The notes beneath the pieces were generated by a model. That model did no database searches. It was not told the origin of the DNA and was given only the letters and a program-made list of their open reading frames with translations. Below, piece after piece: positions 1-52,456 of a stretch of 52,456 nt of DNA (positions are counted from its first letter, which is position 1; each line of letters starts with the position of its first letter). Location of the stretch: the NCBI GenBank assembly GCA_017395105.1, contig JAFPWD010000011.1, positions 1 through 52,456 on the forward strand, written 5' to 3'. This DNA comes from Clostridia bacterium. Its GTDB lineage: Bacteria > Bacillota > Clostridia > Christensenellales > CAG-138. Made by a program: the position numbers and the translations under genes.

Positions 1-1191
1 CACGGAAATCAATTTTGGTTTTGACCCAACACCTTCAGAATATTCGCAGGCTCCAAGAGGCAATCGAACATGATTTTGGACAGAGCTTTTTTGGAGCCGG
101 CTGTGGATTTATACTGTTTTATCAAATTAAGAGCGGCTTTTCTAAGGATGTTTAGATTCTGTTGAACATCCTTATCTTCGACACGGCAGTGATCCTCGTC
201 GAAATGGACGTCAAGGAGCCAGTGCATGGATTCCACAGCCCATTCCATACGAGCATGATGAAGCAATTCCGTTGGCTCCAGTTTTTTGCTTGAGATATAG
301 TAGTGCCATTCGCTCGATCGCCCCTTTTTCGTTTCAAACTCGCTATGGATCGCACCGATGCAGCAGAGCTTTTCCCACTCGCTTCTCTGATACAGCCAGT
401 CTATATCATAGGTCACATACGCTGTTCGTTTCTCAATCCTGCCTCTGTTCTTCTCTGTTTTAGACACGACCTTCATTCCTTTTTGCAGATCAGGATCTTG
501 AACATAATCCTCAATATCCTTTTTAAGGTTCAGCTGGTTATCTTTTACACAAAGCAAATAATCCGCTTTTTTGTCTGCAATTATCTTCGCCGTCTCCTTT
601 TGGCAGTTCAGCGCATCGGCAACAACAACGGTGCCCTTGATATTGAGCTCCGTCAGAAGCTCCTGTACCGCCGGTATTTCATTGCTTTTTCCGGTTACAC
701 TTTTCTGTGCGATCGTTATCCCAAGCTCCGAAAGCTGTGCGCTTACGATGTGCAGCGGATTTGTGTATTTTTCCATTTTTGCAGTGGAGCATATCGTTTT
801 TCCGTCAAGAGCTACGGTTTTTACTTCCGCTTTTTTAGGCATGTTCGAACTCACCCACTGCGTAAAGCAACGGTTGAGCGATTCCGGATCTACCATTTTC
901 ATCAGACACAGAAGCCAATAATAGCATGGTATACGTTTTATTCCGAATCTCTCCTTCAAAAATTCGCTTACTCTTTCGCTCTCTGCCCATTGATGTATCT
1001 GATTTACATTCTTCAGACCACAAATACTTCCTAAGATTACGATAGTTATGGATTCAGGTATACTATAATAATATCCGTCATACTCCCTCGTAAGCTCGAC
1101 TTCTTCAAAGTATTCTGTTATTCCGTTCCTTTCCATGCTGTGATTATATCGTATTCCTCGCAGTATGTAAATTCAAAAATTGATTTCCGTG
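1..1191 (-). mobile_element. ISAs1-family insertion sequence, apparently complete
   Basis: The first 16 bases (CACGGAAATCAATTTT) are the exact reverse complement of bases 1176-1191, giving perfect 16-bp terminal inverted repeats around a single transposase gene. The total of about 1.19 kb and the one-ORF layout fit the ISAs1 family. The left repeat starts at base 1, so any target-site duplication on that side is outside the window and cannot be checked. Confidence 0.85.
9..1136 (-). CDS. ISAs1-family DDE transposase
   Basis: The 375-residue protein is full length for ISAs1/H-repeat-associated transposases. It has an N-terminal associated domain (about residues 10-95, ending near the CLMKMVDPESLNRCF stretch), followed by the DDE core. 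VALDGKTICST (about 107-117) carries the first catalytic Asp. VVVADALNCQKETA (about 168-181) carries the second. The C-terminal WAVESMHWLLDVHFDEDHCR segment carries the Glu of the YREK-like motif. It would catalyse cut-and-paste or copying of its own element using the 16-bp terminal repeats. No frameshift or internal stop is seen, so it may be active. It reads away from the secreted protease gene downstream of the element. Confidence 0.92.
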   Translation of the reverse strand: MERNGITEYFEEVELTREYDGYYYSIPESITIVILGSICGLKNVNQIHQWAESERVSEFLKERFGIKRIPCYYWLLCLMKMVDPESLNRCFTQWVSSNMPKKAEVKTVALDGKTICSTAKMEKYTNPLHIVSAQLSELGITIAQKSVTGKSNEIPAVQELLTELNIKGTVVVADALNCQKETAKIIADKKADYLLCVKDNQLNLKKDIEDYVQDPDLQKGMKVVSKTEKNRGRIEKRTAYVTYDIDWLYQRSEWEKLCCIGAIHSEFETKKGRSSEWHYYISSKKLEPTELLHHARMEWAVESMHWLLDVHFDEDHCRVEDKDVQQNLNILRKAALNLIKQYKSTAGSKKALSKIMFDCLLEPANILKVLGQNQN

Positions 1192-1210
1192 TGTATTTGC
1201 ATAAAAAAGG

Positions 1211-1239
1211 TTGCATTCGCCGGTGATATGTGCTATAAT
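1211..1239 (+). promoter_or_regulatory. Sigma-A promoter of the subtilase-dockerin gene
   Basis: TTGCAT (1211-1216) and TATAAT (1234-1239) are separated by 17 bp, and a TG dinucleotide just before the -10 box makes it an extended -10 promoter. It lies only 20 bp outside the right terminal repeat of the ISAs1 element. The coding start at 1337 has AAGGAGG 6 bases upstream. Confidence 0.75.
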
Positions 1240-1336
1240 ACATTTGTCTAAGTATTAGGTAATCATCTAATGCAAAGCTGCAAGGCAGCAGCATCCCCGG
1301 CTCCGATTAACGGAATGATCAACAAGGAGGTAAAAA

Positions 1337-3973
1337 ATGAAAAAGACAAACAGACTGCTCTCGCTCATGGTTGCCGTATTGATGGCGCTGATCTTCGTCC
1401 CTGTCGGCGGCGAAGCGAAAAGCACACGCCCTCTGACCGACCTTGAGCGTGAGGCAAAGATCGCACAGCTTTCGGAATTCGCATCGGGCGTAGCGGAAAT
1501 AACAGCGGTCCGCGACAAGGATATAAATGCAGAGCATTCCGACGGCGAATTCTCGCTTGCAAGGATAATAGTCAAATCCACAGCCTACCTCACCGATGAA
1601 AAAGCCGCGGCTTCCGTTACCGGCTATAATGACTGGCACGTTTTCCAGTACTCCTCTCCCGAGGAGGCGCGCGCGGCGCTCGCCCGTTTCAGGAAAATGA
1701 GAAATGTCGAATGGGCGGAGCCGGACGGCGTATTGAGCGTCTGCGCCTCACCGGGTTCCGACTCCTTCGAGTCGTGGGGCTTCGGCGCGAGCCATATAAA
1801 TATGTTTGAGTACAACGAGTGGCTTTACGGTGTTTACGGCAGCGTTGAAAACATGCCGGAGGTGATAGTTGCCGTCATCGATACCGGCGCGGATTCAAGC
1901 CATCCCTTCCTCTCCGGCAGGCTCGTCCAGGGCTGGAACTTCGTCAACAACACGAACAACCCCCATGACGGCCAAAGCCACGGCACCCACGTTTCCGGCA
2001 CGATAGTCGATGGCACCTTCGCGAACGTCAAAATAATGCCAATAAAGGTGCTTTCCGACTCCGGCTCCGGAAGCAATCTCAACGCCGCCCTCGGCATAGA
2101 ATACGCCTATCTCCACGGCGCCAGGGTTGTGAACATGTCTTTGGGCGGCCCCTGTGACGAAGGCGCGGAGCATCACCTGCTTACAGCGGCGATCGACAAT
2201 GCATTTGATAATGGCGCTGCCGTCATCGTGGCCGCGGGTAACGATTACCTCGACGCTTCGACCTGCTGCCCCGCGAACATAGAGCGCGTCTGCACCGTCG
2301 CGTCCATAGGCACAGGTCATTCCCTGAGCTACTTTTCCAATTACGGTCCGCTCGTTGACGTTGCGGCTCCCGGTGAGGGTATAACGAGCTCGGTTCCCGG
2401 CGGCGGCTTTGAATCGATGGACGGCACATCCATGGCCTGCCCCCATGTTTCAGCGGTAGCGGCTCAGATAAATACGGCCAATCCCGACATGAGCGCGGAC
2501 GAGGTAGTCAGCGCTATAAAGGGGACCGCACTGAACATCAACCTATCCAATGCAGGCACGGGCATGGCACACCTTAACGCCGATCCTTACAGCCTTAACG
2601 CCGCCGTCAACGCTGCGGGCGCACATTATCACTTCGCTTCATCCGGCAATTATGCTTGGACGGCTGACGGTGCTTCCGCAGTAAGCGGCAACGCGGGCGT
2701 GAACGATTCCGTCTCGGCAATGAAGACCGAACTGACCTTAGGTCTCGCTCAGACCGTTACGTTCGATTACAAGATCAGCAGTCAGGCAAGTCGCGACATG
2801 CTTCGGGTAAAGGCGAACGGCACGACTGTTTTCGAAACGAGCGGCGAGCACGGCTGGACGACCGAAACGGTGAGCATCCCCTTCACCGGCAGCGTTTCGC
2901 TCTCCTTTGAATACAGCAAGGATCCATCTGGCGCTTCTGGTTCGGACAAGGCGTGGATCCGCAATTTCAGGGTCGGACGTTCCATTTCGTCCGCCGCTAA
3001 CGCCTCCGGAGGCACTGTGGAGTTCAACTCGGCGGGAGAGTACCCATGGATCGCAGACGACGCCGAGAACGCCGCCGGGAGCAGCAATGCGGGCGTACAC
3101 GATTCCGTGTCCGTCATGACCGCTTCCGTTACGCTCGAGAGGGGCATGATCATAGCTTTTGCATATAAAGTAAGCGCAGCATCTGGCGACAGCTTCGTTT
3201 TCAAGGTCGACGGCAATACAGTCCTGACCTCCGGCGCTACGGATGGTTATGTGGATTATGAATACTCCGTTTCCTCCACGGGCACGCATGCGCTGTCCTT
3301 TGAATTCAGGAAAAACGCCTCCGGTTCATCGGGCAGCGACTGCGCGTTCGTAAAGTCGTTCGCCTGCTTCCATTCCTTTGAGTCCGCCGCGAACGCGGAA
3401 GGCGGCAGCCTGACGTTCGATAATGACGCCGAATATCCTTGGTGTCCGATGCACGACTACATCACCTCGACCAACTGGTATGAAGGCGGAACAACAAGCT
3501 ATTTCACCCTTGATCTGCCCATGCACGCGGGTGAGACGCTGTCATTCCGATACAGGACGAGCTCCGTCGAGGGCTTCGATTTCTTCCGCTTCTACGTGGA
3601 CGGCGTTCAGACGGTTGAGACCTCCGGCGAGCCCGACTGGGAAACCTATACCTTTACCGCGACTGCCGACAAAACCTATACCTTCAAGTGGTCCTATGAA
3701 AAGGACGATTGGGACTTCAGCCAATGGGTCGGCGCGGAAGACGCCGCATACGTCGATGATATCGCGTATTCCGGCACCCAGCCTGGGCTCATGGGCGACG
3801 TTAACGGCGACGGTTCGGTGGACGTTGCGGATGCCTTGCTGACACTTCGTTATTCGATGGAGCTGATCGGCGAGACAGCACTCGAACTGAATGCGGCGGA
3901 TATGGACGGCAACGGCATGGTGACTGTTTCGGACGCTTTGACAATTCTACGAATCGCAATGGGGCTGATCTGA
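1337..3973 (+). CDS. Secreted subtilisin-like (S8) serine protease with C-terminal dockerin
   Basis: This 878-residue protein starts with a Sec signal peptide (about residues 1-28), then a propeptide-like region to about 140. The S8 catalytic domain follows, with Asp182 (VIDTG), His215 (SHGTHVSG), oxyanion Asn302 (AAGND) and Ser365 (GTSMACPHVS), so the triad is complete. Residues about 430-815 hold three copies of a 110-120-residue beta-rich module, each starting with a Tyr/Pro-Trp motif such as EYPW and containing acidic and Ser/Gly-rich loops. The last 59 residues (820-878) are a type I dockerin with two calcium loops (GDVNGDGSVDVADAL and DMDGNGMVTVSDAL). The dockerin implies docking to a cohesin; the only cohesin-like protein in the window is at 39067-40098. 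It is followed after 46 bp by a second dockerin gene, probably on the same transcript. Confidence 0.93.
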   Translation: MKKTNRLLSLMVAVLMALIFVPVGGEAKSTRPLTDLEREAKIAQLSEFASGVAEITAVRDKDINAEHSDGEFSLARIIVKSTAYLTDEKAAASVTGYNDWHVFQYSSPEEARAALARFRKMRNVEWAEPDGVLSVCASPGSDSFESWGFGASHINMFEYNEWLYGVYGSVENMPEVIVAVIDTGADSSHPFLSGRLVQGWNFVNNTNNPHDGQSHGTHVSGTIVDGTFANVKIMPIKVLSDSGSGSNLNAALGIEYAYLHGARVVNMSLGGPCDEGAEHHLLTAAIDNAFDNGAAVIVAAGNDYLDASTCCPANIERVCTVASIGTGHSLSYFSNYGPLVDVAAPGEGITSSVPGGGFESMDGTSMACPHVSAVAAQINTANPDMSADEVVSAIKGTALNINLSNAGTGMAHLNADPYSLNAAVNAAGAHYHFASSGNYAWTADGASAVSGNAGVNDSVSAMKTELTLGLAQTVTFDYKISSQASRDMLRVKANGTTVFETSGEHGWTTETVSIPFTGSVSLSFEYSKDPSGASGSDKAWIRNFRVGRSISSAANASGGTVEFNSAGEYPWIADDAENAAGSSNAGVHDSVSVMTASVTLERGMIIAFAYKVSAASGDSFVFKVDGNTVLTSGATDGYVDYEYSVSSTGTHALSFEFRKNASGSSGSDCAFVKSFACFHSFESAANAEGGSLTFDNDAEYPWCPMHDYITSTNWYEGGTTSYFTLDLPMHAGETLSFRYRTSSVEGFDFFRFYVDGVQTVETSGEPDWETYTFTATADKTYTFKWSYEKDDWDFSQWVGAEDAAYVDDIAYSGTQPGLMGDVNGDGSVDVADALLTLRYSMELIGETALELNAADMDGNGMVTVSDALTILRIAMGLI

Positions 3974-4019
3974 AAGCTGCTGCTCAAATGATTGATTTGC
4001 ATATAAAGGAGGCAATACA

Positions 4020-4793
4020 ATGAAAAAAGCTTTTGCTGTTCTTATGATCACCCTCATGCTGGCAGTTTCGGCAGTGCCTGCGGCGGCAAAGACCGGCCCG
4101 GGAACAAGAGATGCCGTTGGAATGAGCCTCATTGGTCTGAACACGCTCGACCTTTACGGGAACACGGTGGATGATACCGTTTTTGCAACACATACGATGA
4201 CGGTCATGAACTTTTGGGCGACCTGGTGCGGCCCCTGCATCGGCGAGATGCCAGACTTCCTGACGCTCCACAACCACTATCAGGCTACTTCGGAGAACGA
4301 CGTTCAGCTTTGCGGCGTGCTGATGTATGAGTATTCCAACGAGATATCGGAAGCTATTCAGATGACCGAGGAAAACGGCTGGACTTGGGTGCATATGCTG
4401 AAAAACGCCCAGCTTTACGCAGTTGCCGAAGCACTGGTGGGAGACGGCAGCGTTCCGATCCCGCAGACCATAATCGTTGACCGCAGCGGAACGATTCGTG
4501 CGCATAAGAGGGCAAGGTTCCTTAACTACGAGGAAATGTACGAATATGTCAGCTCGTGGTATGAGATCCTGGCTGCCGAGGAAGACCAGCAGCCCGTTGT
4601 TCCCGGCGACGCAAACGGCGACGGCAATGTGGATGTCGCCGATGCGCTGCTTGCCATCAGATACAGCATGGGGCTTTTTCAGCTCAGTGAAAACGCTTTG
4701 TCCGCCTGTGACATCGACCATGACGGCAGTGTTGTCGTCTCCGACGCGCTGATGATTCTGCGCCGTGCGATGGGGATTATTGATTCATTCTAA
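4020..4793 (+). CDS. Secreted TlpA-like thiol-disulfide oxidoreductase with C-terminal dockerin
   Basis: The 257-residue product has a signal peptide (about 1-23), a thioredoxin-fold domain of the TlpA/AhpC-TSA type (about 35-185) and a type I dockerin (196-257). The active site is a complete WCGPC (Cys70 and Cys73), and a Pro in VPIPQT fits the cis-proline loop facing it. The dockerin has two calcium loops (GDANGDGNVDVADAL and DIDHDGSVVVSDAL). AAAGGAGG (4005-4012) precedes the ATG. Known TlpA relatives reduce or oxidise extracytoplasmic disulfides; here the substrate is unknown. Its position 46 bp after the protease gene, with the same dockerin type, suggests both are delivered to the same cohesin. 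It is paralogous in layout to the gene at 40156, which lacks the first active-site Cys. Confidence 0.9.
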   Translation: MKKAFAVLMITLMLAVSAVPAAAKTGPGTRDAVGMSLIGLNTLDLYGNTVDDTVFATHTMTVMNFWATWCGPCIGEMPDFLTLHNHYQATSENDVQLCGVLMYEYSNEISEAIQMTEENGWTWVHMLKNAQLYAVAEALVGDGSVPIPQTIIVDRSGTIRAHKRARFLNYEEMYEYVSSWYEILAAEEDQQPVVPGDANGDGNVDVADALLAIRYSMGLFQLSENALSACDIDHDGSVVVSDALMILRRAMGIIDSF

Positions 4794-4813
4794 ACCGCAG
4801 TTATGTGGAATAT

Positions 4814-4989
4814 TGAATCACCGTTCGGATCTGAACCACCATGGTTCGGACAGCAAACGGTGATTCTTTGTTTTTACTTGTGCTATATTGCTTTTCCAGC
4901 TGTCATTATCTGATTTCAAATTGGACACCGAAATCAAAAAAGTTCAAAATAGAAATCGAAACCGAAAAACCTTTACGATCCGAATTGTC
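4814..4989 (+). repeat. Palindromic dispersed repeat, copy 1
   Basis: A block of about 175 bp that recurs at 5834-6015 in the same orientation at roughly 75-80 percent identity by eye. It begins with a hairpin and ends with a conserved tract including AAAACCTTTACGATCCGAA. The two copies bracket the RelB/YafQ module. A stretch open to translation at 4841-5110 lies inside and next to this repeat and is not considered a gene. Confidence 0.7.
4815..4875 (+). terminator. Rho-independent terminator after the TlpA-dockerin gene
   Basis: GAATCACCGTT (4815-4825) pairs with AACGGTGATTC (4856-4866); a second stem, GAACC with GGTTC, sits in the loop, and TTTGTTTTT follows. It is 22 bp after the dockerin gene stop. 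The hairpin is the first part of the dispersed repeat. Confidence 0.7.
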
Positions 4990-5219
4990 TGCGGCGGCGA
5001 AGTTGAACACCTCGGTCGCAGAAATTGAAAGTCCCGTCTCTGAAACTGCACACTGCAAGCGAGATTGGGGAACAATATTTATGCAACAAGCTGTTGCACA
5101 AATAAAATAATGGGCTTGGTTGCAGAATAGATTTTTGCAGATAGATGCATTTTTCTGAAATGGAAAACTGTTGTTCGGAAAGTTCGTTGCAGCAAATCAA
5201 TCATTCGGCCTTTAATTGC

Positions 5220-5254
5220 TTGACAATGTAAACCGAACAACATATAATTATATG
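5220..5254 (+). promoter_or_regulatory. Promoter and palindromic operator of the relB/yafQ pair
   Basis: TTGACA (5220-5225) and TATAAT (5243-5248) with a 17-bp spacer form a consensus promoter. The -10 box lies inside the perfect 14-bp palindrome CATATAATTATATG (5241-5254), a natural site for autorepression by a RelB-type dimer. The rest of 4990-5219 shows no gene or clear structure. Confidence 0.75.
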
Positions 5255-5283
5255 TAAACGATGATCATTAAGGAGATGATTAT

Positions 5284-5559
5284 ATGGCTACTACACCTAC
5301 CCAAGTTCGTATCGACGCGGATATCAAAGCGGCGGCAACTGAGCTTTTCAGCAATCTCGGTCTTGATATGTCCGGCGCGGTAAACCTGTTTCTTCATCAG
5401 TGTGTCCTTCGCGGAGGCCTGCCATTCGCCGTTGAGCTGCCAAATTATTCTGCCAAAACACTTGAAGCGATGGCTGAAGCAAGGCGCATTTCTTCCGATT
5501 CTTCGCTTAAAGGCTATACCGACATGGATGCGCTCAAAGCCGCGCTTGAGGAAGATTGA
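5284..5559 (+). CDS. relB: RelB/DinJ-family antitoxin
   Basis: The 91-residue protein has the RelB/DinJ layout. An N-terminal ribbon-helix-helix DNA-binding region (about 5-45, VRIDADIKAAATELFSNLGL then SGAVNLFLHQCV) leads into a C-terminal tail that would wrap the toxin. It should neutralise the YafQ-type toxin encoded immediately downstream and repress their shared promoter through the palindrome at 5241-5254. AAGGAG precedes the ATG. Its stop codon overlaps the toxin ATG by one base, the usual arrangement for translational coupling. The antitoxin looks intact although the toxin does not. Confidence 0.88.
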   Translation: MATTPTQVRIDADIKAAATELFSNLGLDMSGAVNLFLHQCVLRGGLPFAVELPNYSAKTLEAMAEARRISSDSSLKGYTDMDALKAALEED

Positions 5560-5836
5560 TGTACGAAGTAAAGTTTACCTCAGCTTTTAAAAAAAGCTAT
5601 AAACTGATGAAAAAGCGCGGACTTGATCTTGCGCTACTTGACGATGTGATCGATAAGCTTCGCCAAGGCAAGATGCTTGAGGAGAAGTATCGCGACCATG
5701 CGTTGACCGGGAACTATGTCGGCTTCCGTGAATGCCACATAAACCCGATTGGCTTTTGATCTATCTCATCGAAAACGATGTGCTGACACTCACACTTGTT
5801 GATACGGGTTCGCACTCTGATCTTTTCGATAAATGA
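5559..5836 (+). pseudogene. yafQ: YafQ-family mRNA interferase toxin, frameshifted
   Basis: Translation from the ATG overlapping the relB stop gives 66 residues typical of YafQ/RelE toxins (EVKFTSAFKKSYKLMKKRG, then LTGNYVGFRECHINP), and then runs into a stop at 5757-5759. Reading on in the +1-shifted frame from about 5745 restores the missing C-terminus: DWLLIYLIENDVLTLTLVDT and GSHSDLFDK, stop at 5834-5836. A single missing C in the CCC run at about 5740-5745 would account for this. The lost part carries the conserved His and Phe near the C-terminus (HSDLF) needed for mRNA cleavage in YafQ, so the encoded product should be inactive unless the ribosome shifts or the base is a sequencing error. 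Confidence 0.85.
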
Positions 5837-6015
5837 ATCACCGTTCGGGATCCGAACCCCCTATGGTCGGACAGCAAACGGTGATTCTTTGTTTTCGCTT
5901 ATTTTGTATGTGTTTTCTGACGATCGGTTTCTGAATTCAAACCGGACATAAGAATAAAAAAAGTTCAAAACTGAAATCGAAAACGAAAAACCTTTACGAT
6001 CCGAACCCCCTTGTC
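5834..6015 (+). repeat. Palindromic dispersed repeat, copy 2
   Basis: Same orientation as 4814-4989. It starts with the same hairpin, GAATCACCGTT pairing with AACGGTGATTC, followed by TTTGTTTTC, which would terminate the toxin-antitoxin transcript. The repeat starts exactly at the restored toxin stop codon. The tract after the hairpin, AAAACCTTTACGATCCGAA, is also shared. Confidence 0.7.
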
Positions 6016-6294
6016 CGATTTGAACTGATCAAAAAAACTAATTGTGTGTTGGAAAAACAAAAGTCTATTTCCGGTTATGTCTTGTTTCACGGATGAACTT
6101 CGAGTACAACCTTAGCGGAACAATATAATGTAGAAAACTGTGTTTTCGCAAGACGGCATATGCTTACGGTAGTTCAACTCCATCATCAAAAATCCAAAAA
6201 ATCTTTTTCGGTAAGATAAGACATAGCGAGCATTGATAACGGATTTGGGATCGATGCTCGCTTTTGTTTTGCTCATTTTAGTACGAATATGGTG
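6016..6294. other. Non-coding stretch with one terminator-like hairpin
   Basis: No convincing gene is visible. AGCGAGCAT (6225-6233) pairs with ATGCTCGCT (6254-6262), followed by TTTGTTTTG, a plausible plus-strand terminator. Together with repeat copy 2 this fills the gap between the toxin remnant and the Cys-rich gene. Confidence 0.5.
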
Positions 6295-6531
6295 TTAATA
6301 GCTACACCACCCGATACAAGGGGAATCACGCCCATAGGGACAATTCCTGCACTCCGAAACGGGTGCGGTAGTCTCTTTATCTTCATCGTCGCGGAACTGA
6401 ACTGAATTCCTTTGATCTACCGGACAGCAGCAGCCGTCAGGGTAGACGCAGCCTTTTTTCCTGCCTTTCCAGTACAGGCAGTACCGGCAGTCATATACAT
6501 TGTAGTCCCACGACTCGCCATACGCTCTCAC
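6295..6531 (-). CDS. Small cysteine-rich protein of mobile-element type
   Basis: The chosen start is GTG at 6531, because the minus strand reads GGAAGGAGGTG just ahead of it; the reading frame stays open further upstream but runs into a hairpin. The product has 78 residues and ten cysteines, in CRYC, GC, GCCC, ECRNC and two C-terminal single positions, which suggests metal binding. Small Cys-rich proteins of this kind (compare the Cys_rich_VLP family) occur in clostridial conjugative elements, and the neighbouring recombinase stub supports that origin. I do not recognise a specific function. It lies beyond a terminator hairpin, so it may be expressed by read-through or from its own promoter. 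Confidence 0.55.
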   Translation of the reverse strand: MRAYGESWDYNVYDCRYCLYWKGRKKGCVYPDGCCCPVDQRNSVQFRDDEDKETTAPVSECRNCPYGRDSPCIGWCSY

Positions 6532-6560
6532 GCTTACACCTCCTTCCGCCCGCGTCTGGG

Positions 6561-6617
6561 CAAAAAAATAGCGCGTCTGCCAACCCAATGCGTCGCTTTG
6601 GGTAACAGACGCGCTAT
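6561..6617 (-). terminator. Strong minus-strand terminator
   Basis: A perfect 12-bp stem (ATAGCGCGTCTG at 6568-6579 with CAGACGCGCTAT at 6606-6617) has a nested CCCAA/TTGGG pairing in the loop. On the minus strand it is followed by a run of T (6568-6562). It separates the recombinase remnant from the Cys-rich gene. Confidence 0.7.
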
Positions 6618-6645
6618 GTATGATTCGATTGTATTTATGTGAAAA

Positions 6646-6683
6646 GGCTCAAAAAAGCCGTATTTCCAGCACTTTTTTGAGCC
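6646..6683. repeat. Perfect 12-bp inverted repeat at the recombinase stub's 3' end
   Basis: GGCTCAAAAAAG (6646-6657) and CTTTTTTGAGCC (6672-6683) are exact complements with a 14-base loop. It begins one base past the stop of the truncated recombinase, and may be either a terminator or the end of a rearranged element. Confidence 0.5.
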
Positions 6684-6684
6684 T

Positions 6685-7247
<563 letters not shown>

Positions 7248-7353
7248 AAATAATACATTTGCATTTCAACCATCTCGGAAAAGCGTAACGGAAACAACAG
7301 TCTTTCAAAACCTTTTGGTGCATCGCTTTATTCATGGCATTATGCTTCCCGCG

Positions 7354-7441
7354 CAGCGGCATAGGGTATAAGGGTGGAAACCCTTACAAGCAAGGTCTTT
7401 GTCATGACAAAGGCGATGCTTGCAAGGACAATTAACCGTAT
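7354..7441 (+). repeat. Inverted repeat pair, arm 1
   Basis: This block resembles the reverse complement of 7861-7945 over about 85 bp: both contain GCGGCATAGGG, AAGGGTG, an internal hairpin and ATGCTTG(C/T)AAGGAC(A/G)ATTAACCG. The internal hairpins differ in sequence (CTTTGTCATGACAAAG here, GGGATTTG...CAAATCCC in arm 2), as if compensatory changes preserved the fold. Confidence 0.55.
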
Positions 7442-8053
7442 CTTTGATCGTAAATAACCTGTTTTTCATTGAGCCTCCTATGGATATTTCATTACTCTTT
7501 TCATGGCAGTGCTTTGATGCCATTCTCTCTTTCGTTTATTTCCAGTATTGTCAAAAACTCCATTTTGCTGCCTCAAAGATGATAGCTCAATGAAGTTTGC
7601 AAAAGCTTTGCATCCTTGCAAGGTTGCAAGATTGTTTGTACACTGTATTTTGCAAACTTGAATTGTTCACCGAATAATCCTTATTGCACGGTTGCACGAT
7701 TCTCTGGCAGATAGAATTTTGCAGCCATATCGAGCGGCAGATTCTCTTGTTCGGATATTATACGCTACGCAAATTATCTTGTCAAGAGATTTAATCAAGT
7801 CTATTTCTAAAGCAGAGAGAAGGTGCCACGATTCGACTTTTCGTAAGTCCTCTCCGTACGCTATGCGGTTAATCGTCCTTACAAGCATGGGATTTGCAAT
7901 AACAAATCCCAAATCAAGGCTGGCACCCTTTAACCCTATGCCGCGAAGCGTGCAGAAAGCCGCAACTTCGCGCAAACTGCTCGAAACGCACGCCCGATAC
8001 ATATTTTAGTACATACTCCGTTCAAAAACTCGCCTTTTCCCGCCCCTTTTCCC
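7442..8053. other. Non-coding stretch holding mobile-element debris
   Basis: No credible gene lies between the recombinase region and hsdM. The segment holds several direct and inverted copies of short TTGCAAG-type words (for example 7597-7632), and arm 2 of the inverted repeat. An open frame at 7667-8002 on the minus strand is not accepted, because it largely translates the repeat arm. Confidence 0.5.
7861..7945 (-). repeat. Inverted repeat pair, arm 2
   Basis: Partner of 7354-7441, in opposite orientation. GGGATTTG (7889-7896) pairs with CAAATCCC (7903-7910) as its internal hairpin. The two arms are separated by about 420 bp with no gene. Confidence 0.55.
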
Positions 8054-8081
8054 TTGATTTTTGCGCGAAATATGGTATAAT
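8054..8081 (+). promoter_or_regulatory. Promoter of the type I restriction-modification operon
   Basis: TTGATT (8054-8059) and TATAAT (8076-8081) are 16 bp apart, 42 bp ahead of the hsdM ATG. GGAG (8111-8114) is the likely ribosome site. No operator-like palindrome is seen. Confidence 0.6.
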
Positions 8082-8122
8082 TATGATGAAACAAAATAAT
8101 CTTACGCTATGGAGTAACCGCT

Positions 8123-9877
8123 ATGCCAACCGATATCTTCACCGCCGTAGGCACGAACATACAAGAAAAGGCCACGATGATCTGGAACGTGGCGGACTTA
8201 CTGCGCGGCCCGTTCAAGCCGCACGAATACGGTCTTGTTATCCTTCCGATGACGGTCGTAAAGCGTTTTCACGACTGTCTTTTGCCGACTCATTCGGCGG
8301 TTTTGGAGACCTATGAAAAGGTAAAGAGCCTTGCGGTTATCGATGGTTTTCTTCGCAAGGCATCGGGCTATCAGTTTTACAACATCAGCAAATTCACCTT
8401 TTCAAGCCTGCTTGCCGATCCCGAAAACATCGAGAGCAATTTCCGCGATTATCTGAACGGCTTTTCGGGAAACGTTCAGGACGTGCTTGCGAAATTCGAT
8501 TTTGAAAACATAATTAAGCGCATGGTGGAGAGCAACACGCTCTACCTTGTGATAAAAGAATTTGCTTCGCAAAAGGGCTATCTTGGGCCGGAGAAGATCA
8601 GCGCGGTGGATTGCGGCTACATCTTTGAGGATCTCGTTCGCCGCTTTTCGGAGTCCTTTGGCGAGGAAGCGGGAGCGCATTTCACCAGCCGCGACATCAT
8701 TTATCTTATGACCGATCTTCTGCTTTCGGGCGCGGATATGAGCCGCCAGGAGAATATAACGGTTTACGATATGACGATGGGCACAAGCCAGATGCTCTCC
8801 TGCATGGAGGAACGCATCCACGCCGTAAACCCCGAAATGGAGGTCACCTGCTTCGGGCAGGAGTTCAACCCCTCCACCTTCGCGATAGCCAAGGCGGATA
8901 TGATGATCCGCGGCGGCAATCCCGATAATATGCGCTTTGGCGACACCCTGAGCGAGGACAAGTTTTCGGGGTACACCTTCCGCTACATCATTTCCAATCC
9001 CCCGTTCGGCATCGATTGGAAGCGCGAGCAAAAGGCGGTTGAAAAGGAAGCCGCGCTCGGCGAGGACGGGCGCTTTGCTCCGGGCCTGCCCAAGATAAGC
9101 GACGGTCAGCAGCTTTTCGTGCTGAACGGTCTTAAAAAGCTGGATCAAAGGGGCAAAATGGCGATAATTCAAAACGGCTCTCCGCTGTTTTCGGGCGATG
9201 CGGGCAGCGGTCCGAGCGAGATTCGCCGCTATATCCTTGAAAACGACTGGCTTTCCGCCATCATTCAGCTTTCAACCGATATGTTTATGAATACCGGCAT
9301 TTCCACCTATATTTGGGTGCTGGATAAGAACAAGCCCGCCGAGCGCGCGGGCAAGGTGCAGCTTATAGATGCAAGCCATTGTTTTACGCCGCGCCGAAAG
9401 AGCATCGGCACCAAGCGCAACGATATTGCGGATTCTGACCGCGAGCTGATCGTTCGCGCCTATTCCTCGTTCACCGAGGAAGTTTTCGGCGATAAGGGCG
9501 GCGTTTACTGCGAAAGCAAGATCTTCGATACCGATGAATTCGGATACAGCAAAATAGTTGTGGAGCGCCCGCAGCGCGATGAAAACGGCGAACCGCTCCT
9601 GAAAAAGGGCAAGCCCACCCCCGATTCCTCGCTGCGCGACACGGAGAACGTTCCGCTTACCGAGGATATAGACGAATACTTCAGGCGCGAGGTGCTGCCC
9701 TATGCGCCTGATGCTTGGATAGACCGCAATAAGACCAGGATCGGCTATGAAATACCCATGACAAGGTATTTCTATGAGTACAAAAAGCCCGAAGCAAGCG
9801 AGGATATTTTGAAGCGCATCGTGGAGCTTGAGAACGGTATTGCCGAGTCGCTGAAGAAGCTGTTTGGGGAGGGATAA
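8123..9877 (+). CDS. hsdM: Type I restriction-modification system, DNA methyltransferase (M) subunit
   Basis: The 584-residue protein is the N6-adenine methyltransferase of a type I system. It has the helical N-terminal HsdM domain (about 5-150) and a Rossmann methylase domain. The SAM motif is a divergent DMTMGTSQML (about 216-225), and the catalytic motif IV is NPPF at 292-295 (SNPPFGIDWK). With HsdS it methylates the host recognition site; with HsdR added it forms the restriction complex. It is the first gene of the operon, its stop is one base ahead of the hsdS ATG, and its promoter is at 8054-8081. The SAM motif departs from the usual DPxxGSG form, yet every other landmark looks normal, so I assume it is active. 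Confidence 0.95.
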   Translation: MPTDIFTAVGTNIQEKATMIWNVADLLRGPFKPHEYGLVILPMTVVKRFHDCLLPTHSAVLETYEKVKSLAVIDGFLRKASGYQFYNISKFTFSSLLADPENIESNFRDYLNGFSGNVQDVLAKFDFENIIKRMVESNTLYLVIKEFASQKGYLGPEKISAVDCGYIFEDLVRRFSESFGEEAGAHFTSRDIIYLMTDLLLSGADMSRQENITVYDMTMGTSQMLSCMEERIHAVNPEMEVTCFGQEFNPSTFAIAKADMMIRGGNPDNMRFGDTLSEDKFSGYTFRYIISNPPFGIDWKREQKAVEKEAALGEDGRFAPGLPKISDGQQLFVLNGLKKLDQRGKMAIIQNGSPLFSGDAGSGPSEIRRYILENDWLSAIIQLSTDMFMNTGISTYIWVLDKNKPAERAGKVQLIDASHCFTPRRKSIGTKRNDIADSDRELIVRAYSSFTEEVFGDKGGVYCESKIFDTDEFGYSKIVVERPQRDENGEPLLKKGKPTPDSSLRDTENVPLTEDIDEYFRREVLPYAPDAWIDRNKTRIGYEIPMTRYFYEYKKPEASEDILKRIVELENGIAESLKKLFGEG

Positions 9878-9878
9878 T

Positions 9879-11213
9879 ATGAGCAATGTGCAAGGTGCAA
9901 TGAGCAATTCCCGCCCCCTGAAGGATAGCGGAGTGGAATGGATCGGGGAGATACCGGAAGAGTGGAAGATAGTAAGAATAAAGAATCTAGCCGACACTAC
10001 CCAAGAGAATGCTTTTATTGATGGCGATTGGATTGAGTCTCCGGATATTTCGGATGCAGGAATCCGTTATTTAACAACTGGTAATGTTGGAGATGGAGTA
10101 TTTAAGCGACAGGGTAATGGTTACATTTCGGGCGAAACATTCATTAGATTAAACTGTAAGTACGCATATCCGAACGATTTCATAATCGCAAGGCTCAACG
10201 CTCCTTACGGAAGAGCGTGTATTCTTCCAAGCGATGAGGAAAAGTATGTTTTGGCTGTTGATATAGTAATTCTCCGCACGCTTGAAGATAAGCGCTTCTT
10301 ATGTTATTTATCCCAATGCGCTGGCTATCAAAAGTCTGTTGAAGATGAAGCAAAAGGCACTACAATGAAAAGGATTAGCAGAACAAATCTTGGAAGAATA
10401 TATATGCCAATTGCTCCAATCCATGAGCAGCGCCGCATTGCCGATTTTCTTGATAGAAGATGCGCGGAGATAGACGGCGTTATTGAAGCTACCAAAAAGA
10501 CCATAGAGGAATATAAGGCGCTGAAGCAGTCCATTATTACCGAAGCCGTTACCAAAGGCGTGCGCGGTGCGCGTCCGATGAAGGATAGCGGCATTGAGTG
10601 GATCGGCGAAATACCGGAGGAGTGGGAATGCAAACCGATAAAGTATTTAGTGTCATATAATGATGAAGTGATTGCTGAAAATACTGATCTTGATTTTGAA
10701 TTTGACTATATAGAAATAGGCTCTGTTGAGTATGGAAAGGGTATTACCGAAATGCAACATTTGTTTTTTAAGGATGCCCCCTCACGAGCAAGGCGAATTG
10801 TTCAAGCGAATGATATAATTGTTTCTACCGTGAGAACATATTTGAAAGCAGTAGCAGCAGTTACCGAGCGGGAAACACCGCTTATAGCATCTACGGGCTT
10901 TGTAGTTATTAGACCCCAAGCGGTTAATCCCATATTCTTGAAGTACGCAATTCTATCTGATGCAATAATAAGCTCAATAGAAGCACATTCAACAGGAATT
11001 AGTTATCCTGCCATCAATGCTTCGCAGGTAGTTCAGTTTAAGATCCCGTTGCCAAAAAGCGAAGAACAGCTTTTGATTGCTGAATACCTTGACGAAAAAT
11101 GCGGCGAAGTTGATCGGCTGATTGATATAAAGCAACAGCTACTTACCGAGCTTGAAACCTATAAAAAATCCGTGATCTATGAGTATGTTACGGGGAAACG
11201 GCTTGTTGTCTAA
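9879..11213 (+). CDS. hsdS: Type I restriction-modification system, specificity (S) subunit
   Basis: ATG at 9879 is chosen because GGGGAGGG lies 5 bases upstream and the start sits one base after the hsdM stop. The 444 residues form two tandem target-recognition halves. Each opens with nearly the same phrase, KDSGVEWIGEIPEEWK at about 12 and KDSGIEWIGEIPEEWE at about 234. Each closes with a helical spacer, EQRRIADFLDRRCAEIDGVI and EQLLIAEYLDEKCGEVDRLI respectively. The two TRDs differ strongly in between, implying a bipartite asymmetric recognition site. The middle of each TRD is more AT-rich than the flanks, a common sign of TRD exchange. It directs HsdM and HsdR to their DNA target. Confidence 0.95.
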   Translation: MSNVQGAMSNSRPLKDSGVEWIGEIPEEWKIVRIKNLADTTQENAFIDGDWIESPDISDAGIRYLTTGNVGDGVFKRQGNGYISGETFIRLNCKYAYPNDFIIARLNAPYGRACILPSDEEKYVLAVDIVILRTLEDKRFLCYLSQCAGYQKSVEDEAKGTTMKRISRTNLGRIYMPIAPIHEQRRIADFLDRRCAEIDGVIEATKKTIEEYKALKQSIITEAVTKGVRGARPMKDSGIEWIGEIPEEWECKPIKYLVSYNDEVIAENTDLDFEFDYIEIGSVEYGKGITEMQHLFFKDAPSRARRIVQANDIIVSTVRTYLKAVAAVTERETPLIASTGFVVIRPQAVNPIFLKYAILSDAIISSIEAHSTGISYPAINASQVVQFKIPLPKSEEQLLIAEYLDEKCGEVDRLIDIKQQLLTELETYKKSVIYEYVTGKRLVV

Positions 11214-11237
11214 ATAAAGCGAAAACAGGAGTATCGT

Positions 11238-11951
11238 ATGGAACTTTGCAGATATGTTTCTTTTCAGCGTTTTTGCGAGATGGTTATGTCGAGCAAACTT
11301 ACGCTAATATCTCCCGAAAAATGGAACGATAAATATGAAAATTACCTTTTGCGGGCATTGGAAAAGCCTTTGTTGAAACAAGCTTTTTCCGATATGCTAT
11401 CCGATAAGCTCAATTTGGATAAAACCCAAATTGATGATCTGCTTTGCTTTAGCAATACAATATGCGCAGGGGCTCGGTGTTTGTGCTTTTCAAAAAGCAT
11501 TGATGAGGAAGTTATGTGGAATGCATACAATTACGGCAGTCAAACCGTTATGTGGAAAACAACGGATAGTAAAATCGAAAAGATAAACAATATGTTCGAT
11601 ATCCGCAAGGTTAAATATGACCTTGAGGAGTTAGGCGTTAAGGGCTTTGTGGATTTGTTTTCACGAACAGGTGCGACTACCGGGGTAACAAATCCGCATA
11701 ATCTATTCACGCATAAAAGAAAAATGTTCAGTTATGAGAACGAATTCAGAGTTATTGATTATTTGGATGAACCTAATTCTCCGACTTTTGTTGCCTATCC
11801 CATCGAAGATATAAGCCATTTTATCGATTGTGTAATGGTTCACCCACTTGCCGAAGATTGGTATGTAAGCGTAATAGAACTGATATGCAAAAACTATAAC
11901 ATTAAGTTTTGCGGTCGTTCACAGATTTATCAGCTTAACAATCTTTATTAA
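11238..11951 (+). CDS. DUF2971-family protein inside the type I RM operon
   Basis: The 237 residues show the DUF2971 pattern: an N-terminal YVSFQRFCEMVMSSKLTLISP block, a PEKWNDKYEN motif (about 26-35), the ARCLCFSKSIDEEVMWNAY block (about 77-95) and a late ENEFRVIDY motif (about 170-178). No signal peptide or membrane span is present. The biochemical role of DUF2971 is not known to me; members are often found in defence islands. Here it lies 24 bp after hsdS and about 60 bp before the AlbA_2 gene, in the same direction, so it is likely co-transcribed with the RM genes. The AT content and rare-codon feel are higher than in hsdM and hsdR, which suggests a separate acquisition. Confidence 0.75.
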   Translation: MELCRYVSFQRFCEMVMSSKLTLISPEKWNDKYENYLLRALEKPLLKQAFSDMLSDKLNLDKTQIDDLLCFSNTICAGARCLCFSKSIDEEVMWNAYNYGSQTVMWKTTDSKIEKINNMFDIRKVKYDLEELGVKGFVDLFSRTGATTGVTNPHNLFTHKRKMFSYENEFRVIDYLDEPNSPTFVAYPIEDISHFIDCVMVHPLAEDWYVSVIELICKNYNIKFCGRSQIYQLNNLY

Positions 11952-12010
11952 ACCCCATCATATCAAAACTGCAAAAACGAGAAATAACAGAAACGGAGGT
12001 TGATTAGATA

Positions 12011-13231
12011 ATGCTGCCTACTATAAACGGAAAACAAATCATCGACTGTAATTTAGAGGATTTGCAGTTTATTCTTGATACTGCCGATTACAGAGAAAAT
12101 GAGTATATCGACTACAAGGCGATGTTTTCTGTTGACCAATATAGCAAAGGTGATACGAAGCAAGAGGAGAAGATTGCCGAGTTTCGCAGCGATATTTGCG
12201 CCTTGGCTAATTCGAACGGCGGTTATCTTTTTCTTGGTATAGCCGAGGAAAAGGGCGTGCCGCAATGCTTCTGCGGGATTGATATAAAAGATGATAACCC
12301 CGATAAATTTGAATTGCGGCTAAAAAACTATCTGCAAAAGATCGAACCAAGAATACCGAACTGCAAGTTTCGTTTTATTCCCCTCGAGAATGGCAAGCAT
12401 ATAGTTATTATTCTTGTTCTTCACGATGCTTTTGCGCCATATCTTCATCTTGAAGATGAAAAGAATTATCGGGCTTACAAAAGAGTTGGAAACGGTAAAA
12501 TACCAATAGCTTATACGGAGTTAAAAAGAATGTTTGTTCAATCGGTAGCGTTGGAAAAAGAAATAGAGAAGTTCCGCAAGGAAAGAATCGAATACTTTAG
12601 AAGCGTGGGAAGACAAAGGTTTTTTCTTTTCCAGATTATTCCAGATACCTTTGTGGATACAAGCTACAACAGATTGGCTTATGCTTTAGACAAGCAAAAT
12701 CGCGGCGAGTTATCTGGGATATTTACAATGTTTGAGTGCATGTCTAGAACATTTCCTACAGTTGATGGGTTAATCATGAGCCAGCATCATGCGCATCATG
12801 AGCATATTTGCCAGATCTTCAATAACCTTTCGGTTGAGGCATTTGATTCCCTAAGGGGTGAAATCCATAAGTGCAACTCTGGAGAAACAGAGTGTTTCTA
12901 TTTTCCGTGGTCATATATTTTCGACAAAGTTGAAGAACTGCTTCGCGCTTATTTCGCCAAAGTTGGAAGGCATTTATCAACAATGCGTGTGTTTGCTTGC
13001 ATGTCGATTTTGGACTGTAACGGCTTAGTAACCGAAATGGATTTTTGCCGAAGCACTATGTCATCGATTGATCGCAATGAACTGTTGATCGCCCCTTGTG
13101 TTTTTGAAGATATTCTGAATCAAGATACTATTGAATTGAGTATGAAGCAGTTAAAACTGAGTTTATTACTTGCTCTTGGAATAACAGCAAATGATGAGCT
13201 GAAAATCTTACTCAAGGAGTTTGAACAATGA
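12011..13231 (+). CDS. AlbA_2/Schlafen-domain protein between hsdS and hsdR
   Basis: The 406-residue protein has an N-terminal AlbA_2 (Schlafen-like) domain (about 25-175). Its landmarks are ENEYIDYKAMF (29-39), the FRSDICALANSNGGYLFLGI block (59-78) and a YRAYKRVGNGKIPI strand near 155. The remaining 230 residues are mainly helical and not recognised. Glu29, Asp34 and Asp61 fall at places comparable to the acidic residues of Schlafen RNases (an inference from spacing, not an alignment). The 3' end overlaps hsdR by four bases (ATGA), so its translation is tied to the restriction subunit. The layout hsdM-hsdS-x-hsdR is that of E. coli prr, where x is the anticodon nuclease PrrC. A role as accessory RNA- or DNA-binding effector is likely; nuclease activity is a hypothesis. 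Confidence 0.8.
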   Translation: MLPTINGKQIIDCNLEDLQFILDTADYRENEYIDYKAMFSVDQYSKGDTKQEEKIAEFRSDICALANSNGGYLFLGIAEEKGVPQCFCGIDIKDDNPDKFELRLKNYLQKIEPRIPNCKFRFIPLENGKHIVIILVLHDAFAPYLHLEDEKNYRAYKRVGNGKIPIAYTELKRMFVQSVALEKEIEKFRKERIEYFRSVGRQRFFLFQIIPDTFVDTSYNRLAYALDKQNRGELSGIFTMFECMSRTFPTVDGLIMSQHHAHHEHICQIFNNLSVEAFDSLRGEIHKCNSGETECFYFPWSYIFDKVEELLRAYFAKVGRHLSTMRVFACMSILDCNGLVTEMDFCRSTMSSIDRNELLIAPCVFEDILNQDTIELSMKQLKLSLLLALGITANDELKILLKEFEQ

Positions 13232-16197
13232 TCACCACCGAAAAGCGCTTTGAAGCCGATATAGAATCCTTTTTCGTTTCGCCGGAGGGAGGCTACACCA
13301 GGACTACGGACAGGTACGATCCGAAGCTCGGCGTTTTTCCCGGCACGCTTATCAACTTTATCGAGCGCACTCAGCCTAAGGAGTGGGCGCGGTTCAAAAA
13401 TATGAATGCGGCCGATCCCGCCCAAAAGTTCTGCCTTGCGTTCAACAATGCCTGCGATATGGACGGCGTGCTCCATGTGCTGCGCCACGGCTTCAATCAT
13501 AGGGGCATAAGCTTCCGCGTTTGCTATTTTATGCCCGAATCGAGCCTCAATGAGACCGATGCGGCGCGGTATCGGGGAAATATCTTCAACTGCGTTCGCC
13601 AATGGCGGTATAGCGCGGAAAACAATAATTCCGTGGATATGCTGCTGGCGGTGAACGGCATTCCGCTTTTCGCCTTTGAGCTTAAAAACCAGTTCACGGG
13701 GCAGAGCGTTGAAAACGCAAAGAGCCAATGGAAAACCGATCGCGATCCGCGCGAGGCCTGCTTCCGCTTCAATCGGCGCATACTCGCGTATTTCTGCGTT
13801 GACCTCAGCGAAGCGTGGATGACCACCAAGCTCAACGGGGATAAAACCTATTTTCTGCCGTTCAACCAAGGCTCAAGCGGCGCGGGCAGGGACGGCGGCA
13901 AGGGCAACCCCGCCAACCCGAACGGTTATCCCACCGACTACCTTTGGAAAGAGGTTTTTCAGGCGGACAGCATGATGGATATCGTTCAGAAATTCATCAG
14001 CCTGCAGGGGGATAGGCTTATCTTCCCGCGCTTTCATCAGCTTGACGTGGTGCGAAAGCTTATTGCGGACGTTCGCAAAAACGGCGCGGGGCGAAACTAC
14101 CTTATTCAGCACAGCGCGGGCAGCGGCAAGTCCAATTCCATAGCGTGGACGGCGTATCGCCTTGCCTCGCTGCACGATGAGAATAATAAAGCGATATTTT
14201 CAAGCGTTATCGTTGTTACCGACAGAACGGTGCTCGATGCGCAGCTTCAAGCCACGATATCCGGCTTCGATCATCAGCTTGGGAGCGTTGAGACCATCGG
14301 CGAGGGCAAAAATTCGCAGAATCTGAAGCAGGCGATAAACGACGGCGTTCGAATTATCGTTACCACGCTGCAAAAGTTTCCCGTTATCTATGAGGAAGTG
14401 GATGCGGCGAACGGCAGAAATTATGCGATAATATGCGATGAAGCGCATTCTTCGCAAACGGGCTCAAGCGCACAAAAGCTCAAAACCGCGCTTGCCGATC
14501 TTGGCGATGCGCTCGAGGAATACGCGGAGATCGAGGGGCTTGCCGAGGAAAAGGTCGATCCGCAGGACAGGCTTGTGAAGGAGCTTATCGCGCACGGCAA
14601 GCATAAGAATCTTTCCTTCTTCGCCTTCACCGCCACGCCCAAGGATACCACGCTTGAAATGTTCGGCACTCCCGATGAAAGCGGGCAGTTTCACCCCTTC
14701 CATATTTACAGCATGCATCAGGCCATCGAGGAGGGCTTTATTCTCGATGTGCTTCAAAACTATATGACCTATAAAACCTGCTTCCGCATAGCCAAATCCA
14801 CCGAGGAGAATCCCGAAGTGCCGGTTTCGAGGGCAAGCAAGGTCATAAAAAAATATCAGCAGCTTCATCCGGAGAATATTCGCCAGAAATCCGAGATAAC
14901 GGTTGAAACCTTTATGACGACCACAAGAGCGAAGATAAACGGCAAGGGCAAGATGATGGTGGTTACCGCTTCGCGCCCCGCAGCGGTGCTGTATTTCAAG
15001 GAGATAAAGCGCTATGCCGCCGAGCAGGGGTATGCCGAGGTGAAGCCGATGGTCGCGTTCTCCGGCGAAGTGATCCACGATGACGAAGTCTACACCGAAT
15101 CCGGGCTGAATGTTCGCCCGGACGGAAGCCATATCCAGGAAACGCAGACGAAGCAGGAATTCCACGATAATTTCAATATTTTGATCGTTGCGGAGAAGTA
15201 TCAAACGGGCTTTGACGAGCCGCTGCTGCACACGATGATAGTGGACAAGAAGCTGCACGGCGTAAAGACCGTTCAAACGCTTTCGCGCCTTAACCGCACC
15301 TGCCCCGGCAAGAACGACACCTTTATTCTCGATTTTGCGAACGATCAGAAGGACGTTCAGGAGGATTTCCAGATATTCTATCACGAAACCTTCCTTGAGG
15401 AGGAGGTCAATACCGACCTGCTTTACAAGGTGCAGCGCGATCTTCACGATTTCGGCATCTATGACGAGCGCGATATTTCCGCTTTCTGTGATGTGTATTT
15501 CGAAAAGGGCGCGCAGGGAGCGAGCGCACAGGGCTTGCTCGCAAGCAGGCTGTTTCCCGCCGTGGAGCGTTATCAGCGCAAGGCGAGTGACGAAAGGTAT
15601 CAGATCCGCCGCACGATGCGCAATTTCTGCAAATGGTATCGCTATGTTTCTCAGATACTGAGAATGTTTGATGCGGAGATGCACAAGGAGTATGTGTATT
15701 GCTCGTTCCTCGTCGGTATGCTGCCCGAGGATGTTGTGAAAATGGCGGATATCGAAAAGATGCTCAAGCTTGAAATGTATAAGCTTGAAAAGACCTTTGA
15801 CGGCGATATTTCGCTTGGCGATGAAACAGGCATATACACGCCCGCCGAGCCGAAAACCAAAGCGCAGCCCGAACCAAAGGATCCGCTCGATCTGATAATC
15901 GAAAGGATAAACGAGAAGTATAAGGGCAATTTCACCGCCGCCGACCGCGTTATGATAAATGCGCTTGCGGATAAGCTTCGCGGCAACAAAAAGCTTGCGA
16001 ATATGGCGGCTTCGTCCGATCCGCAGATATTCACCGAAAGCATCTTCCCGCAGGCGTTCAGCGATGCCGCGCAGGATAGCTTTATGGAATCGCAGGAAAC
16101 CTATAGCTCGCTTTTCGAGGATAGGAGCAAGTATAACGCGATAATGAGCACGCTGGCGGAGATGATCTACCGCGAGATGCGCAGCGGGAAGAAGTGA
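13228..16197 (+). CDS. hsdR: Type I restriction-modification system, restriction (R) subunit
   Basis: This 989-residue HsdR has the expected order of domains. An N-terminal PD-(D/E)xK nuclease includes DMLLAVNGIPLFAFELKN (about 135-152). Then comes the SF2 translocase, with Walker A HSAGSGKSNS (about 294), DEAH box CDEAHSSQ (about 403), motif III FAFTATP (about 465) and motif VI QTLSRLNRT (about 685). A helical C-terminus binds the methylase core. It uses ATP to pull unmethylated DNA through the complex and cleaves at a distance. The start overlaps the AlbA_2 gene stop (ATGA). Length and motifs are complete, so the system should be able to restrict. Confidence 0.96.
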   Translation: MITTEKRFEADIESFFVSPEGGYTRTTDRYDPKLGVFPGTLINFIERTQPKEWARFKNMNAADPAQKFCLAFNNACDMDGVLHVLRHGFNHRGISFRVCYFMPESSLNETDAARYRGNIFNCVRQWRYSAENNNSVDMLLAVNGIPLFAFELKNQFTGQSVENAKSQWKTDRDPREACFRFNRRILAYFCVDLSEAWMTTKLNGDKTYFLPFNQGSSGAGRDGGKGNPANPNGYPTDYLWKEVFQADSMMDIVQKFISLQGDRLIFPRFHQLDVVRKLIADVRKNGAGRNYLIQHSAGSGKSNSIAWTAYRLASLHDENNKAIFSSVIVVTDRTVLDAQLQATISGFDHQLGSVETIGEGKNSQNLKQAINDGVRIIVTTLQKFPVIYEEVDAANGRNYAIICDEAHSSQTGSSAQKLKTALADLGDALEEYAEIEGLAEEKVDPQDRLVKELIAHGKHKNLSFFAFTATPKDTTLEMFGTPDESGQFHPFHIYSMHQAIEEGFILDVLQNYMTYKTCFRIAKSTEENPEVPVSRASKVIKKYQQLHPENIRQKSEITVETFMTTTRAKINGKGKMMVVTASRPAAVLYFKEIKRYAAEQGYAEVKPMVAFSGEVIHDDEVYTESGLNVRPDGSHIQETQTKQEFHDNFNILIVAEKYQTGFDEPLLHTMIVDKKLHGVKTVQTLSRLNRTCPGKNDTFILDFANDQKDVQEDFQIFYHETFLEEEVNTDLLYKVQRDLHDFGIYDERDISAFCDVYFEKGAQGASAQGLLASRLFPAVERYQRKASDERYQIRRTMRNFCKWYRYVSQILRMFDAEMHKEYVYCSFLVGMLPEDVVKMADIEKMLKLEMYKLEKTFDGDISLGDETGIYTPAEPKTKAQPEPKDPLDLIIERINEKYKGNFTAADRVMINALADKLRGNKKLANMAASSDPQIFTESIFPQAFSDAAQDSFMESQETYSSLFEDRSKYNAIMSTLAEMIYREMRSGKK

Positions 16198-16242
16198 GAG
16201 AAATAAGCACTCCTCATTATGCGCAAACTAAAGCAAGAATTC

Positions 16243-16288
16243 TTGACAGCATATTACGGAGATGCTAAAATGTCCATGATAGGACATT
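16243..16288 (+). promoter_or_regulatory. Promoter and palindromic operator of the AlbA_2 winged-helix regulator
   Basis: TTGACA (16243-16248) and TAAAAT (16266-16271) are 17 bp apart. AATGTCC (16269-16275) and GGACATT (16282-16288) are inverted arms with a 6-bp spacer, overlapping the -10 box and the expected transcription start, so a protein bound here would block initiation. The downstream gene probably encodes that protein. GGAGGTG follows before the ATG. Confidence 0.7.
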
Positions 16289-16301
16289 TGGAGGTGAGAA
16301 A

Positions 16302-17633
16302 ATGAACATCGGGCGCGAATCGGAGCTTGTGGAATTCAAAAAGACCACTTCGGAAACGAAGGAGGGAATTATTTCCATCGCAAGCATTCTGAATAAGCAC
16401 GGCAAGGGCGAGCTGTATTTCGGCGTTAGGGATAACGGCGAAGTTGTCGGCATTGAAATCGGCAAGGACACCGAGCGCAAGCTTTCGCGTGACATAAGCG
16501 ACGGCATCAAGCCCGCGATCTGGCATGAGATCACCACGAAGCACACAGACGACGGCAAGGCTTTTATAGAGGTGCAGTTTCGCGGCGATGATGCTCCGTA
16601 TGCAGCGTTTGGGCGGTACTATCAGCGCTTTGCGGATGAGGACAGGCAGATATCCGATGCGGAACTCGAACGACTTTTCAAGCAAAGGCGTACCGATTAT
16701 TCGGAATGGGAAAAGGCGGATTCCGATGAATCCATAAGCGAGGTTGACGAGCAGCTTCTCAGACGCATAATTGAAAACGGAAACGACAGCGGCAGGATAC
16801 GCTACGAATACTCCGATGCTGCGGCCATACTGAAAAAACTCGGTCTTTGCAATAATTCCGCAGATAAATTGACCAACGCAGGGCGCGTTCTGTTATCATC
16901 AAATAAGCCCGTGCTGCTGAAAACCGCCGTGTATGCCACGCCGACCAAGGATACCTTTATCAAACTCAACCATTTCGAGGGCAATATCTTCGAGTGCATT
17001 GATGAGGGTATTTCGTTCGTGCTTTCCAATATAGATTGGAACATCTGCATTTCGGGCGAGGCAAAGCGCACGGAAGAGCCCGAGATTCCGCAAAAGGCAA
17101 TCCGTGAAATGATCGTGAATGCCTTTGCGCACGGCTGCTATTACTCGAATACCACTTTTTCAATCGAAATCTTCAGCAACAAGGTTGTGATCTACAGCCC
17201 GGGCAGGTTCCCGGCGGGCTTCGTTCCGGAGGATTTTGCCTACAACGCCGCCGAGCCCATTATGCTGAATCCAAAGATTGTCAACGTGCTTTTCAAGGCA
17301 TCGGTTATTGAGTCCTTCGGTTCGGGCTTTGAACGCACCTTCTCCGCGTGCAGGGAATCCAAGGTGGAATACGATTATGAAAACACTCCGACCGGCTTCA
17401 AATTCATCTTTTTCCGCCGTCATGGACAGAAAAATGTCCATGATATGTCCAAGAGCGAAAGGGCGGTTTACGAGCTTCTCTGTGGCAACGACTGCCTCAC
17501 GATCAAGGAGCTTGCCAAGGCGATCTCCAAGAGCGAGAAAACTGTCTATCGTGCTATAAAAGCCTTGAAAGAAAAAGGCTTTATAGCAAGGGAGGGCAAC
17601 GATGCGAACGGGTATTGGAAGATATTGGAGTGA
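16302..17633 (+). CDS. AlbA_2-domain ATPase-like transcriptional regulator with C-terminal winged helix
   Basis: The 443-residue protein resembles the AlbA_2/HATPase_c_4 regulators often labelled RecG-like, without any helicase. Residues about 1-125 are the AlbA_2 domain (ESELVEFKKTTSETKEG at 6-22, then GELYFGVRDNGEVVGIE). The centre includes EMIVNAFAHGCYY (about 268), a GHKL-like N box, and SFGSGFERTF (about 340). The last 60 residues form a winged helix (TIKELAKAISKSEKTVYRAI). It likely represses its own promoter at the TGTCC palindrome, and a second TGTCC palindrome lies inside its own coding region (17420-17443). It follows hsdR by about 100 bp but has its own promoter. A link to controlling the RM operon is possible but unproven. 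Confidence 0.82.
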   Translation: MNIGRESELVEFKKTTSETKEGIISIASILNKHGKGELYFGVRDNGEVVGIEIGKDTERKLSRDISDGIKPAIWHEITTKHTDDGKAFIEVQFRGDDAPYAAFGRYYQRFADEDRQISDAELERLFKQRRTDYSEWEKADSDESISEVDEQLLRRIIENGNDSGRIRYEYSDAAAILKKLGLCNNSADKLTNAGRVLLSSNKPVLLKTAVYATPTKDTFIKLNHFEGNIFECIDEGISFVLSNIDWNICISGEAKRTEEPEIPQKAIREMIVNAFAHGCYYSNTTFSIEIFSNKVVIYSPGRFPAGFVPEDFAYNAAEPIMLNPKIVNVLFKASVIESFGSGFERTFSACRESKVEYDYENTPTGFKFIFFRRHGQKNVHDMSKSERAVYELLCGNDCLTIKELAKAISKSEKTVYRAIKALKEKGFIAREGNDANGYWKILE

Positions 17634-17706
17634 GCGTTTGATTCTCGGCAGTTATTTCTTAGTCGGTATCGTATGAACTCAAATGCCATTTCGTAATCGA
17701 TATGCA

Positions 17707-17742
17707 AAGCACCGCCGGTACGTTATTTTAGCGGCGGTGCTT
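17707..17742. terminator. Bidirectional terminator between convergent genes
   Basis: AAGCACCGCC (17707-17716) pairs perfectly with GGCGGTGCTT (17733-17742). The hairpin lies between the regulator gene (plus) and tnpV (minus). T runs are weak on both sides. Confidence 0.5.
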
Positions 17743-17764
17743 GTCGTTGATTATGTAATTAGGT

Positions 17765-18148
17765 TTACGCCAAAACCATTTCTCTGATAACGATTTCCTC
17801 CGCTCTTGCTCTGCAAGAGTTCATCGCCAGCGCCCAGCCGAGCTGATCGCGGGCTTTGAGCTGCTCGGTTATGCCCTCGGCTTGGGCGAGCTGGAGTGTG
17901 ATAAGTTCGATTTGCTCAAGCGCCTGACTGTTGATCTCGCGCAGATGGTCGTTTAGCTCAAGCTTCATGCAAAGAAGCGAATAGTACGCCTTGCGATGCT
18001 CCTTGAGATAGCGCCTGCGCATTCGCCCGAAGCGGCCGATGGCCTCGCCGGATTGCTCCGGCAGCGCAAGGTCGGGATAGAGAAGTCCGTCCTTCTCGGT
18101 GTAAGTGATGGTGTGGGTTATGGTGAAGCATTCGTTTTTTTCGGCCAT
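17765..18148 (-). CDS. tnpV: TnpV-family transposon-encoded protein
   Basis: The ATG at 18148 is preferred because CGGAGGAACC precedes it on the minus strand, giving 127 residues. The central FGRMRRRYLKEHRKAYYSLL (about 58-77) and the C-terminal LAQAEGITEQLKARDQLGWA followed by MNSCRARAEEIV are the recognisable TnpV blocks. The protein is all-helical and soluble, with no enzyme motif. TnpV genes accompany the large serine recombinases of Tn4451-like and related clostridial elements, but their role is not established. No recombinase lies next to it here; the nearest is the stub at 6685-6969, about 11 kb away on the other side of the RM genes. Confidence 0.85.
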   Translation of the reverse strand: MAEKNECFTITHTITYTEKDGLLYPDLALPEQSGEAIGRFGRMRRRYLKEHRKAYYSLLCMKLELNDHLREINSQALEQIELITLQLAQAEGITEQLKARDQLGWALAMNSCRARAEEIVIREMVLA

Positions 18149-18261
18149 AATGGTTCCTCCGTTTCTCGGCTTGTGCCGATTTGAGTGTTGGTGTTTTCTT
18201 TGTAATCGCAAGGATATTTATGCTCCGCTTGGATAATCCGTTATCGTGATTCGTACCAAGA

Positions 18262-18297
18262 GAAAAACCGTTGTAAAATCAGCGGTTTTTCTTTTTT
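18262..18297 (+). terminator. Terminator-like hairpin upstream of hicA
   Basis: GAAAAACCG (18262-18270) pairs with CGGTTTTTC (18283-18291), followed by six T. It would insulate hicAB from plus-strand read-through. A tandem TGACACCCC word occurs just downstream at about 18330-18353. Confidence 0.6.
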
Positions 18298-18439
18298 ATC
18301 ATTCTCTTGGCGGAGCCCAATTCGAGCAGCCTGACACCCCGATTGACACCCCAAATTTTGTATGACGGAGAATTTATCTTAAATCTAAACTTCTTGAATC
18401 TGTAAGATGTAACGCATAGAAAAATATTCGTCCAACTTA

Positions 18440-18468
18440 TTGACAAATACAATAATATTTGCTATAAT
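18440..18468 (+). promoter_or_regulatory. Promoter of hicAB
   Basis: Consensus TTGACA (18440-18445) and TATAAT (18463-18468) with a 17-bp spacer. AAGGAGG follows 6 bases before the hicA ATG. Confidence 0.75.
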
Positions 18469-18492
18469 ACTATACGCAAGGAGGACGAAACG

Positions 18493-18690
18493 ATGAAATC
18501 TTATTCGTCTCGCGACGTTATCAAGGCTTTGACCGAGGACGGCTGGTACGAAGTCAACACGGTCGGAAGCCACCACCAATTCAAGCACCCAACAAAGAAA
18601 GGTCGAGTAACGGTTAAGCATCCCGATAAGGACATTCCGCAAAAGACACTGGATTCGATAGAGAGACAGTCGGGGCTGCGGTTTAGATGA
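18493..18690 (+). CDS. hicA: HicA-family mRNA interferase toxin
   Basis: The 65-residue protein is of normal length for HicA and has the small double-stranded RNA-binding fold. The pattern KSYSSRDVIKALTEDGWYEV leads into VGSHHQFKHP, where the conserved catalytic His lies (residue 27 or 28), then GRVTVKHPDKDIPQKTLDSI. HicA toxins cut mRNA and halt growth until HicB binds. The gene comes first in the pair, with the antitoxin 34 bp downstream. Nothing in the sequence suggests inactivation. Confidence 0.92.
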   Translation: MKSYSSRDVIKALTEDGWYEVNTVGSHHQFKHPTKKGRVTVKHPDKDIPQKTLDSIERQSGLRFR

Positions 18691-18724
18691 GCAGCCCCAC
18701 CCCAAAGCCGAAAGGAGAATTGCT

Positions 18725-19126
18725 ATGAAAAAAGATCGCTACTTTTATCCCGCTGTATTCGGTTATGAGCCGAACGAAGAGATCTCCGTATTCTTCCCCG
18801 ACCTTGATGTAGCCACCAGCGGCACGAACGATGATGATGCGCTTGTATCGGCGCGTGAGCTTCTCGGCATCACGCTCGCTGGCTTGGAAGAGGACGGCGA
18901 GGAGATCCCCGAACCTACTCCCCTGCATGATGTATCCGTGGGCGAAAACGAGCGCACCGTGCTGATTGATGTGTATATGCCGGCCATCCGTCTCGCCAAT
19001 GTAAACAAGTCCGTCAACCGCACCGTGACCCTCCCTGCGTGGCTTAATGCCGCCGCCCTGGAGCGCGGGATCAACTTCTCTCAGGTGCTTCAAGAAGCAC
19101 TCAAGGCACAGATTGCAGCTCAGTGA
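18725..19126 (+). CDS. hicB: HicB-family antitoxin
   Basis: The 133-residue protein has the usual two parts. An N-terminal partial RNase H-like domain reads FYPAVFGYEPNEEISVFFPD (about 7-26) with DDALVSARELLGITL (about 38-52). A C-terminal ribbon-helix-helix domain reads VNRTVTLPAWLNAAALERGI then NFSQVLQEALKAQI. The first should hold HicA in an inactive complex and the second bind the hicAB promoter. AAAGGAG precedes the ATG. The gene is intact and directly follows hicA. Confidence 0.92.
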   Translation: MKKDRYFYPAVFGYEPNEEISVFFPDLDVATSGTNDDDALVSARELLGITLAGLEEDGEEIPEPTPLHDVSVGENERTVLIDVYMPAIRLANVNKSVNRTVTLPAWLNAAALERGINFSQVLQEALKAQIAAQ

Positions 19127-19281
19127 TCCGCCGCGTTCTGCGGTTTTTCGCAAGGTCGAAAATCGAGCAGCCGGCTATGTGTTTGTCAAGCAAAAAATGA
19201 GCTATTTTATAATTATTGGCATTTGCAAAACTTATCCCGATTGATCTGCGGGCTAAATTTGTTCGTAATAAATGAACGAAG

Positions 19282-19310
19282 GTCTGTGCGGATAATATGT
19301 CCGCACAGAC
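19282..19310. repeat. Perfect hairpin in the non-coding end of the IS110 remnant
   Basis: GTCTGTGCGGA (19282-19292) and TCCGCACAGAC (19300-19310) form an 11-bp stem with a 7-base loop and no T run. IS110-type elements encode a structured bridge RNA in a non-coding end, so this could belong to one; alternatively it is an ordinary terminator. The rest of 19127-19544 shows no gene. Confidence 0.45.
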
Positions 19311-19544
19311 TGGCTGACAATTATACTGCGCCGGCCGATGTCAAGGTCGGGTAGTATTTTCTGAACGAAAATCTCCACCCTTCTCTTGACATCGCATGGT
19401 TGACTCCCATGACTAAGCTTTCTTTTATCCAAGAATAGAACCGAGCGGCGAAAGACATCGGAGAAACGGTACACGAATAGACTCCATGCCTCTGCAAACG
19501 AATGCAGCATACAAGGGTTTGATAAATGCTATGGGCTTTTGAGG

Positions 19545-20522
19545 TCAACTGTTTATGCGGCAGTAGTAAGGCTTCTTATCTCGAAGAACAGCAAAGATGA
19601 TGTTCGTAAGCTTCCTTGTAACATGTCCAATGGCATTCATATAAGGCTTTCCTTCGGCTCTTTTTTTCTCAAAGAAAGCTTTCAAAGCAGGGTCGTGCTT
19701 GACCACCGATACTGATGCCTGCCATAGTGCTCTGCGTAAATACGGAGAGCCGCGCTTGGACATATGGTTGTGTGTTGCTGAAAACTCACCGGATTGTCTC
19801 ACCGTTGGATCTATCCCTGCAAAGGCGGCCAACTTGGATGCGGATGAGAAACGAGAGATGTCGCCGATCTCGCTAAGTATCGTTGCAGCAAGAATAGTTC
19901 CGATGCCCGGAATGCTTGCGAGTTGAGCATCAAACTGCGAGTACAGCTCTGTGATTTTTTCCTCAAGCTCTGAAATTTGTTTTTCGGTATAGCGAATATG
20001 CTCCATGTACTGCTTGATGAGAAGCCCCATAGAACCGTGCTCCAGAACTATCCCAAACGAGTTGGAAGCGATCTCCTTTATTTCTTCAGCCTTGGGTGTG
20101 CTGAACCGCTTCCTGCTCGGCACCTCGAGTATTCCCGCAAGTTGCTCGGTGTTTAATGCGAGAATCTCGTCGGGCGTAGAACAGTTCAAAAGCAGTTCGG
20201 AAGAAGTTAGTCCGAAAATGTTTGAGAACACAGTTTCGTATTCGGGAAAAACCTGATCCAGCAATGAAATAACCTTGCGCTTAAGATCGGCTGTCATATC
20301 CACTACAAACGATCTGGCACGGCACAGTTCGCGCAGCTCGTACATTTCAGACGGTGGCAGTCCACCTTCGGTATATCTGCCGAAGCGAATCACTTCCGCA
20401 ATGATGAAGCTGTCGTGTTCATCGTTCTTTACTTGGCGGATATACATGCCGCGCAGAGCGTTGGACTGGATAGGGTTCAGCACATGCACAATATAGCCAC
20501 GCTTGCGGAGCGCTGAATACAA
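19545..20522 (-). pseudogene. IS110-family transposase, N-terminus missing
   Basis: The readable 325 residues start inside the RuvC-like DEDD domain. VHVLNPIQSNALRGMYIRQV and KNDEHDSFIIAEVIRFG give the last two acidic residues. The C-terminal Tnp domain follows, with IPGIGTILAATILSEIGDIS and the serine-bearing HNHMSKRGSPYLRRALWQAS. The first catalytic Asp (in the DVSK motif) and the Glu are absent, because about 60-80 N-terminal residues are replaced by unrelated DNA. The only start is a TTG without ribosome site. The remnant therefore should not transpose by itself. It lies between hicB and a gene fragment it presumably disrupted. Confidence 0.85.
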
Positions 20523-20545
20523 TGCAAGCCAGTAAGCGTAACTGT

Positions 20546-20749
20546 GCCTCCTATATAACCGGTAAGCTGCAAATCACCGGCGGCTTCACCGCCGAGGATG
20601 TCCGCAAGGATAAGGAAGGGCTGCAAACGATGCGCAACCTTGCAAGGAACATCGTTTTTATGGTGAACGCGATAGCGGATGCTAAGGAAAAGTACGGCCT
20701 GCCCGAGGTGGAAAGGGGCAGCTTTACGAGTTTTCCGGATGGAAAGTGA
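20546..20749 (+). pseudogene. 3' fragment of a flavodoxin-like NAD(P)H-dependent oxidoreductase gene
   Basis: Only about 67 C-terminal residues remain (from ASYITGKLQITGGFTAEDV through NLARNIVFMVNAIADAKEKY to SFTSFPDGK). The pattern of a GGFT(A/E)EDV strand followed by a long helix resembles the end of flavodoxin-family NADPH-FMN reductases, but the match is from memory and moderate. The 5' part was lost at the junction with the IS110 remnant. The codon style resembles the host genes, so this is probably an old chromosomal gene cut by the insertion. Confidence 0.5.
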
Positions 20750-20790
20750 GCTAAGCTTATTAGTTTTAGAGCATAACTAATAAGCTTAGC
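20750..20790. terminator. Long perfect hairpin between convergent genes
   Basis: GCTAAGCTTATTAGTT (20750-20765) and AACTAATAAGCTTAGC (20775-20790) are exact complements over 16 bp with a 9-base loop. It lies right after the fragment's stop and before the end of the DUF262 gene, so a bidirectional terminator is likely, although no T run follows. Confidence 0.55.
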
Positions 20791-20861
20791 GTTAACTTAG
20801 AAATAATCCTCGGTAGCAATATAGACTTAAAGCGATTTGGATGATATGCAATCGCATTCTT

Positions 20862-22622
20862 CTATTTTGAATTGCAAGATGGAATCTCCTTTTTTAGAAC
20901 TTCACGATAATATATGCGAGCTAACTCTTTCGCTCGTTCTGCTATCATTGACTCATCCCACCTGTCATGCTTTTCTATAAAGTCCTTTACAAACCTATAA
21001 GTTGACTCTTCATATATTTTACGTTTATCGGAATAGACTTGGTTGCCTGCATCGTCATTGAGCCGTTTCTCCAAGAGAATCAAGTTCCCAATATTTAGAG
21101 CGACAACACCCTCCGTTTCTGGTACTATATGCTCAATGGAACCATCATCCGCGAAAACATCTGTATCCGAATAATAGCAGTTGAGTTTATTAATAGCATA
21201 TTTCGCTTTTACATTAGAAGCCGTTTCTTTTTTAGTAAAACTTAGGGAAATAAACTTTTCGCTAAAGCTATCAAACGAAGGAAAAATCTCTCCAAGCTTT
21301 TTAATAAGCTGAGTTTCAATAATACCATTCGCCTCATTTTTCTGCGAAGCGTTTCGGAGAGCAACTGCAAACTTTGAGAATATTGCTTCAATCCTATTGG
21401 TACCTCTTGATAAAACAGCATTATAAGCAAAGTGAAAGTTCTCTAGTTCCAAAACTGTTTTTTTCAATTTTGAAAAGTCAATGATTCCACGCTTCTTTGC
21501 ATCAAACAGCGCCAATAGTGCGATGCGCACTTGTACTACATTAAAATAGTTGTTTATACACTTTAGGCTTTGTACAATTCCAAAGTACTCCTTTCTATCC
21601 TCATAATCCTCGCGTTTTGGATTGACCAGTTTCATATAGAGTTTTGCATTTTCCAACAACTCCTTCAAGAATTCTTTGCAGCTTTCTTTTTCCGTTATTT
21701 CTTTGCAAAACTCGTCATACAGCTTATCTTTTTGAGTGTTTCTATACTTAGACAACCAAAAATGCCGATAGAATTGTGCAAACTCTACGCTTTCCCTGCC
21801 TGAATGAAGTTCCTTCTTTATGTCTTTCCAAGTTTCTTCAGCAAAATCAGCAGGTTCCTGCTCTTTTAGAATCTCAAATATTCTATTCTTTATTAAGTCA
21901 GTATAACCTAGTCTTTTACCCTTAGCATTTAATATCTCAAATATCCTATATGCTTGATCCTTCTCTTTTGTCGAAATAGCAATAAACATGGAGTTAAGAA
22001 CCTGATCTCTAACAGCTTTCAAAATATCAACTTCCGACAATTCTCCAACCTTTTCGCTGCTATTGGATATTTTTAATGCCTTCTTTAGTTTAGATTCGTT
22101 CAAGTACTCTTTAAAATAATCATATGTAGCCTTTATATTAGCCTCTTCTTCCGTTACAGGTTCCACTCCTTGATATGAGGATTCCTTCTCCTGAATGACA
22201 TATGAAAAGAACGGATAGCTCGATTTGCTTTTAAGAATCCTCACAGGCTCCCCGTCATCATTTTCAGTCATAATATAATTGTAAAGCTGCTTAGCTAAGT
22301 TGCCCTTCTTTAACTCAACAAATCTGTCGTACATGGCCGAAAATAGAATAGTTATTGTTGTTAGTCGTTGTTGTCCATCAACAACATCGATATCTCCAGT
22401 TCCTTCTGTAAAGTCACCAATGAACAGCATCGTGCCGATAAAATACTGATCAGCAGAAATAGTGCCTGTTTCGTCTATCACAAGATTGCCAAGCATATCT
22501 TCGATAAACTCCCGATAGTGTTTCTGATCCCAAGAATACTCTCGCTGAAATCTAGGGATAATAAATGTCCGTTTAGATCCTAATAAGTCACGAATTGTTT
22601 TATCTTGTGGTTTAATATTCAC
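20862..22622 (-). CDS. DUF262/DUF1524 (GmrSD-like) modification-dependent nuclease
   Basis: The start is GTG at 22622, with AGGAGG seven bases upstream. The 586-residue protein combines a GmrS-like DUF262 domain (about 1-230) and a GmrD-like DUF1524 HNH domain at the end. DUF262 signatures are FIIPRFQREYSW (20-31) and DVVDGQQRLTT (79-89), the latter a ParB-like nucleotide-binding motif. The HNH part has IEHIVPE with His498, then an LGNL-like NIGNLILLEKRLN and a final helical region. The E. coli GmrSD relative uses NTPs to cut phage DNA with modified (glucosylated) cytosines. A similar anti-phage role is inferred here. It stands alone and closes the defence island next to rpoD. Confidence 0.88.
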   Translation of the reverse strand: MNIKPQDKTIRDLLGSKRTFIIPRFQREYSWDQKHYREFIEDMLGNLVIDETGTISADQYFIGTMLFIGDFTEGTGDIDVVDGQQRLTTITILFSAMYDRFVELKKGNLAKQLYNYIMTENDDGEPVRILKSKSSYPFFSYVIQEKESSYQGVEPVTEEEANIKATYDYFKEYLNESKLKKALKISNSSEKVGELSEVDILKAVRDQVLNSMFIAISTKEKDQAYRIFEILNAKGKRLGYTDLIKNRIFEILKEQEPADFAEETWKDIKKELHSGRESVEFAQFYRHFWLSKYRNTQKDKLYDEFCKEITEKESCKEFLKELLENAKLYMKLVNPKREDYEDRKEYFGIVQSLKCINNYFNVVQVRIALLALFDAKKRGIIDFSKLKKTVLELENFHFAYNAVLSRGTNRIEAIFSKFAVALRNASQKNEANGIIETQLIKKLGEIFPSFDSFSEKFISLSFTKKETASNVKAKYAINKLNCYYSDTDVFADDGSIEHIVPETEGVVALNIGNLILLEKRLNDDAGNQVYSDKRKIYEESTYRFVKDFIEKHDRWDESMIAERAKELARIYYREVLKKEIPSCNSK

Positions 22623-22751
22623 AGAACATCCTCCTATTATTAGAATAACCGTTAGTTAAGCACAGGGGTTAGTCTTCTTGTTTTTCGCTCAATTAGTTTA
22701 CTCCACTCCACCAAGAGCGAAAGCTAGTCGCAAGTTCATAGTAATACTGTC

Positions 22752-22993
22752 GTAAAGCAAAACCACACTATGGTGGTTCAAGCTGCTGACAAAGTTCGTG
22801 TTGCAATCATCACTAAAAATATAGCGTTCGTAGGAAGCGCTCAGAGCGATTGTGCTTCTCTGAACTGACTTTTAAAACGATCGTTTCATTTAAAACGCGT
22901 TTGGCAAGCTCGCTACAGAATGTGTTTTGAATGCCGAAATCTTTCGGGTGGTTTGTCAGTAATCTGAACCACACTATGGTGGTTCTGCTTTAC
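22752..22993. repeat. MITE-like element with 42-bp imperfect terminal inverted repeats
   Basis: Bases 22752-22793 and the reverse complement of 22952-22993 agree at 33 of 42 positions (both start GTAAAGCA, contain AACCAC and TGGTTCA, and end CTGACAAA). Each arm also holds its own small AACCAC/GTGGTT hairpin. The 158 bp between them has no gene. It lies in the otherwise empty gap 22623-23014 between the DUF262 gene and rpoD. Confidence 0.55.
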
Positions 22994-23014
22994 ATTAATT
23001 TCTATCCACCTATC

Positions 23015-24106
<1,092 letters not shown>

Positions 24107-24171
24107 ATATGTACCTCCTTGGTATTTATCCTTGGTAATAAGTTTTTCGCTTCGCCTTCGCTCCGCGTTTC

Positions 24172-25956
24172 TCAGCTCATCTTGAGCCGCCTTATCTCTA
24201 TCAAAAGCTCCGACTGCTCCCTTATAAGCTCGGCGCGTTTTTTGGGGTCGGTTTCGTTTTTTACGCGCTCGGAGAGCTGAAGAAGCCGCGCTTCGCCGTT
24301 TTCAAGCTCGAGTGCGCGGATGCACTCCCGAGCCATCTCAACGGGGTTTTCGATCTCATCCGCCTGCGCTGCCGCGCTTCCCGCCGCTTCCGAGGAGCGT
24401 TCCTCAAGCTCCGAAAGGATCAGCCTTATATCATCTTTTTCGTTTTTCTTATCGGCCTCTTTCAGCTTTTCCGTCAGCTCCGCAAGCCCCGAATCGGTGA
24501 AAAGCGCCTTTGAGTAGCCCGAAAGCTGAATTATCTTCGTGCGCGCTTCCTTTGATGCGAGCATGCATGCGGCGAGCAGAATCTCGGTTTTCTGCCGCTT
24601 ATCGAAATCGCGCTGCCGCTTATAGCCGCTTGAAACGAGCCGCTGCGGTTCGTTTTCCGTTTCGGAAGCCGCCGCAACGCCGCATTGCTCGCGGATAACG
24701 TCCATCCCGATGCCGCTTCGCTCCGAAACCACTTTAACGTAGCGATCGCGCTCCACGGGATCGAGCCTTGAAAGCAGCGCGCAGGCTCTTTCGGCATATT
24801 TCTGCCTGCCGTCTGCTGTGGAAAGCCCGGTTTCGCCCTCGATATAGTTCAGCTTGAACTGCACCGCAGTTATCGTTGAATCCTTTAGGGCGAAAAATGC
24901 TTCCCTGCCGTATTTTCTGATGAATTCATCGGGATCGAGGCCGCTTGGGATGACCATTACGCGCGGCTCGACCGAGCTTTCCGAGAGCACGTCCACGCCA
25001 CGAAGCATCGCCTTCTGCCCCGCCGCATCGCCGTCGTAGGCATAGACGGCGCGTTTGGCGTATCTGCCGATAAGCTTTGCCTGATTGCTTGTCAGCGCTG
25101 TTCCGAGCGATGCAACCGCGTTGTCCACCCCGTGCTGATGAAGGCTGATAACATCCATATATCCCTCGCACATGATGAGCTCATCGAGCTTCTTGCCTTT
25201 CATCATGTTTATGGCATAGACGTTATGCCTTTTATTATAAATCAGCGTGTCGCCCGTGTTCATGTACTTGGGCTCGCCGTCCTTATCGAGAGTTCTTCCT
25301 CCGAACGCAAGCACCCTGCCCCGCTCGTTTATAACGGGAAACATAAGCCTGTCGCGGAAAAAATCGAAGGTTTTATTTTCATCCTGCCTGCCCTTCACGC
25401 AGAGGCCGGCCTTTATAAGCTCGTCCCTCGTGAAGCCAAGTCCAGTAAGATGAACAAAAAGCGCATCCCAATCCGCAGGCGAATACCCGAGACCGAAGCG
25501 AACGGCGGTTTTGCCGTCTATCCCTCGATTTAAAAGGTATCCCCTTGCCTTTGCGCCATGCTCGGATAAAAGCATTTCACAATAGAATTTTGCGGCGGCT
25601 TTGTTTGCATCGTACAGCCTGTCGCGAAGCGCTTTTTCGGCGCGCAGCTTTTCGTCGTTTACCTCGTTTGGCATATCCATGCCCGCGCGCTGAGCAAGGA
25701 AGCGCACCGCATCGGAATAAGTCAGGTTCTCCGCCTGCATTATGAACTGAATAACGCTGCCGCCCGCCTTGCAGCTGAAGCAATGGAAAAGCTGCTTATC
25801 GGGCGAAACCGAAAACGAGGCCGCGCGCTCGGGATGGAAAGGGCAAAGCCCCCACATCCTGCCGCCCTTGGGCGAAAGCCGCGTGTATTCCGAAATGACG
25901 GAAACGATCTCATTTTTATTCATAAGATCGTTCATCCAATGCTCCGGAAATGCCAT
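24172..25956 (-). CDS. dnaG: DNA primase
   Basis: ATG at 25956 is preferred (GGTGAG lies just upstream); in-frame GTG codons at 25965-25968 are alternatives that add four residues. The 594-residue protein has the CHC2 zinc-binding domain with Cys38, His41, Cys59 and Cys62 (CPFH and CFSC). The primase core and Toprim domain follow, with [11 protein letters not shown] (about 258-268) and [10 protein letters not shown] (about 303-312). A less conserved helical C-terminus ends the protein, the part that contacts the replicative helicase. It makes the RNA primers for DNA replication. It lies upstream of rpoD in the same unit. Confidence 0.96.
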
Positions 25957-26124
25957 GCTTCTCACCACGCTTTTTAGGGAAAAATAGGAGCGGAAGCCGC
26001 GCGGCGGGCAGCCCGAACGCGCAAATTTCGCTCGCTATTACTATAATACTGCATGAAACCGAAAATCCCTGCATTGTTTGGAAATTTTTTGCGGTTTTTT
26101 GCATATATATTATCTCTTCGCTCG

Positions 26125-26568
26125 TCACAGCACGTTTCCGAGGGAAACGGTGTTGTTTTCCAGAAGCAGATGAAGCAGAACCCGAAGCGCCGCAAGCTGC
26201 TCGATATAGTCGTCCCGCTCGCCGTCTGCGCCGAGCGCGGCAAGCTCGCCCGAGCAGCGCAGAAGATCGATCAGATCCCTGTGGCCTGTGCAGATCATAA
26301 GCGCGCGCTCATGCGATTTGAGTATCGAATCTATCTCCTTCCCCGCCCGCGCTGCATTTTCGAGATCGCCCTCATACGCCGCGCCCATCGCCTCGTCTAT
26401 CAGCGGGCAGAGCTCGCCTTCGAGCTTCAGGATGCTGCGCTTTGAAAAAGTGAAGATCGCCGCAAGCAGGGCTATGGATAGAAAAAGTGCGGCCGCGCTC
26501 GCCCTGCTTCGCGCACGAAGCAGCTTTTCCGTTTGCGAGCGCGAGCTTTTGTTCCTTTTCTTATTCAT
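26125..26568 (-). CDS. DUF4363-family single-pass membrane protein
   Basis: The ATG at 26568 overlaps the stop of the DUF421 gene (ATGA), so this start is chosen; it gives 147 residues. A very basic N-terminus (NKKRNKSSRSQTEKLLRARS) leads into one membrane helix (ASAAALFLSIALLAAIFTFS). The rest is an outward-facing helical domain with two Cys (MICTGH and LLRCSG). Small DUF4363 proteins commonly follow YetF-like DUF421 genes in spore formers, which matches this layout. Their exact function is unknown to me; the pairing suggests they work together at the membrane. Confidence 0.75.
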   Translation of the reverse strand: MNKKRNKSSRSQTEKLLRARSRASAAALFLSIALLAAIFTFSKRSILKLEGELCPLIDEAMGAAYEGDLENAARAGKEIDSILKSHERALMICTGHRDLIDLLRCSGELAALGADGERDDYIEQLAALRVLLHLLLENNTVSLGNVL

Positions 26569-27311
26569 TCCATGTTTCCTCTTTGCTTTTTTACGCTCCC
26601 TTTGCAAGCGAGCCTCACTCCCCCGCCGTTCTTCGTTTTGCCGCGCTTTTTTTGAACGAAAAGCTCTCCTTTTGCATCGAGTATCGCAAACAAACAGCTT
26701 TTTATTCCAGCTATCCCCTTTTCCTTCAGCAGCTTTTCCAGCTTTTCGCGCTCAAGCTTTGCATCCTCCAGCGCGTTTTCATCTATGCGCCCGTCTGCAA
26801 TCAGCATAACAGCGGGCTTTGAGCCGCCCACGCTCAGCTTGAGGTCGCCATTCGTAGGCTGCCGATGCTCGCCCTTTAGCAGCACGCTCAGGCTGCCGTT
26901 GGTTTCAAGAATCGCGTACTCTACCTCAGAGAGCGAAAAAACGTCCTTCAAGCGCAGCTGCTCCGTGAGATCGGAAAGGCTGTAGCTTGCGCTGCGCATA
27001 ACATCCTCGCGCACCGTGCCGTTTTCTATCACCGTAAGCGGACTGCCGCAAACGAGCCTGCGTATCCGCTCGCTTTTGAGCGAAGCATGGGCAACGAGCC
27101 TCTGCACTATGAAAAGCCCGATTATCGGCACGAGTCCGTAAAACAGCGGCACGGCGGGCTCGCTCATCGGTATCGAGGCAAGGTTTGCGATCAAAAGCGT
27201 TACCGCAAGATCGAAGGGCTGCATCTCGTTTATCTGCCGTTTGCCCATCAGCCGCAGCACCGCGAACATGAGCGTGTAAACTATCAAGGTTCTTATAAAA
27301 AGAGTGGACAT
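26565..27311 (-). CDS. DUF421 (YetF-family) membrane protein
   Basis: The start is set at 27311 (STLFIRTLIVYTLMFAVLRL follows the ATG), because GGAG precedes it and the further upstream frame runs through the gpsA terminator. The 248 residues have three N-terminal membrane helices containing LMGKRQINEMQPFDLAVTLL (the family signature RxxGKRxxxxxxPFD), then a cytoplasmic alpha/beta domain with LLKGEHRQPT. YetF-like proteins in Bacillus affect envelope and spore properties; the molecular role is not settled. The 3' end overlaps the DUF4363 gene by four bases. Confidence 0.88.
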   Translation of the reverse strand: MSTLFIRTLIVYTLMFAVLRLMGKRQINEMQPFDLAVTLLIANLASIPMSEPAVPLFYGLVPIIGLFIVQRLVAHASLKSERIRRLVCGSPLTVIENGTVREDVMRSASYSLSDLTEQLRLKDVFSLSEVEYAILETNGSLSVLLKGEHRQPTNGDLKLSVGGSKPAVMLIADGRIDENALEDAKLEREKLEKLLKEKGIAGIKSCLFAILDAKGELFVQKKRGKTKNGGGVRLACKGSVKKQRGNME

Positions 27312-27380
27312 GCGCTTGCTCCGTTTCCTGTTTATGACCTTATGATAATTCTTTACCGTTTCAAATAAAAAATGCGAAAC

Positions 27381-27432
27381 TAAAAGAAAAAGCGCCGAAG
27401 AGCGTGTCCGCATAGGGATGAGCCTTCGGCGC
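27381..27432 (-). terminator. Terminator after gpsA
   Basis: On the minus strand GCGCCGAAG (27432-27424) pairs with CTTCGGCGC (27400-27392) around a 23-base loop, followed by TTTTTCTTTT. It separates gpsA from the DUF421 gene. Confidence 0.75.
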
Positions 27433-27451
27433 AAATTGGCTGTATTTTGTA

Positions 27452-28459
27452 TCAGTTATCGGTTTCGGAGCGTTTATCGCGAGTCATCAGCCACATCACG
27501 GCCTGCTTGGGATCCATTCCGTTGAAAACGACGTCGTTCACGCGCTCGGTTATCGGCATCTCCACGCCGTATTCGTCCTTGAGCTGCATCGCGGCGGGAA
27601 GCGCGTTTATGCCCTCCACCACCATTCCGACCTCCTTTATCGCCTCCTCGGCGGAAAGCCCCTGCCCGAGCAGCCTTCCGCAGCGGTTGTTGCGGCTGTG
27701 CTCACTTGTTGCGGTCACTATAAGATCGCCCATTCCGGCAAGGCCGGAAAAGGTGGATTCATCGCAGCCCATGCGAACGCCGAGGCGCTTTATCTCCGCA
27801 AGTCCGCGCGTTATCAGCGCAGCTCGCGTGTTGTCGCCAAAGCCGAGACCCGAGGAAACGCCGCAGGCGAGCGCCATGATATTTTTGAGTGCGCCGCAGA
27901 GCTCCACACCCTCCACGTCGAAATGGGTATACACCCTCATGCAGTCGTTTGTGAAAGCATCCTGTGCCTTTTCCGCCGCCGCCATATCTGAGCTTGCCGC
28001 AACTATCGTTGTGGGCAGATCCCTCGAAACCTCCTCGGCATGGGATGGACCCGAGAGCGCAACGATGCTGTTTTCAAGCTTGCCGTGCTTGGAAAGCTCG
28101 TCGTGGATAACCTGAGTCATCGTCAGATGGCTGTTTGGCTCGATGCCCTTTGCAACGTCCACAAGTATCTGACCGTCCGTGATGAACGGCGCTGCCGCCG
28201 CCACTGTGGAGCGAATATAGACCGAGGGCGTGGAAAACACTATGAGCTCCGCATTTTTGCATGCTTCATCTATATTTTTTGTGAACACTATCGCCTTTGG
28301 CAGCTCAACGCCGGGCAGATTGACGTGCTCCCTCTTCGAGTTCAGCATATCTATCTCCTCGCTCAAAGCCGACCATGCATAGACCTCGTGTTCGTTATTT
28401 GCAAGCATTCGCGCGAGCGCGGTTCCCCATGTGCCCGTGCCGAGAATCGCTATTTTCAA
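27452..28459 (-). CDS. gpsA: NAD(P)-dependent glycerol-3-phosphate dehydrogenase
   Basis: The protein of 335 residues reduces dihydroxyacetone phosphate to sn-glycerol 3-phosphate for phospholipid synthesis. An N-terminal Rossmann domain starts ILGTGTWGTALARML. Further family blocks are IVALSGPSHAEEV (about 131-143), CGALKNIMALACGVSSGLGF with the catalytic Lys, and NTRAALITRGLAEI. The start is a TTG, with GGAGG 8 bases upstream and no better ATG nearby. A promoter lies at 28531-28559 and a terminator at 27381-27432, so it appears to be a single-gene unit. Confidence 0.96.
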   Translation of the reverse strand: MKIAILGTGTWGTALARMLANNEHEVYAWSALSEEIDMLNSKREHVNLPGVELPKAIVFTKNIDEACKNAELIVFSTPSVYIRSTVAAAAPFITDGQILVDVAKGIEPNSHLTMTQVIHDELSKHGKLENSIVALSGPSHAEEVSRDLPTTIVAASSDMAAAEKAQDAFTNDCMRVYTHFDVEGVELCGALKNIMALACGVSSGLGFGDNTRAALITRGLAEIKRLGVRMGCDESTFSGLAGMGDLIVTATSEHSRNNRCGRLLGQGLSAEEAIKEVGMVVEGINALPAAMQLKDEYGVEMPITERVNDVVFNGMDPKQAVMWLMTRDKRSETDN

Positions 28460-28530
28460 AGCTAACCTCCATGCGCATATTCTGACCGCACTTTTTCAAA
28501 ACGAAGAAACGCGCAGCCTCGCACAAATAC

Positions 28531-28559
28531 ATTATACCACTTTTTTCCGCTTCGCTCAA
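28531..28559 (-). promoter_or_regulatory. Promoter of gpsA
   Basis: On the minus strand TTGAGC (28559-28554) and TATAAT (28536-28531) are separated by 17 bp, about 70 bp ahead of the TTG start. Confidence 0.65.
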
Positions 28560-28630
28560 CGGCGAAAACGGTCAAATGGCAAAATGATTGCAGGAAGACG
28601 GCGCTTGCACCGCCGAGCTCAAACGGAAGC

Positions 28631-28660
28631 AAAAGGAGAGCGCGTTTTCACGCGCCCTCC
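28631..28660 (-). terminator. Terminator of the hydrogenase operon
   Basis: On the minus strand GGAGGGCGCG (28660-28651) pairs with CGCGCTCTCC (28644-28635), one mismatch, followed by TTTT. It lies 30 bp past the hndD stop. Confidence 0.7.
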
Positions 28661-28690
28661 CGTTCGGCTTTCGCCGATATGCTGTGGCTT

Positions 28691-30436
28691 TTATTTGTTG
28701 TACAGACCCCTCTTGGTGTAGTGGGTATGGAGCAGCTCGTGGGACTTGTGGCCGTTGGGCTCGCCAAGGTACTCATAGAGCTCCTTCATAACGGGGTTCT
28801 CGTGGGACTTACGGAGAGTCATAGCATCGTCCTCGCCATAGAGACCTGCGGCGCGAACTGCGCGAAGGTCCATATTGTTGCGGACGTAGCCGGGCTGATG
28901 GGGCTGACCGCCGCCGTTGACACAGCCGCCGGGGCAGGCCATGACCTCGATGAAGTGGTAATCCCTTTCTCCGTTCTTGACCATGTCAAGAAGCTTGGCA
29001 GCATTGGAAAGGCCGCTGGTGACGGCTACGCGCACCTTGGTGCCCGCAACGTCGTACTCGGCTTCCTTGATGTCCTTAAGGCCGCGAACCTCGTGGAACT
29101 CGAGCTTCTCAAGGGGCTTCTTGGTGACAACTTCAACAACGGTACGAAGCGCAGCTTCCATAACGCCGCCGGTTGCGCCGAAGATGTGACCCGCGCCGGA
29201 TGCGATGCCGAATACGGGATCGGCAGTCTCATCGGGCAGCTCGGTGAACTTGATGCCCGCACGCTTGATCATGGAAGCGAGCTCGCGGGTGGTGAGGGAC
29301 ACATCGATATCCCTGAGGCCGTTTACTTCCATCTCCTCGCGGGAAAGCTCGAACTTCTTCGCGGTGCAGGGCATGATGGATACGGTTACGATATCCTTGG
29401 GATCGATGCCCGCCTTCTCGGCATAGTAGCTCTTGACCATCGCGCCAAACATACCCTGGGGCGATTTGCAGGAGGAGAGGTTCTCAGTGAACTCGGGATA
29501 GTAGTGCTCGCAGAACTTGATCCAGCCGGGCGAGCAGGAGGTGATCATGGGCAGCTTGCCGCCATTCTGGAGCCTGCCGAGGAACTCGGTGCCTTCCTCC
29601 ATGATGGTGAGGTCAGCCGCGGTGTCAACGTCGAACACCTTGTCGAAGCCGAGCCTCTTGAGAGCCGCGATCATCTTGCCCTCAACGTTGGTGCCGATGG
29701 GCATGCCGAAGCACTCGCCGAGCTGTACGCGAACGGAGGGAGCAGGGCCAACGACAACATGCTTGGTGGGATCGTTGAGCGCAGCCCAAACCTTATCGGT
29801 GTCGTCCCTTTCGGTGAGAGCGCCGGTGGGGCAAACAGCGATGCACTGACCGCAGTTTACGCAGCTGGTCTCCGCAAGACCCATTTCAAACGCGCTTGCG
29901 ATGTGGGTCTTGAAGCCGCGCGCATTGGGACCGATAACGGAAGCATGCTGGTTGAACTTACATACGGCAACGCAGCGGCGGCAGAGGATGCACTTGCTGT
30001 TGTCGCGGATAAGATGGATCGCGGAATCATCGATGTCGGGCTCAAGCTCGCCGCCGAACTGATACTTATGGTTCTCGCACTCATATTCCTGAGCAAGGGT
30101 CTGAAGCTCGCAGTTGGTGCTGCGGGAGCAGCCAAGGCAGTCCATCCTGTGGTTGGAGAGCAGAAGCTCGAGGGTCTTTTTGCGGGAATCGCGGATAGCG
30201 GCGGTGTTGGTCTGAACCTCCATGCCCTCCGCAACGGTCTGAAGGCAGGCAACGGGGTTGCTCCTTGCGCCCTTGACCTCAACAACGCAGAGACGGCAGG
30301 CGCCGATCGCGTTGACATCCTTGAGGTAGCAAAGGGTGGGAATGCGGATACCGGCCTGTTCGGCAGCCTGCAGAATGGTATAGTTCGCAGGAACCTGAAC
30401 GTCCATGCCGTTTATCTTCATGTTGATCATATCCAT
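28691..30436 (-). CDS. hndD: [FeFe]-hydrogenase catalytic subunit of an HndABCD-type complex
   Basis: The 581-residue subunit starts with a plant-type [2Fe-2S] domain (Cys36, 47, 50, 64). A His/Cys3 [4Fe-4S] site follows (HRMDCLGCSRSTNC), then two ferredoxin clusters (CILCRRCVAVC, CVNCGQCIAVC). The H-cluster domain has L1 ITSCSPGWIKF (about 297), L2 IMPCTAKKFE (about 353) and L3 EVMACPGGCVNGGGQP (about 495). A small C-terminal domain reads RKSHENPVMKELYEYL. It evolves or oxidises H2 with electrons from NAD(P)H plus ferredoxin through HndA-C, probably by electron confurcation. L1 has Ser where many enzymes have a second Cys (TSCCPGW), and a nearby Cys appears in LSSCKSP. As the last gene of the operon it is followed by a terminator. 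Confidence 0.93.
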   Translation of the reverse strand: MDMINMKINGMDVQVPANYTILQAAEQAGIRIPTLCYLKDVNAIGACRLCVVEVKGARSNPVACLQTVAEGMEVQTNTAAIRDSRKKTLELLLSNHRMDCLGCSRSTNCELQTLAQEYECENHKYQFGGELEPDIDDSAIHLIRDNSKCILCRRCVAVCKFNQHASVIGPNARGFKTHIASAFEMGLAETSCVNCGQCIAVCPTGALTERDDTDKVWAALNDPTKHVVVGPAPSVRVQLGECFGMPIGTNVEGKMIAALKRLGFDKVFDVDTAADLTIMEEGTEFLGRLQNGGKLPMITSCSPGWIKFCEHYYPEFTENLSSCKSPQGMFGAMVKSYYAEKAGIDPKDIVTVSIMPCTAKKFELSREEMEVNGLRDIDVSLTTRELASMIKRAGIKFTELPDETADPVFGIASGAGHIFGATGGVMEAALRTVVEVVTKKPLEKLEFHEVRGLKDIKEAEYDVAGTKVRVAVTSGLSNAAKLLDMVKNGERDYHFIEVMACPGGCVNGGGQPHQPGYVRNNMDLRAVRAAGLYGEDDAMTLRKSHENPVMKELYEYLGEPNGHKSHELLHTHYTKRGLYNK

Positions 30437-30447
30437 ATCGGTTCTCC

Positions 30448-32241
30448 TTACTTCTTGATGATGGCGTTGAACTTACAGGTCTCGATGCAGGCGCCGCACT
30501 TGATGCACTTTGCAGTGTCGATGGTGTGGGGCTCCTTCACGGTTCCGGAGATGGCGCCTACGGGGCACTTACGCGCGCAGGCGGTGCAGCCGCGGCAGTT
30601 CTCGGGAACGATGTAGTAGTTCATAAGTTTCTTACATACGCCTGCGGGGCAGCGCTTTTCAACAACGTGTGCCTCATACTCATCGCGGAAATACTTGAGG
30701 GTGGAGAGCACGGGGTTGGGCGCGGTCTGGCCGAGTGCGCAGAGGGAATTGCCCTTGATGTAGTTGCAGAGCTCTTCAAGCTTGTCGAGATCCTCGATGG
30801 TGCCGTTGCCCTCGGTGATCTTGTTGAGCAGCTCAAGCAGTCTCCTGGTGCCGATACGGCAGGGGGTGCACTTGCCGCAGCTCTCGTCAACGGTGAAGTC
30901 GAGGAAGAAGCGGGCGAAGTCTACCATACAGGTGGAGTCGTCGGTAACGATCATACCGCCGGAACCCATCATAGCGCCGATGCGGGTAAGGTTTGCATAA
31001 TCGATCGGGGTGTCGAGCATGGAAGCGGGGATACAGCCGCCGGAAGGACCGCCGGTCTGAACCGCCTTGAACTGCCTGCCGTTCGGGATGCCGCCGCCGA
31101 TATCATAGATGATGTGGCGAAGGGTGGTGCCGAGCGGAATCTCAACAAGGCCGGTGTTGTTGATAGCGCCGCCAAGAGCGAATACCTTGGTGCCCTTGCT
31201 GTCCTCGGTGCCCATGGAAGCGAACCAATCGGCGCCCTTGAGGAAGATTTGGGGAATATTCGCGAGAGTCTCAACATTGTTGATGATGGTGGGCTTACCG
31301 AACAGACCCTTGTTTGCGGGGAACGGGGGCTTGTTGCGCGGCTCGCCGCGGTTGCCCTCGATGCTGGTGAGCAGAGCGGTCTCCTCGCCGCAGACGAACG
31401 CGCCCGCGCCGAGACGGATCTCGCAGTCGAAGCTGAAGTCGGTGCCGAAGATCTTTTCGCCGAGCAGGCCGTATTCACGAGCCTGATCGATAGCGATCTG
31501 CAGACGGCTTACCGCGATGGGATACTCTGCGCGAACGTAGATGTAGCCCTTGCTTGCGCCGATCGCATAGCCCGCGATGGCCATAGCTTCAAGAACCGCA
31601 TGGGGGTCGCCCTCGAGGATGGACCTGTCCATGAATGCGCCGGGGTCGCCCTCGTCCGCATTGCATACGACGTATTTCTGATCGGCTTCATTCGCCGCCG
31701 CAAACTGCCACTTCATGCCGGTGGGGAAGCCCGCACCGCCGCGGCCGCGAAGGCCGGATGCCTTCATAACGTCGATAACCTGAGCGGGGGTCATCTCGGT
31801 AAGAACCTTGCCGAGCGCCTGATAGCCGTCCATCGCGATGTACTCTTCGATGTTTTCGGGATCGATAACGCCGCAGTTGCGAAGCGCAACGCGAAGCTGG
31901 GTCTTGTAGAAGTTGGTCTCGCCAAGAGCGGGAACCTGGCTCATATCGAGCTCTTCATGCTCCTTGTAAACAAGGCGCTCCACGATGCGGCCCTTGAGCA
32001 GATGCTCTTCCGCGATGTCGGTAACGTCCTCGATCTTAACGCGGCTGTAGAAGGTGCCTTCGGGATAAACGATCATAACGGGACCGAGTGCGCACAGACC
32101 GAAGCAGCCGGTGCGAACGATCTTGATCTCTTCGGCAAGGCCGAGCCTGTTGAGTTCCTGCTGCAGCTTGTCGCCGATGGCAACGCTGCCGCCGCTGGTG
32201 CAGCCGGTACCGCCGCAAATCAAAACATGTGAGCGAATCAT
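30448..32241 (-). CDS. hndC: NuoF-like NAD(P)H/FMN subunit of the HndABCD hydrogenase
   Basis: This 597-residue protein carries electrons between NAD(P)H and the catalytic subunit. An N-terminal thioredoxin-like [2Fe-2S] domain (CGGTGCTSGG, later CFGLCA) comes first. The NuoF core follows, with the FMN/NAD motif GLRGRGGAGFPTG (about 167-179), CNADEGDPGAF, an SLBB part and the [4Fe-4S] ligand set ESCGKCTPCRIGT. Two C-terminal ferredoxin clusters end it (CRGCTACARKCP and CIKCGACIETC). Such FMN subunits are where bifurcation is thought to occur. It lies between hndB (17 bp gap) and hndD (12 bp gap). Confidence 0.93.
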   Translation of the reverse strand: MIRSHVLICGGTGCTSGGSVAIGDKLQQELNRLGLAEEIKIVRTGCFGLCALGPVMIVYPEGTFYSRVKIEDVTDIAEEHLLKGRIVERLVYKEHEELDMSQVPALGETNFYKTQLRVALRNCGVIDPENIEEYIAMDGYQALGKVLTEMTPAQVIDVMKASGLRGRGGAGFPTGMKWQFAAANEADQKYVVCNADEGDPGAFMDRSILEGDPHAVLEAMAIAGYAIGASKGYIYVRAEYPIAVSRLQIAIDQAREYGLLGEKIFGTDFSFDCEIRLGAGAFVCGEETALLTSIEGNRGEPRNKPPFPANKGLFGKPTIINNVETLANIPQIFLKGADWFASMGTEDSKGTKVFALGGAINNTGLVEIPLGTTLRHIIYDIGGGIPNGRQFKAVQTGGPSGGCIPASMLDTPIDYANLTRIGAMMGSGGMIVTDDSTCMVDFARFFLDFTVDESCGKCTPCRIGTRRLLELLNKITEGNGTIEDLDKLEELCNYIKGNSLCALGQTAPNPVLSTLKYFRDEYEAHVVEKRCPAGVCKKLMNYYIVPENCRGCTACARKCPVGAISGTVKEPHTIDTAKCIKCGACIETCKFNAIIKK

Positions 32242-32257
32242 AAAATACTCTCCTTAA

Positions 32258-32629
32258 TTATTTCTCAGCAGCGCCGATGGTGTACTCGGCGATGGGCTTG
32301 CCGCCCTTAAGGTGCTTTTCAACGATCTCCTTCGCCATTTCGGGAGTGACCTTGACGTAGGTAACGCGCTCGTTATCGCCCTCGAAAACTTCAACGATGG
32401 GCTCGAAGCGGCACATGCCGATGCAGCCGGTCTGGCTGACGGTTACCTTATCGCTGAGGTTCTGGTTTGCAACCTCCTCAACAAAGGCGTTGAGAACGGG
32501 CCTTGCGCCGGCGGCGATACCGCAGGTCGCCATGCCTACAGCCACACGGGTGGAGGCATGACCTTCGCGGAGAATGACCTTATTCTGCATTCTCTCACGG
32601 ATCTTTGCGAGTTCTTCCAATGATTTCAT
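32258..32629 (-). CDS. hndB: [2Fe-2S] thioredoxin-like subunit of the hydrogenase
   Basis: The 123 residues match the small HndB-type ferredoxin subunit. A helical start (LEELAKIRERMQNKV) precedes the thioredoxin-like [2Fe-2S] fold with cysteines in MATCGIAAGA and TGCIGMCRFEP. The chain ends in a helix, MAKEIVEKHL. It is expected to act as an electron relay in the complex. Its ATG is preceded by AAAGGA, and the gene is tightly spaced to hndC. Confidence 0.88.
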   Translation of the reverse strand: MKSLEELAKIRERMQNKVILREGHASTRVAVGMATCGIAAGARPVLNAFVEEVANQNLSDKVTVSQTGCIGMCRFEPIVEVFEGDNERVTYVKVTPEMAKEIVEKHLKGGKPIAEYTIGAAEK

Positions 32630-32710
32630 ACGGATCGTTTTCCTTTCGGTTTATTGAATTTTGAATTTTTATTTTTAAATTTTTGATATTCTTAAAGCAG
32701 CAGCCGAAAA

Positions 32711-33271
32711 TTATAAAGCATACTGTTCTTCAAGCATCTGCTTCACCCAAACCAGCACCATCGGATCGGAAAGAGGCACGTCGTCGCCGAGGATGATCCG
32801 CATTTCGCGCGTATCGAGCGCGATCAGCTTCTCGCTGCCGTTTTCCGCGATCCTGTGCTTGAACACGTAGTCAACCTCGGGAAAGCCCTGAAGCAGCGTG
32901 ATGATCGTGGATACGATGTCGCCTATCGGGGTGAAATCGAGATGATCCTTTCGGAAAAAGGCCTTGATCTCGGTTCCGCAGTTCTCGGGATCGATGCTTC
33001 GCTGAGTGCTCGTGAGCTCGATATGGCCGCCTGTCTGTTCGGCGGCGAGCTTCAAAAGCGGTATCCCGAGCCCGACCTTACGGGTGGTGCGGGTGGTGGA
33101 GAACGGATCGTGTACCGAGGCGAGGAACTCCGGACTCATGCCGAAGCCGTTGTCCTTTATCGCAATGGTAAGCTCCGTTTCCGTTTCATCGAGGGTTATC
33201 TCAACAAGATCGGCCTCCGCTGTGATGGAGTTCTGAGCTATGTCGAGAACGTTGAGGGATAATTCCTTCAA
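32711..33271 (-). CDS. GHKL (histidine-kinase-like) ATP-binding protein, no kinase domain
   Basis: The start chosen is TTG at 33271 because GGAAAGGAGG lies five bases upstream; the product is 186 residues. It is a bare GHKL domain: LNVLDIAQNSITAEA (N box, about 7-21), IKDNGFGMSPE (G1 box, about 38-48), then DPFSTTRTTRKVGLGIPLLK (G2 box). There is no phosphorylatable His and no sensor domain. Such single-domain ATPases occur in hydrogenase operons of Clostridia and may act like anti-sigma or regulatory kinases; the target is unknown. A second GHKL protein is encoded at 35863-36294 in the same operon. Confidence 0.8.
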   Translation of the reverse strand: MKELSLNVLDIAQNSITAEADLVEITLDETETELTIAIKDNGFGMSPEFLASVHDPFSTTRTTRKVGLGIPLLKLAAEQTGGHIELTSTQRSIDPENCGTEIKAFFRKDHLDFTPIGDIVSTIITLLQGFPEVDYVFKHRIAENGSEKLIALDTREMRIILGDDVPLSDPMVLVWVKQMLEEQYAL

Positions 33272-33323
33272 TACAGCCTCCTTTCCGAGCCGCTTTTCGC
33301 GGTTCGCTTGAAAAACCGTTTCG

Positions 33324-34058
33324 TTATTTATGCCACTCGTTCTGCGCGCGCCCAAGCTCCCTGAAGAGCGCGGCGCGAATCTGCTCGGCAGGCGCATCGA
33401 GCGAAGCATCCAGATGGAGAAAGTTCTCCGCCTGATTCAGCTCCCAGAGCCTGTGCGCATCGCTTGAAACAACGAGCTTTCTGCCCTCCGCAAGCTCGAT
33501 ATTCTTCCTTTCCCGAAGCTCGGCCAGTCCGAAAACGGGCTGATCGGGAAACGAACCGAGCATGGCGAGCAGGCCGTTCGATTCGCGGTCGATATGCGCC
33601 GGATAGCATATTCCGCCGAATGAGCGCACCATCGCCGCCGCATCCTCGATCGAGAGCGAGGTGGCACCGGGCAAAAACCACGGATCCTCCCCCGTCACAA
33701 CGTCCTTCGGCCCCATGATGAACTGATTGCCGAAGATCTCGACCTTGTTTTTGAGCTGCATGCGGTAGGCTTGCAGCGCCTCGTCGAAGCGCATCGCCGT
33801 TTCAAGCTCCTCGAAGATCGAAACCATGTGGATCTCCTCGGCGGTGGTCAGCTCCATTCCCGGAACCGGCGTTATGCCGTATTCCGCGCAGGCCTCGAAG
33901 AAGGCGGGGCAGTTTTTGCAGGAGTTATGGTCAGTCAGCGCAACTATCTTCAGCCCGTTCAAATAGGCCATGCCCGCGATGTTGCAGGGTGTCATGTCGT
34001 CGTCCCCGCAGGGGGACAGGCACGAATGCACGTGAAGATCATAGCTGAAAGCTTCCAT
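33324..34058 (-). CDS. PHP-domain phosphoesterase
   Basis: ATG at 34058 is chosen; it sits 7 bases after the stop of the DRTGG gene. The 244-residue protein has the PHP metal motifs LHVHSCLSPCGDDD (His9, His11), ALTDHNSC (Asp43, His44) and later ICYPAHIDRES and SSDAHRL, so all histidines of a trinuclear site are present. PHP enzymes hydrolyse phosphate esters; the substrate here is not known. A PHP gene also sits in the hydrogenase cluster of Thermotoga maritima, which argues for a conserved role with the hydrogenase, perhaps in signalling. Confidence 0.87.
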   Translation of the reverse strand: MEAFSYDLHVHSCLSPCGDDDMTPCNIAGMAYLNGLKIVALTDHNSCKNCPAFFEACAEYGITPVPGMELTTAEEIHMVSIFEELETAMRFDEALQAYRMQLKNKVEIFGNQFIMGPKDVVTGEDPWFLPGATSLSIEDAAAMVRSFGGICYPAHIDRESNGLLAMLGSFPDQPVFGLAELRERKNIELAEGRKLVVSSDAHRLWELNQAENFLHLDASLDAPAEQIRAALFRELGRAQNEWHK

Positions 34059-34065
34059 AATATTA

Positions 34066-34458
34066 TCAGCAGTCCGCCTCGCGGTAGGCCTCTGCGGCTT
34101 CAAGCGCCTCGCCGGCGCCGTTTTGCGGAGCGATCAGCTCGTATATCCTGCCGCACAGAGCAAAGGTCGGCTCATTGGATGAAAACAGGTTCACCCCGCG
34201 TGTCTCGGCCGCTGCGATAAGCTCCTCGCCGGGCACCACGCCCTCCGCAAGGATGACGCACGCAACGTCCGTAAGCTGAGCCACCGCGATAACGTTGATA
34301 TTGCTCATTATCGTCACCCAGGCATCGCCGCTGACGGCTCTGCCCATGACCCAGCTCAAAAGATCGCCCGCATAACCGCCGGTGACCTCTCGATCGCCGT
34401 CGTCGAGATTATGCGAAGAAAGTCCGAGCTTTTTTGCAAGATCGTTTACGCTGATCAT
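34066..34458 (-). CDS. DRTGG-domain protein
   Basis: The 130-residue soluble protein matches the DRTGG family. REVTGGYAGDLLSWVMGRAV (about 23-42) is the signature, followed by DAWVTIMSNINVIAVAQLTD and ACVILAEGVVP. DRTGG domains occur beside CBS or AAA domains and in hydrogenase clusters, and are thought to bind a ligand, possibly a nucleotide. This one stands alone. A second copy, clearly related in layout, lies at 36299-36637. AGGAGG precedes the ATG. Confidence 0.82.
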   Translation of the reverse strand: MISVNDLAKKLGLSSHNLDDGDREVTGGYAGDLLSWVMGRAVSGDAWVTIMSNINVIAVAQLTDVACVILAEGVVPGEELIAAAETRGVNLFSSNEPTFALCGRIYELIAPQNGAGEALEAAEAYREADC

Positions 34459-34527
34459 CTTTTCCTCCTGCTTTATTCAGGTGATAAAATAACGAAAGAT
34501 AAGTATGAGATATTGCCGTTTCAAGCC

Positions 34528-35841
34528 TTATTCGGGCTTTTTATCGGCTCCCTTTTGCTTGTTCACCATCGCCTTGAACCGCTCGCGCATGAGGATCAGG
34601 CAGTCGTCCATCTGCGCCTCGCCGCGAACCACATCCTCCGCAAAAGCGCGGCAGGTGGGAGCTCCGCAGGCACCGCAGTCTATCTGCGGCGTGGCATCAT
34701 AGATGGATTCGATCTCCATCATCATGCGGATGGATTCGGCGCGGCTCAAATTGAGCGCGCCCTTCTCCGGGCTGACGTAGGTGAAGGGTCTTGCATCGAC
34801 GAGCTCGTCGGGAACGTAGGTTTCGGGATCCTCACCGGTCTTGGGCACCCTGTTCATCGAAACGGGCAGGTATCTTCTTAAGGATTGAAGCTTTACCCTT
34901 GCGATGTACGGGTTTTCGACCGTCATCGTGCCTCCGACACAGCCGCCGGGGCAGGCGTTGAGTTCAACGAAGCTTACGTTCGTGAGCTGACCGTTCTCGA
35001 TCTTGTCGAGCACGTGGATAACGTTTTCGATGCCGTCCGCCGCGAGATAGCCCTCGTTGAGAAGGCTTGAGGCTTCGCCGCCGGAGGATGCCCAGCTAAG
35101 GCCGATCATGCCGGTTTTGCTGGCGGCCTTCGGGGAGGCTTCGCGCTTCATCGCGGAGATGAGGCGGAAGTACACCTCGCTTGCGGAAACGACGTTGTCC
35201 ACATAGACCTCCTGATCCTGCATAGTGCTCTTGACCCAGCTCACCTTTGCGGGGCAGGGCGAGATGAACACGGTGCGGATATCCTCGCTCTTGAGCTCGG
35301 GATGCTTTTTGAGCGCCTCCCTGCGGGCGTATTTGCCCGCGATCTCCATGGGAGCAAGAAGCGGGAGCAGGTGATCCGTCAAGGTCGGAAAACGGTTTTT
35401 GATGAGTCTGACCACAACGGGGCAGGCGGAGCTGATGAGCGGAAGCACGATATCGCTTCGGTTCATATAATGCCGCGTGTATTCCGTGTGGATCTCGGCG
35501 CCCCTCGCGACCTCGTAAACGTCGTTAAAGCCTATGTCAAGCAGCCCTTGGATGACGTAGTCGGCATCCGTCAGCGCATTGAACTGGCCGAAGAGCGACG
35601 GAGCGGGCAGGGCGATCAGATACTTGCTCGAATCGAGATCCTCGAGCTTTTCATAGACCGCGCGCTTTGCCTTCTGCTCGCAGACCCTGATGCATTCACC
35701 GCAATCGATGCAATCGTCGGGGTTTATGACCGCATGACCGTCCCTGATACGGATCGCTTCCGTGGGACAGCGCTTTAAACAATTCGTGCAACCCTTGCAC
35801 TTCTCGGTTTCAAGAAAAACCGAATGCTTATATCCTTCCAT
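34528..35841 (-). CDS. HydS-like putative sensory [FeFe]-hydrogenase-related protein
   Basis: The 437 residues begin with two ferredoxin clusters (CKGCTNCLKRCP, CIDCGECIRVC). A hydrogenase-like domain follows with divergent motifs: L1 ISSACPVVVR (about 137), L2 ISPCPAKVSW (about 192), L3 VELNACPGGCVGG (about 293). A further cluster motif ends it (CGACGAPTCRAFAEDV then DDC, about 396-420). In L1 the proton-relay Cys is Ala while the ligand Cys stays, as described for sensory HydS. L2 also lacks the usual Met, and its Lys/Glu pattern is altered. No PAS or phosphatase domain is attached. It is therefore likely a redox or H2 sensor rather than a high-rate enzyme. Whether it holds an H-cluster is unknown. 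Its neighbours are DRTGG and GHKL genes. Confidence 0.8.
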   Translation of the reverse strand: MEGYKHSVFLETEKCKGCTNCLKRCPTEAIRIRDGHAVINPDDCIDCGECIRVCEQKAKRAVYEKLEDLDSSKYLIALPAPSLFGQFNALTDADYVIQGLLDIGFNDVYEVARGAEIHTEYTRHYMNRSDIVLPLISSACPVVVRLIKNRFPTLTDHLLPLLAPMEIAGKYARREALKKHPELKSEDIRTVFISPCPAKVSWVKSTMQDQEVYVDNVVSASEVYFRLISAMKREASPKAASKTGMIGLSWASSGGEASSLLNEGYLAADGIENVIHVLDKIENGQLTNVSFVELNACPGGCVGGTMTVENPYIARVKLQSLRRYLPVSMNRVPKTGEDPETYVPDELVDARPFTYVSPEKGALNLSRAESIRMMMEIESIYDATPQIDCGACGAPTCRAFAEDVVRGEAQMDDCLILMRERFKAMVNKQKGADKKPE

Positions 35842-35862
35842 GCAGTCTCCTTTTCAGCTTGC

Positions 35863-36294
35863 TCAGCTTACCTTGAATTTGAGTTCGATCGTCGTGCCTT
35901 TGCCGACGACGGAATCTATGCTCATTTCATCGGAGTAGTTCTTCATGTTCGGAAGCCCCATGCCCGCGCCGAAGCCGAGCGCCCTTATATTATCGGGCGC
36001 GGTGGAGTAGCCCTCCTGCATGGCGGTTTCAACGTCCGCAATGCCGGGGCCCTCGTCTGCGAGCACGACTCGAAGGCAGTCCTCATCCACGTACACGTCG
36101 GCGGTGCCTCCGTTGGCATGGATGACCATGTTGATCTCTCCTTCGTACATGGCGATGCTCACCCTGCGCGTGAGCTCCGGCGAGAAGCCAAGCTGCCTCA
36201 TCAGCTTCTTGACCTTGACCGACGCTTCACCCGCCGAGGTGAAATCGTTTCCGTCCACATCAAAATGGAAATTCAGAGTTTCGTTTTCCGCCAT
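35863..36294 (-). CDS. GHKL ATP-binding protein (anti-sigma-kinase-like)
   Basis: ATG at 36294 follows GGAAGGTGATC and gives 143 residues. The domain has LTRRVSIAMYEGEINMVIHA (N box), VVLADEGPGIAD (G1 box) and ALGFGAGMGLPNMKNYSD (G2 box), the order found in RsbW/SpoIIAB-type ATPases. A tail, VGKGTTIELKFKV, completes the fold. Its target is not evident; no sigma factor or anti-anti-sigma gene is adjacent. Position between DRTGG and the HydS-like gene suggests a signalling role linked to hydrogenase expression. Confidence 0.8.
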   Translation of the reverse strand: MAENETLNFHFDVDGNDFTSAGEASVKVKKLMRQLGFSPELTRRVSIAMYEGEINMVIHANGGTADVYVDEDCLRVVLADEGPGIADVETAMQEGYSTAPDNIRALGFGAGMGLPNMKNYSDEMSIDSVVGKGTTIELKFKVS

Positions 36295-36298
36295 CCGA

Positions 36299-36637
36299 TC
36301 ACCTTCCCAGTCCGGCAAGATACAGCCTTCCGCAGGACTCGTACATAGTCAGCTGAGTGGTCATGAGCACGGTGCCGATATTCTCGGCAAGCTCGATCAT
36401 CTCCTCGGTGGGAGTCTTCCCGCGAACGAAAACGACGCAGCCCATGTCCATCATCAGAGTTGTGCGAATGACCTGCGAGTTCACAAGCCCCGTAAGAAGG
36501 ATGCCCTGATCCTTCACAAAGGCGAGCACATCGCTCATCATATCGCTGCCGCACGCGGAGTGAGCTTCCCTGTCGAGATGCTCGCTGCCGGTAAGAACCT
36601 TGGCTTCAAGGATTTCGGCGACCTGACTGAGTTCCAT
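36299..36637 (-). CDS. DRTGG-domain protein, second copy
   Basis: The 112-residue protein has LDREAHSACGSDMMSDVLAF (about 20-39) in place of the DRTGG signature, then ILLTGLVNSQVIRTTLMMDM and CVVFVRGKTP. It is shorter than, and only distantly similar to, the copy at 34066. GGAGG precedes the ATG. Gene order DRTGG-GHKL occurs at 36637-35863, and PHP-GHKL follows the other DRTGG gene, hinting at an old duplication of a regulatory cassette. Confidence 0.78.
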   Translation of the reverse strand: MELSQVAEILEAKVLTGSEHLDREAHSACGSDMMSDVLAFVKDQGILLTGLVNSQVIRTTLMMDMGCVVFVRGKTPTEEMIELAENIGTVLMTTQLTMYESCGRLYLAGLGR

Positions 36638-36664
36638 TTTAAACCTCCGATTTGGATAAAAGAA

Positions 36665-37156
36665 TTAGTACTTTGCGATGATATCGCGAACGATGTTCGG
36701 CGCGAGCCTTCCGTGCACGTCGTCGTCGATCATGATGACGGGGGCAAGACCGCAGCAACCGAGGCAACGGGTGGGTTCAAGGGTGAACTTGCCGTCGGGG
36801 GTGGTGTGGCCGGGCTCGACTTCGAGAACCCTCGCCAGCTCGTCGAGCACCTTCTGAGCGCCCTTGACGTAGCAGGCGGTGCCGAGACATACGCGGATGA
36901 TGTGTTCGCCGCGAGGTTCGAGGTTGAACATGGAATAGAAGGTGGATACGCCGTAGATCTCCTCGAGGGAGCGGCCGAGACCTTCCGCAACCATGGTCTG
37001 AACTTCGATCGGCAGGTAGCCGTAGATGTTCTGTGCAGCCTGAAGCACGGGCATCGTGGCGCCTTCCTTACCCTTCCACTGGGCTATGACTTCTTTGAGC
37101 TGAGCTTCCTGCTCCTTCGTGCCCTTAAAAGGAATGGTAGTTGTTTGTTTAGCCAT
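36665..37156 (-). CDS. hndA: NuoE-like [2Fe-2S] subunit of the HndABCD hydrogenase
   Basis: ATG at 37156 (AAGGAGG upstream) gives 163 residues with the NuoE layout. A helical N-terminus includes MPVLQAAQNIYGYLPIEVQT. The thioredoxin-like [2Fe-2S] domain has four Cys, two in VCLGTACYVKGA and two in RCLGCCGLAPV. It is the peripheral electron carrier next to the NuoF-like subunit. It is the first gene of the ten-gene operon that ends with hndD, and its promoter is at 37250-37278. Confidence 0.92.
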   Translation of the reverse strand: MAKQTTTIPFKGTKEQEAQLKEVIAQWKGKEGATMPVLQAAQNIYGYLPIEVQTMVAEGLGRSLEEIYGVSTFYSMFNLEPRGEHIIRVCLGTACYVKGAQKVLDELARVLEVEPGHTTPDGKFTLEPTRCLGCCGLAPVIMIDDDVHGRLAPNIVRDIIAKY

Positions 37157-37517
37157 GCTGTTCCTCCTTATACCGCTTTGCGGTTGATAGAAAATTGACT
37201 TCATCGGCGAAATAAGCCCCGATGGGCATAGTTCCGCCAACATATAACGATTATATCACAAATAATCACCAATATCCATAGCCAAAATGCCGCTAAATCG
37301 TATATTTGTTTGGTAATTATTTCGTTTTTTATGTTACAATCCGTTTATTATTTCCGAGTAAAACAGTAGGGTTTTCGGTTGTGATATATGCCCACGCCCA
37401 CGCCCGCCGCAACTGTTCCCCATTCATTATTCACCATTAACCGTTCACTTAAAAGGGACGAACGCCCCTCGGCATCCGTCCTCCGAATATTTCATTGATG
37501 CACTCCGGTTTCCGCCG
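37157..37517. other. Intergenic region with the hydrogenase operon promoter
   Basis: On the minus strand TGATATAAT gives an extended -10 box (TATAAT at 37255-37250), with a weak -35 TGGATA 17 bp upstream (37278-37273). An AT-rich tract follows to 37360. No gene or perfect Rex-type palindrome was found. The part near 37390-37517 is GC-rich with no recognisable structure. Confidence 0.5.
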
Positions 37518-38723
37518 TCAGCAGCCCGCAAGCTCCGCAAACAGCCGCGCCGCGATGCCGATAAGCTCATCCGAAAAATCGTATTCAAGCGTATGCAGCG
37601 GCGCGTGGCTTTCGCCGCAGCCGATATAAAAGAGCGCGCCCTTTGTTTTCTTCGTGTAATATCCGAAATCCTCGGAGCTTCTGAAGGGTTCGTCCCATTC
37701 GGCGATGGAAAGCTCGAGCGCCCTTGCGGCGGCGCGCACCCTTTCGGCGCAGCCTTCATCGTTTCGCGTTTCGGGGAAGGGATCGCTGCGGGAAACGGTG
37801 CAGCTAAGGCCGTGCCTTCTGCAAACCATGTCCGCAATTCCTTCGATGCTTTTTTCAGCAGTTTTCATGCAATCCTCATCCTCCGAGCGGATGGTGAGAG
37901 CAAGATGCGCAAAGCCCGCAGAGGTGCCGAAGGCATCCGCCCTTTCGCAATCCCGACGGCTTGAAACGCTCGCGCCGACGACGGTGCACATCACCATTCC
38001 GCGTGAGCCGAACGCCATCATCGGATTCGGGCTTTCAAGCTCTCGATCCACCGCCGCAGCCTTCACAAGCTCCGGAACGGCAAGGATGAGCTCCGCGAGC
38101 GCAAAAGCGGGGTTGCTTCCGTTTTCCGGCTGGGAGGCATGGGAATTTCTTCCTATAAGCCTTATCACCATGCCCGTTGAAGCACAGGCGGCGCAGCCCG
38201 TGTGCACGGCAACGGAGCCGAGCGGGAAACCCGGCATATTGTGGTAGCCGTAGATCTCGTCTATATTCTCAAGCTCTATCAGCTTTTCGCACTCGACCGC
38301 TCCCGAGCCGTTCTCCTCGGAATGCTGGAATAGGAAGAACACGTCGTTTTCACAGCCGTTTTTATCCACGAATTCGGCAAAAGCGGCGAGCGAGGCGCAA
38401 TGCCCGTCGTGCCCGCATTTATGCGAAACGCCGCGGTTTTCGGAGCAATGCTCAAGCGCCGTGCCCTCGTCTATCGGCAGCGCATCCATATCGGCGCGGA
38501 AGGCGATCCTCTTTTTGCCGCCGCCCCTTGCGCGGCAGGCCGCATAGAACCATGCGCCCATATCGTGAAGCTCAAGCGAAGTTCTTTGGGAAAGATACTC
38601 TATCAGTATCCGCTTTGTTTTCTCCTCTCGCCCCGAAAGCTCCGCGCTTTTATGCAGGGTATGGCGAAGCTCCACCGCCGAAGCGAGGATCTTTTCGGGG
38701 ATATTATTGTTTTTGATTGTCAT
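37518..38723 (-). CDS. M20D-family metallo-amidohydrolase
   Basis: ATG at 38723 is chosen, with GGAG nine bases upstream; the frame stays open far upstream but that part looks like no protein. The 401-residue enzyme belongs with hippurate/IAA-amino-acid hydrolases and similar peptidases. HTLHKSAELSGREEKT is the family start, AFRADMDALP (75-84) the first metal block, SHKCGHDGH (100-108) the Cys/His site, QHSEENGSGA (133-142) the catalytic Glu block, and CGESHAPLHT a final His. It would hydrolyse N-acyl amino acids or small peptides in the cytoplasm. It has its own promoter (38836-38864) and is divergent from the cohesin gene. Confidence 0.9.
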   Translation of the reverse strand: MTIKNNNIPEKILASAVELRHTLHKSAELSGREEKTKRILIEYLSQRTSLELHDMGAWFYAACRARGGGKKRIAFRADMDALPIDEGTALEHCSENRGVSHKCGHDGHCASLAAFAEFVDKNGCENDVFFLFQHSEENGSGAVECEKLIELENIDEIYGYHNMPGFPLGSVAVHTGCAACASTGMVIRLIGRNSHASQPENGSNPAFALAELILAVPELVKAAAVDRELESPNPMMAFGSRGMVMCTVVGASVSSRRDCERADAFGTSAGFAHLALTIRSEDEDCMKTAEKSIEGIADMVCRRHGLSCTVSRSDPFPETRNDEGCAERVRAAARALELSIAEWDEPFRSSEDFGYYTKKTKGALFYIGCGESHAPLHTLEYDFSDELIGIAARLFAELAGC

Positions 38724-38835
38724 CTTTTTCTCCGGAAGTGTCGCGGGCAGCTTTTTCTGAGCAGAAATTTCATCCGAATGCCCCGCCCGTTCGTTTAATA
38801 AATGGTCGATCGCGCAGCGACTCTCACCATATATA

Positions 38836-38864
38836 ATTATAAACATATCGGGCGCATTTGTAAA
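38836..38864 (-). promoter_or_regulatory. Promoter of the M20 amidohydrolase gene
   Basis: On the minus strand TTTACA (38864-38859) and TATAAT (38841-38836) are 17 bp apart. It lies in the divergent region 38724-39066, which holds no gene. Confidence 0.6.
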
Positions 38865-38947
38865 GTGCATAGGGCGCAGCTTCGCTCTTTCGCCCTTTCG
38901 GTGTGCGAATACGCCGTTTTTCATTCGCACGGCGGTGCCGCTTTGTA

Positions 38948-38976
38948 TTGAAACGCATCCGATATTGTGGTATAAT
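38948..38976 (+). promoter_or_regulatory. Promoter of the cohesin / TlpA-dockerin / pth-dsdA unit
   Basis: TTGAAA (38948-38953) and TATAAT (38971-38976) with a 17-bp spacer. The leader to the ATG at 39067 is about 85 bases and includes AAGGAG. Confidence 0.7.
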
Positions 38977-39066
38977 TTAGAATGGATTTGTATGGCGCTT
39001 CGCTTCGACGAACACTCATACAAAATTATGCGGTTTTTCGCATGAAGTAAAGAAGGAGTAACCAGT

Positions 39067-40098
39067 ATGAAACGCATCTTTTCACTCGCAGCGGCTGTGA
39101 TCCTTGCCGCGCTTACAGTTCTTGCGCCCGTTGCCCACGCGAGCAGCGGCTCCGTTGTTTTTTCGATGAACAACGTTGAAAACGTATCCCCCGGCGACAG
39201 CTTCACCGTTACGCTCAGCATCTCCGGCGATTATCAGGCGCACGGCATGCACCTTTCCGTTGAATACGATCCCAACTCCATGACGCTTGAGAGCTGCGAC
39301 CAGGGCGGCTATCTCGATGCGCTCAGGGCACTCAACGGCTTCCCTCTTCTTGATGCGGAGACCCTTGCCCCCGAGGGCAAGATCAAGCTCGGCGTTATTA
39401 TGCCCTCAACTGCGGCGACCGGCTCCGGCGAAGTTCTCGTGATGAGATTCCACGTCAACGAGGGCGTTACTGTCAATCAGCAGGTGATAATGGTCATCCA
39501 CGAGTTCATCTATATGCCCATTGGCCAAAAGACCGGCACCGACATTCCCTTCAGCACCCATAACTCCATAATAACCCTCAGGGGCGGCGCCACTCCCGAA
39601 GCGGGCTACAACGAGGGCGACGACGGCATTGGCAACAATATCTCCTCTTCGCCCAGCCAGCCCCCCGAGCCCACGCCCGGCGGCAGCACCAACACCTCCA
39701 TGCCCATCGCTACCGTTGCGCCCCGTGTAACGGATGATCGCGGCAACACCCCCGCTCCCGGCACCGCCAGAGAGACCGCCGAGCCCGGCACCACTCCGCA
39801 AGCCGCTTCCGAAAGCGAGCAGCCCTATGCGGCGATCACCGCATCCCCCGACGGAACAGTGACCGCATCCCCCGAAACGAGCAGCGAGCCCGCCGATGCT
39901 TCCGAAGCCCCCGCAGGCACCGAAACCGCCGATCCGAGCGCGACCGACAAGCCCGTCGATGAGAACCGCGAAGAAGAGAGCGGCGACGAGAAGAAGGGCG
40001 GCAAGGCTTCCCCCGTTCCGTACATCGTTGTCGGCGCGGCGGCCGTTGGCGCAGTCCTGAGCGCGGTTGCGGTAATCAACAAGAAAAAGCGCGGATGA
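39067..40098 (+). CDS. Membrane-anchored cohesin-like surface protein
   Basis: The 343-residue protein has a signal peptide (about 1-25). One cohesin-type beta domain follows (about 28-172), with VENVSPGDSFTVTLSISGDY, MHLSVEYDPNSMTLESCDQG and IKLGVIMPSTAATGSGEVLV, the usual cohesin strand pattern. A Pro/Thr/Ser/Glu-rich linker (about 173-315) comes next, and a single membrane helix (VPYIVVGAAAVGAVLSAVAV) with a positively charged KKKRG tail ends it. That places one cohesin outside the cell on a flexible stalk. Cohesins bind dockerins; the next gene and two genes at the left end of the window encode dockerins. A different function for the beta domain is possible, since cohesin-like folds also occur elsewhere. 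Confidence 0.78.
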   Translation: MKRIFSLAAAVILAALTVLAPVAHASSGSVVFSMNNVENVSPGDSFTVTLSISGDYQAHGMHLSVEYDPNSMTLESCDQGGYLDALRALNGFPLLDAETLAPEGKIKLGVIMPSTAATGSGEVLVMRFHVNEGVTVNQQVIMVIHEFIYMPIGQKTGTDIPFSTHNSIITLRGGATPEAGYNEGDDGIGNNISSSPSQPPEPTPGGSTNTSMPIATVAPRVTDDRGNTPAPGTARETAEPGTTPQAASESEQPYAAITASPDGTVTASPETSSEPADASEAPAGTETADPSATDKPVDENREEESGDEKKGGKASPVPYIVVGAAAVGAVLSAVAVINKKKRG

Positions 40099-40155
40099 TC
40101 GTGCCCCCTCCCTTGGAGGATCAAACGAAATATCCATTAAACGAGGTCTGTTAAG

Positions 40156-41136
40156 ATGAAAAAGCACATGAATACCCGTATAAACGCTTCGGCTCTTAAA
40201 ACCGCGATCACTGCCGCTCTGCTTGTTTTTGCGCTCGCATTCACCCTCTGCTTTTCCGCTTTGGCCCAATCGGGCAATGAATACAACGTCGCTCCCGCCG
40301 ACTTTGAGGTCGTCGGGAGCGACGTTTCCGCCATGTCCACCACGGATATCCACGGCGCAGGCGTAACAGGCTCCGTTTTCTCCCAAAAGAGCATAACTGT
40401 GCTGCACTATTTCTCCACTTGGAGTCCGGACTGCATTCGCGAGCTCGGCTATATGCAGCATGCGCTCAACACGTTCGGCTCCGGCGAGATCGCTGTATAC
40501 GGGCTTTTGTATGAGGACCCTTCAAGCACTCCCGAAAGCTGCGATGCGCTCTTTGAGCAGCTCGGCTTGAGCTACCGCTGCCTGCGCCTCGACAGCGTGC
40601 TCTCTCAGCTCGTTGGCGTTTACCCCTACATTCCGCAAACCTTCCTTGTGAATTCAAACGGAATAGTTGTGGATCATTTCCCCGCGACCTTCGACAGCGC
40701 GGCACAGCTCGAGGCGCTGATCGAGCATGAGCTCAGCCATCCCTCCCTCTTCCATGAGGTGCGCTTCATGGATGGGCTCACCGGCGAGCTGATACAGGAG
40801 GTGAACGTTGCAAACGGCGGCAGCACGGTGCCTCCCACCCCGCCCGTGCATGAGGATTACGAGTTCTCCCATTGGAGCGGAAGCTATGAAAACGTTACCG
40901 AGGATCGCGTTGTGACCGCGGTTTACGTCCTCGTTTTCGATCACTATCTGCCCGGCGACGTCGATCAGGACGGCAGACTCACAACCGCAGATGCACTTAT
41001 AGTGCTTCGCCATGTCATCGGCACCGATTGGAACTCAAACGTTCTGCTGTATGGCGACTTGGACGACGATGGGCTCGCAACCATAGTCGATGCCGTGCTG
41101 TTACTCAGGATCGCTCTCGGTCTCACAAACGCATGA
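40156..41136 (+). CDS. Secreted TlpA-like protein with altered active site, beta-repeat and dockerin
   Basis: The 326 residues contain a signal peptide (about 1-37), a thioredoxin-fold domain (about 45-205), one InlB-type beta repeat (about 208-262: VRFMDGLTGELIQEVNVANG through FSHWSGSYENVT) and a type I dockerin (267-326). The dockerin has two loops (GDVDQDGRLTTADAL, GDLDDDGLATIVDAV). At the redox site the sequence is TWSPDC: the first active-site Cys is Ser90 while Cys93 remains, and a Pro in YIPQT fits the cis-Pro loop. It therefore cannot work as an ordinary dithiol oxidoreductase. It follows the cohesin gene by 57 bp and overlaps the pth-dsdA start by ATGA. A binding or chaperone role is an inference. 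Confidence 0.85.
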   Translation: MKKHMNTRINASALKTAITAALLVFALAFTLCFSALAQSGNEYNVAPADFEVVGSDVSAMSTTDIHGAGVTGSVFSQKSITVLHYFSTWSPDCIRELGYMQHALNTFGSGEIAVYGLLYEDPSSTPESCDALFEQLGLSYRCLRLDSVLSQLVGVYPYIPQTFLVNSNGIVVDHFPATFDSAAQLEALIEHELSHPSLFHEVRFMDGLTGELIQEVNVANGGSTVPPTPPVHEDYEFSHWSGSYENVTEDRVVTAVYVLVFDHYLPGDVDQDGRLTTADALIVLRHVIGTDWNSNVLLYGDLDDDGLATIVDAVLLLRIALGLTNA

Positions 41137-43001
41137 AGATAATTCTCGGTCTCGGAAATCCCGGCAGGGAATACGAAAAAACAAGGCATAACGTGGGCTT
41201 TATGGCGCTCGACGAGCTTGCCGAAAAACTCGGCATACGCATAGAGCGCAGGGGCTTTCGCTGCATATACGGCGAGGGACGAATCGGCACCGAGCGCGTT
41301 GTGCTTGCAAAGCCCGAAACCTATATGAACGCCTCGGGCTTCGCCGCCGTGGAGCTAATCAACTGGTTCAAGCCCGATATCGAGGATCTGACCGTTATTT
41401 TCGACGATATTGACCTTCCCTGCGGCGCGCTGCGCATACGCGCAAACGGCTCCGCAGGCACGCATAACGGAATGCGCAGCATAGTGGAGCAGCTTGGAAG
41501 CGAGGATTTCCCGCGCATCCGCATCGGCATCGGCAAGCCAGAGCACGGGCTTATAGACCACGTGCTCGGCGTTCCGAACGAGGAGGACAGAAAAGCGATC
41601 GAATCTGCTCTTCCGTCCGCTGCCGAGGCCGCCATGCTCATCGTGCGCGGAAAGATCGACGAAGCGCAAACCAAATTCAACTACAAGCCGCCCAAGAAGG
41701 AAAAGCCCCCGAGGGAGCCGCGAGAAAAGGGCGCGCCTCCCGTTAAGGCATTCATCGGCAGGGAGGTTTTCTATCAAAACAGAAGGCTCACTCCCTGTAA
41801 GGACGTGCTCCCGAGCCTTCCCTATTCGTTTAAGGACGTGCGCGATGCCGAAAGGCGGCTTGCGCGCTTTGCGCCGCTCATAGCAAGGCTCTTCCCCGAA
41901 ACCGAGCAGGAGGGCGGCATCATAGAATCGCCTCTGCGCTCCGCTCCAAGGCTCAAGCAGGCCGTTGAGAGGGAGAGCGCAAGCTCCGATATCGGCAGGC
42001 TGCTCATAAAGCTTGATTCCGACCTGCCCATTGCGGGCTCGGTCAAAGCGCGCGGCGGCATCTACGAGGTGCTTTTTCACACCGAAAAGCTTGCGCTCGA
42101 GCATGGGCTCATTTCCGGGGCGGAGGACTATTCAAGGCTTGCCGAGCACCGCGATTTCTTCTCGAATTACACCGTGCAGGTCGGCTCAACCGGCAACCTC
42201 GGCCTCAGCATAGGCATATCGGCATCCGCCATCGGTTTTAAAACCGTCGTCCACATGAGCGCAGATGCCAAGGAATGGAAAAAGGCGCTTCTTCGCAGCC
42301 ACGGCGTGACCGTTATCGAATATGACGGCGACTATACCGAGGCAGTAAACAGAGGCCGCGCGCTTTCGGATGCGGACGAAAAAAGCTATTTTGTGGACGA
42401 CGAAAACTCGCTCGCCCTCTTCATGGGCTATGCTGTGGCGGCGCTCAGGCTCAAAAGGCAGCTTGACGAGCGCGGAATAACCGTTGATGACGAGCATCCT
42501 CTATTCGTGTACCTGCCCTGCGGAGTTGGCGGAGCGCCGGGCGGCATAACCTTCGGCCTCAAGCTCATCTTCGGGGATAACGCGCATTGCTTCTTCATCG
42601 AGCCCGTGAATGCGCCCTGCATGCTGACCGCGCTTATCAGCGGCGAATGCGAGCATATCTCAAAATACGGCTTGAGCGGAAAAACCGATGCGGACGGGCT
42701 TGCCGTAGGCACCGCCTCCAAGCTCGTTTTCGATACGGTCGGCAGGCTCATAGACGGCGAGATCACATTTGCCGACGAACGCCTTGCGCCGCTTGTGCGG
42801 CTCGTTTACGATTCGGAGCAGCTTTTCATCGAGCCCTCCTCGGCAGGTGCGCTGCACGGTCTTTCGGAGCTTGTAAAGGCCAATAAATTCGGAAAGCTCT
42901 CCGCCGATATTTCAGCACGCTTCGCCCTCTCCACCCATATCCTTTGGGCAACGGGCGGCGGTCTCGTTCCCGATGAGGAGCGAAAAAAATATCTCTTGTG
43001 A
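41133..43001 (+). CDS. Fusion of peptidyl-tRNA hydrolase and D-serine dehydratase
   Basis: The start ATG at 41133 overlaps the previous stop. The 622-residue chain opens with a complete bacterial Pth (about 1-185): GLGNPGREYEKTRHNVGF with Asn9 and His19, ETYMNASG with Asn66, VIFDDIDLPCG with Asp92, and TAGTHNGM-like AGTHNGMRS with Asn112. A Lys/Pro-rich linker (about 185-205) leads to a DsdA-type PLP enzyme (about 207-622). GGIIESPL is followed by the PLP Lys305 in PIAGSVKARGGIYEVL, and the glycine loop VQVGSTGNLGLSIG binds phosphate. Pth frees peptides from stalled peptidyl-tRNA; DsdA makes pyruvate and ammonia from D-serine. Both seem complete. No stop codon or start lies between them. I do not know another example. 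Confidence 0.9.
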   Translation: MKIILGLGNPGREYEKTRHNVGFMALDELAEKLGIRIERRGFRCIYGEGRIGTERVVLAKPETYMNASGFAAVELINWFKPDIEDLTVIFDDIDLPCGALRIRANGSAGTHNGMRSIVEQLGSEDFPRIRIGIGKPEHGLIDHVLGVPNEEDRKAIESALPSAAEAAMLIVRGKIDEAQTKFNYKPPKKEKPPREPREKGAPPVKAFIGREVFYQNRRLTPCKDVLPSLPYSFKDVRDAERRLARFAPLIARLFPETEQEGGIIESPLRSAPRLKQAVERESASSDIGRLLIKLDSDLPIAGSVKARGGIYEVLFHTEKLALEHGLISGAEDYSRLAEHRDFFSNYTVQVGSTGNLGLSIGISASAIGFKTVVHMSADAKEWKKALLRSHGVTVIEYDGDYTEAVNRGRALSDADEKSYFVDDENSLALFMGYAVAALRLKRQLDERGITVDDEHPLFVYLPCGVGGAPGGITFGLKLIFGDNAHCFFIEPVNAPCMLTALISGECEHISKYGLSGKTDADGLAVGTASKLVFDTVGRLIDGEITFADERLAPLVRLVYDSEQLFIEPSSAGALHGLSELVKANKFGKLSADISARFALSTHILWATGGGLVPDEERKKYLL

Positions 43002-43010
43002 GCATGCTCC

Positions 43011-43044
43011 CGCTCCATGCGGCTCGCCGCCGAATGAGCGGGAC
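43011..43044 (+). terminator. Possible terminator after pth-dsdA
   Basis: CCCGCTC (43011-43017) pairs with GAGCGGG (43038-43044), with a further GGC/GCC pairing in the loop. The T content afterwards is low, so termination would be weak. Confidence 0.4.
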
Positions 43045-43099
43045 TTACTTATAAACAGTAACGGAAACAGAAGGATCAAACAAACAGGAGGAAATGATC

Positions 43100-44446
43100 A
43101 TGTCCAAATACTTCGGAACCGACGGCTTTCGCGGTGATGCAAACGATAAGCTGACGGTCGATCACGCATTCAAGATCGGCCGCTTCCTCGGTTATTATTA
43201 CGGAAAGGAGCACAAGGCAAGCGTAGTCATCGGCAAGGATACCCGCCGCTCGAGCTACATGTTCGAATGCGCGCTGACTGCGGGTCTGACCGCGAGCGGC
43301 GCGGACGTGTATCTGATGCACGTTACCACCACCCCGAGCGTTTCCTACATCACCCGCACCGATGATTTCGACTGCGGCATCATGATTAGCGCCAGCCACA
43401 ACGCCTACCACGACAACGGCATCAAGCTTTTGAACGGGAGCGGCGAAAAGATGGAGCCCTACGTTATCAACGAGATCGAGCGTTATCTCGACGGTGAGCT
43501 CGGCGAGGCGCCGCTTGCCCGCAACGATTCCATCGGCAAGGTGGTCGATTTCTCATCCGGCAGAAACCGCTACATGGGCTATCTCATCAGCCTTGCCACG
43601 CATTCCTACAAGGACAAGCGCGTTGGCCTCGACTGCGCAAACGGCAGCACATGGCAGATGGCTAAAAACATCTTTGAGACCCTCGGTGCGGACGTTATGG
43701 TTATCGGCAACGCGCCCAACGGCATGAACATCAACGACGGCTGCGGCTCCACGCATATCGAGGCGCTGCGCCAGCTTGTTTTGGAAAACAAGCTCGACGT
43801 GGGCTTTGCCTTTGACGGCGATGCCGACCGCTGCATCGCTGTGGATGAGACCGGCCGCATCATCGACGGCGATCTTATCCTTTATATATACGGCAAATAC
43901 ATGAAGGATCGCGAGAAGCTCGCGCAGGACACGGTCGTTACCACCGTTATGTCCAACTTCGGCCTGTATAAGGCCTTCGACCGCATCGGCATCAAGTATG
44001 CCAAGACCGACGTTGGCGACAAGTACGTTTACGAGTGCATGCGCCAAAACGGCTATCTTATCGGCGGCGAGCAGTCCGGCCATATCATCTTCACCAAGTA
44101 CTCCGCAACGGGCGACGGCCTTTTGACCGCTATAAAGCTGATGCAGGCCATGCTTGCAAACAAGCAGCCCCTCTCGGAGCTCGCCTCCCCCGTAACCATC
44201 TACCCTCAGCTTCTCAAGAACGTTCGCGTTGCGGATAAGGATGCCGCCGTCAACAACGAGGCTGTTAAAAGGGCCGAGCGCGAGGCCGAGGAGTTGCTCG
44301 AGGGCAACGGCCGCATCCTGCTTCGAAAGAGCGGCACCGAGCCCGTGGTTCGCGTTATGGCCGAAGCTCCCACCAACGAAGCCTGCGCCAAGGCCGTGGA
44401 TCACATCATCGATGCGATGCGAGCCGAGGGTCTGATAACGGGCTGA
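43100..44446 (+). CDS. glmM: Phosphoglucosamine mutase
   Basis: ATG at 43100 is preferred over 43094, because the AGGAGG at 43086-43091 is then 8 bases away instead of 2. The 448 residues match GlmM: GTDGFRGDAND at the start, the phosphoserine loop GIMISASHNAYHDNGIK with Ser99, the metal loop FAFDGDADRCIAVDE (about 236-250), GGEQSGHIIF for the sugar, and the phosphate-binding RKSGTEPVVRVM near the end. It converts glucosamine-6-phosphate to glucosamine-1-phosphate for UDP-GlcNAc and peptidoglycan. The next gene encodes a left-handed beta-helix transferase that could act on the product. Confidence 0.96.
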   Translation: MSKYFGTDGFRGDANDKLTVDHAFKIGRFLGYYYGKEHKASVVIGKDTRRSSYMFECALTAGLTASGADVYLMHVTTTPSVSYITRTDDFDCGIMISASHNAYHDNGIKLLNGSGEKMEPYVINEIERYLDGELGEAPLARNDSIGKVVDFSSGRNRYMGYLISLATHSYKDKRVGLDCANGSTWQMAKNIFETLGADVMVIGNAPNGMNINDGCGSTHIEALRQLVLENKLDVGFAFDGDADRCIAVDETGRIIDGDLILYIYGKYMKDREKLAQDTVVTTVMSNFGLYKAFDRIGIKYAKTDVGDKYVYECMRQNGYLIGGEQSGHIIFTKYSATGDGLLTAIKLMQAMLANKQPLSELASPVTIYPQLLKNVRVADKDAAVNNEAVKRAEREAEELLEGNGRILLRKSGTEPVVRVMAEAPTNEACAKAVDHIIDAMRAEGLITG

Positions 44447-44485
44447 GCGCCATAAACGCCATAAAAACGAAAGGAAACTGCTATT

Positions 44486-45175
44486 ATGGATATTTCAAAG
44501 CTTTTGCATAGTGATATTGAAATAAAAAATCTTTTCGATATATCCAAGACCCGCGCAGCCTTCCTCTTTGAGGGAATAAAATACCCATGGGAAGCGCTCG
44601 ATCATATCGGCGAGGCTATACTTAAAATAGGCGCTTCGCTTCCCGAGGATGAGTTCGACCATCCCAAGGATGACGTTTGGATCGCCAAGGATGCAAAGGT
44701 CTATCCCACCGCATGGATAAGCGGCCCCTGCATCATCGATCACGGCACCGAGGTGCGGCACTGCGCCTTCATCCGCGGCAATGCGCTCGTTGGGCAAAAC
44801 TGCGTTGTGGGCAACTCCGTGGAGCTGAAAAACGTTATCCTTTTCGACGGCGTTCAGACCCCGCATTATAACTATGTCGGCGACTCCATTCTCGGCTACA
44901 AGGCGCACATGGGCGCAGGCTCCATCACCAGCAACGTTAAGAGCGACCGCAGCCCCGTTGCGGTCAAATCGGGCGAGATGCAGATCGACACCGGGCGCAG
45001 AAAGTTCGGCGCGATGCTCGGCGATCAGGTCGAGATCGGCTGCAACACCGTTTTAAACCCCGGCTCCGTGATCGGCAGGGCAAGCACGGTTTACCCCGTT
45101 TCCTGCGTTCGCGGCTTCGTTCCCGCATACGCCATATACAAGGCATCCGAAGAGATAGTTTTCAAAACAAAATAA
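44486..45175 (+). CDS. Left-handed beta-helix acyltransferase, GlmU C-terminal-like
   Basis: The 229-residue protein has a helical N-terminus (about 1-60), and then hexapeptide repeats forming a left-handed beta helix (about 64-215: VWIAKDAKVYPTAWISGPCI, AFIRGNALVGQNCVVGNSVE, GDQVEIGCNTVLNPGSVIGR). HYNYVGDSILGYKAHMGAGS is like the acetyl-CoA site region of GlmU. No nucleotidyltransferase domain is present. It lies 40 bp after glmM, which suggests acetylation of glucosamine-1-phosphate or a related sugar step. The ribosome site is AAGGAAA. Confidence 0.82.
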   Translation: MDISKLLHSDIEIKNLFDISKTRAAFLFEGIKYPWEALDHIGEAILKIGASLPEDEFDHPKDDVWIAKDAKVYPTAWISGPCIIDHGTEVRHCAFIRGNALVGQNCVVGNSVELKNVILFDGVQTPHYNYVGDSILGYKAHMGAGSITSNVKSDRSPVAVKSGEMQIDTGRRKFGAMLGDQVEIGCNTVLNPGSVIGRASTVYPVSCVRGFVPAYAIYKASEEIVFKTK

Positions 45176-45213
45176 TAAAAATACTAAAAAGAATAATCAA
45201 AAGAGGTAGCAGC

Positions 45214-46548
45214 ATGCACAGAACAATGATTAAGGATATCCGCTCGATGATCGGCAATGAGGCAAAGGTCTCCGGCTTCGTGGAGAATTTCCGCGACGGC
45301 AAGAGCATGGCTTTCATCGTTATCAAGGATATCACCGGCAAGCTCCAGATCACAGTTGAGAAGGAAAAATGCCCCGATATGCTCGATGAGCTCAGCAAGA
45401 TCACGCCCGATTCGGTCATCACCTGTATCGGCCCCGTGATGGAAAACGAATACGTCAAGATGGGCGGAATCGAGATGCTTCCCACCGAGATCAAGGTCGA
45501 ATCCGTGGCGGAAGCCCTGCCCATCGTGCGCAAGGAGATCCCAGCCACCAAGAAAAAGCAGGCCGTGGAGCGCTCGTTCATCGATCAGAGGCTCAACTAC
45601 CGCTGGGTGGATCTTCGCACCGACGAGAATCAGCTTCTCTTCAAGGTGCAGAGCTGCATCGTGAATGCGATGAGACAGTATCTTATGGACAACGACTTTA
45701 TCGAGATCCATTCGCCCAAGCTGATCGGCGCGGCGAGCGAGAGCGGTGCGGACGTATTCGAGGTCAAATACTTCGACCGCAAGGCGTATCTTGCCCAGAG
45801 CCCGCAGTTTTATAAGCAGATGGCGATGGCTTCGGGCTTCGAGCGCATCTTCGAGGTCGGCCCCGTTTTCCGCGCGGAAAAATCCTTCACCAGCAAGCAC
45901 ACCACCGAGTTCACCGGCTTCGACCTTGAGATGAGCTATATCGAATCCTATCGCGACGTTATGGATATCGAGGCGGGCATGCTCGCCTATGCGCTCGGCG
46001 TGGTCAAGGAGAAGTTTGGCGAAGAAATTAAAGAAGCCTTCGGCACCGAGGTCATCGTGCCGACCCTGCCCTTCCCCGTTATCACGCTGAACGAGCTTTA
46101 CGATGAGCTTGAAAAGGAATACGGCTACAAGCCCGAGGGCGGCGACCGCAGCGATCTTACGACCGATGCTGAGAAGCTGAGCGGCGAATGGGTCATGAAG
46201 AAATACGGCCACGAATTCCTCTTTGTTGTGGACTACCCCGCCGCCAAGCGTGCGTTCTACCACATGCGCGGCGAGAACGGCAATCCCCTTGGCTACGACC
46301 TTATCTGGCGCGGCGTTGAGATCACCACCGGCGCACAGCGCGAGCACCGCTACGAACAGCTTAAAAAGCAAGCGGACGAGAAGGGGCTTGGCGAGGACGT
46401 TAAGTTCTACCTCGAGTTCTTCAAGTACGGCTGCCCGCCCCACGGCGGCTTCGGCTTGGGCGTTGACCGCCTCACGATGCTCCTTCTCGGGCTCACCATA
46501 AAGGAAGCGATGTTCCTCTTCCGCAGCCCGGACAGGCTGAATCCGTAA
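45214..46548 (+). CDS. aspS: Archaeal-type, probably non-discriminating aspartyl-tRNA synthetase
   Basis: The 444-residue class II synthetase has an N-terminal OB-fold anticodon-binding domain (about 1-110, FVENFRDGKSMAFIVIKD) and a catalytic domain. Motif 1 lies in MDNDFIEIHSPKLIGAASES, motif 2 in FEVGPVFRAEKSFTSKHTTE with FTGFDLEM, and motif 3 in GGFGLGVDRLTMLLLG. It is far shorter than the usual bacterial AspRS of about 590 residues and lacks the GAD insertion, which is the hallmark of the archaeal/eukaryal AspS2 type. Such enzymes often charge both tRNA-Asp and tRNA-Asn, the latter then amidated by GatCAB; that is inferred here. Confidence 0.9.
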   Translation: MHRTMIKDIRSMIGNEAKVSGFVENFRDGKSMAFIVIKDITGKLQITVEKEKCPDMLDELSKITPDSVITCIGPVMENEYVKMGGIEMLPTEIKVESVAEALPIVRKEIPATKKKQAVERSFIDQRLNYRWVDLRTDENQLLFKVQSCIVNAMRQYLMDNDFIEIHSPKLIGAASESGADVFEVKYFDRKAYLAQSPQFYKQMAMASGFERIFEVGPVFRAEKSFTSKHTTEFTGFDLEMSYIESYRDVMDIEAGMLAYALGVVKEKFGEEIKEAFGTEVIVPTLPFPVITLNELYDELEKEYGYKPEGGDRSDLTTDAEKLSGEWVMKKYGHEFLFVVDYPAAKRAFYHMRGENGNPLGYDLIWRGVEITTGAQREHRYEQLKKQADEKGLGEDVKFYLEFFKYGCPPHGGFGLGVDRLTMLLLGLTIKEAMFLFRSPDRLNP

Positions 46549-46580
46549 GCCCCCTATACAATAGCATATATTTGCAGCCC

Positions 46581-46619
46581 TATACCCGCCGCAAACCCGC
46601 GGCGGGTATATTAATTTTT
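46581..46619 (+). terminator. Strong terminator after aspS
   Basis: TATACCCGCCGC (46581-46592) and GCGGCGGGTATA (46599-46610) form a perfect 12-bp stem with a 6-base loop, followed by TTAATTTTT. Confidence 0.88.
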
Positions 46620-47167
46620 CACAGTATTGCAGTTTGAAAGATATTCACAAATTGCAATAACCTTACATCATTACAAAAACGCACCTCTGCCATCACCGAG
46701 TTTGGCATAAAACAGGGTGCTATATCATATATGTTGCGCCAATTATTATCATTTTATATTCAATAACCCGTTTTTGCCTAAATTAAAGGTTAAAGACATT
46801 GTGCAACTATGAACATTTGCCGTATTATCCATTTTAGACAACCTTTGAACCGTTTTAGAAATTTCGTTCTGTTTTAGCGTTAAACTCAACCGATGTCGTC
46901 AATTATTTTCTTTTATTTATTAGCTGCTTTCTCTCTCTTTTCGCGTTTTGTCAATTCTGGATAATTTGATTGCGCCATTTGAGTATTACAAGATTCTAAT
47001 TATATTATTAAGTTTGCGCAAAATGGATTGACAAGCCGATATACGGAATGATATCCTATTCTTGCAGATTGGCGGCACGATTCGCTTGATGCAAACGAGG
47101 CTCTCGTTCCTTCAAGCGCCGCGTGGCGCACGATCGAGCAATAAAAAATTTTTTATCGGAGGTCTAA
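46620..47167 (+). promoter_or_regulatory. Long AT-rich upstream region with promoter of the first clan CD-like peptidase gene
   Basis: No gene is seen in these 548 bp. TTGACA (47028-47033) and TATCCT (47052-47057), 18 bp apart, form the likely promoter. It and its upstream AT-tract (TATATTATTAA at 47001-47011) are conserved in the second paralogue's upstream region. The roughly 105-base leader ends in GGAGG ahead of the ATG at 47168. The rest is AT-rich and holds nothing recognised. Confidence 0.6.
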
Positions 47168-50100
47168 ATGAAGATCCGCAAACTCCTTGCAGCCGCTCTC
47201 GTGCTCATCATGGTATTCGCGGCGATCCCCGTCCTCTCCCTCGCAGAAGGCGTTCGCACCGTTACCTATGAAGCAAATCAGATGAGCAAGCTCGACCGCG
47301 TATGGGCACAGCTCGACGCAGCCGAAGAAAAAGCACTTCTCTCAGCATCTTCCCGCGATAAAAAGCAGGAAATTATCTCCGCCGTTTATGAAGCGGCGCT
47401 GTCCGTTAAGGAAGTTGATAAGGACAGCTTTGACAACTTCTTTGAGGATGGTTTCTCCTTCACCGTTGACGGTATGTACTGTGCATACAACTACCGCCTC
47501 AGGCATGAGATCGGCAGGATCGCGAATCCCGCTCCCCAGCCCGAGGGCATCATCGTTGAGGATTACTCCAATGGCAAGACCGTGGACACCAAGGCTCCCA
47601 ACTCCCCCAACGTTCTTCTTGTAGCCCCTTACTATGGTCTTGACAATGCGTTCACCGATCAGTATCAGAGGGAAGCCCGCTCCATCGCAAACACCACCGG
47701 CGGTGTCTACACCCTTATTCAGACCGCGAACGCTACCGGCCCCGCCATCGCTCAGAACTACACCGACAAGGGCGTTGTTATCTATGACTCCCACGGTGTT
47801 CAGCAGGGCACCTCTTCCTATCTCTGCCTCACCACCAACTCCGGCATCACCGCCAACGACTACAACAACGGTTGGGCGATCAACGCCGGCGGCGGCGAAG
47901 CTTGGATCGACGGCCGTTACATTGAAAACCACGTCAACGGCAATCTCGGCAACTGCTTCGTTTGGATGGCTATCTGCCAGGGCATGAAGCGCGGCGGTCA
48001 GGGCACCACCGGCTACGCACTTCTCCGTGCAGGTGCGGCGGCTGTTTACGGCTACTCCCAGAACGTTTCCTTCACCGGCGACTACCGGTATGAAGCGACC
48101 TTCTGGAACGAGATGAAGAACGGCGCAACCGTTCGCGATGCTATCAGCGTTATGAAGAACACCCACGGGGTTCCCGATCCCGTTGGCAACAGCCGTGCAT
48201 ACCCCATCGTTATGAGCGATGTTGATGCCTTCCCCGCAAACCCCGATTCCAACCAGGCCGTTAACTGCACCTGGACTCTCATCGACGACGGCAACGTGGC
48301 TCCCTCCGTTCAGAGCGTTACCCTCAACAGCGTAAGCGTAAACGTTGGCCAGACCAAGAGGGCTACCCTCACCGTTACCCCCGACAATGCCGACTACACC
48401 GTAACTTGGGACACCTACAACTCCGCCATCGCGACCGTAGACTCCAACGGCAACGTACGCGGCGTTTCCGCAGGCACCACCACCCTTTACGTTACCGTTC
48501 GCGACACCACGACCGGTCTCTCCTACAACCGCACCGCTACCATCACCGTTACCGGCAGCAACCCCACCCCCACCCCCACTCCCACCGCGGCTCCCGGCAC
48601 CAGCTATGAGCGCGTTTACTCCATTGAGAACGGCGGCAGGTACATCCTCGTTGCAGAAGGCTCCGTTTCCGGCAGCACCGGCTATGCCGTGGGCGGCAAC
48701 ACCGTTTCCGGCGGCCGTTACCTCAACCCCGTTTCCATCTCCGTCAGCAGCTCCAGCGCGACTGTAAGCTCCGGCGTTGATGCCATCACCTGGACCGCAG
48801 AAGGCAACTCCACCAACGGCTACACCTTCCGCAATGTTGGCAACAGCAAGTACATGGGTCTTGACTCCGCTCAGTACCTCTATCCCTCCAACACCTCCGT
48901 TGCTTGGAAGTACACCGGCTCCGGCGCTCTTGACAACCAGGTCGATACCGACGGTTACTACTACCTCTCCTACAGCTCCGGCAAGTACACCACCTCCAAG
49001 AACAGCGGCGCTATCCGCCTCTACAAGGTAGCTTCCGGCACCGTTAACCCCACCCCCACCGCAACTCCCACCGCAACTCCCACTGCGGCTCCCAACCTCT
49101 ACACCGTAACCTTCAAGGATTGGGACGGCACCGTTCTTAAGACTCAGCAGGTCGCCTACGGCGGATACGCAACTCCCCCCGCTGCTCCTTCCCGCCCCGG
49201 CTACACCTTCACCGGTTGGGACAGGTCCTACAGCTACATCACCGCCAACACCGTGATCACCGCGCTGTACACCCAGAACTACAACCCCACCCCCACCGCA
49301 ACTCCCACCGCTGCTCCCACCTCCGCGCCCGGCACCACCTATGAGCGCGTTTACTCCATCGAGAACGGCGGCAGGTACATCCTCGTTGCAGAAGGCTCCG
49401 TTTCCGGCAGCACCGGCTACGCGGTAGGCAACACCGCTTACTCCGGCAGCCGTCTGCTCAACGCTGTTTCCGTTAACGTTACCAGCTACAGCGCAACCGT
49501 AAGCTCCAATGTTGATGCGATCACCTGGGTAGCTTCCGGCAGCTCCACCAACGGCTGGACCTTCAGGAACGTTGCAAACAACAAGTACATGGGCCTCGAC
49601 TCCGCTCAGTACCTCTATCCCTCCAACACCTCCGTTGCCTGGAAGCTCACCAACTCCAACGCTCTGGACAATCAGGTGGATACCGATGGTTACTACTACC
49701 TTGCGTACAGCTCCGGCAAGTACACCACCTCCAAGACCTCGGGCGCTATCCGCATCTACAAGGTTTCCGACGGCAGCTACTTCTCCGAGCCCACTGCAGC
49801 TCCCACCGCTGCTCCCACCGCTGCTCCCACTGCAGCTCCCAACCCCGGCGGCGTACGCTATGAGCGCGTTTACTCCATCACCAGCGGCGACAAGTACGTT
49901 TTCGTTGCCGACAGCTCCGTTTCCGGCAGCACCGGCTATGCGGTAGGCAACAGCACCGTTTCCAACAACCGTTACCTTGCTCCCGTTCAGGTAACCGTTA
50001 ACTCCAACGGCACTCTGAACATTCCCGCAGGTGTGAACGCAAACGCCATCACTTGGACTGCAAGCGGCAACTCCACCAGCGGCTACAGCTTCAAGAACGT

Positions 50101-50305
50101 TGCAAACGGCAAGTACATGGGCCTTGACTCCGCTCAGTACCTCTATCCCTCCAACACCTCCGTTGCTTGGAAGTTCACCTCTTCCTACGGTCTCGACAAT
50201 CAGGTTGACACCGACGGTTACTTCTTCCTCTCCTACAGCACCGGCAGGTACACCACCTCCAAGACCTCTTCCATGATCTGCATCTACAAGGTGGTCGAGG
50301 GCTAA
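47168..50305 (+). CDS. Large secreted protein with clan CD-like cysteine peptidase domain and repeats
   Basis: The 1045 residues start with a signal peptide (about 1-26) and a helical propeptide-like part (about 27-140). Residues about 145-375 resemble a caspase/gingipain/clostripain-fold (clan CD) peptidase: VVIYDSHG with His209 and CFVWMAICQGM with Cys270, in the correct order and both after hydrophobic strands. A Big_2 Ig-like domain follows (about 380-463). After it come Thr/Pro linkers and three copies of a 140-150-residue module starting YERVYSI(E/T) (about 480-625, 722-870, 896-1045), with KYMGLDSAQYLYPSNTSVAW in each. An InlB-type beta repeat (about 643-705) lies between copies one and two. 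No dockerin or cell-wall anchor is present. The specificity is unknown; Ser/Thr/Asn-rich codons are uniform, fitting strong expression. Confidence 0.8.
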   Translation: MKIRKLLAAALVLIMVFAAIPVLSLAEGVRTVTYEANQMSKLDRVWAQLDAAEEKALLSASSRDKKQEIISAVYEAALSVKEVDKDSFDNFFEDGFSFTVDGMYCAYNYRLRHEIGRIANPAPQPEGIIVEDYSNGKTVDTKAPNSPNVLLVAPYYGLDNAFTDQYQREARSIANTTGGVYTLIQTANATGPAIAQNYTDKGVVIYDSHGVQQGTSSYLCLTTNSGITANDYNNGWAINAGGGEAWIDGRYIENHVNGNLGNCFVWMAICQGMKRGGQGTTGYALLRAGAAAVYGYSQNVSFTGDYRYEATFWNEMKNGATVRDAISVMKNTHGVPDPVGNSRAYPIVMSDVDAFPANPDSNQAVNCTWTLIDDGNVAPSVQSVTLNSVSVNVGQTKRATLTVTPDNADYTVTWDTYNSAIATVDSNGNVRGVSAGTTTLYVTVRDTTTGLSYNRTATITVTGSNPTPTPTPTAAPGTSYERVYSIENGGRYILVAEGSVSGSTGYAVGGNTVSGGRYLNPVSISVSSSSATVSSGVDAITWTAEGNSTNGYTFRNVGNSKYMGLDSAQYLYPSNTSVAWKYTGSGALDNQVDTDGYYYLSYSSGKYTTSKNSGAIRLYKVASGTVNPTPTATPTATPTAAPNLYTVTFKDWDGTVLKTQQVAYGGYATPPAAPSRPGYTFTGWDRSYSYITANTVITALYTQNYNPTPTATPTAAPTSAPGTTYERVYSIENGGRYILVAEGSVSGSTGYAVGNTAYSGSRLLNAVSVNVTSYSATVSSNVDAITWVASGSSTNGWTFRNVANNKYMGLDSAQYLYPSNTSVAWKLTNSNALDNQVDTDGYYYLAYSSGKYTTSKTSGAIRIYKVSDGSYFSEPTAAPTAAPTAAPTAAPNPGGVRYERVYSITSGDKYVFVADSSVSGSTGYAVGNSTVSNNRYLAPVQVTVNSNGTLNIPAGVNANAITWTASGNSTSGYSFKNVANGKYMGLDSAQYLYPSNTSVAWKFTSSYGLDNQVDTDGYFFLSYSTGRYTTSKTSSMICIYKVVEG

Positions 50306-50340
50306 GAAACCCGCTCCGAAAGGAGCATGCACAAGACTTA

Positions 50341-50361
50341 AAGGGCGCCGACGGCGCCCTT
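50341..50361 (+). terminator. Terminator-like hairpin after the first peptidase gene
   Basis: AAGGGCGCC (50341-50349) and GGCGCCCTT (50353-50361) are perfect complements with a 3-base loop. The following T content is low, but the stem is strong. Confidence 0.6.
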
Positions 50362-50716
50362 TCCATTTGCGCGATTTTTCCTATTTTGAAAGATTCTGTG
50401 ATTATTTTTTTCTTTTTTGTAAAGTATTTCAGTGTTTAAAGATATTTTCGATAATACATTTTCTTCTTTTTCTCTTTCATTTAGCATGTTGCAAAATACG
50501 CATATAATTTTTGCCGCTTTTGAATATTACGAAACTAAAAATATATTATTAATACGCCCTAAAATTCGTTGACAATGGTATATTAAAATGATATTCTACA
50601 GTTGCAGGCAGTGCCGCCAAGTGAGTTCGAAGCAACTTTTCGGTTCGTGATTGTATTATTCGAGCAAGCAAAAAGCACATGCCGAGCAAAAAAATTATTT
50701 TATGGAGGTCTACACT
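50362..50716 (+). promoter_or_regulatory. AT-rich upstream region and promoter of the second peptidase paralogue
   Basis: TTGACA (50569-50574) and TATTCT (50592-50597) with a 17-bp spacer match the promoter of the first copy in both boxes and in the flanking ATGATAT and TTGCAG words. The leader ends in TGGAGGTCT before the ATG at 50717. No gene is seen in the interval. Confidence 0.65.
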
Positions 50717-52456
50717 ATGAAGATCCGCAAACTCCTCGCAGCCGCTCTCGTGCTCATCATGGTATTCGCGGCGATCCCCGTTCTCTCCCTTGCAGAAGGC
50801 GTTCGCACCGTTACCTATGAAGCAAAGCAGATGAGCAAGCTCGACCGCGTATGGGCACAGCTCGACGCAGCCGAAGAAAAAGCACTTCTCTCAGCATCTT
50901 CCCGCGATAAAAAGCAGGAAATTATCTCCGCCGTTTATGAAGCGGCGCTGGGCATCAAAGAGGTTGACAAAGACAGCTTTGACAACTTCTGCAAGGACGG
51001 CTTCTCCTTCACCGTTGACGGCATGTACAATGCGTACAACTACCGCCTCAGGCATGAGATCAACAGGATCGAGAATCCCGCTCCCCAGCCCGAGGGCATC
51101 ATCGTTGAGGATTACTCCAACGGCAAGCCCGTGGACACCAAGGCTCCCAACTCCCCCAACGTTCTTCTCGTAGCACCTTACTATGGCATTGACGGCAGCT
51201 TCACCAACCAGTATAAGACCGAAGCTCAGTCCATCGCAAACGCCACCGGCGGCACTTACACCCTTATCCAGACCGCGAATGCGACCGGTCCCGCAATCGC
51301 TCAGAACTACACCAACAAGGGCGTTGTTATTTACGACTCCCACGGCGTTCAGCAGGGCACCTCTTCCTATCTCTGTCTCACCACCAACAGCGGCATCACC
51401 TCCAACGACTACAACAACGGTTGGGCGGTCAGGAGCGGCGACGAAGCATTCATCGACGGCCGTTACATTGAAAACCACGTCAACGGCAATCTCGGCAACT
51501 GCTTCGTTTGGATGGCTATCTGCGAAGGCATGAAGCGCGGCGGCCAGGGCACCACCGGTTCCGCTCTGCTCCGTGCAGGTGCGGCGGCTGTTTACGGCTA
51601 CTCCCAGAGCGTTTCCTTCCGCGGCGACTACCTCTATGAGGCTTCCTTCTGGGGCGAAATGAAGCAGGGCAAGACCGTTGCTCAGGCTATTCAGACCATG
51701 AAGAACACCGTTGGCGTAAGCGATCCTTACACCAACCCCACCGCATGGCCCATTCTTATGAGCGCCACCGATGCTTTCCCCGCAAACCCCGATGGCAGGC
51801 AGAACGTTACCTGTAACTGGACTCTCCTCGGCGGCGGCGGTGGCGGCGGCAATGCTATTCAGAGCGTTACCCTTAACAGCGTAAACGTTGCGGTCGGTTC
51901 CACCCAGAGGGCAACCCTCACCGTTACCCCCAGCAACGCAAGCTACACCACCACCTGGAGCACTTATAACTCCTCTATCGCAACCGTAGACACCAGCGGC
52001 TATGTACGCGGTGTTTCCGCGGGCACCACCACCCTTTCCGCAACCGTTCGTGACAACACTACCGGCCAGTCCTACAACCGCACTGCCACCATCACCGTTA
52101 CCGGCGGCACCACCCCCACCGCAGCTCCCGGCACCAGCTATGAGCGCGTTTACTCCATCGAAAACGGCGGCAGATACATCATCGTTGCCGAGAATTCCGT
52201 ATCCGGCAGCACCGGCTACGCTGTAGGCAACAGCACCGTTTCCGGCGGCCGTTACCTCAACCCCGTTGCCATCTCCGTCAGCAGCTCCAGCGCAAGCGTA
52301 AGCTCCAATGCCGACGCTATCACTTGGGTTGCTTCCGGTAACTCCTCCAGCGGCTACACCTTCCGCAATGTTGCCAACAACAAGTACATGGGCCTCGATT
52401 CCGCTCAGTACCTCTATCCCTCCAACTCCGGCGTTGCTTGGAAGTACACCGGCTCC
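50717..52456 (+). CDS. Second clan CD-like peptidase paralogue, cut by the window end
   Basis: The visible 580 residues repeat the architecture of 47168-50305: signal peptide, propeptide, peptidase domain with VVIYDSHG (His) and CFVWMAICEGM (Cys), a Gly-rich hinge (LLGGGGGGGN), a Big_2 domain, a short Pro/Thr linker, and the first YERVYSIENGG module. The reading frame is still open at base 52456, so the 3' end lies outside. The first ~230 bases of coding sequence are almost identical to the first gene, while the later parts diverge more. This suggests a tandem duplication followed by local gene conversion. Confidence 0.82.
   Translation, partial: MKIRKLLAAALVLIMVFAAIPVLSLAEGVRTVTYEAKQMSKLDRVWAQLDAAEEKALLSASSRDKKQEIISAVYEAALGIKEVDKDSFDNFCKDGFSFTVDGMYNAYNYRLRHEINRIENPAPQPEGIIVEDYSNGKPVDTKAPNSPNVLLVAPYYGIDGSFTNQYKTEAQSIANATGGTYTLIQTANATGPAIAQNYTNKGVVIYDSHGVQQGTSSYLCLTTNSGITSNDYNNGWAVRSGDEAFIDGRYIENHVNGNLGNCFVWMAICEGMKRGGQGTTGSALLRAGAAAVYGYSQSVSFRGDYLYEASFWGEMKQGKTVAQAIQTMKNTVGVSDPYTNPTAWPILMSATDAFPANPDGRQNVTCNWTLLGGGGGGGNAIQSVTLNSVNVAVGSTQRATLTVTPSNASYTTTWSTYNSSIATVDTSGYVRGVSAGTTTLSATVRDNTTGQSYNRTATITVTGGTTPTAAPGTSYERVYSIENGGRYIIVAENSVSGSTGYAVGNSTVSGGRYLNPVAISVSSSSASVSSNADAITWVASGNSSSGYTFRNVANNKYMGLDSAQYLYPSNSGVAWKYTGS

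Follow-up and report, generated by a model that had tools for sequence, protein, structure and literature searches.

In cellulosomes, the bulk of the dockerin cargo consists of plant-wall hydrolases, and the dockerin-binding cohesin fold is a nine-stranded jelly-roll. The X82-type cohesin of Clostridium perfringens sits in larger hydrolases. The single-cohesin (X82) proteins of this species are non-cellulosomal and have dockerin partners (cited in excerpts of PMC12997984). In Ruminococcus flavefaciens, dockerins are also borne by peptidases, LRR proteins, serpins and transglutaminases (excerpts of PMC5301203). Mucin-glycan CAZymes with dockerins, up to 22 per genome, define the mucinolysome of Limousia (excerpts of PMC12997984, whose main text does not contain the word thioredoxin). 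Lachnoclostridium sp. MSJ-17 and Limihaloglobus sulfuriphilus contain scaffoldins and are presumably non-cellulolytic; in both, the largest scaffoldin has two cohesins and the genome encodes one dockerin-borne GH for plant biomass (excerpts of PMC11557425). MSJ-17 has three single-cohesin proteins, two of them with C-terminal membrane helices, and up to 39 dockerin proteins, and the same excerpts of PMC11557425 hold no description, for either bacterium, of a cluster of TlpA-dockerin and NapH-like genes.

The locus described here belongs to a window of 52,456 nucleotides (the whole stretch of DNA analysed) from a Clostridia bacterium. It centres on two neighbouring genes, encoding a cohesin protein and a TlpA-dockerin protein, which, with a probability of roughly 0.55, would be the conserved core of a cell-surface cohesin-dockerin system for proteins, not polysaccharides, working by the mechanism proposed below. 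The initial annotation, made from the letters of the window, had named these two products as well as a subtilase-dockerin and a second TlpA-dockerin; its ORFs, strands and coordinates were recovered, and its reading of the four proteins agrees with the evidence given below for each.

The first gene of the pair (39067..40098, + strand) encodes a single-cohesin membrane anchor of 343 aa, identified by Pfam, by a profile of the genus's cohesins, by inspection of the sequence and by syntenic orthologs in other genomes of the genus. Its residues 32-139 exceed the Pfam cut-off for Cohesin PF00963 (30.6 bits versus 24.1, E 4.6e-7). The 42-row genus profile matches residues 27-177 at 4.8e-60, a value that is partly circular because the protein is itself one of the 42 rows. 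Compared with solved structures, this profile finds 18 distinct sequences at E <= 1e-3 (best 3.5e-11), 15 of which bear the name cohesin, scaffoldin or anchoring protein, the other three being named for enzymes. By eye, the N-terminus carries a signal-like stretch; the protein further contains an A/P/T/E-rich linker of 139 residues and, at the C-terminal side, a hydrophobic helix (from residue 319, mean hydropathy 2.42), then KKKRG. The sortase signal.P.TG is absent from the last 60 residues of all ten full-length orthologs, this one included, and the window cohesin is without sortase-anchor (PxTG) character, unlike the scaffoldins found on contigs C43 and C9 of the same genome. Upstream of the gene, a consensus scan located a promoter-like TTGAAA-17-TATAAT with TG before the second hexamer (38948..38976, + strand, 11/12 matches), which is weak evidence because shuffled sequences give 1.2 such sites against the 2 observed in the region.

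The second gene (40156..41136, + strand) encodes a protein of 326 aa with a TlpA-like domain, a repeat and a C-terminal type I dockerin, identified by Pfam, motif and orthologs. Both AhpC-TSA and Dockerin_1 exceed their Pfam cut-offs (for Dockerin_1, PF00404, 24.8 bits versus 22.9), and two calcium loops of the dockerin are matched. The repeat resembles the InlB type by eye, Pfam reporting none in this protein; a relative has a longer TlpA-dockerin in which Pfam does report Flg_new. The active-site motif reads WSPDC (SxxC), the first CXXC cysteine being gone. This position is occupied by Ser in ten and by Tyr in one of the 11 orthologs, own included, while the second Cys is kept in all 11. With the first cysteine absent throughout, the protein is therefore not a standard thiol reductase, and its identity as a standard redox enzyme was rejected. 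It more likely serves as a binding or monothiol partner than as a reductase; a single-Cys peroxiredoxin-like role was considered as a candidate. The redox role that had been proposed for the system thus fails for this protein, and it draws support from the other TlpA-dockerins and from an Fe-S cluster of genes in relatives. The SxxC motif is not confined to the pair, as one TlpA-dockerin of that cluster, in genome G003, reads WSGNC.

Two other genes of the window probably belong to the same docking system. The first (1337..3973, + strand) encodes a secreted subtilase of 878 aa with Peptidase_S8 (5e-47) and a C-terminal Dockerin_1 (2.3e-8; 34.6 bits versus 22.9), in which the strict pattern finds one calcium loop. 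The second (4020..4793, + strand) encodes a TlpA-like protein of 257 aa with an intact WCGPC, Redoxin (8.7e-9; 35.8 bits versus 26.6), AhpC-TSA and Thioredoxin matches in Pfam, and a C-terminal Dockerin_1 (1.3e-9; 38.6 bits versus 22.9) with two calcium loops matched; it has the CXXC and the redoxin domain of a thiol-disulfide oxidoreductase (TlpA/ResA). The gene at 41133..43001 (+ strand), for a peptidyl-tRNA hydrolase joined to a PALP enzyme, is outside the docking system. As its start codon shares bases with the stop codon of the dockerin gene (ATGA), both may be co-transcribed, and it lies downstream of this gene in 10 of the 11 genomes of the genus. As the initial annotation had stated, the window contains no glycoside hydrolase among its 24 larger ORFs, which were scanned with Pfam.

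The cohesin and TlpA-dockerin pair is the most conserved piece of the genus's cohesin-dockerin system. All ten other genomes have an ortholog of the dockerin protein (E <= 1.9e-55), and searching relatives for the same arrangement, as had been advised, found, in 10 of the 11 genomes (counting the own one), the cohesin directly upstream of it on a single contig; in the eleventh, G009, the pair is split over two contig ends. At E <= 1e-3, Pfam did not detect the pair cohesins of G002 and G004, whose assignment is based on position and 52-54% identity. In another genus (G013), a cohesin-TM gene and an SxxC TlpA-dockerin form one run with other flanking genes. A second single-cohesin anchor lies directly upstream of a subtilase-dockerin in contig C9 of the own genome and in G010, below the Pfam cut-off in both (13.1 and 20.8 bits, respectively, versus 24.1). 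The gene maps are mechanical ORF lists, with unscanned neighbours named by sequence likeness.

The genus consists of gut Clostridia, one relative coming from sheep omasum, and synteny across its 11 related genomes is mostly a single inherited event. The single cohesins of genus g19 were considered as parallels to the pair and set aside, no dockerin gene adjoining them in the three loci inspected.

At the scale of the genome, which is 68% complete, the system is much larger than the window suggests. Pfam places 15 cohesins, 14 of them over the cut-off, in four proteins: a scaffoldin of 1860 aa on C43 with 10 cohesin places (nine stretches in the protein scan), another of 1257 aa on C9 with three (three stretches), the window cohesin and the second single-cohesin anchor. 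The two multi-cohesin scaffoldins carry the sorting signals TPPTG and APPTG, and a sortase match exists in all 11 genomes of the genus. There are 51 dockerin places (49 over the cut-off), corresponding to 50 dockerin ORFs. The small complex on one scaffold that had been envisaged was thus abandoned in view of the four cohesin proteins, and, given the 10-cohesin, 3-cohesin and second single-cohesin proteins, the dockerins of the window subtilase and CXXC TlpA protein may bind those instead.

The cargo is what sets this system apart from a cellulosome. Among the 49 own dockerin ORFs scanned with Pfam, five have Peptidase_S8, seven redoxin/TlpA, six Cleaved_Adhesin and one CHAP, and LRR and Big_2 domains also occur; none has a GH catalytic domain. 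Accessory polysaccharide-enzyme domains exceed the cut-off in the CHAP-dockerin protein (an RGI_lyase beta-sheet domain and ChitinaseA_N), and the carbohydrate-binding domain Cthe_2159 is found on one dockerin protein. Many own dockerin proteins (LRR, Big_2, and long ones free of Pfam domains) have no clear part in protein breakdown. In the more complete relatives G007, G008 and G010 (91-96%), no GH was recognised among 95 recovered dockerin ORFs: for 85, the own set contains a homolog; the 10 without one, six long ones and two more were scanned with Pfam, and the remaining 77 were judged by their best own-set homolog, so that an extra domain could be missed. For G010, this set covers 56 ORFs recovered from 63 dockerin places, six places being left out. 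GH48 was found in none of the 11 genomes, but no control genome gave a match either and no weight is given to this result.

If this were an ordinary cellulosome, its hydrolases escaping notice in a 68%-complete assembly, the multi-cohesin scaffoldins and the many dockerins would be accounted for. This reading is highly improbable, and was rejected, as the 49 scanned dockerin ORFs of the own genome have no GH catalytic domain and none was recognised in the 95 of relatives (77 by best homolog). Thus, the multi-cohesin scaffoldins of a cellulosome are present and dockerin-bearing plant-wall glycoside hydrolases are not seen in these two sets. The full cellulosome that the initial annotation had named as fatal to its reading was not encountered, large scaffoldins being present without cellulosome cargo, and its idea of a non-cellulosomal system with a protease and thiol proteins extends to the whole genome and to relatives.

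Partner choice, as we infer it, couples the window cohesin to its neighbour's dockerin. It is rather doubtful that this cohesin is instead a generic one-site receptor anchoring any dockerin protein, the adjacency of the TlpA gene being inherited gene order only. Such a receptor would suit G008 (95% complete), where the window-type cohesin is the only one found by Pfam and the genus profile, yet 25 dockerin ORFs exist, and where the recognition positions of the dockerins are much like those of the own genome: V, I or T prevail at position 10, and A is the commonest residue at position 11 (14/34 repeats), compared with I or V in 43/69 and A in 34/69 own repeats. However, the pairing recurs in a second genus among other neighbours, the second anchor pairs with a subtilase-dockerin, and the G008 assembly may be missing repeat-rich scaffoldins. 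The dockerins of G007 differ at position 11 from those of the own genome and G008. As the window dockerins resemble the genome's common class at positions 10 and 11, specificity does not separate partners.

It also appears unlikely that the window dockerins bind the 10- and 3-cohesin scaffoldins, leaving the single cohesin to another partner such as the dockerins of adaptor scaffoldins. The two scaffoldins with sortase-type tails do exist, the window-type cohesins form a separate branch in the cohesin tree, and one G010 protein has two cohesins and two dockerins. Against this stand the strict adjacency of the cohesin and dockerin genes and the lack of any Pfam dockerin match in the four own cohesin proteins.

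In 9 of 11 genomes, genes for a TlpA lipoprotein, a Fer4_5 (NapH-like Fe-S membrane) protein and a TM protein adjoin a dockerin protein other than the one of the pair, which is of TlpA type where readable. Fer4_5 was searched with Pfam in eight genomes, whereas the G002, G003, G004 and G009 proteins were assigned by BLAST to that of G005 (75-92% identity). The G002 lipoprotein reads in two overlapping frames, and the G008 contig does not reach into the TlpA part of its dockerin protein. The Fe-S protein is related to NapH/MauN and is not a family member by the NCBIfam cut-off (TIGR02163, 55.1 bits versus 213, E 7.8e-15; Fer4_5, 74 bits versus 22). Neither the own genome (68% complete) nor G007 was found to have the cluster beside dockerin proteins; the window pair does not adjoin it, and the two are linked only in G013, as one gene run. 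Genes for 2-oxoacid:ferredoxin oxidoreductase lie beside TlpA-dockerins on C36 of the own genome, where VorB exceeds its cut-off, and, by sequence likeness, in G003, G004, G006 and G010. This gene content suggests that the cluster may supply electrons to surface-docked thiol proteins. No description of TlpA-dockerin proteins with a NapH-like relay was found in the titles and abstract openings of the best, mostly non-subscription, literature matches.

In the proposed mechanism, the window cohesin protein would be a one-site receptor, held in the membrane by its C-terminal helix and carried out through the wall by its long flexible linker. The SxxC TlpA-repeat-dockerin protein would be secreted and dock on the neighbour cohesin through its calcium-loop dockerin, while the multi-cohesin scaffoldins with sortase-type tails would gather subtilases, CXXC TlpA proteins, gingipain-type Cleaved_Adhesin proteins and LRR dockerin proteins. 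Adhesin and LRR modules may hold the protein substrate, as we infer it to be, or other surfaces; CXXC TlpA proteins would reduce disulfides, subtilases would then cut the opened protein, and the released peptides would feed amino-acid fermentation. The thiol electrons would pass from ferredoxin to the NapH-like Fe-S membrane protein and on to the TlpA lipoprotein. Tentatively, one may go further and picture an electron-fed surface proteolysis machine: oxidation of 2-oxoacids derived from amino acids would reduce ferredoxin, the NapH-like protein would bring the electrons across the membrane to the TlpA lipoprotein, which would keep dockerin-held TlpA proteins reduced, opening disulfide-locked food protein for dockerin-held subtilases of the same scaffolds, and the window pair would be the membrane-proximal hinge passing thiols from relay to scaffold.

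The same parts could serve adhesion or signalling between cells and surfaces, subtilases maturing adhesins and thiol proteins folding them, with nutrition beside the point. Cleaved_Adhesin, LRR and Big_2 are indeed at least as frequent as enzyme domains in the own dockerin proteins, and the G010 dockerin set has VWA and lectin domains. However, G008 has subtilases with PA and fn3_5 domains, a layout known from large nutritional proteases, and the ferredoxin-reducing oxoacid oxidoreductase genes adjoin TlpA-dockerins; this adhesion or signalling reading is unlikely.

With the protein-directed system as the preferred reading, the cohesin-dockerin plug would be deployed at full scale: a single, incomplete genome has 50 dockerin ORFs, and the dockerin proteins scanned show no GH catalytic domain. 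The cellulosome would then be one use among others of a general kit for surface assembly. Should the relay reading be true, electrons delivered through the membrane would be supplying a scaffolded enzyme system outside the cell, and this would give gut bacteria a plausible route to attack disulfide-rich feed protein.

Compared with known systems, the present one shares type I cohesin and dockerin modules, multi-cohesin scaffoldins and surface anchoring with the cellulosomes of Acetivibrio/Clostridium thermocellum and Ruminococcus flavefaciens, and differs in that its scanned dockerin ORFs are without GH catalytic domain. In the same way, it has in common with the mucinolysome (excerpts of PMC12997984) gut anaerobes as hosts, several scaffoldins, some dockerin peptidases and a non-cellulose target, whereas dockerin-borne mucin-glycan CAZymes were not found in it, no GH catalytic family appearing in the Pfam scans. 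MSJ-17 resembles it through single-cohesin membrane-helix proteins and many dockerin proteins (excerpts of PMC11557425). The C. perfringens X82 proteins, as far as excerpts describe them, are likewise non-cellulosomal, with one cohesin per protein and dockerin partners. The present cohesin is borne on a bare membrane anchor, in contrast to the larger hydrolases that hold the C. perfringens one. Finally, a CXXC TlpA and a Fer4_5/NapH-like protein in one cluster of relatives recall TlpA/ResA/DsbE oxidoreductases and NapH/MauN-type ferredoxin proteins, but here the thiol proteins carry dockerins for surface docking, and the one encoded in the pair is SxxC.

The four open reading frames described in the initial annotation lie at the positions given to them there, and their domains all exceed the Pfam curated cut-offs: a cohesin in 39067-40098, AhpC-TSA and dockerin domains in the TlpA-like dockerin protein 40156-41136, a subtilase and a dockerin in 1337-3973, and a redoxin/thioredoxin and a dockerin in the TlpA-dockerin 4020-4793. 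A profile built from alignment A1, which comprises 42 cohesins from this genus, matches 18 distinct sequences of solved structure at E <= 1e-3; the top two are named cellulosomal scaffolding protein (E 3.5e-11 and 3.9e-11). The C-terminal membrane helix attributed to the cohesin anchor is also present, as a hydrophobic helix followed by a basic tail. This end is the same in all 10 full-length anchor orthologs (the window protein included), none of which was found to carry a PxTG sorting motif. Records related to the anchor include one Clostridia MAG from sheep omasum.

The pair is conserved in related genomes: a single-cohesin gene stands immediately 5' of the TlpA-like dockerin gene on the same contig in 10 of the 11 genomes of the genus. 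In G009, the pair is divided: the cohesin overruns the end of contig C118 and the dockerin gene, whose TlpA part is 97% identical to that of the window protein, starts near the end of C49. The 40156 protein has a clear ortholog in each of the ten other genomes (E <= 1.9e-55). Pfam detects the cohesin of the pair in 9/11 genomes at E <= 1e-3 and misses those of G002 and G004, which were assigned by position and by 52-54% identity to the window domain. Among 96 cohesin domains (FastTree), the window-type cohesins form a single branch of 11 with a local support of 0.94. The 3' side of the pair holds a peptidyl-tRNA hydrolase/PALP frame in 10/11 maps and a phosphoglucosamine-mutase-like frame in 9/11, families being assigned by Pfam-type scan for the window copies and from gene maps elsewhere. 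In the window, peptidyl-tRNA hydrolase and PALP (pyridoxal-phosphate) enzyme are fused in one open frame (41133-43001); they form two adjacent ORFs in G008 and one frame in nine other genomes of the genus where seen. The two dockerin units are separated by a defence-like island (8123-17630 and 20865-22622) encoding HsdM, HsdS and HsdR (type I restriction-modification), two interleaved Schlafen/AlbA_2 proteins and, in its 3' part, a GmrSD-type restriction protein.

The CXXC position of the 40156 family reads WSPDC, WSAEC, WSADC or WSPEC in ten of the 11 proteins and WYDVC in the other; the second cysteine is retained in 11/11 and the first in none. PQTF, the stretch with the cis-proline of this fold, is invariant, and the six remaining TlpA-dockerins of the genome read WC.PC. 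Because the first cysteine is lost in the whole family (11/11), an ordinary thiol reductase is ruled out for the 40156 protein. The SxxC partner likely binds rather than reduces. Of 103 genomes surveyed across the taxonomic family (26 genera), 18 have a match to the 40156 proteins at E <= 1e-40: the 11 of the genus, G013 (genus g4), G031 (g15) and five of g23. The G013 protein is again of the SxxC type (WSGPC) and shares a gene run with a cohesin-membrane protein; between the two lies a gene for a WCGPC TlpA protein whose C-terminus is hydrophobic. The flanks of this pair are unlike those found in the first genus. In g15 and g23, all six proteins retain CGPC, and the DNA examined around their genes, partly short stretches, showed no cohesin gene. 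Cohesins at E <= 1e-10 occur in 50/103 genomes and 11/26 genera. In genus g19, a single-cohesin protein recurs at a conserved place (L284, L285, L286), with no dockerin gene beside it in these three loci.

In the assembly (1.90 Mb, 58 contigs, 68% complete, the window being contig 10), Pfam recognises 15 cohesin places, 14 of them over the cut-off, spread over four proteins. Ten belong to a 1860-aa protein encoded on C43. C9 encodes two more cohesin proteins, one of 1257 aa with three places and Cleaved_Adhesin domains, the other of 436 aa with a single place below the cut-off (13.1 bits); the fourth is the window protein 39067-40098. The weak 436-aa cohesin reaches E 1.3e-32 with the first genus profile, built without that sequence. 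Both large proteins end with TPPTG or APPTG, a helix, then RRKED or RKKED, the form of a sortase signal; such a tail is absent from the two small ones, and a sortase match occurs in 11/11 genomes of the genus. With the parts, anchor sequences and gene order of the system observed, the multi-cohesin proteins would be wall-held scaffolds and the window single cohesin a membrane-held receptor. A second single-cohesin membrane anchor lies immediately 5' of a subtilase-dockerin gene on C9 (L041:235-4233) and on C31 of G010 (L353:2743-9952), where an additional subtilase-dockerin follows. Another G010 protein (L294:1473-5252), likely an adaptor scaffoldin, combines two cohesins with two dockerins and also has C-type lectin domains and Flg_new/InlB-type repeats. 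The window ends with two long Big_2 ORFs (47168-50305 and 50651-52456, the second truncated by the contig end), neither of which has a dockerin match at E <= 0.1.

Dockerin_1 marks 51 places (49 over the cut-off) in 50 distinct ORFs of the genome. Pfam scans covered 49 of these, using E <= 1e-3 for 46 and E <= 0.1 for the three in the window; the remaining ORF is a 66-aa fragment. In none of the 49 was a glycoside hydrolase catalytic domain detected. Domains over the cut-off include enzyme types (Peptidase_S8 in 5, redoxin/AhpC-TSA in 7, CHAP in 1) as well as Cleaved_Adhesin (6), LRR_4 (7), Big_2 (7) and the carbohydrate-binding Cthe_2159 (1). The dockerin cargo would act on protein. Against a pure protein reading, however, count the polysaccharide-enzyme accessory domains of the CHAP protein (rhamnogalacturonan lyase beta-sheet and chitinase A N-terminal, over the cut-off with no single stretch passing alone) and the CBM_6 and CBM60 matches, both sub-cut-off, of one Cleaved_Adhesin dockerin protein. 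G007, G008 and G010 (91-96% complete) yielded 95 dockerin ORFs, 85 having a homolog in the first set outside their last 70 residues. The remaining 10 and 6 long ones, scanned with Pfam, contain CAP, transglutaminase core, CotH, S8, VWA, and lectin C with cohesins and dockerins, and no GH. GH48 gave no match in 11/11 genomes of the genus, nor did it in the control genomes. C16 of the window's own genome carries six dockerin genes in a row (L042, 22000-40320), five of the Cleaved_Adhesin type and one of the LRR type.

A relay cluster occurs in 9/11 genomes of the genus in the order dockerin protein, TlpA lipoprotein (lipobox GCAHPWR or similar), Fer4_5 protein and a secreted, roughly 400-aa membrane protein. 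TlpA and dockerin domains are both visible in eight of the dockerin proteins, the G008 copy being cut by a contig end. BLAST with the G005 copy shows counterparts of the Fer4_5 protein in eight other genomes of the genus (70-92% identity) and in G013 (55%); the protein matches NapH/MauN (NCBIfam) at E 7.8e-15, below the curated cut-off. The protein of about 400 aa (L341:8350-9549 and homologs), membrane-anchored and with no Pfam or NCBIfam match, is kept beside this NapH-like gene in nine genomes of the genus and in G013, adjoining it in those eight and in G013 by BLAST with the G005 copies. In a Pfam search of eight genomes, Fer4_5 adjoins TlpA-type dockerin genes in G001, G005, G006, G008, G010 and G013; the matches of G000 and G007 are located elsewhere, G007 having a Fer4_5/TlpA cluster without dockerins. 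The relay cluster was not found in the window's own genome (68% complete) and is present in its sister G009 (88% complete). On C36 of the window's own genome, TlpA-dockerins lie downstream of 2-oxoacid:ferredoxin oxidoreductase genes (VorB over its cut-off), and G003, G004, G006 and G010 have oxidoreductase-like genes at the same place, by sequence likeness. In G013, genes for a TlpA lipoprotein and for a membrane protein with DUF5684 and Fer4_5 domains come next in the gene run of the cohesin pair, so that the pair is situated within the relay cluster. This cluster suggests that the CXXC TlpA-dockerins could be kept reduced from the cell. G008, where one cohesin is detectable against 25 dockerin ORFs, suggests that many cargos may share the single anchor, provided that its assembly has not lost repeat-rich scaffoldins.

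Our literature search found no report of a system this large without dockerin-borne GH, or of dockerin-TlpA proteins beside a NapH-like relay. A 2026 publication describes a system directed at mucin, in which CAZymes and peptidases bear dockerins, and reports that cohesins co-occur with dockerins in 4333 MAGs from the human gut (PMC12997984). A 2024 survey includes scaffoldin-containing microbes presumed to be non-cellulolytic, one of them with single cohesins on C-terminal helices (PMC11557425). Peptidases and LRR proteins bearing dockerins are also on record for R. flavefaciens (PMC5301203).
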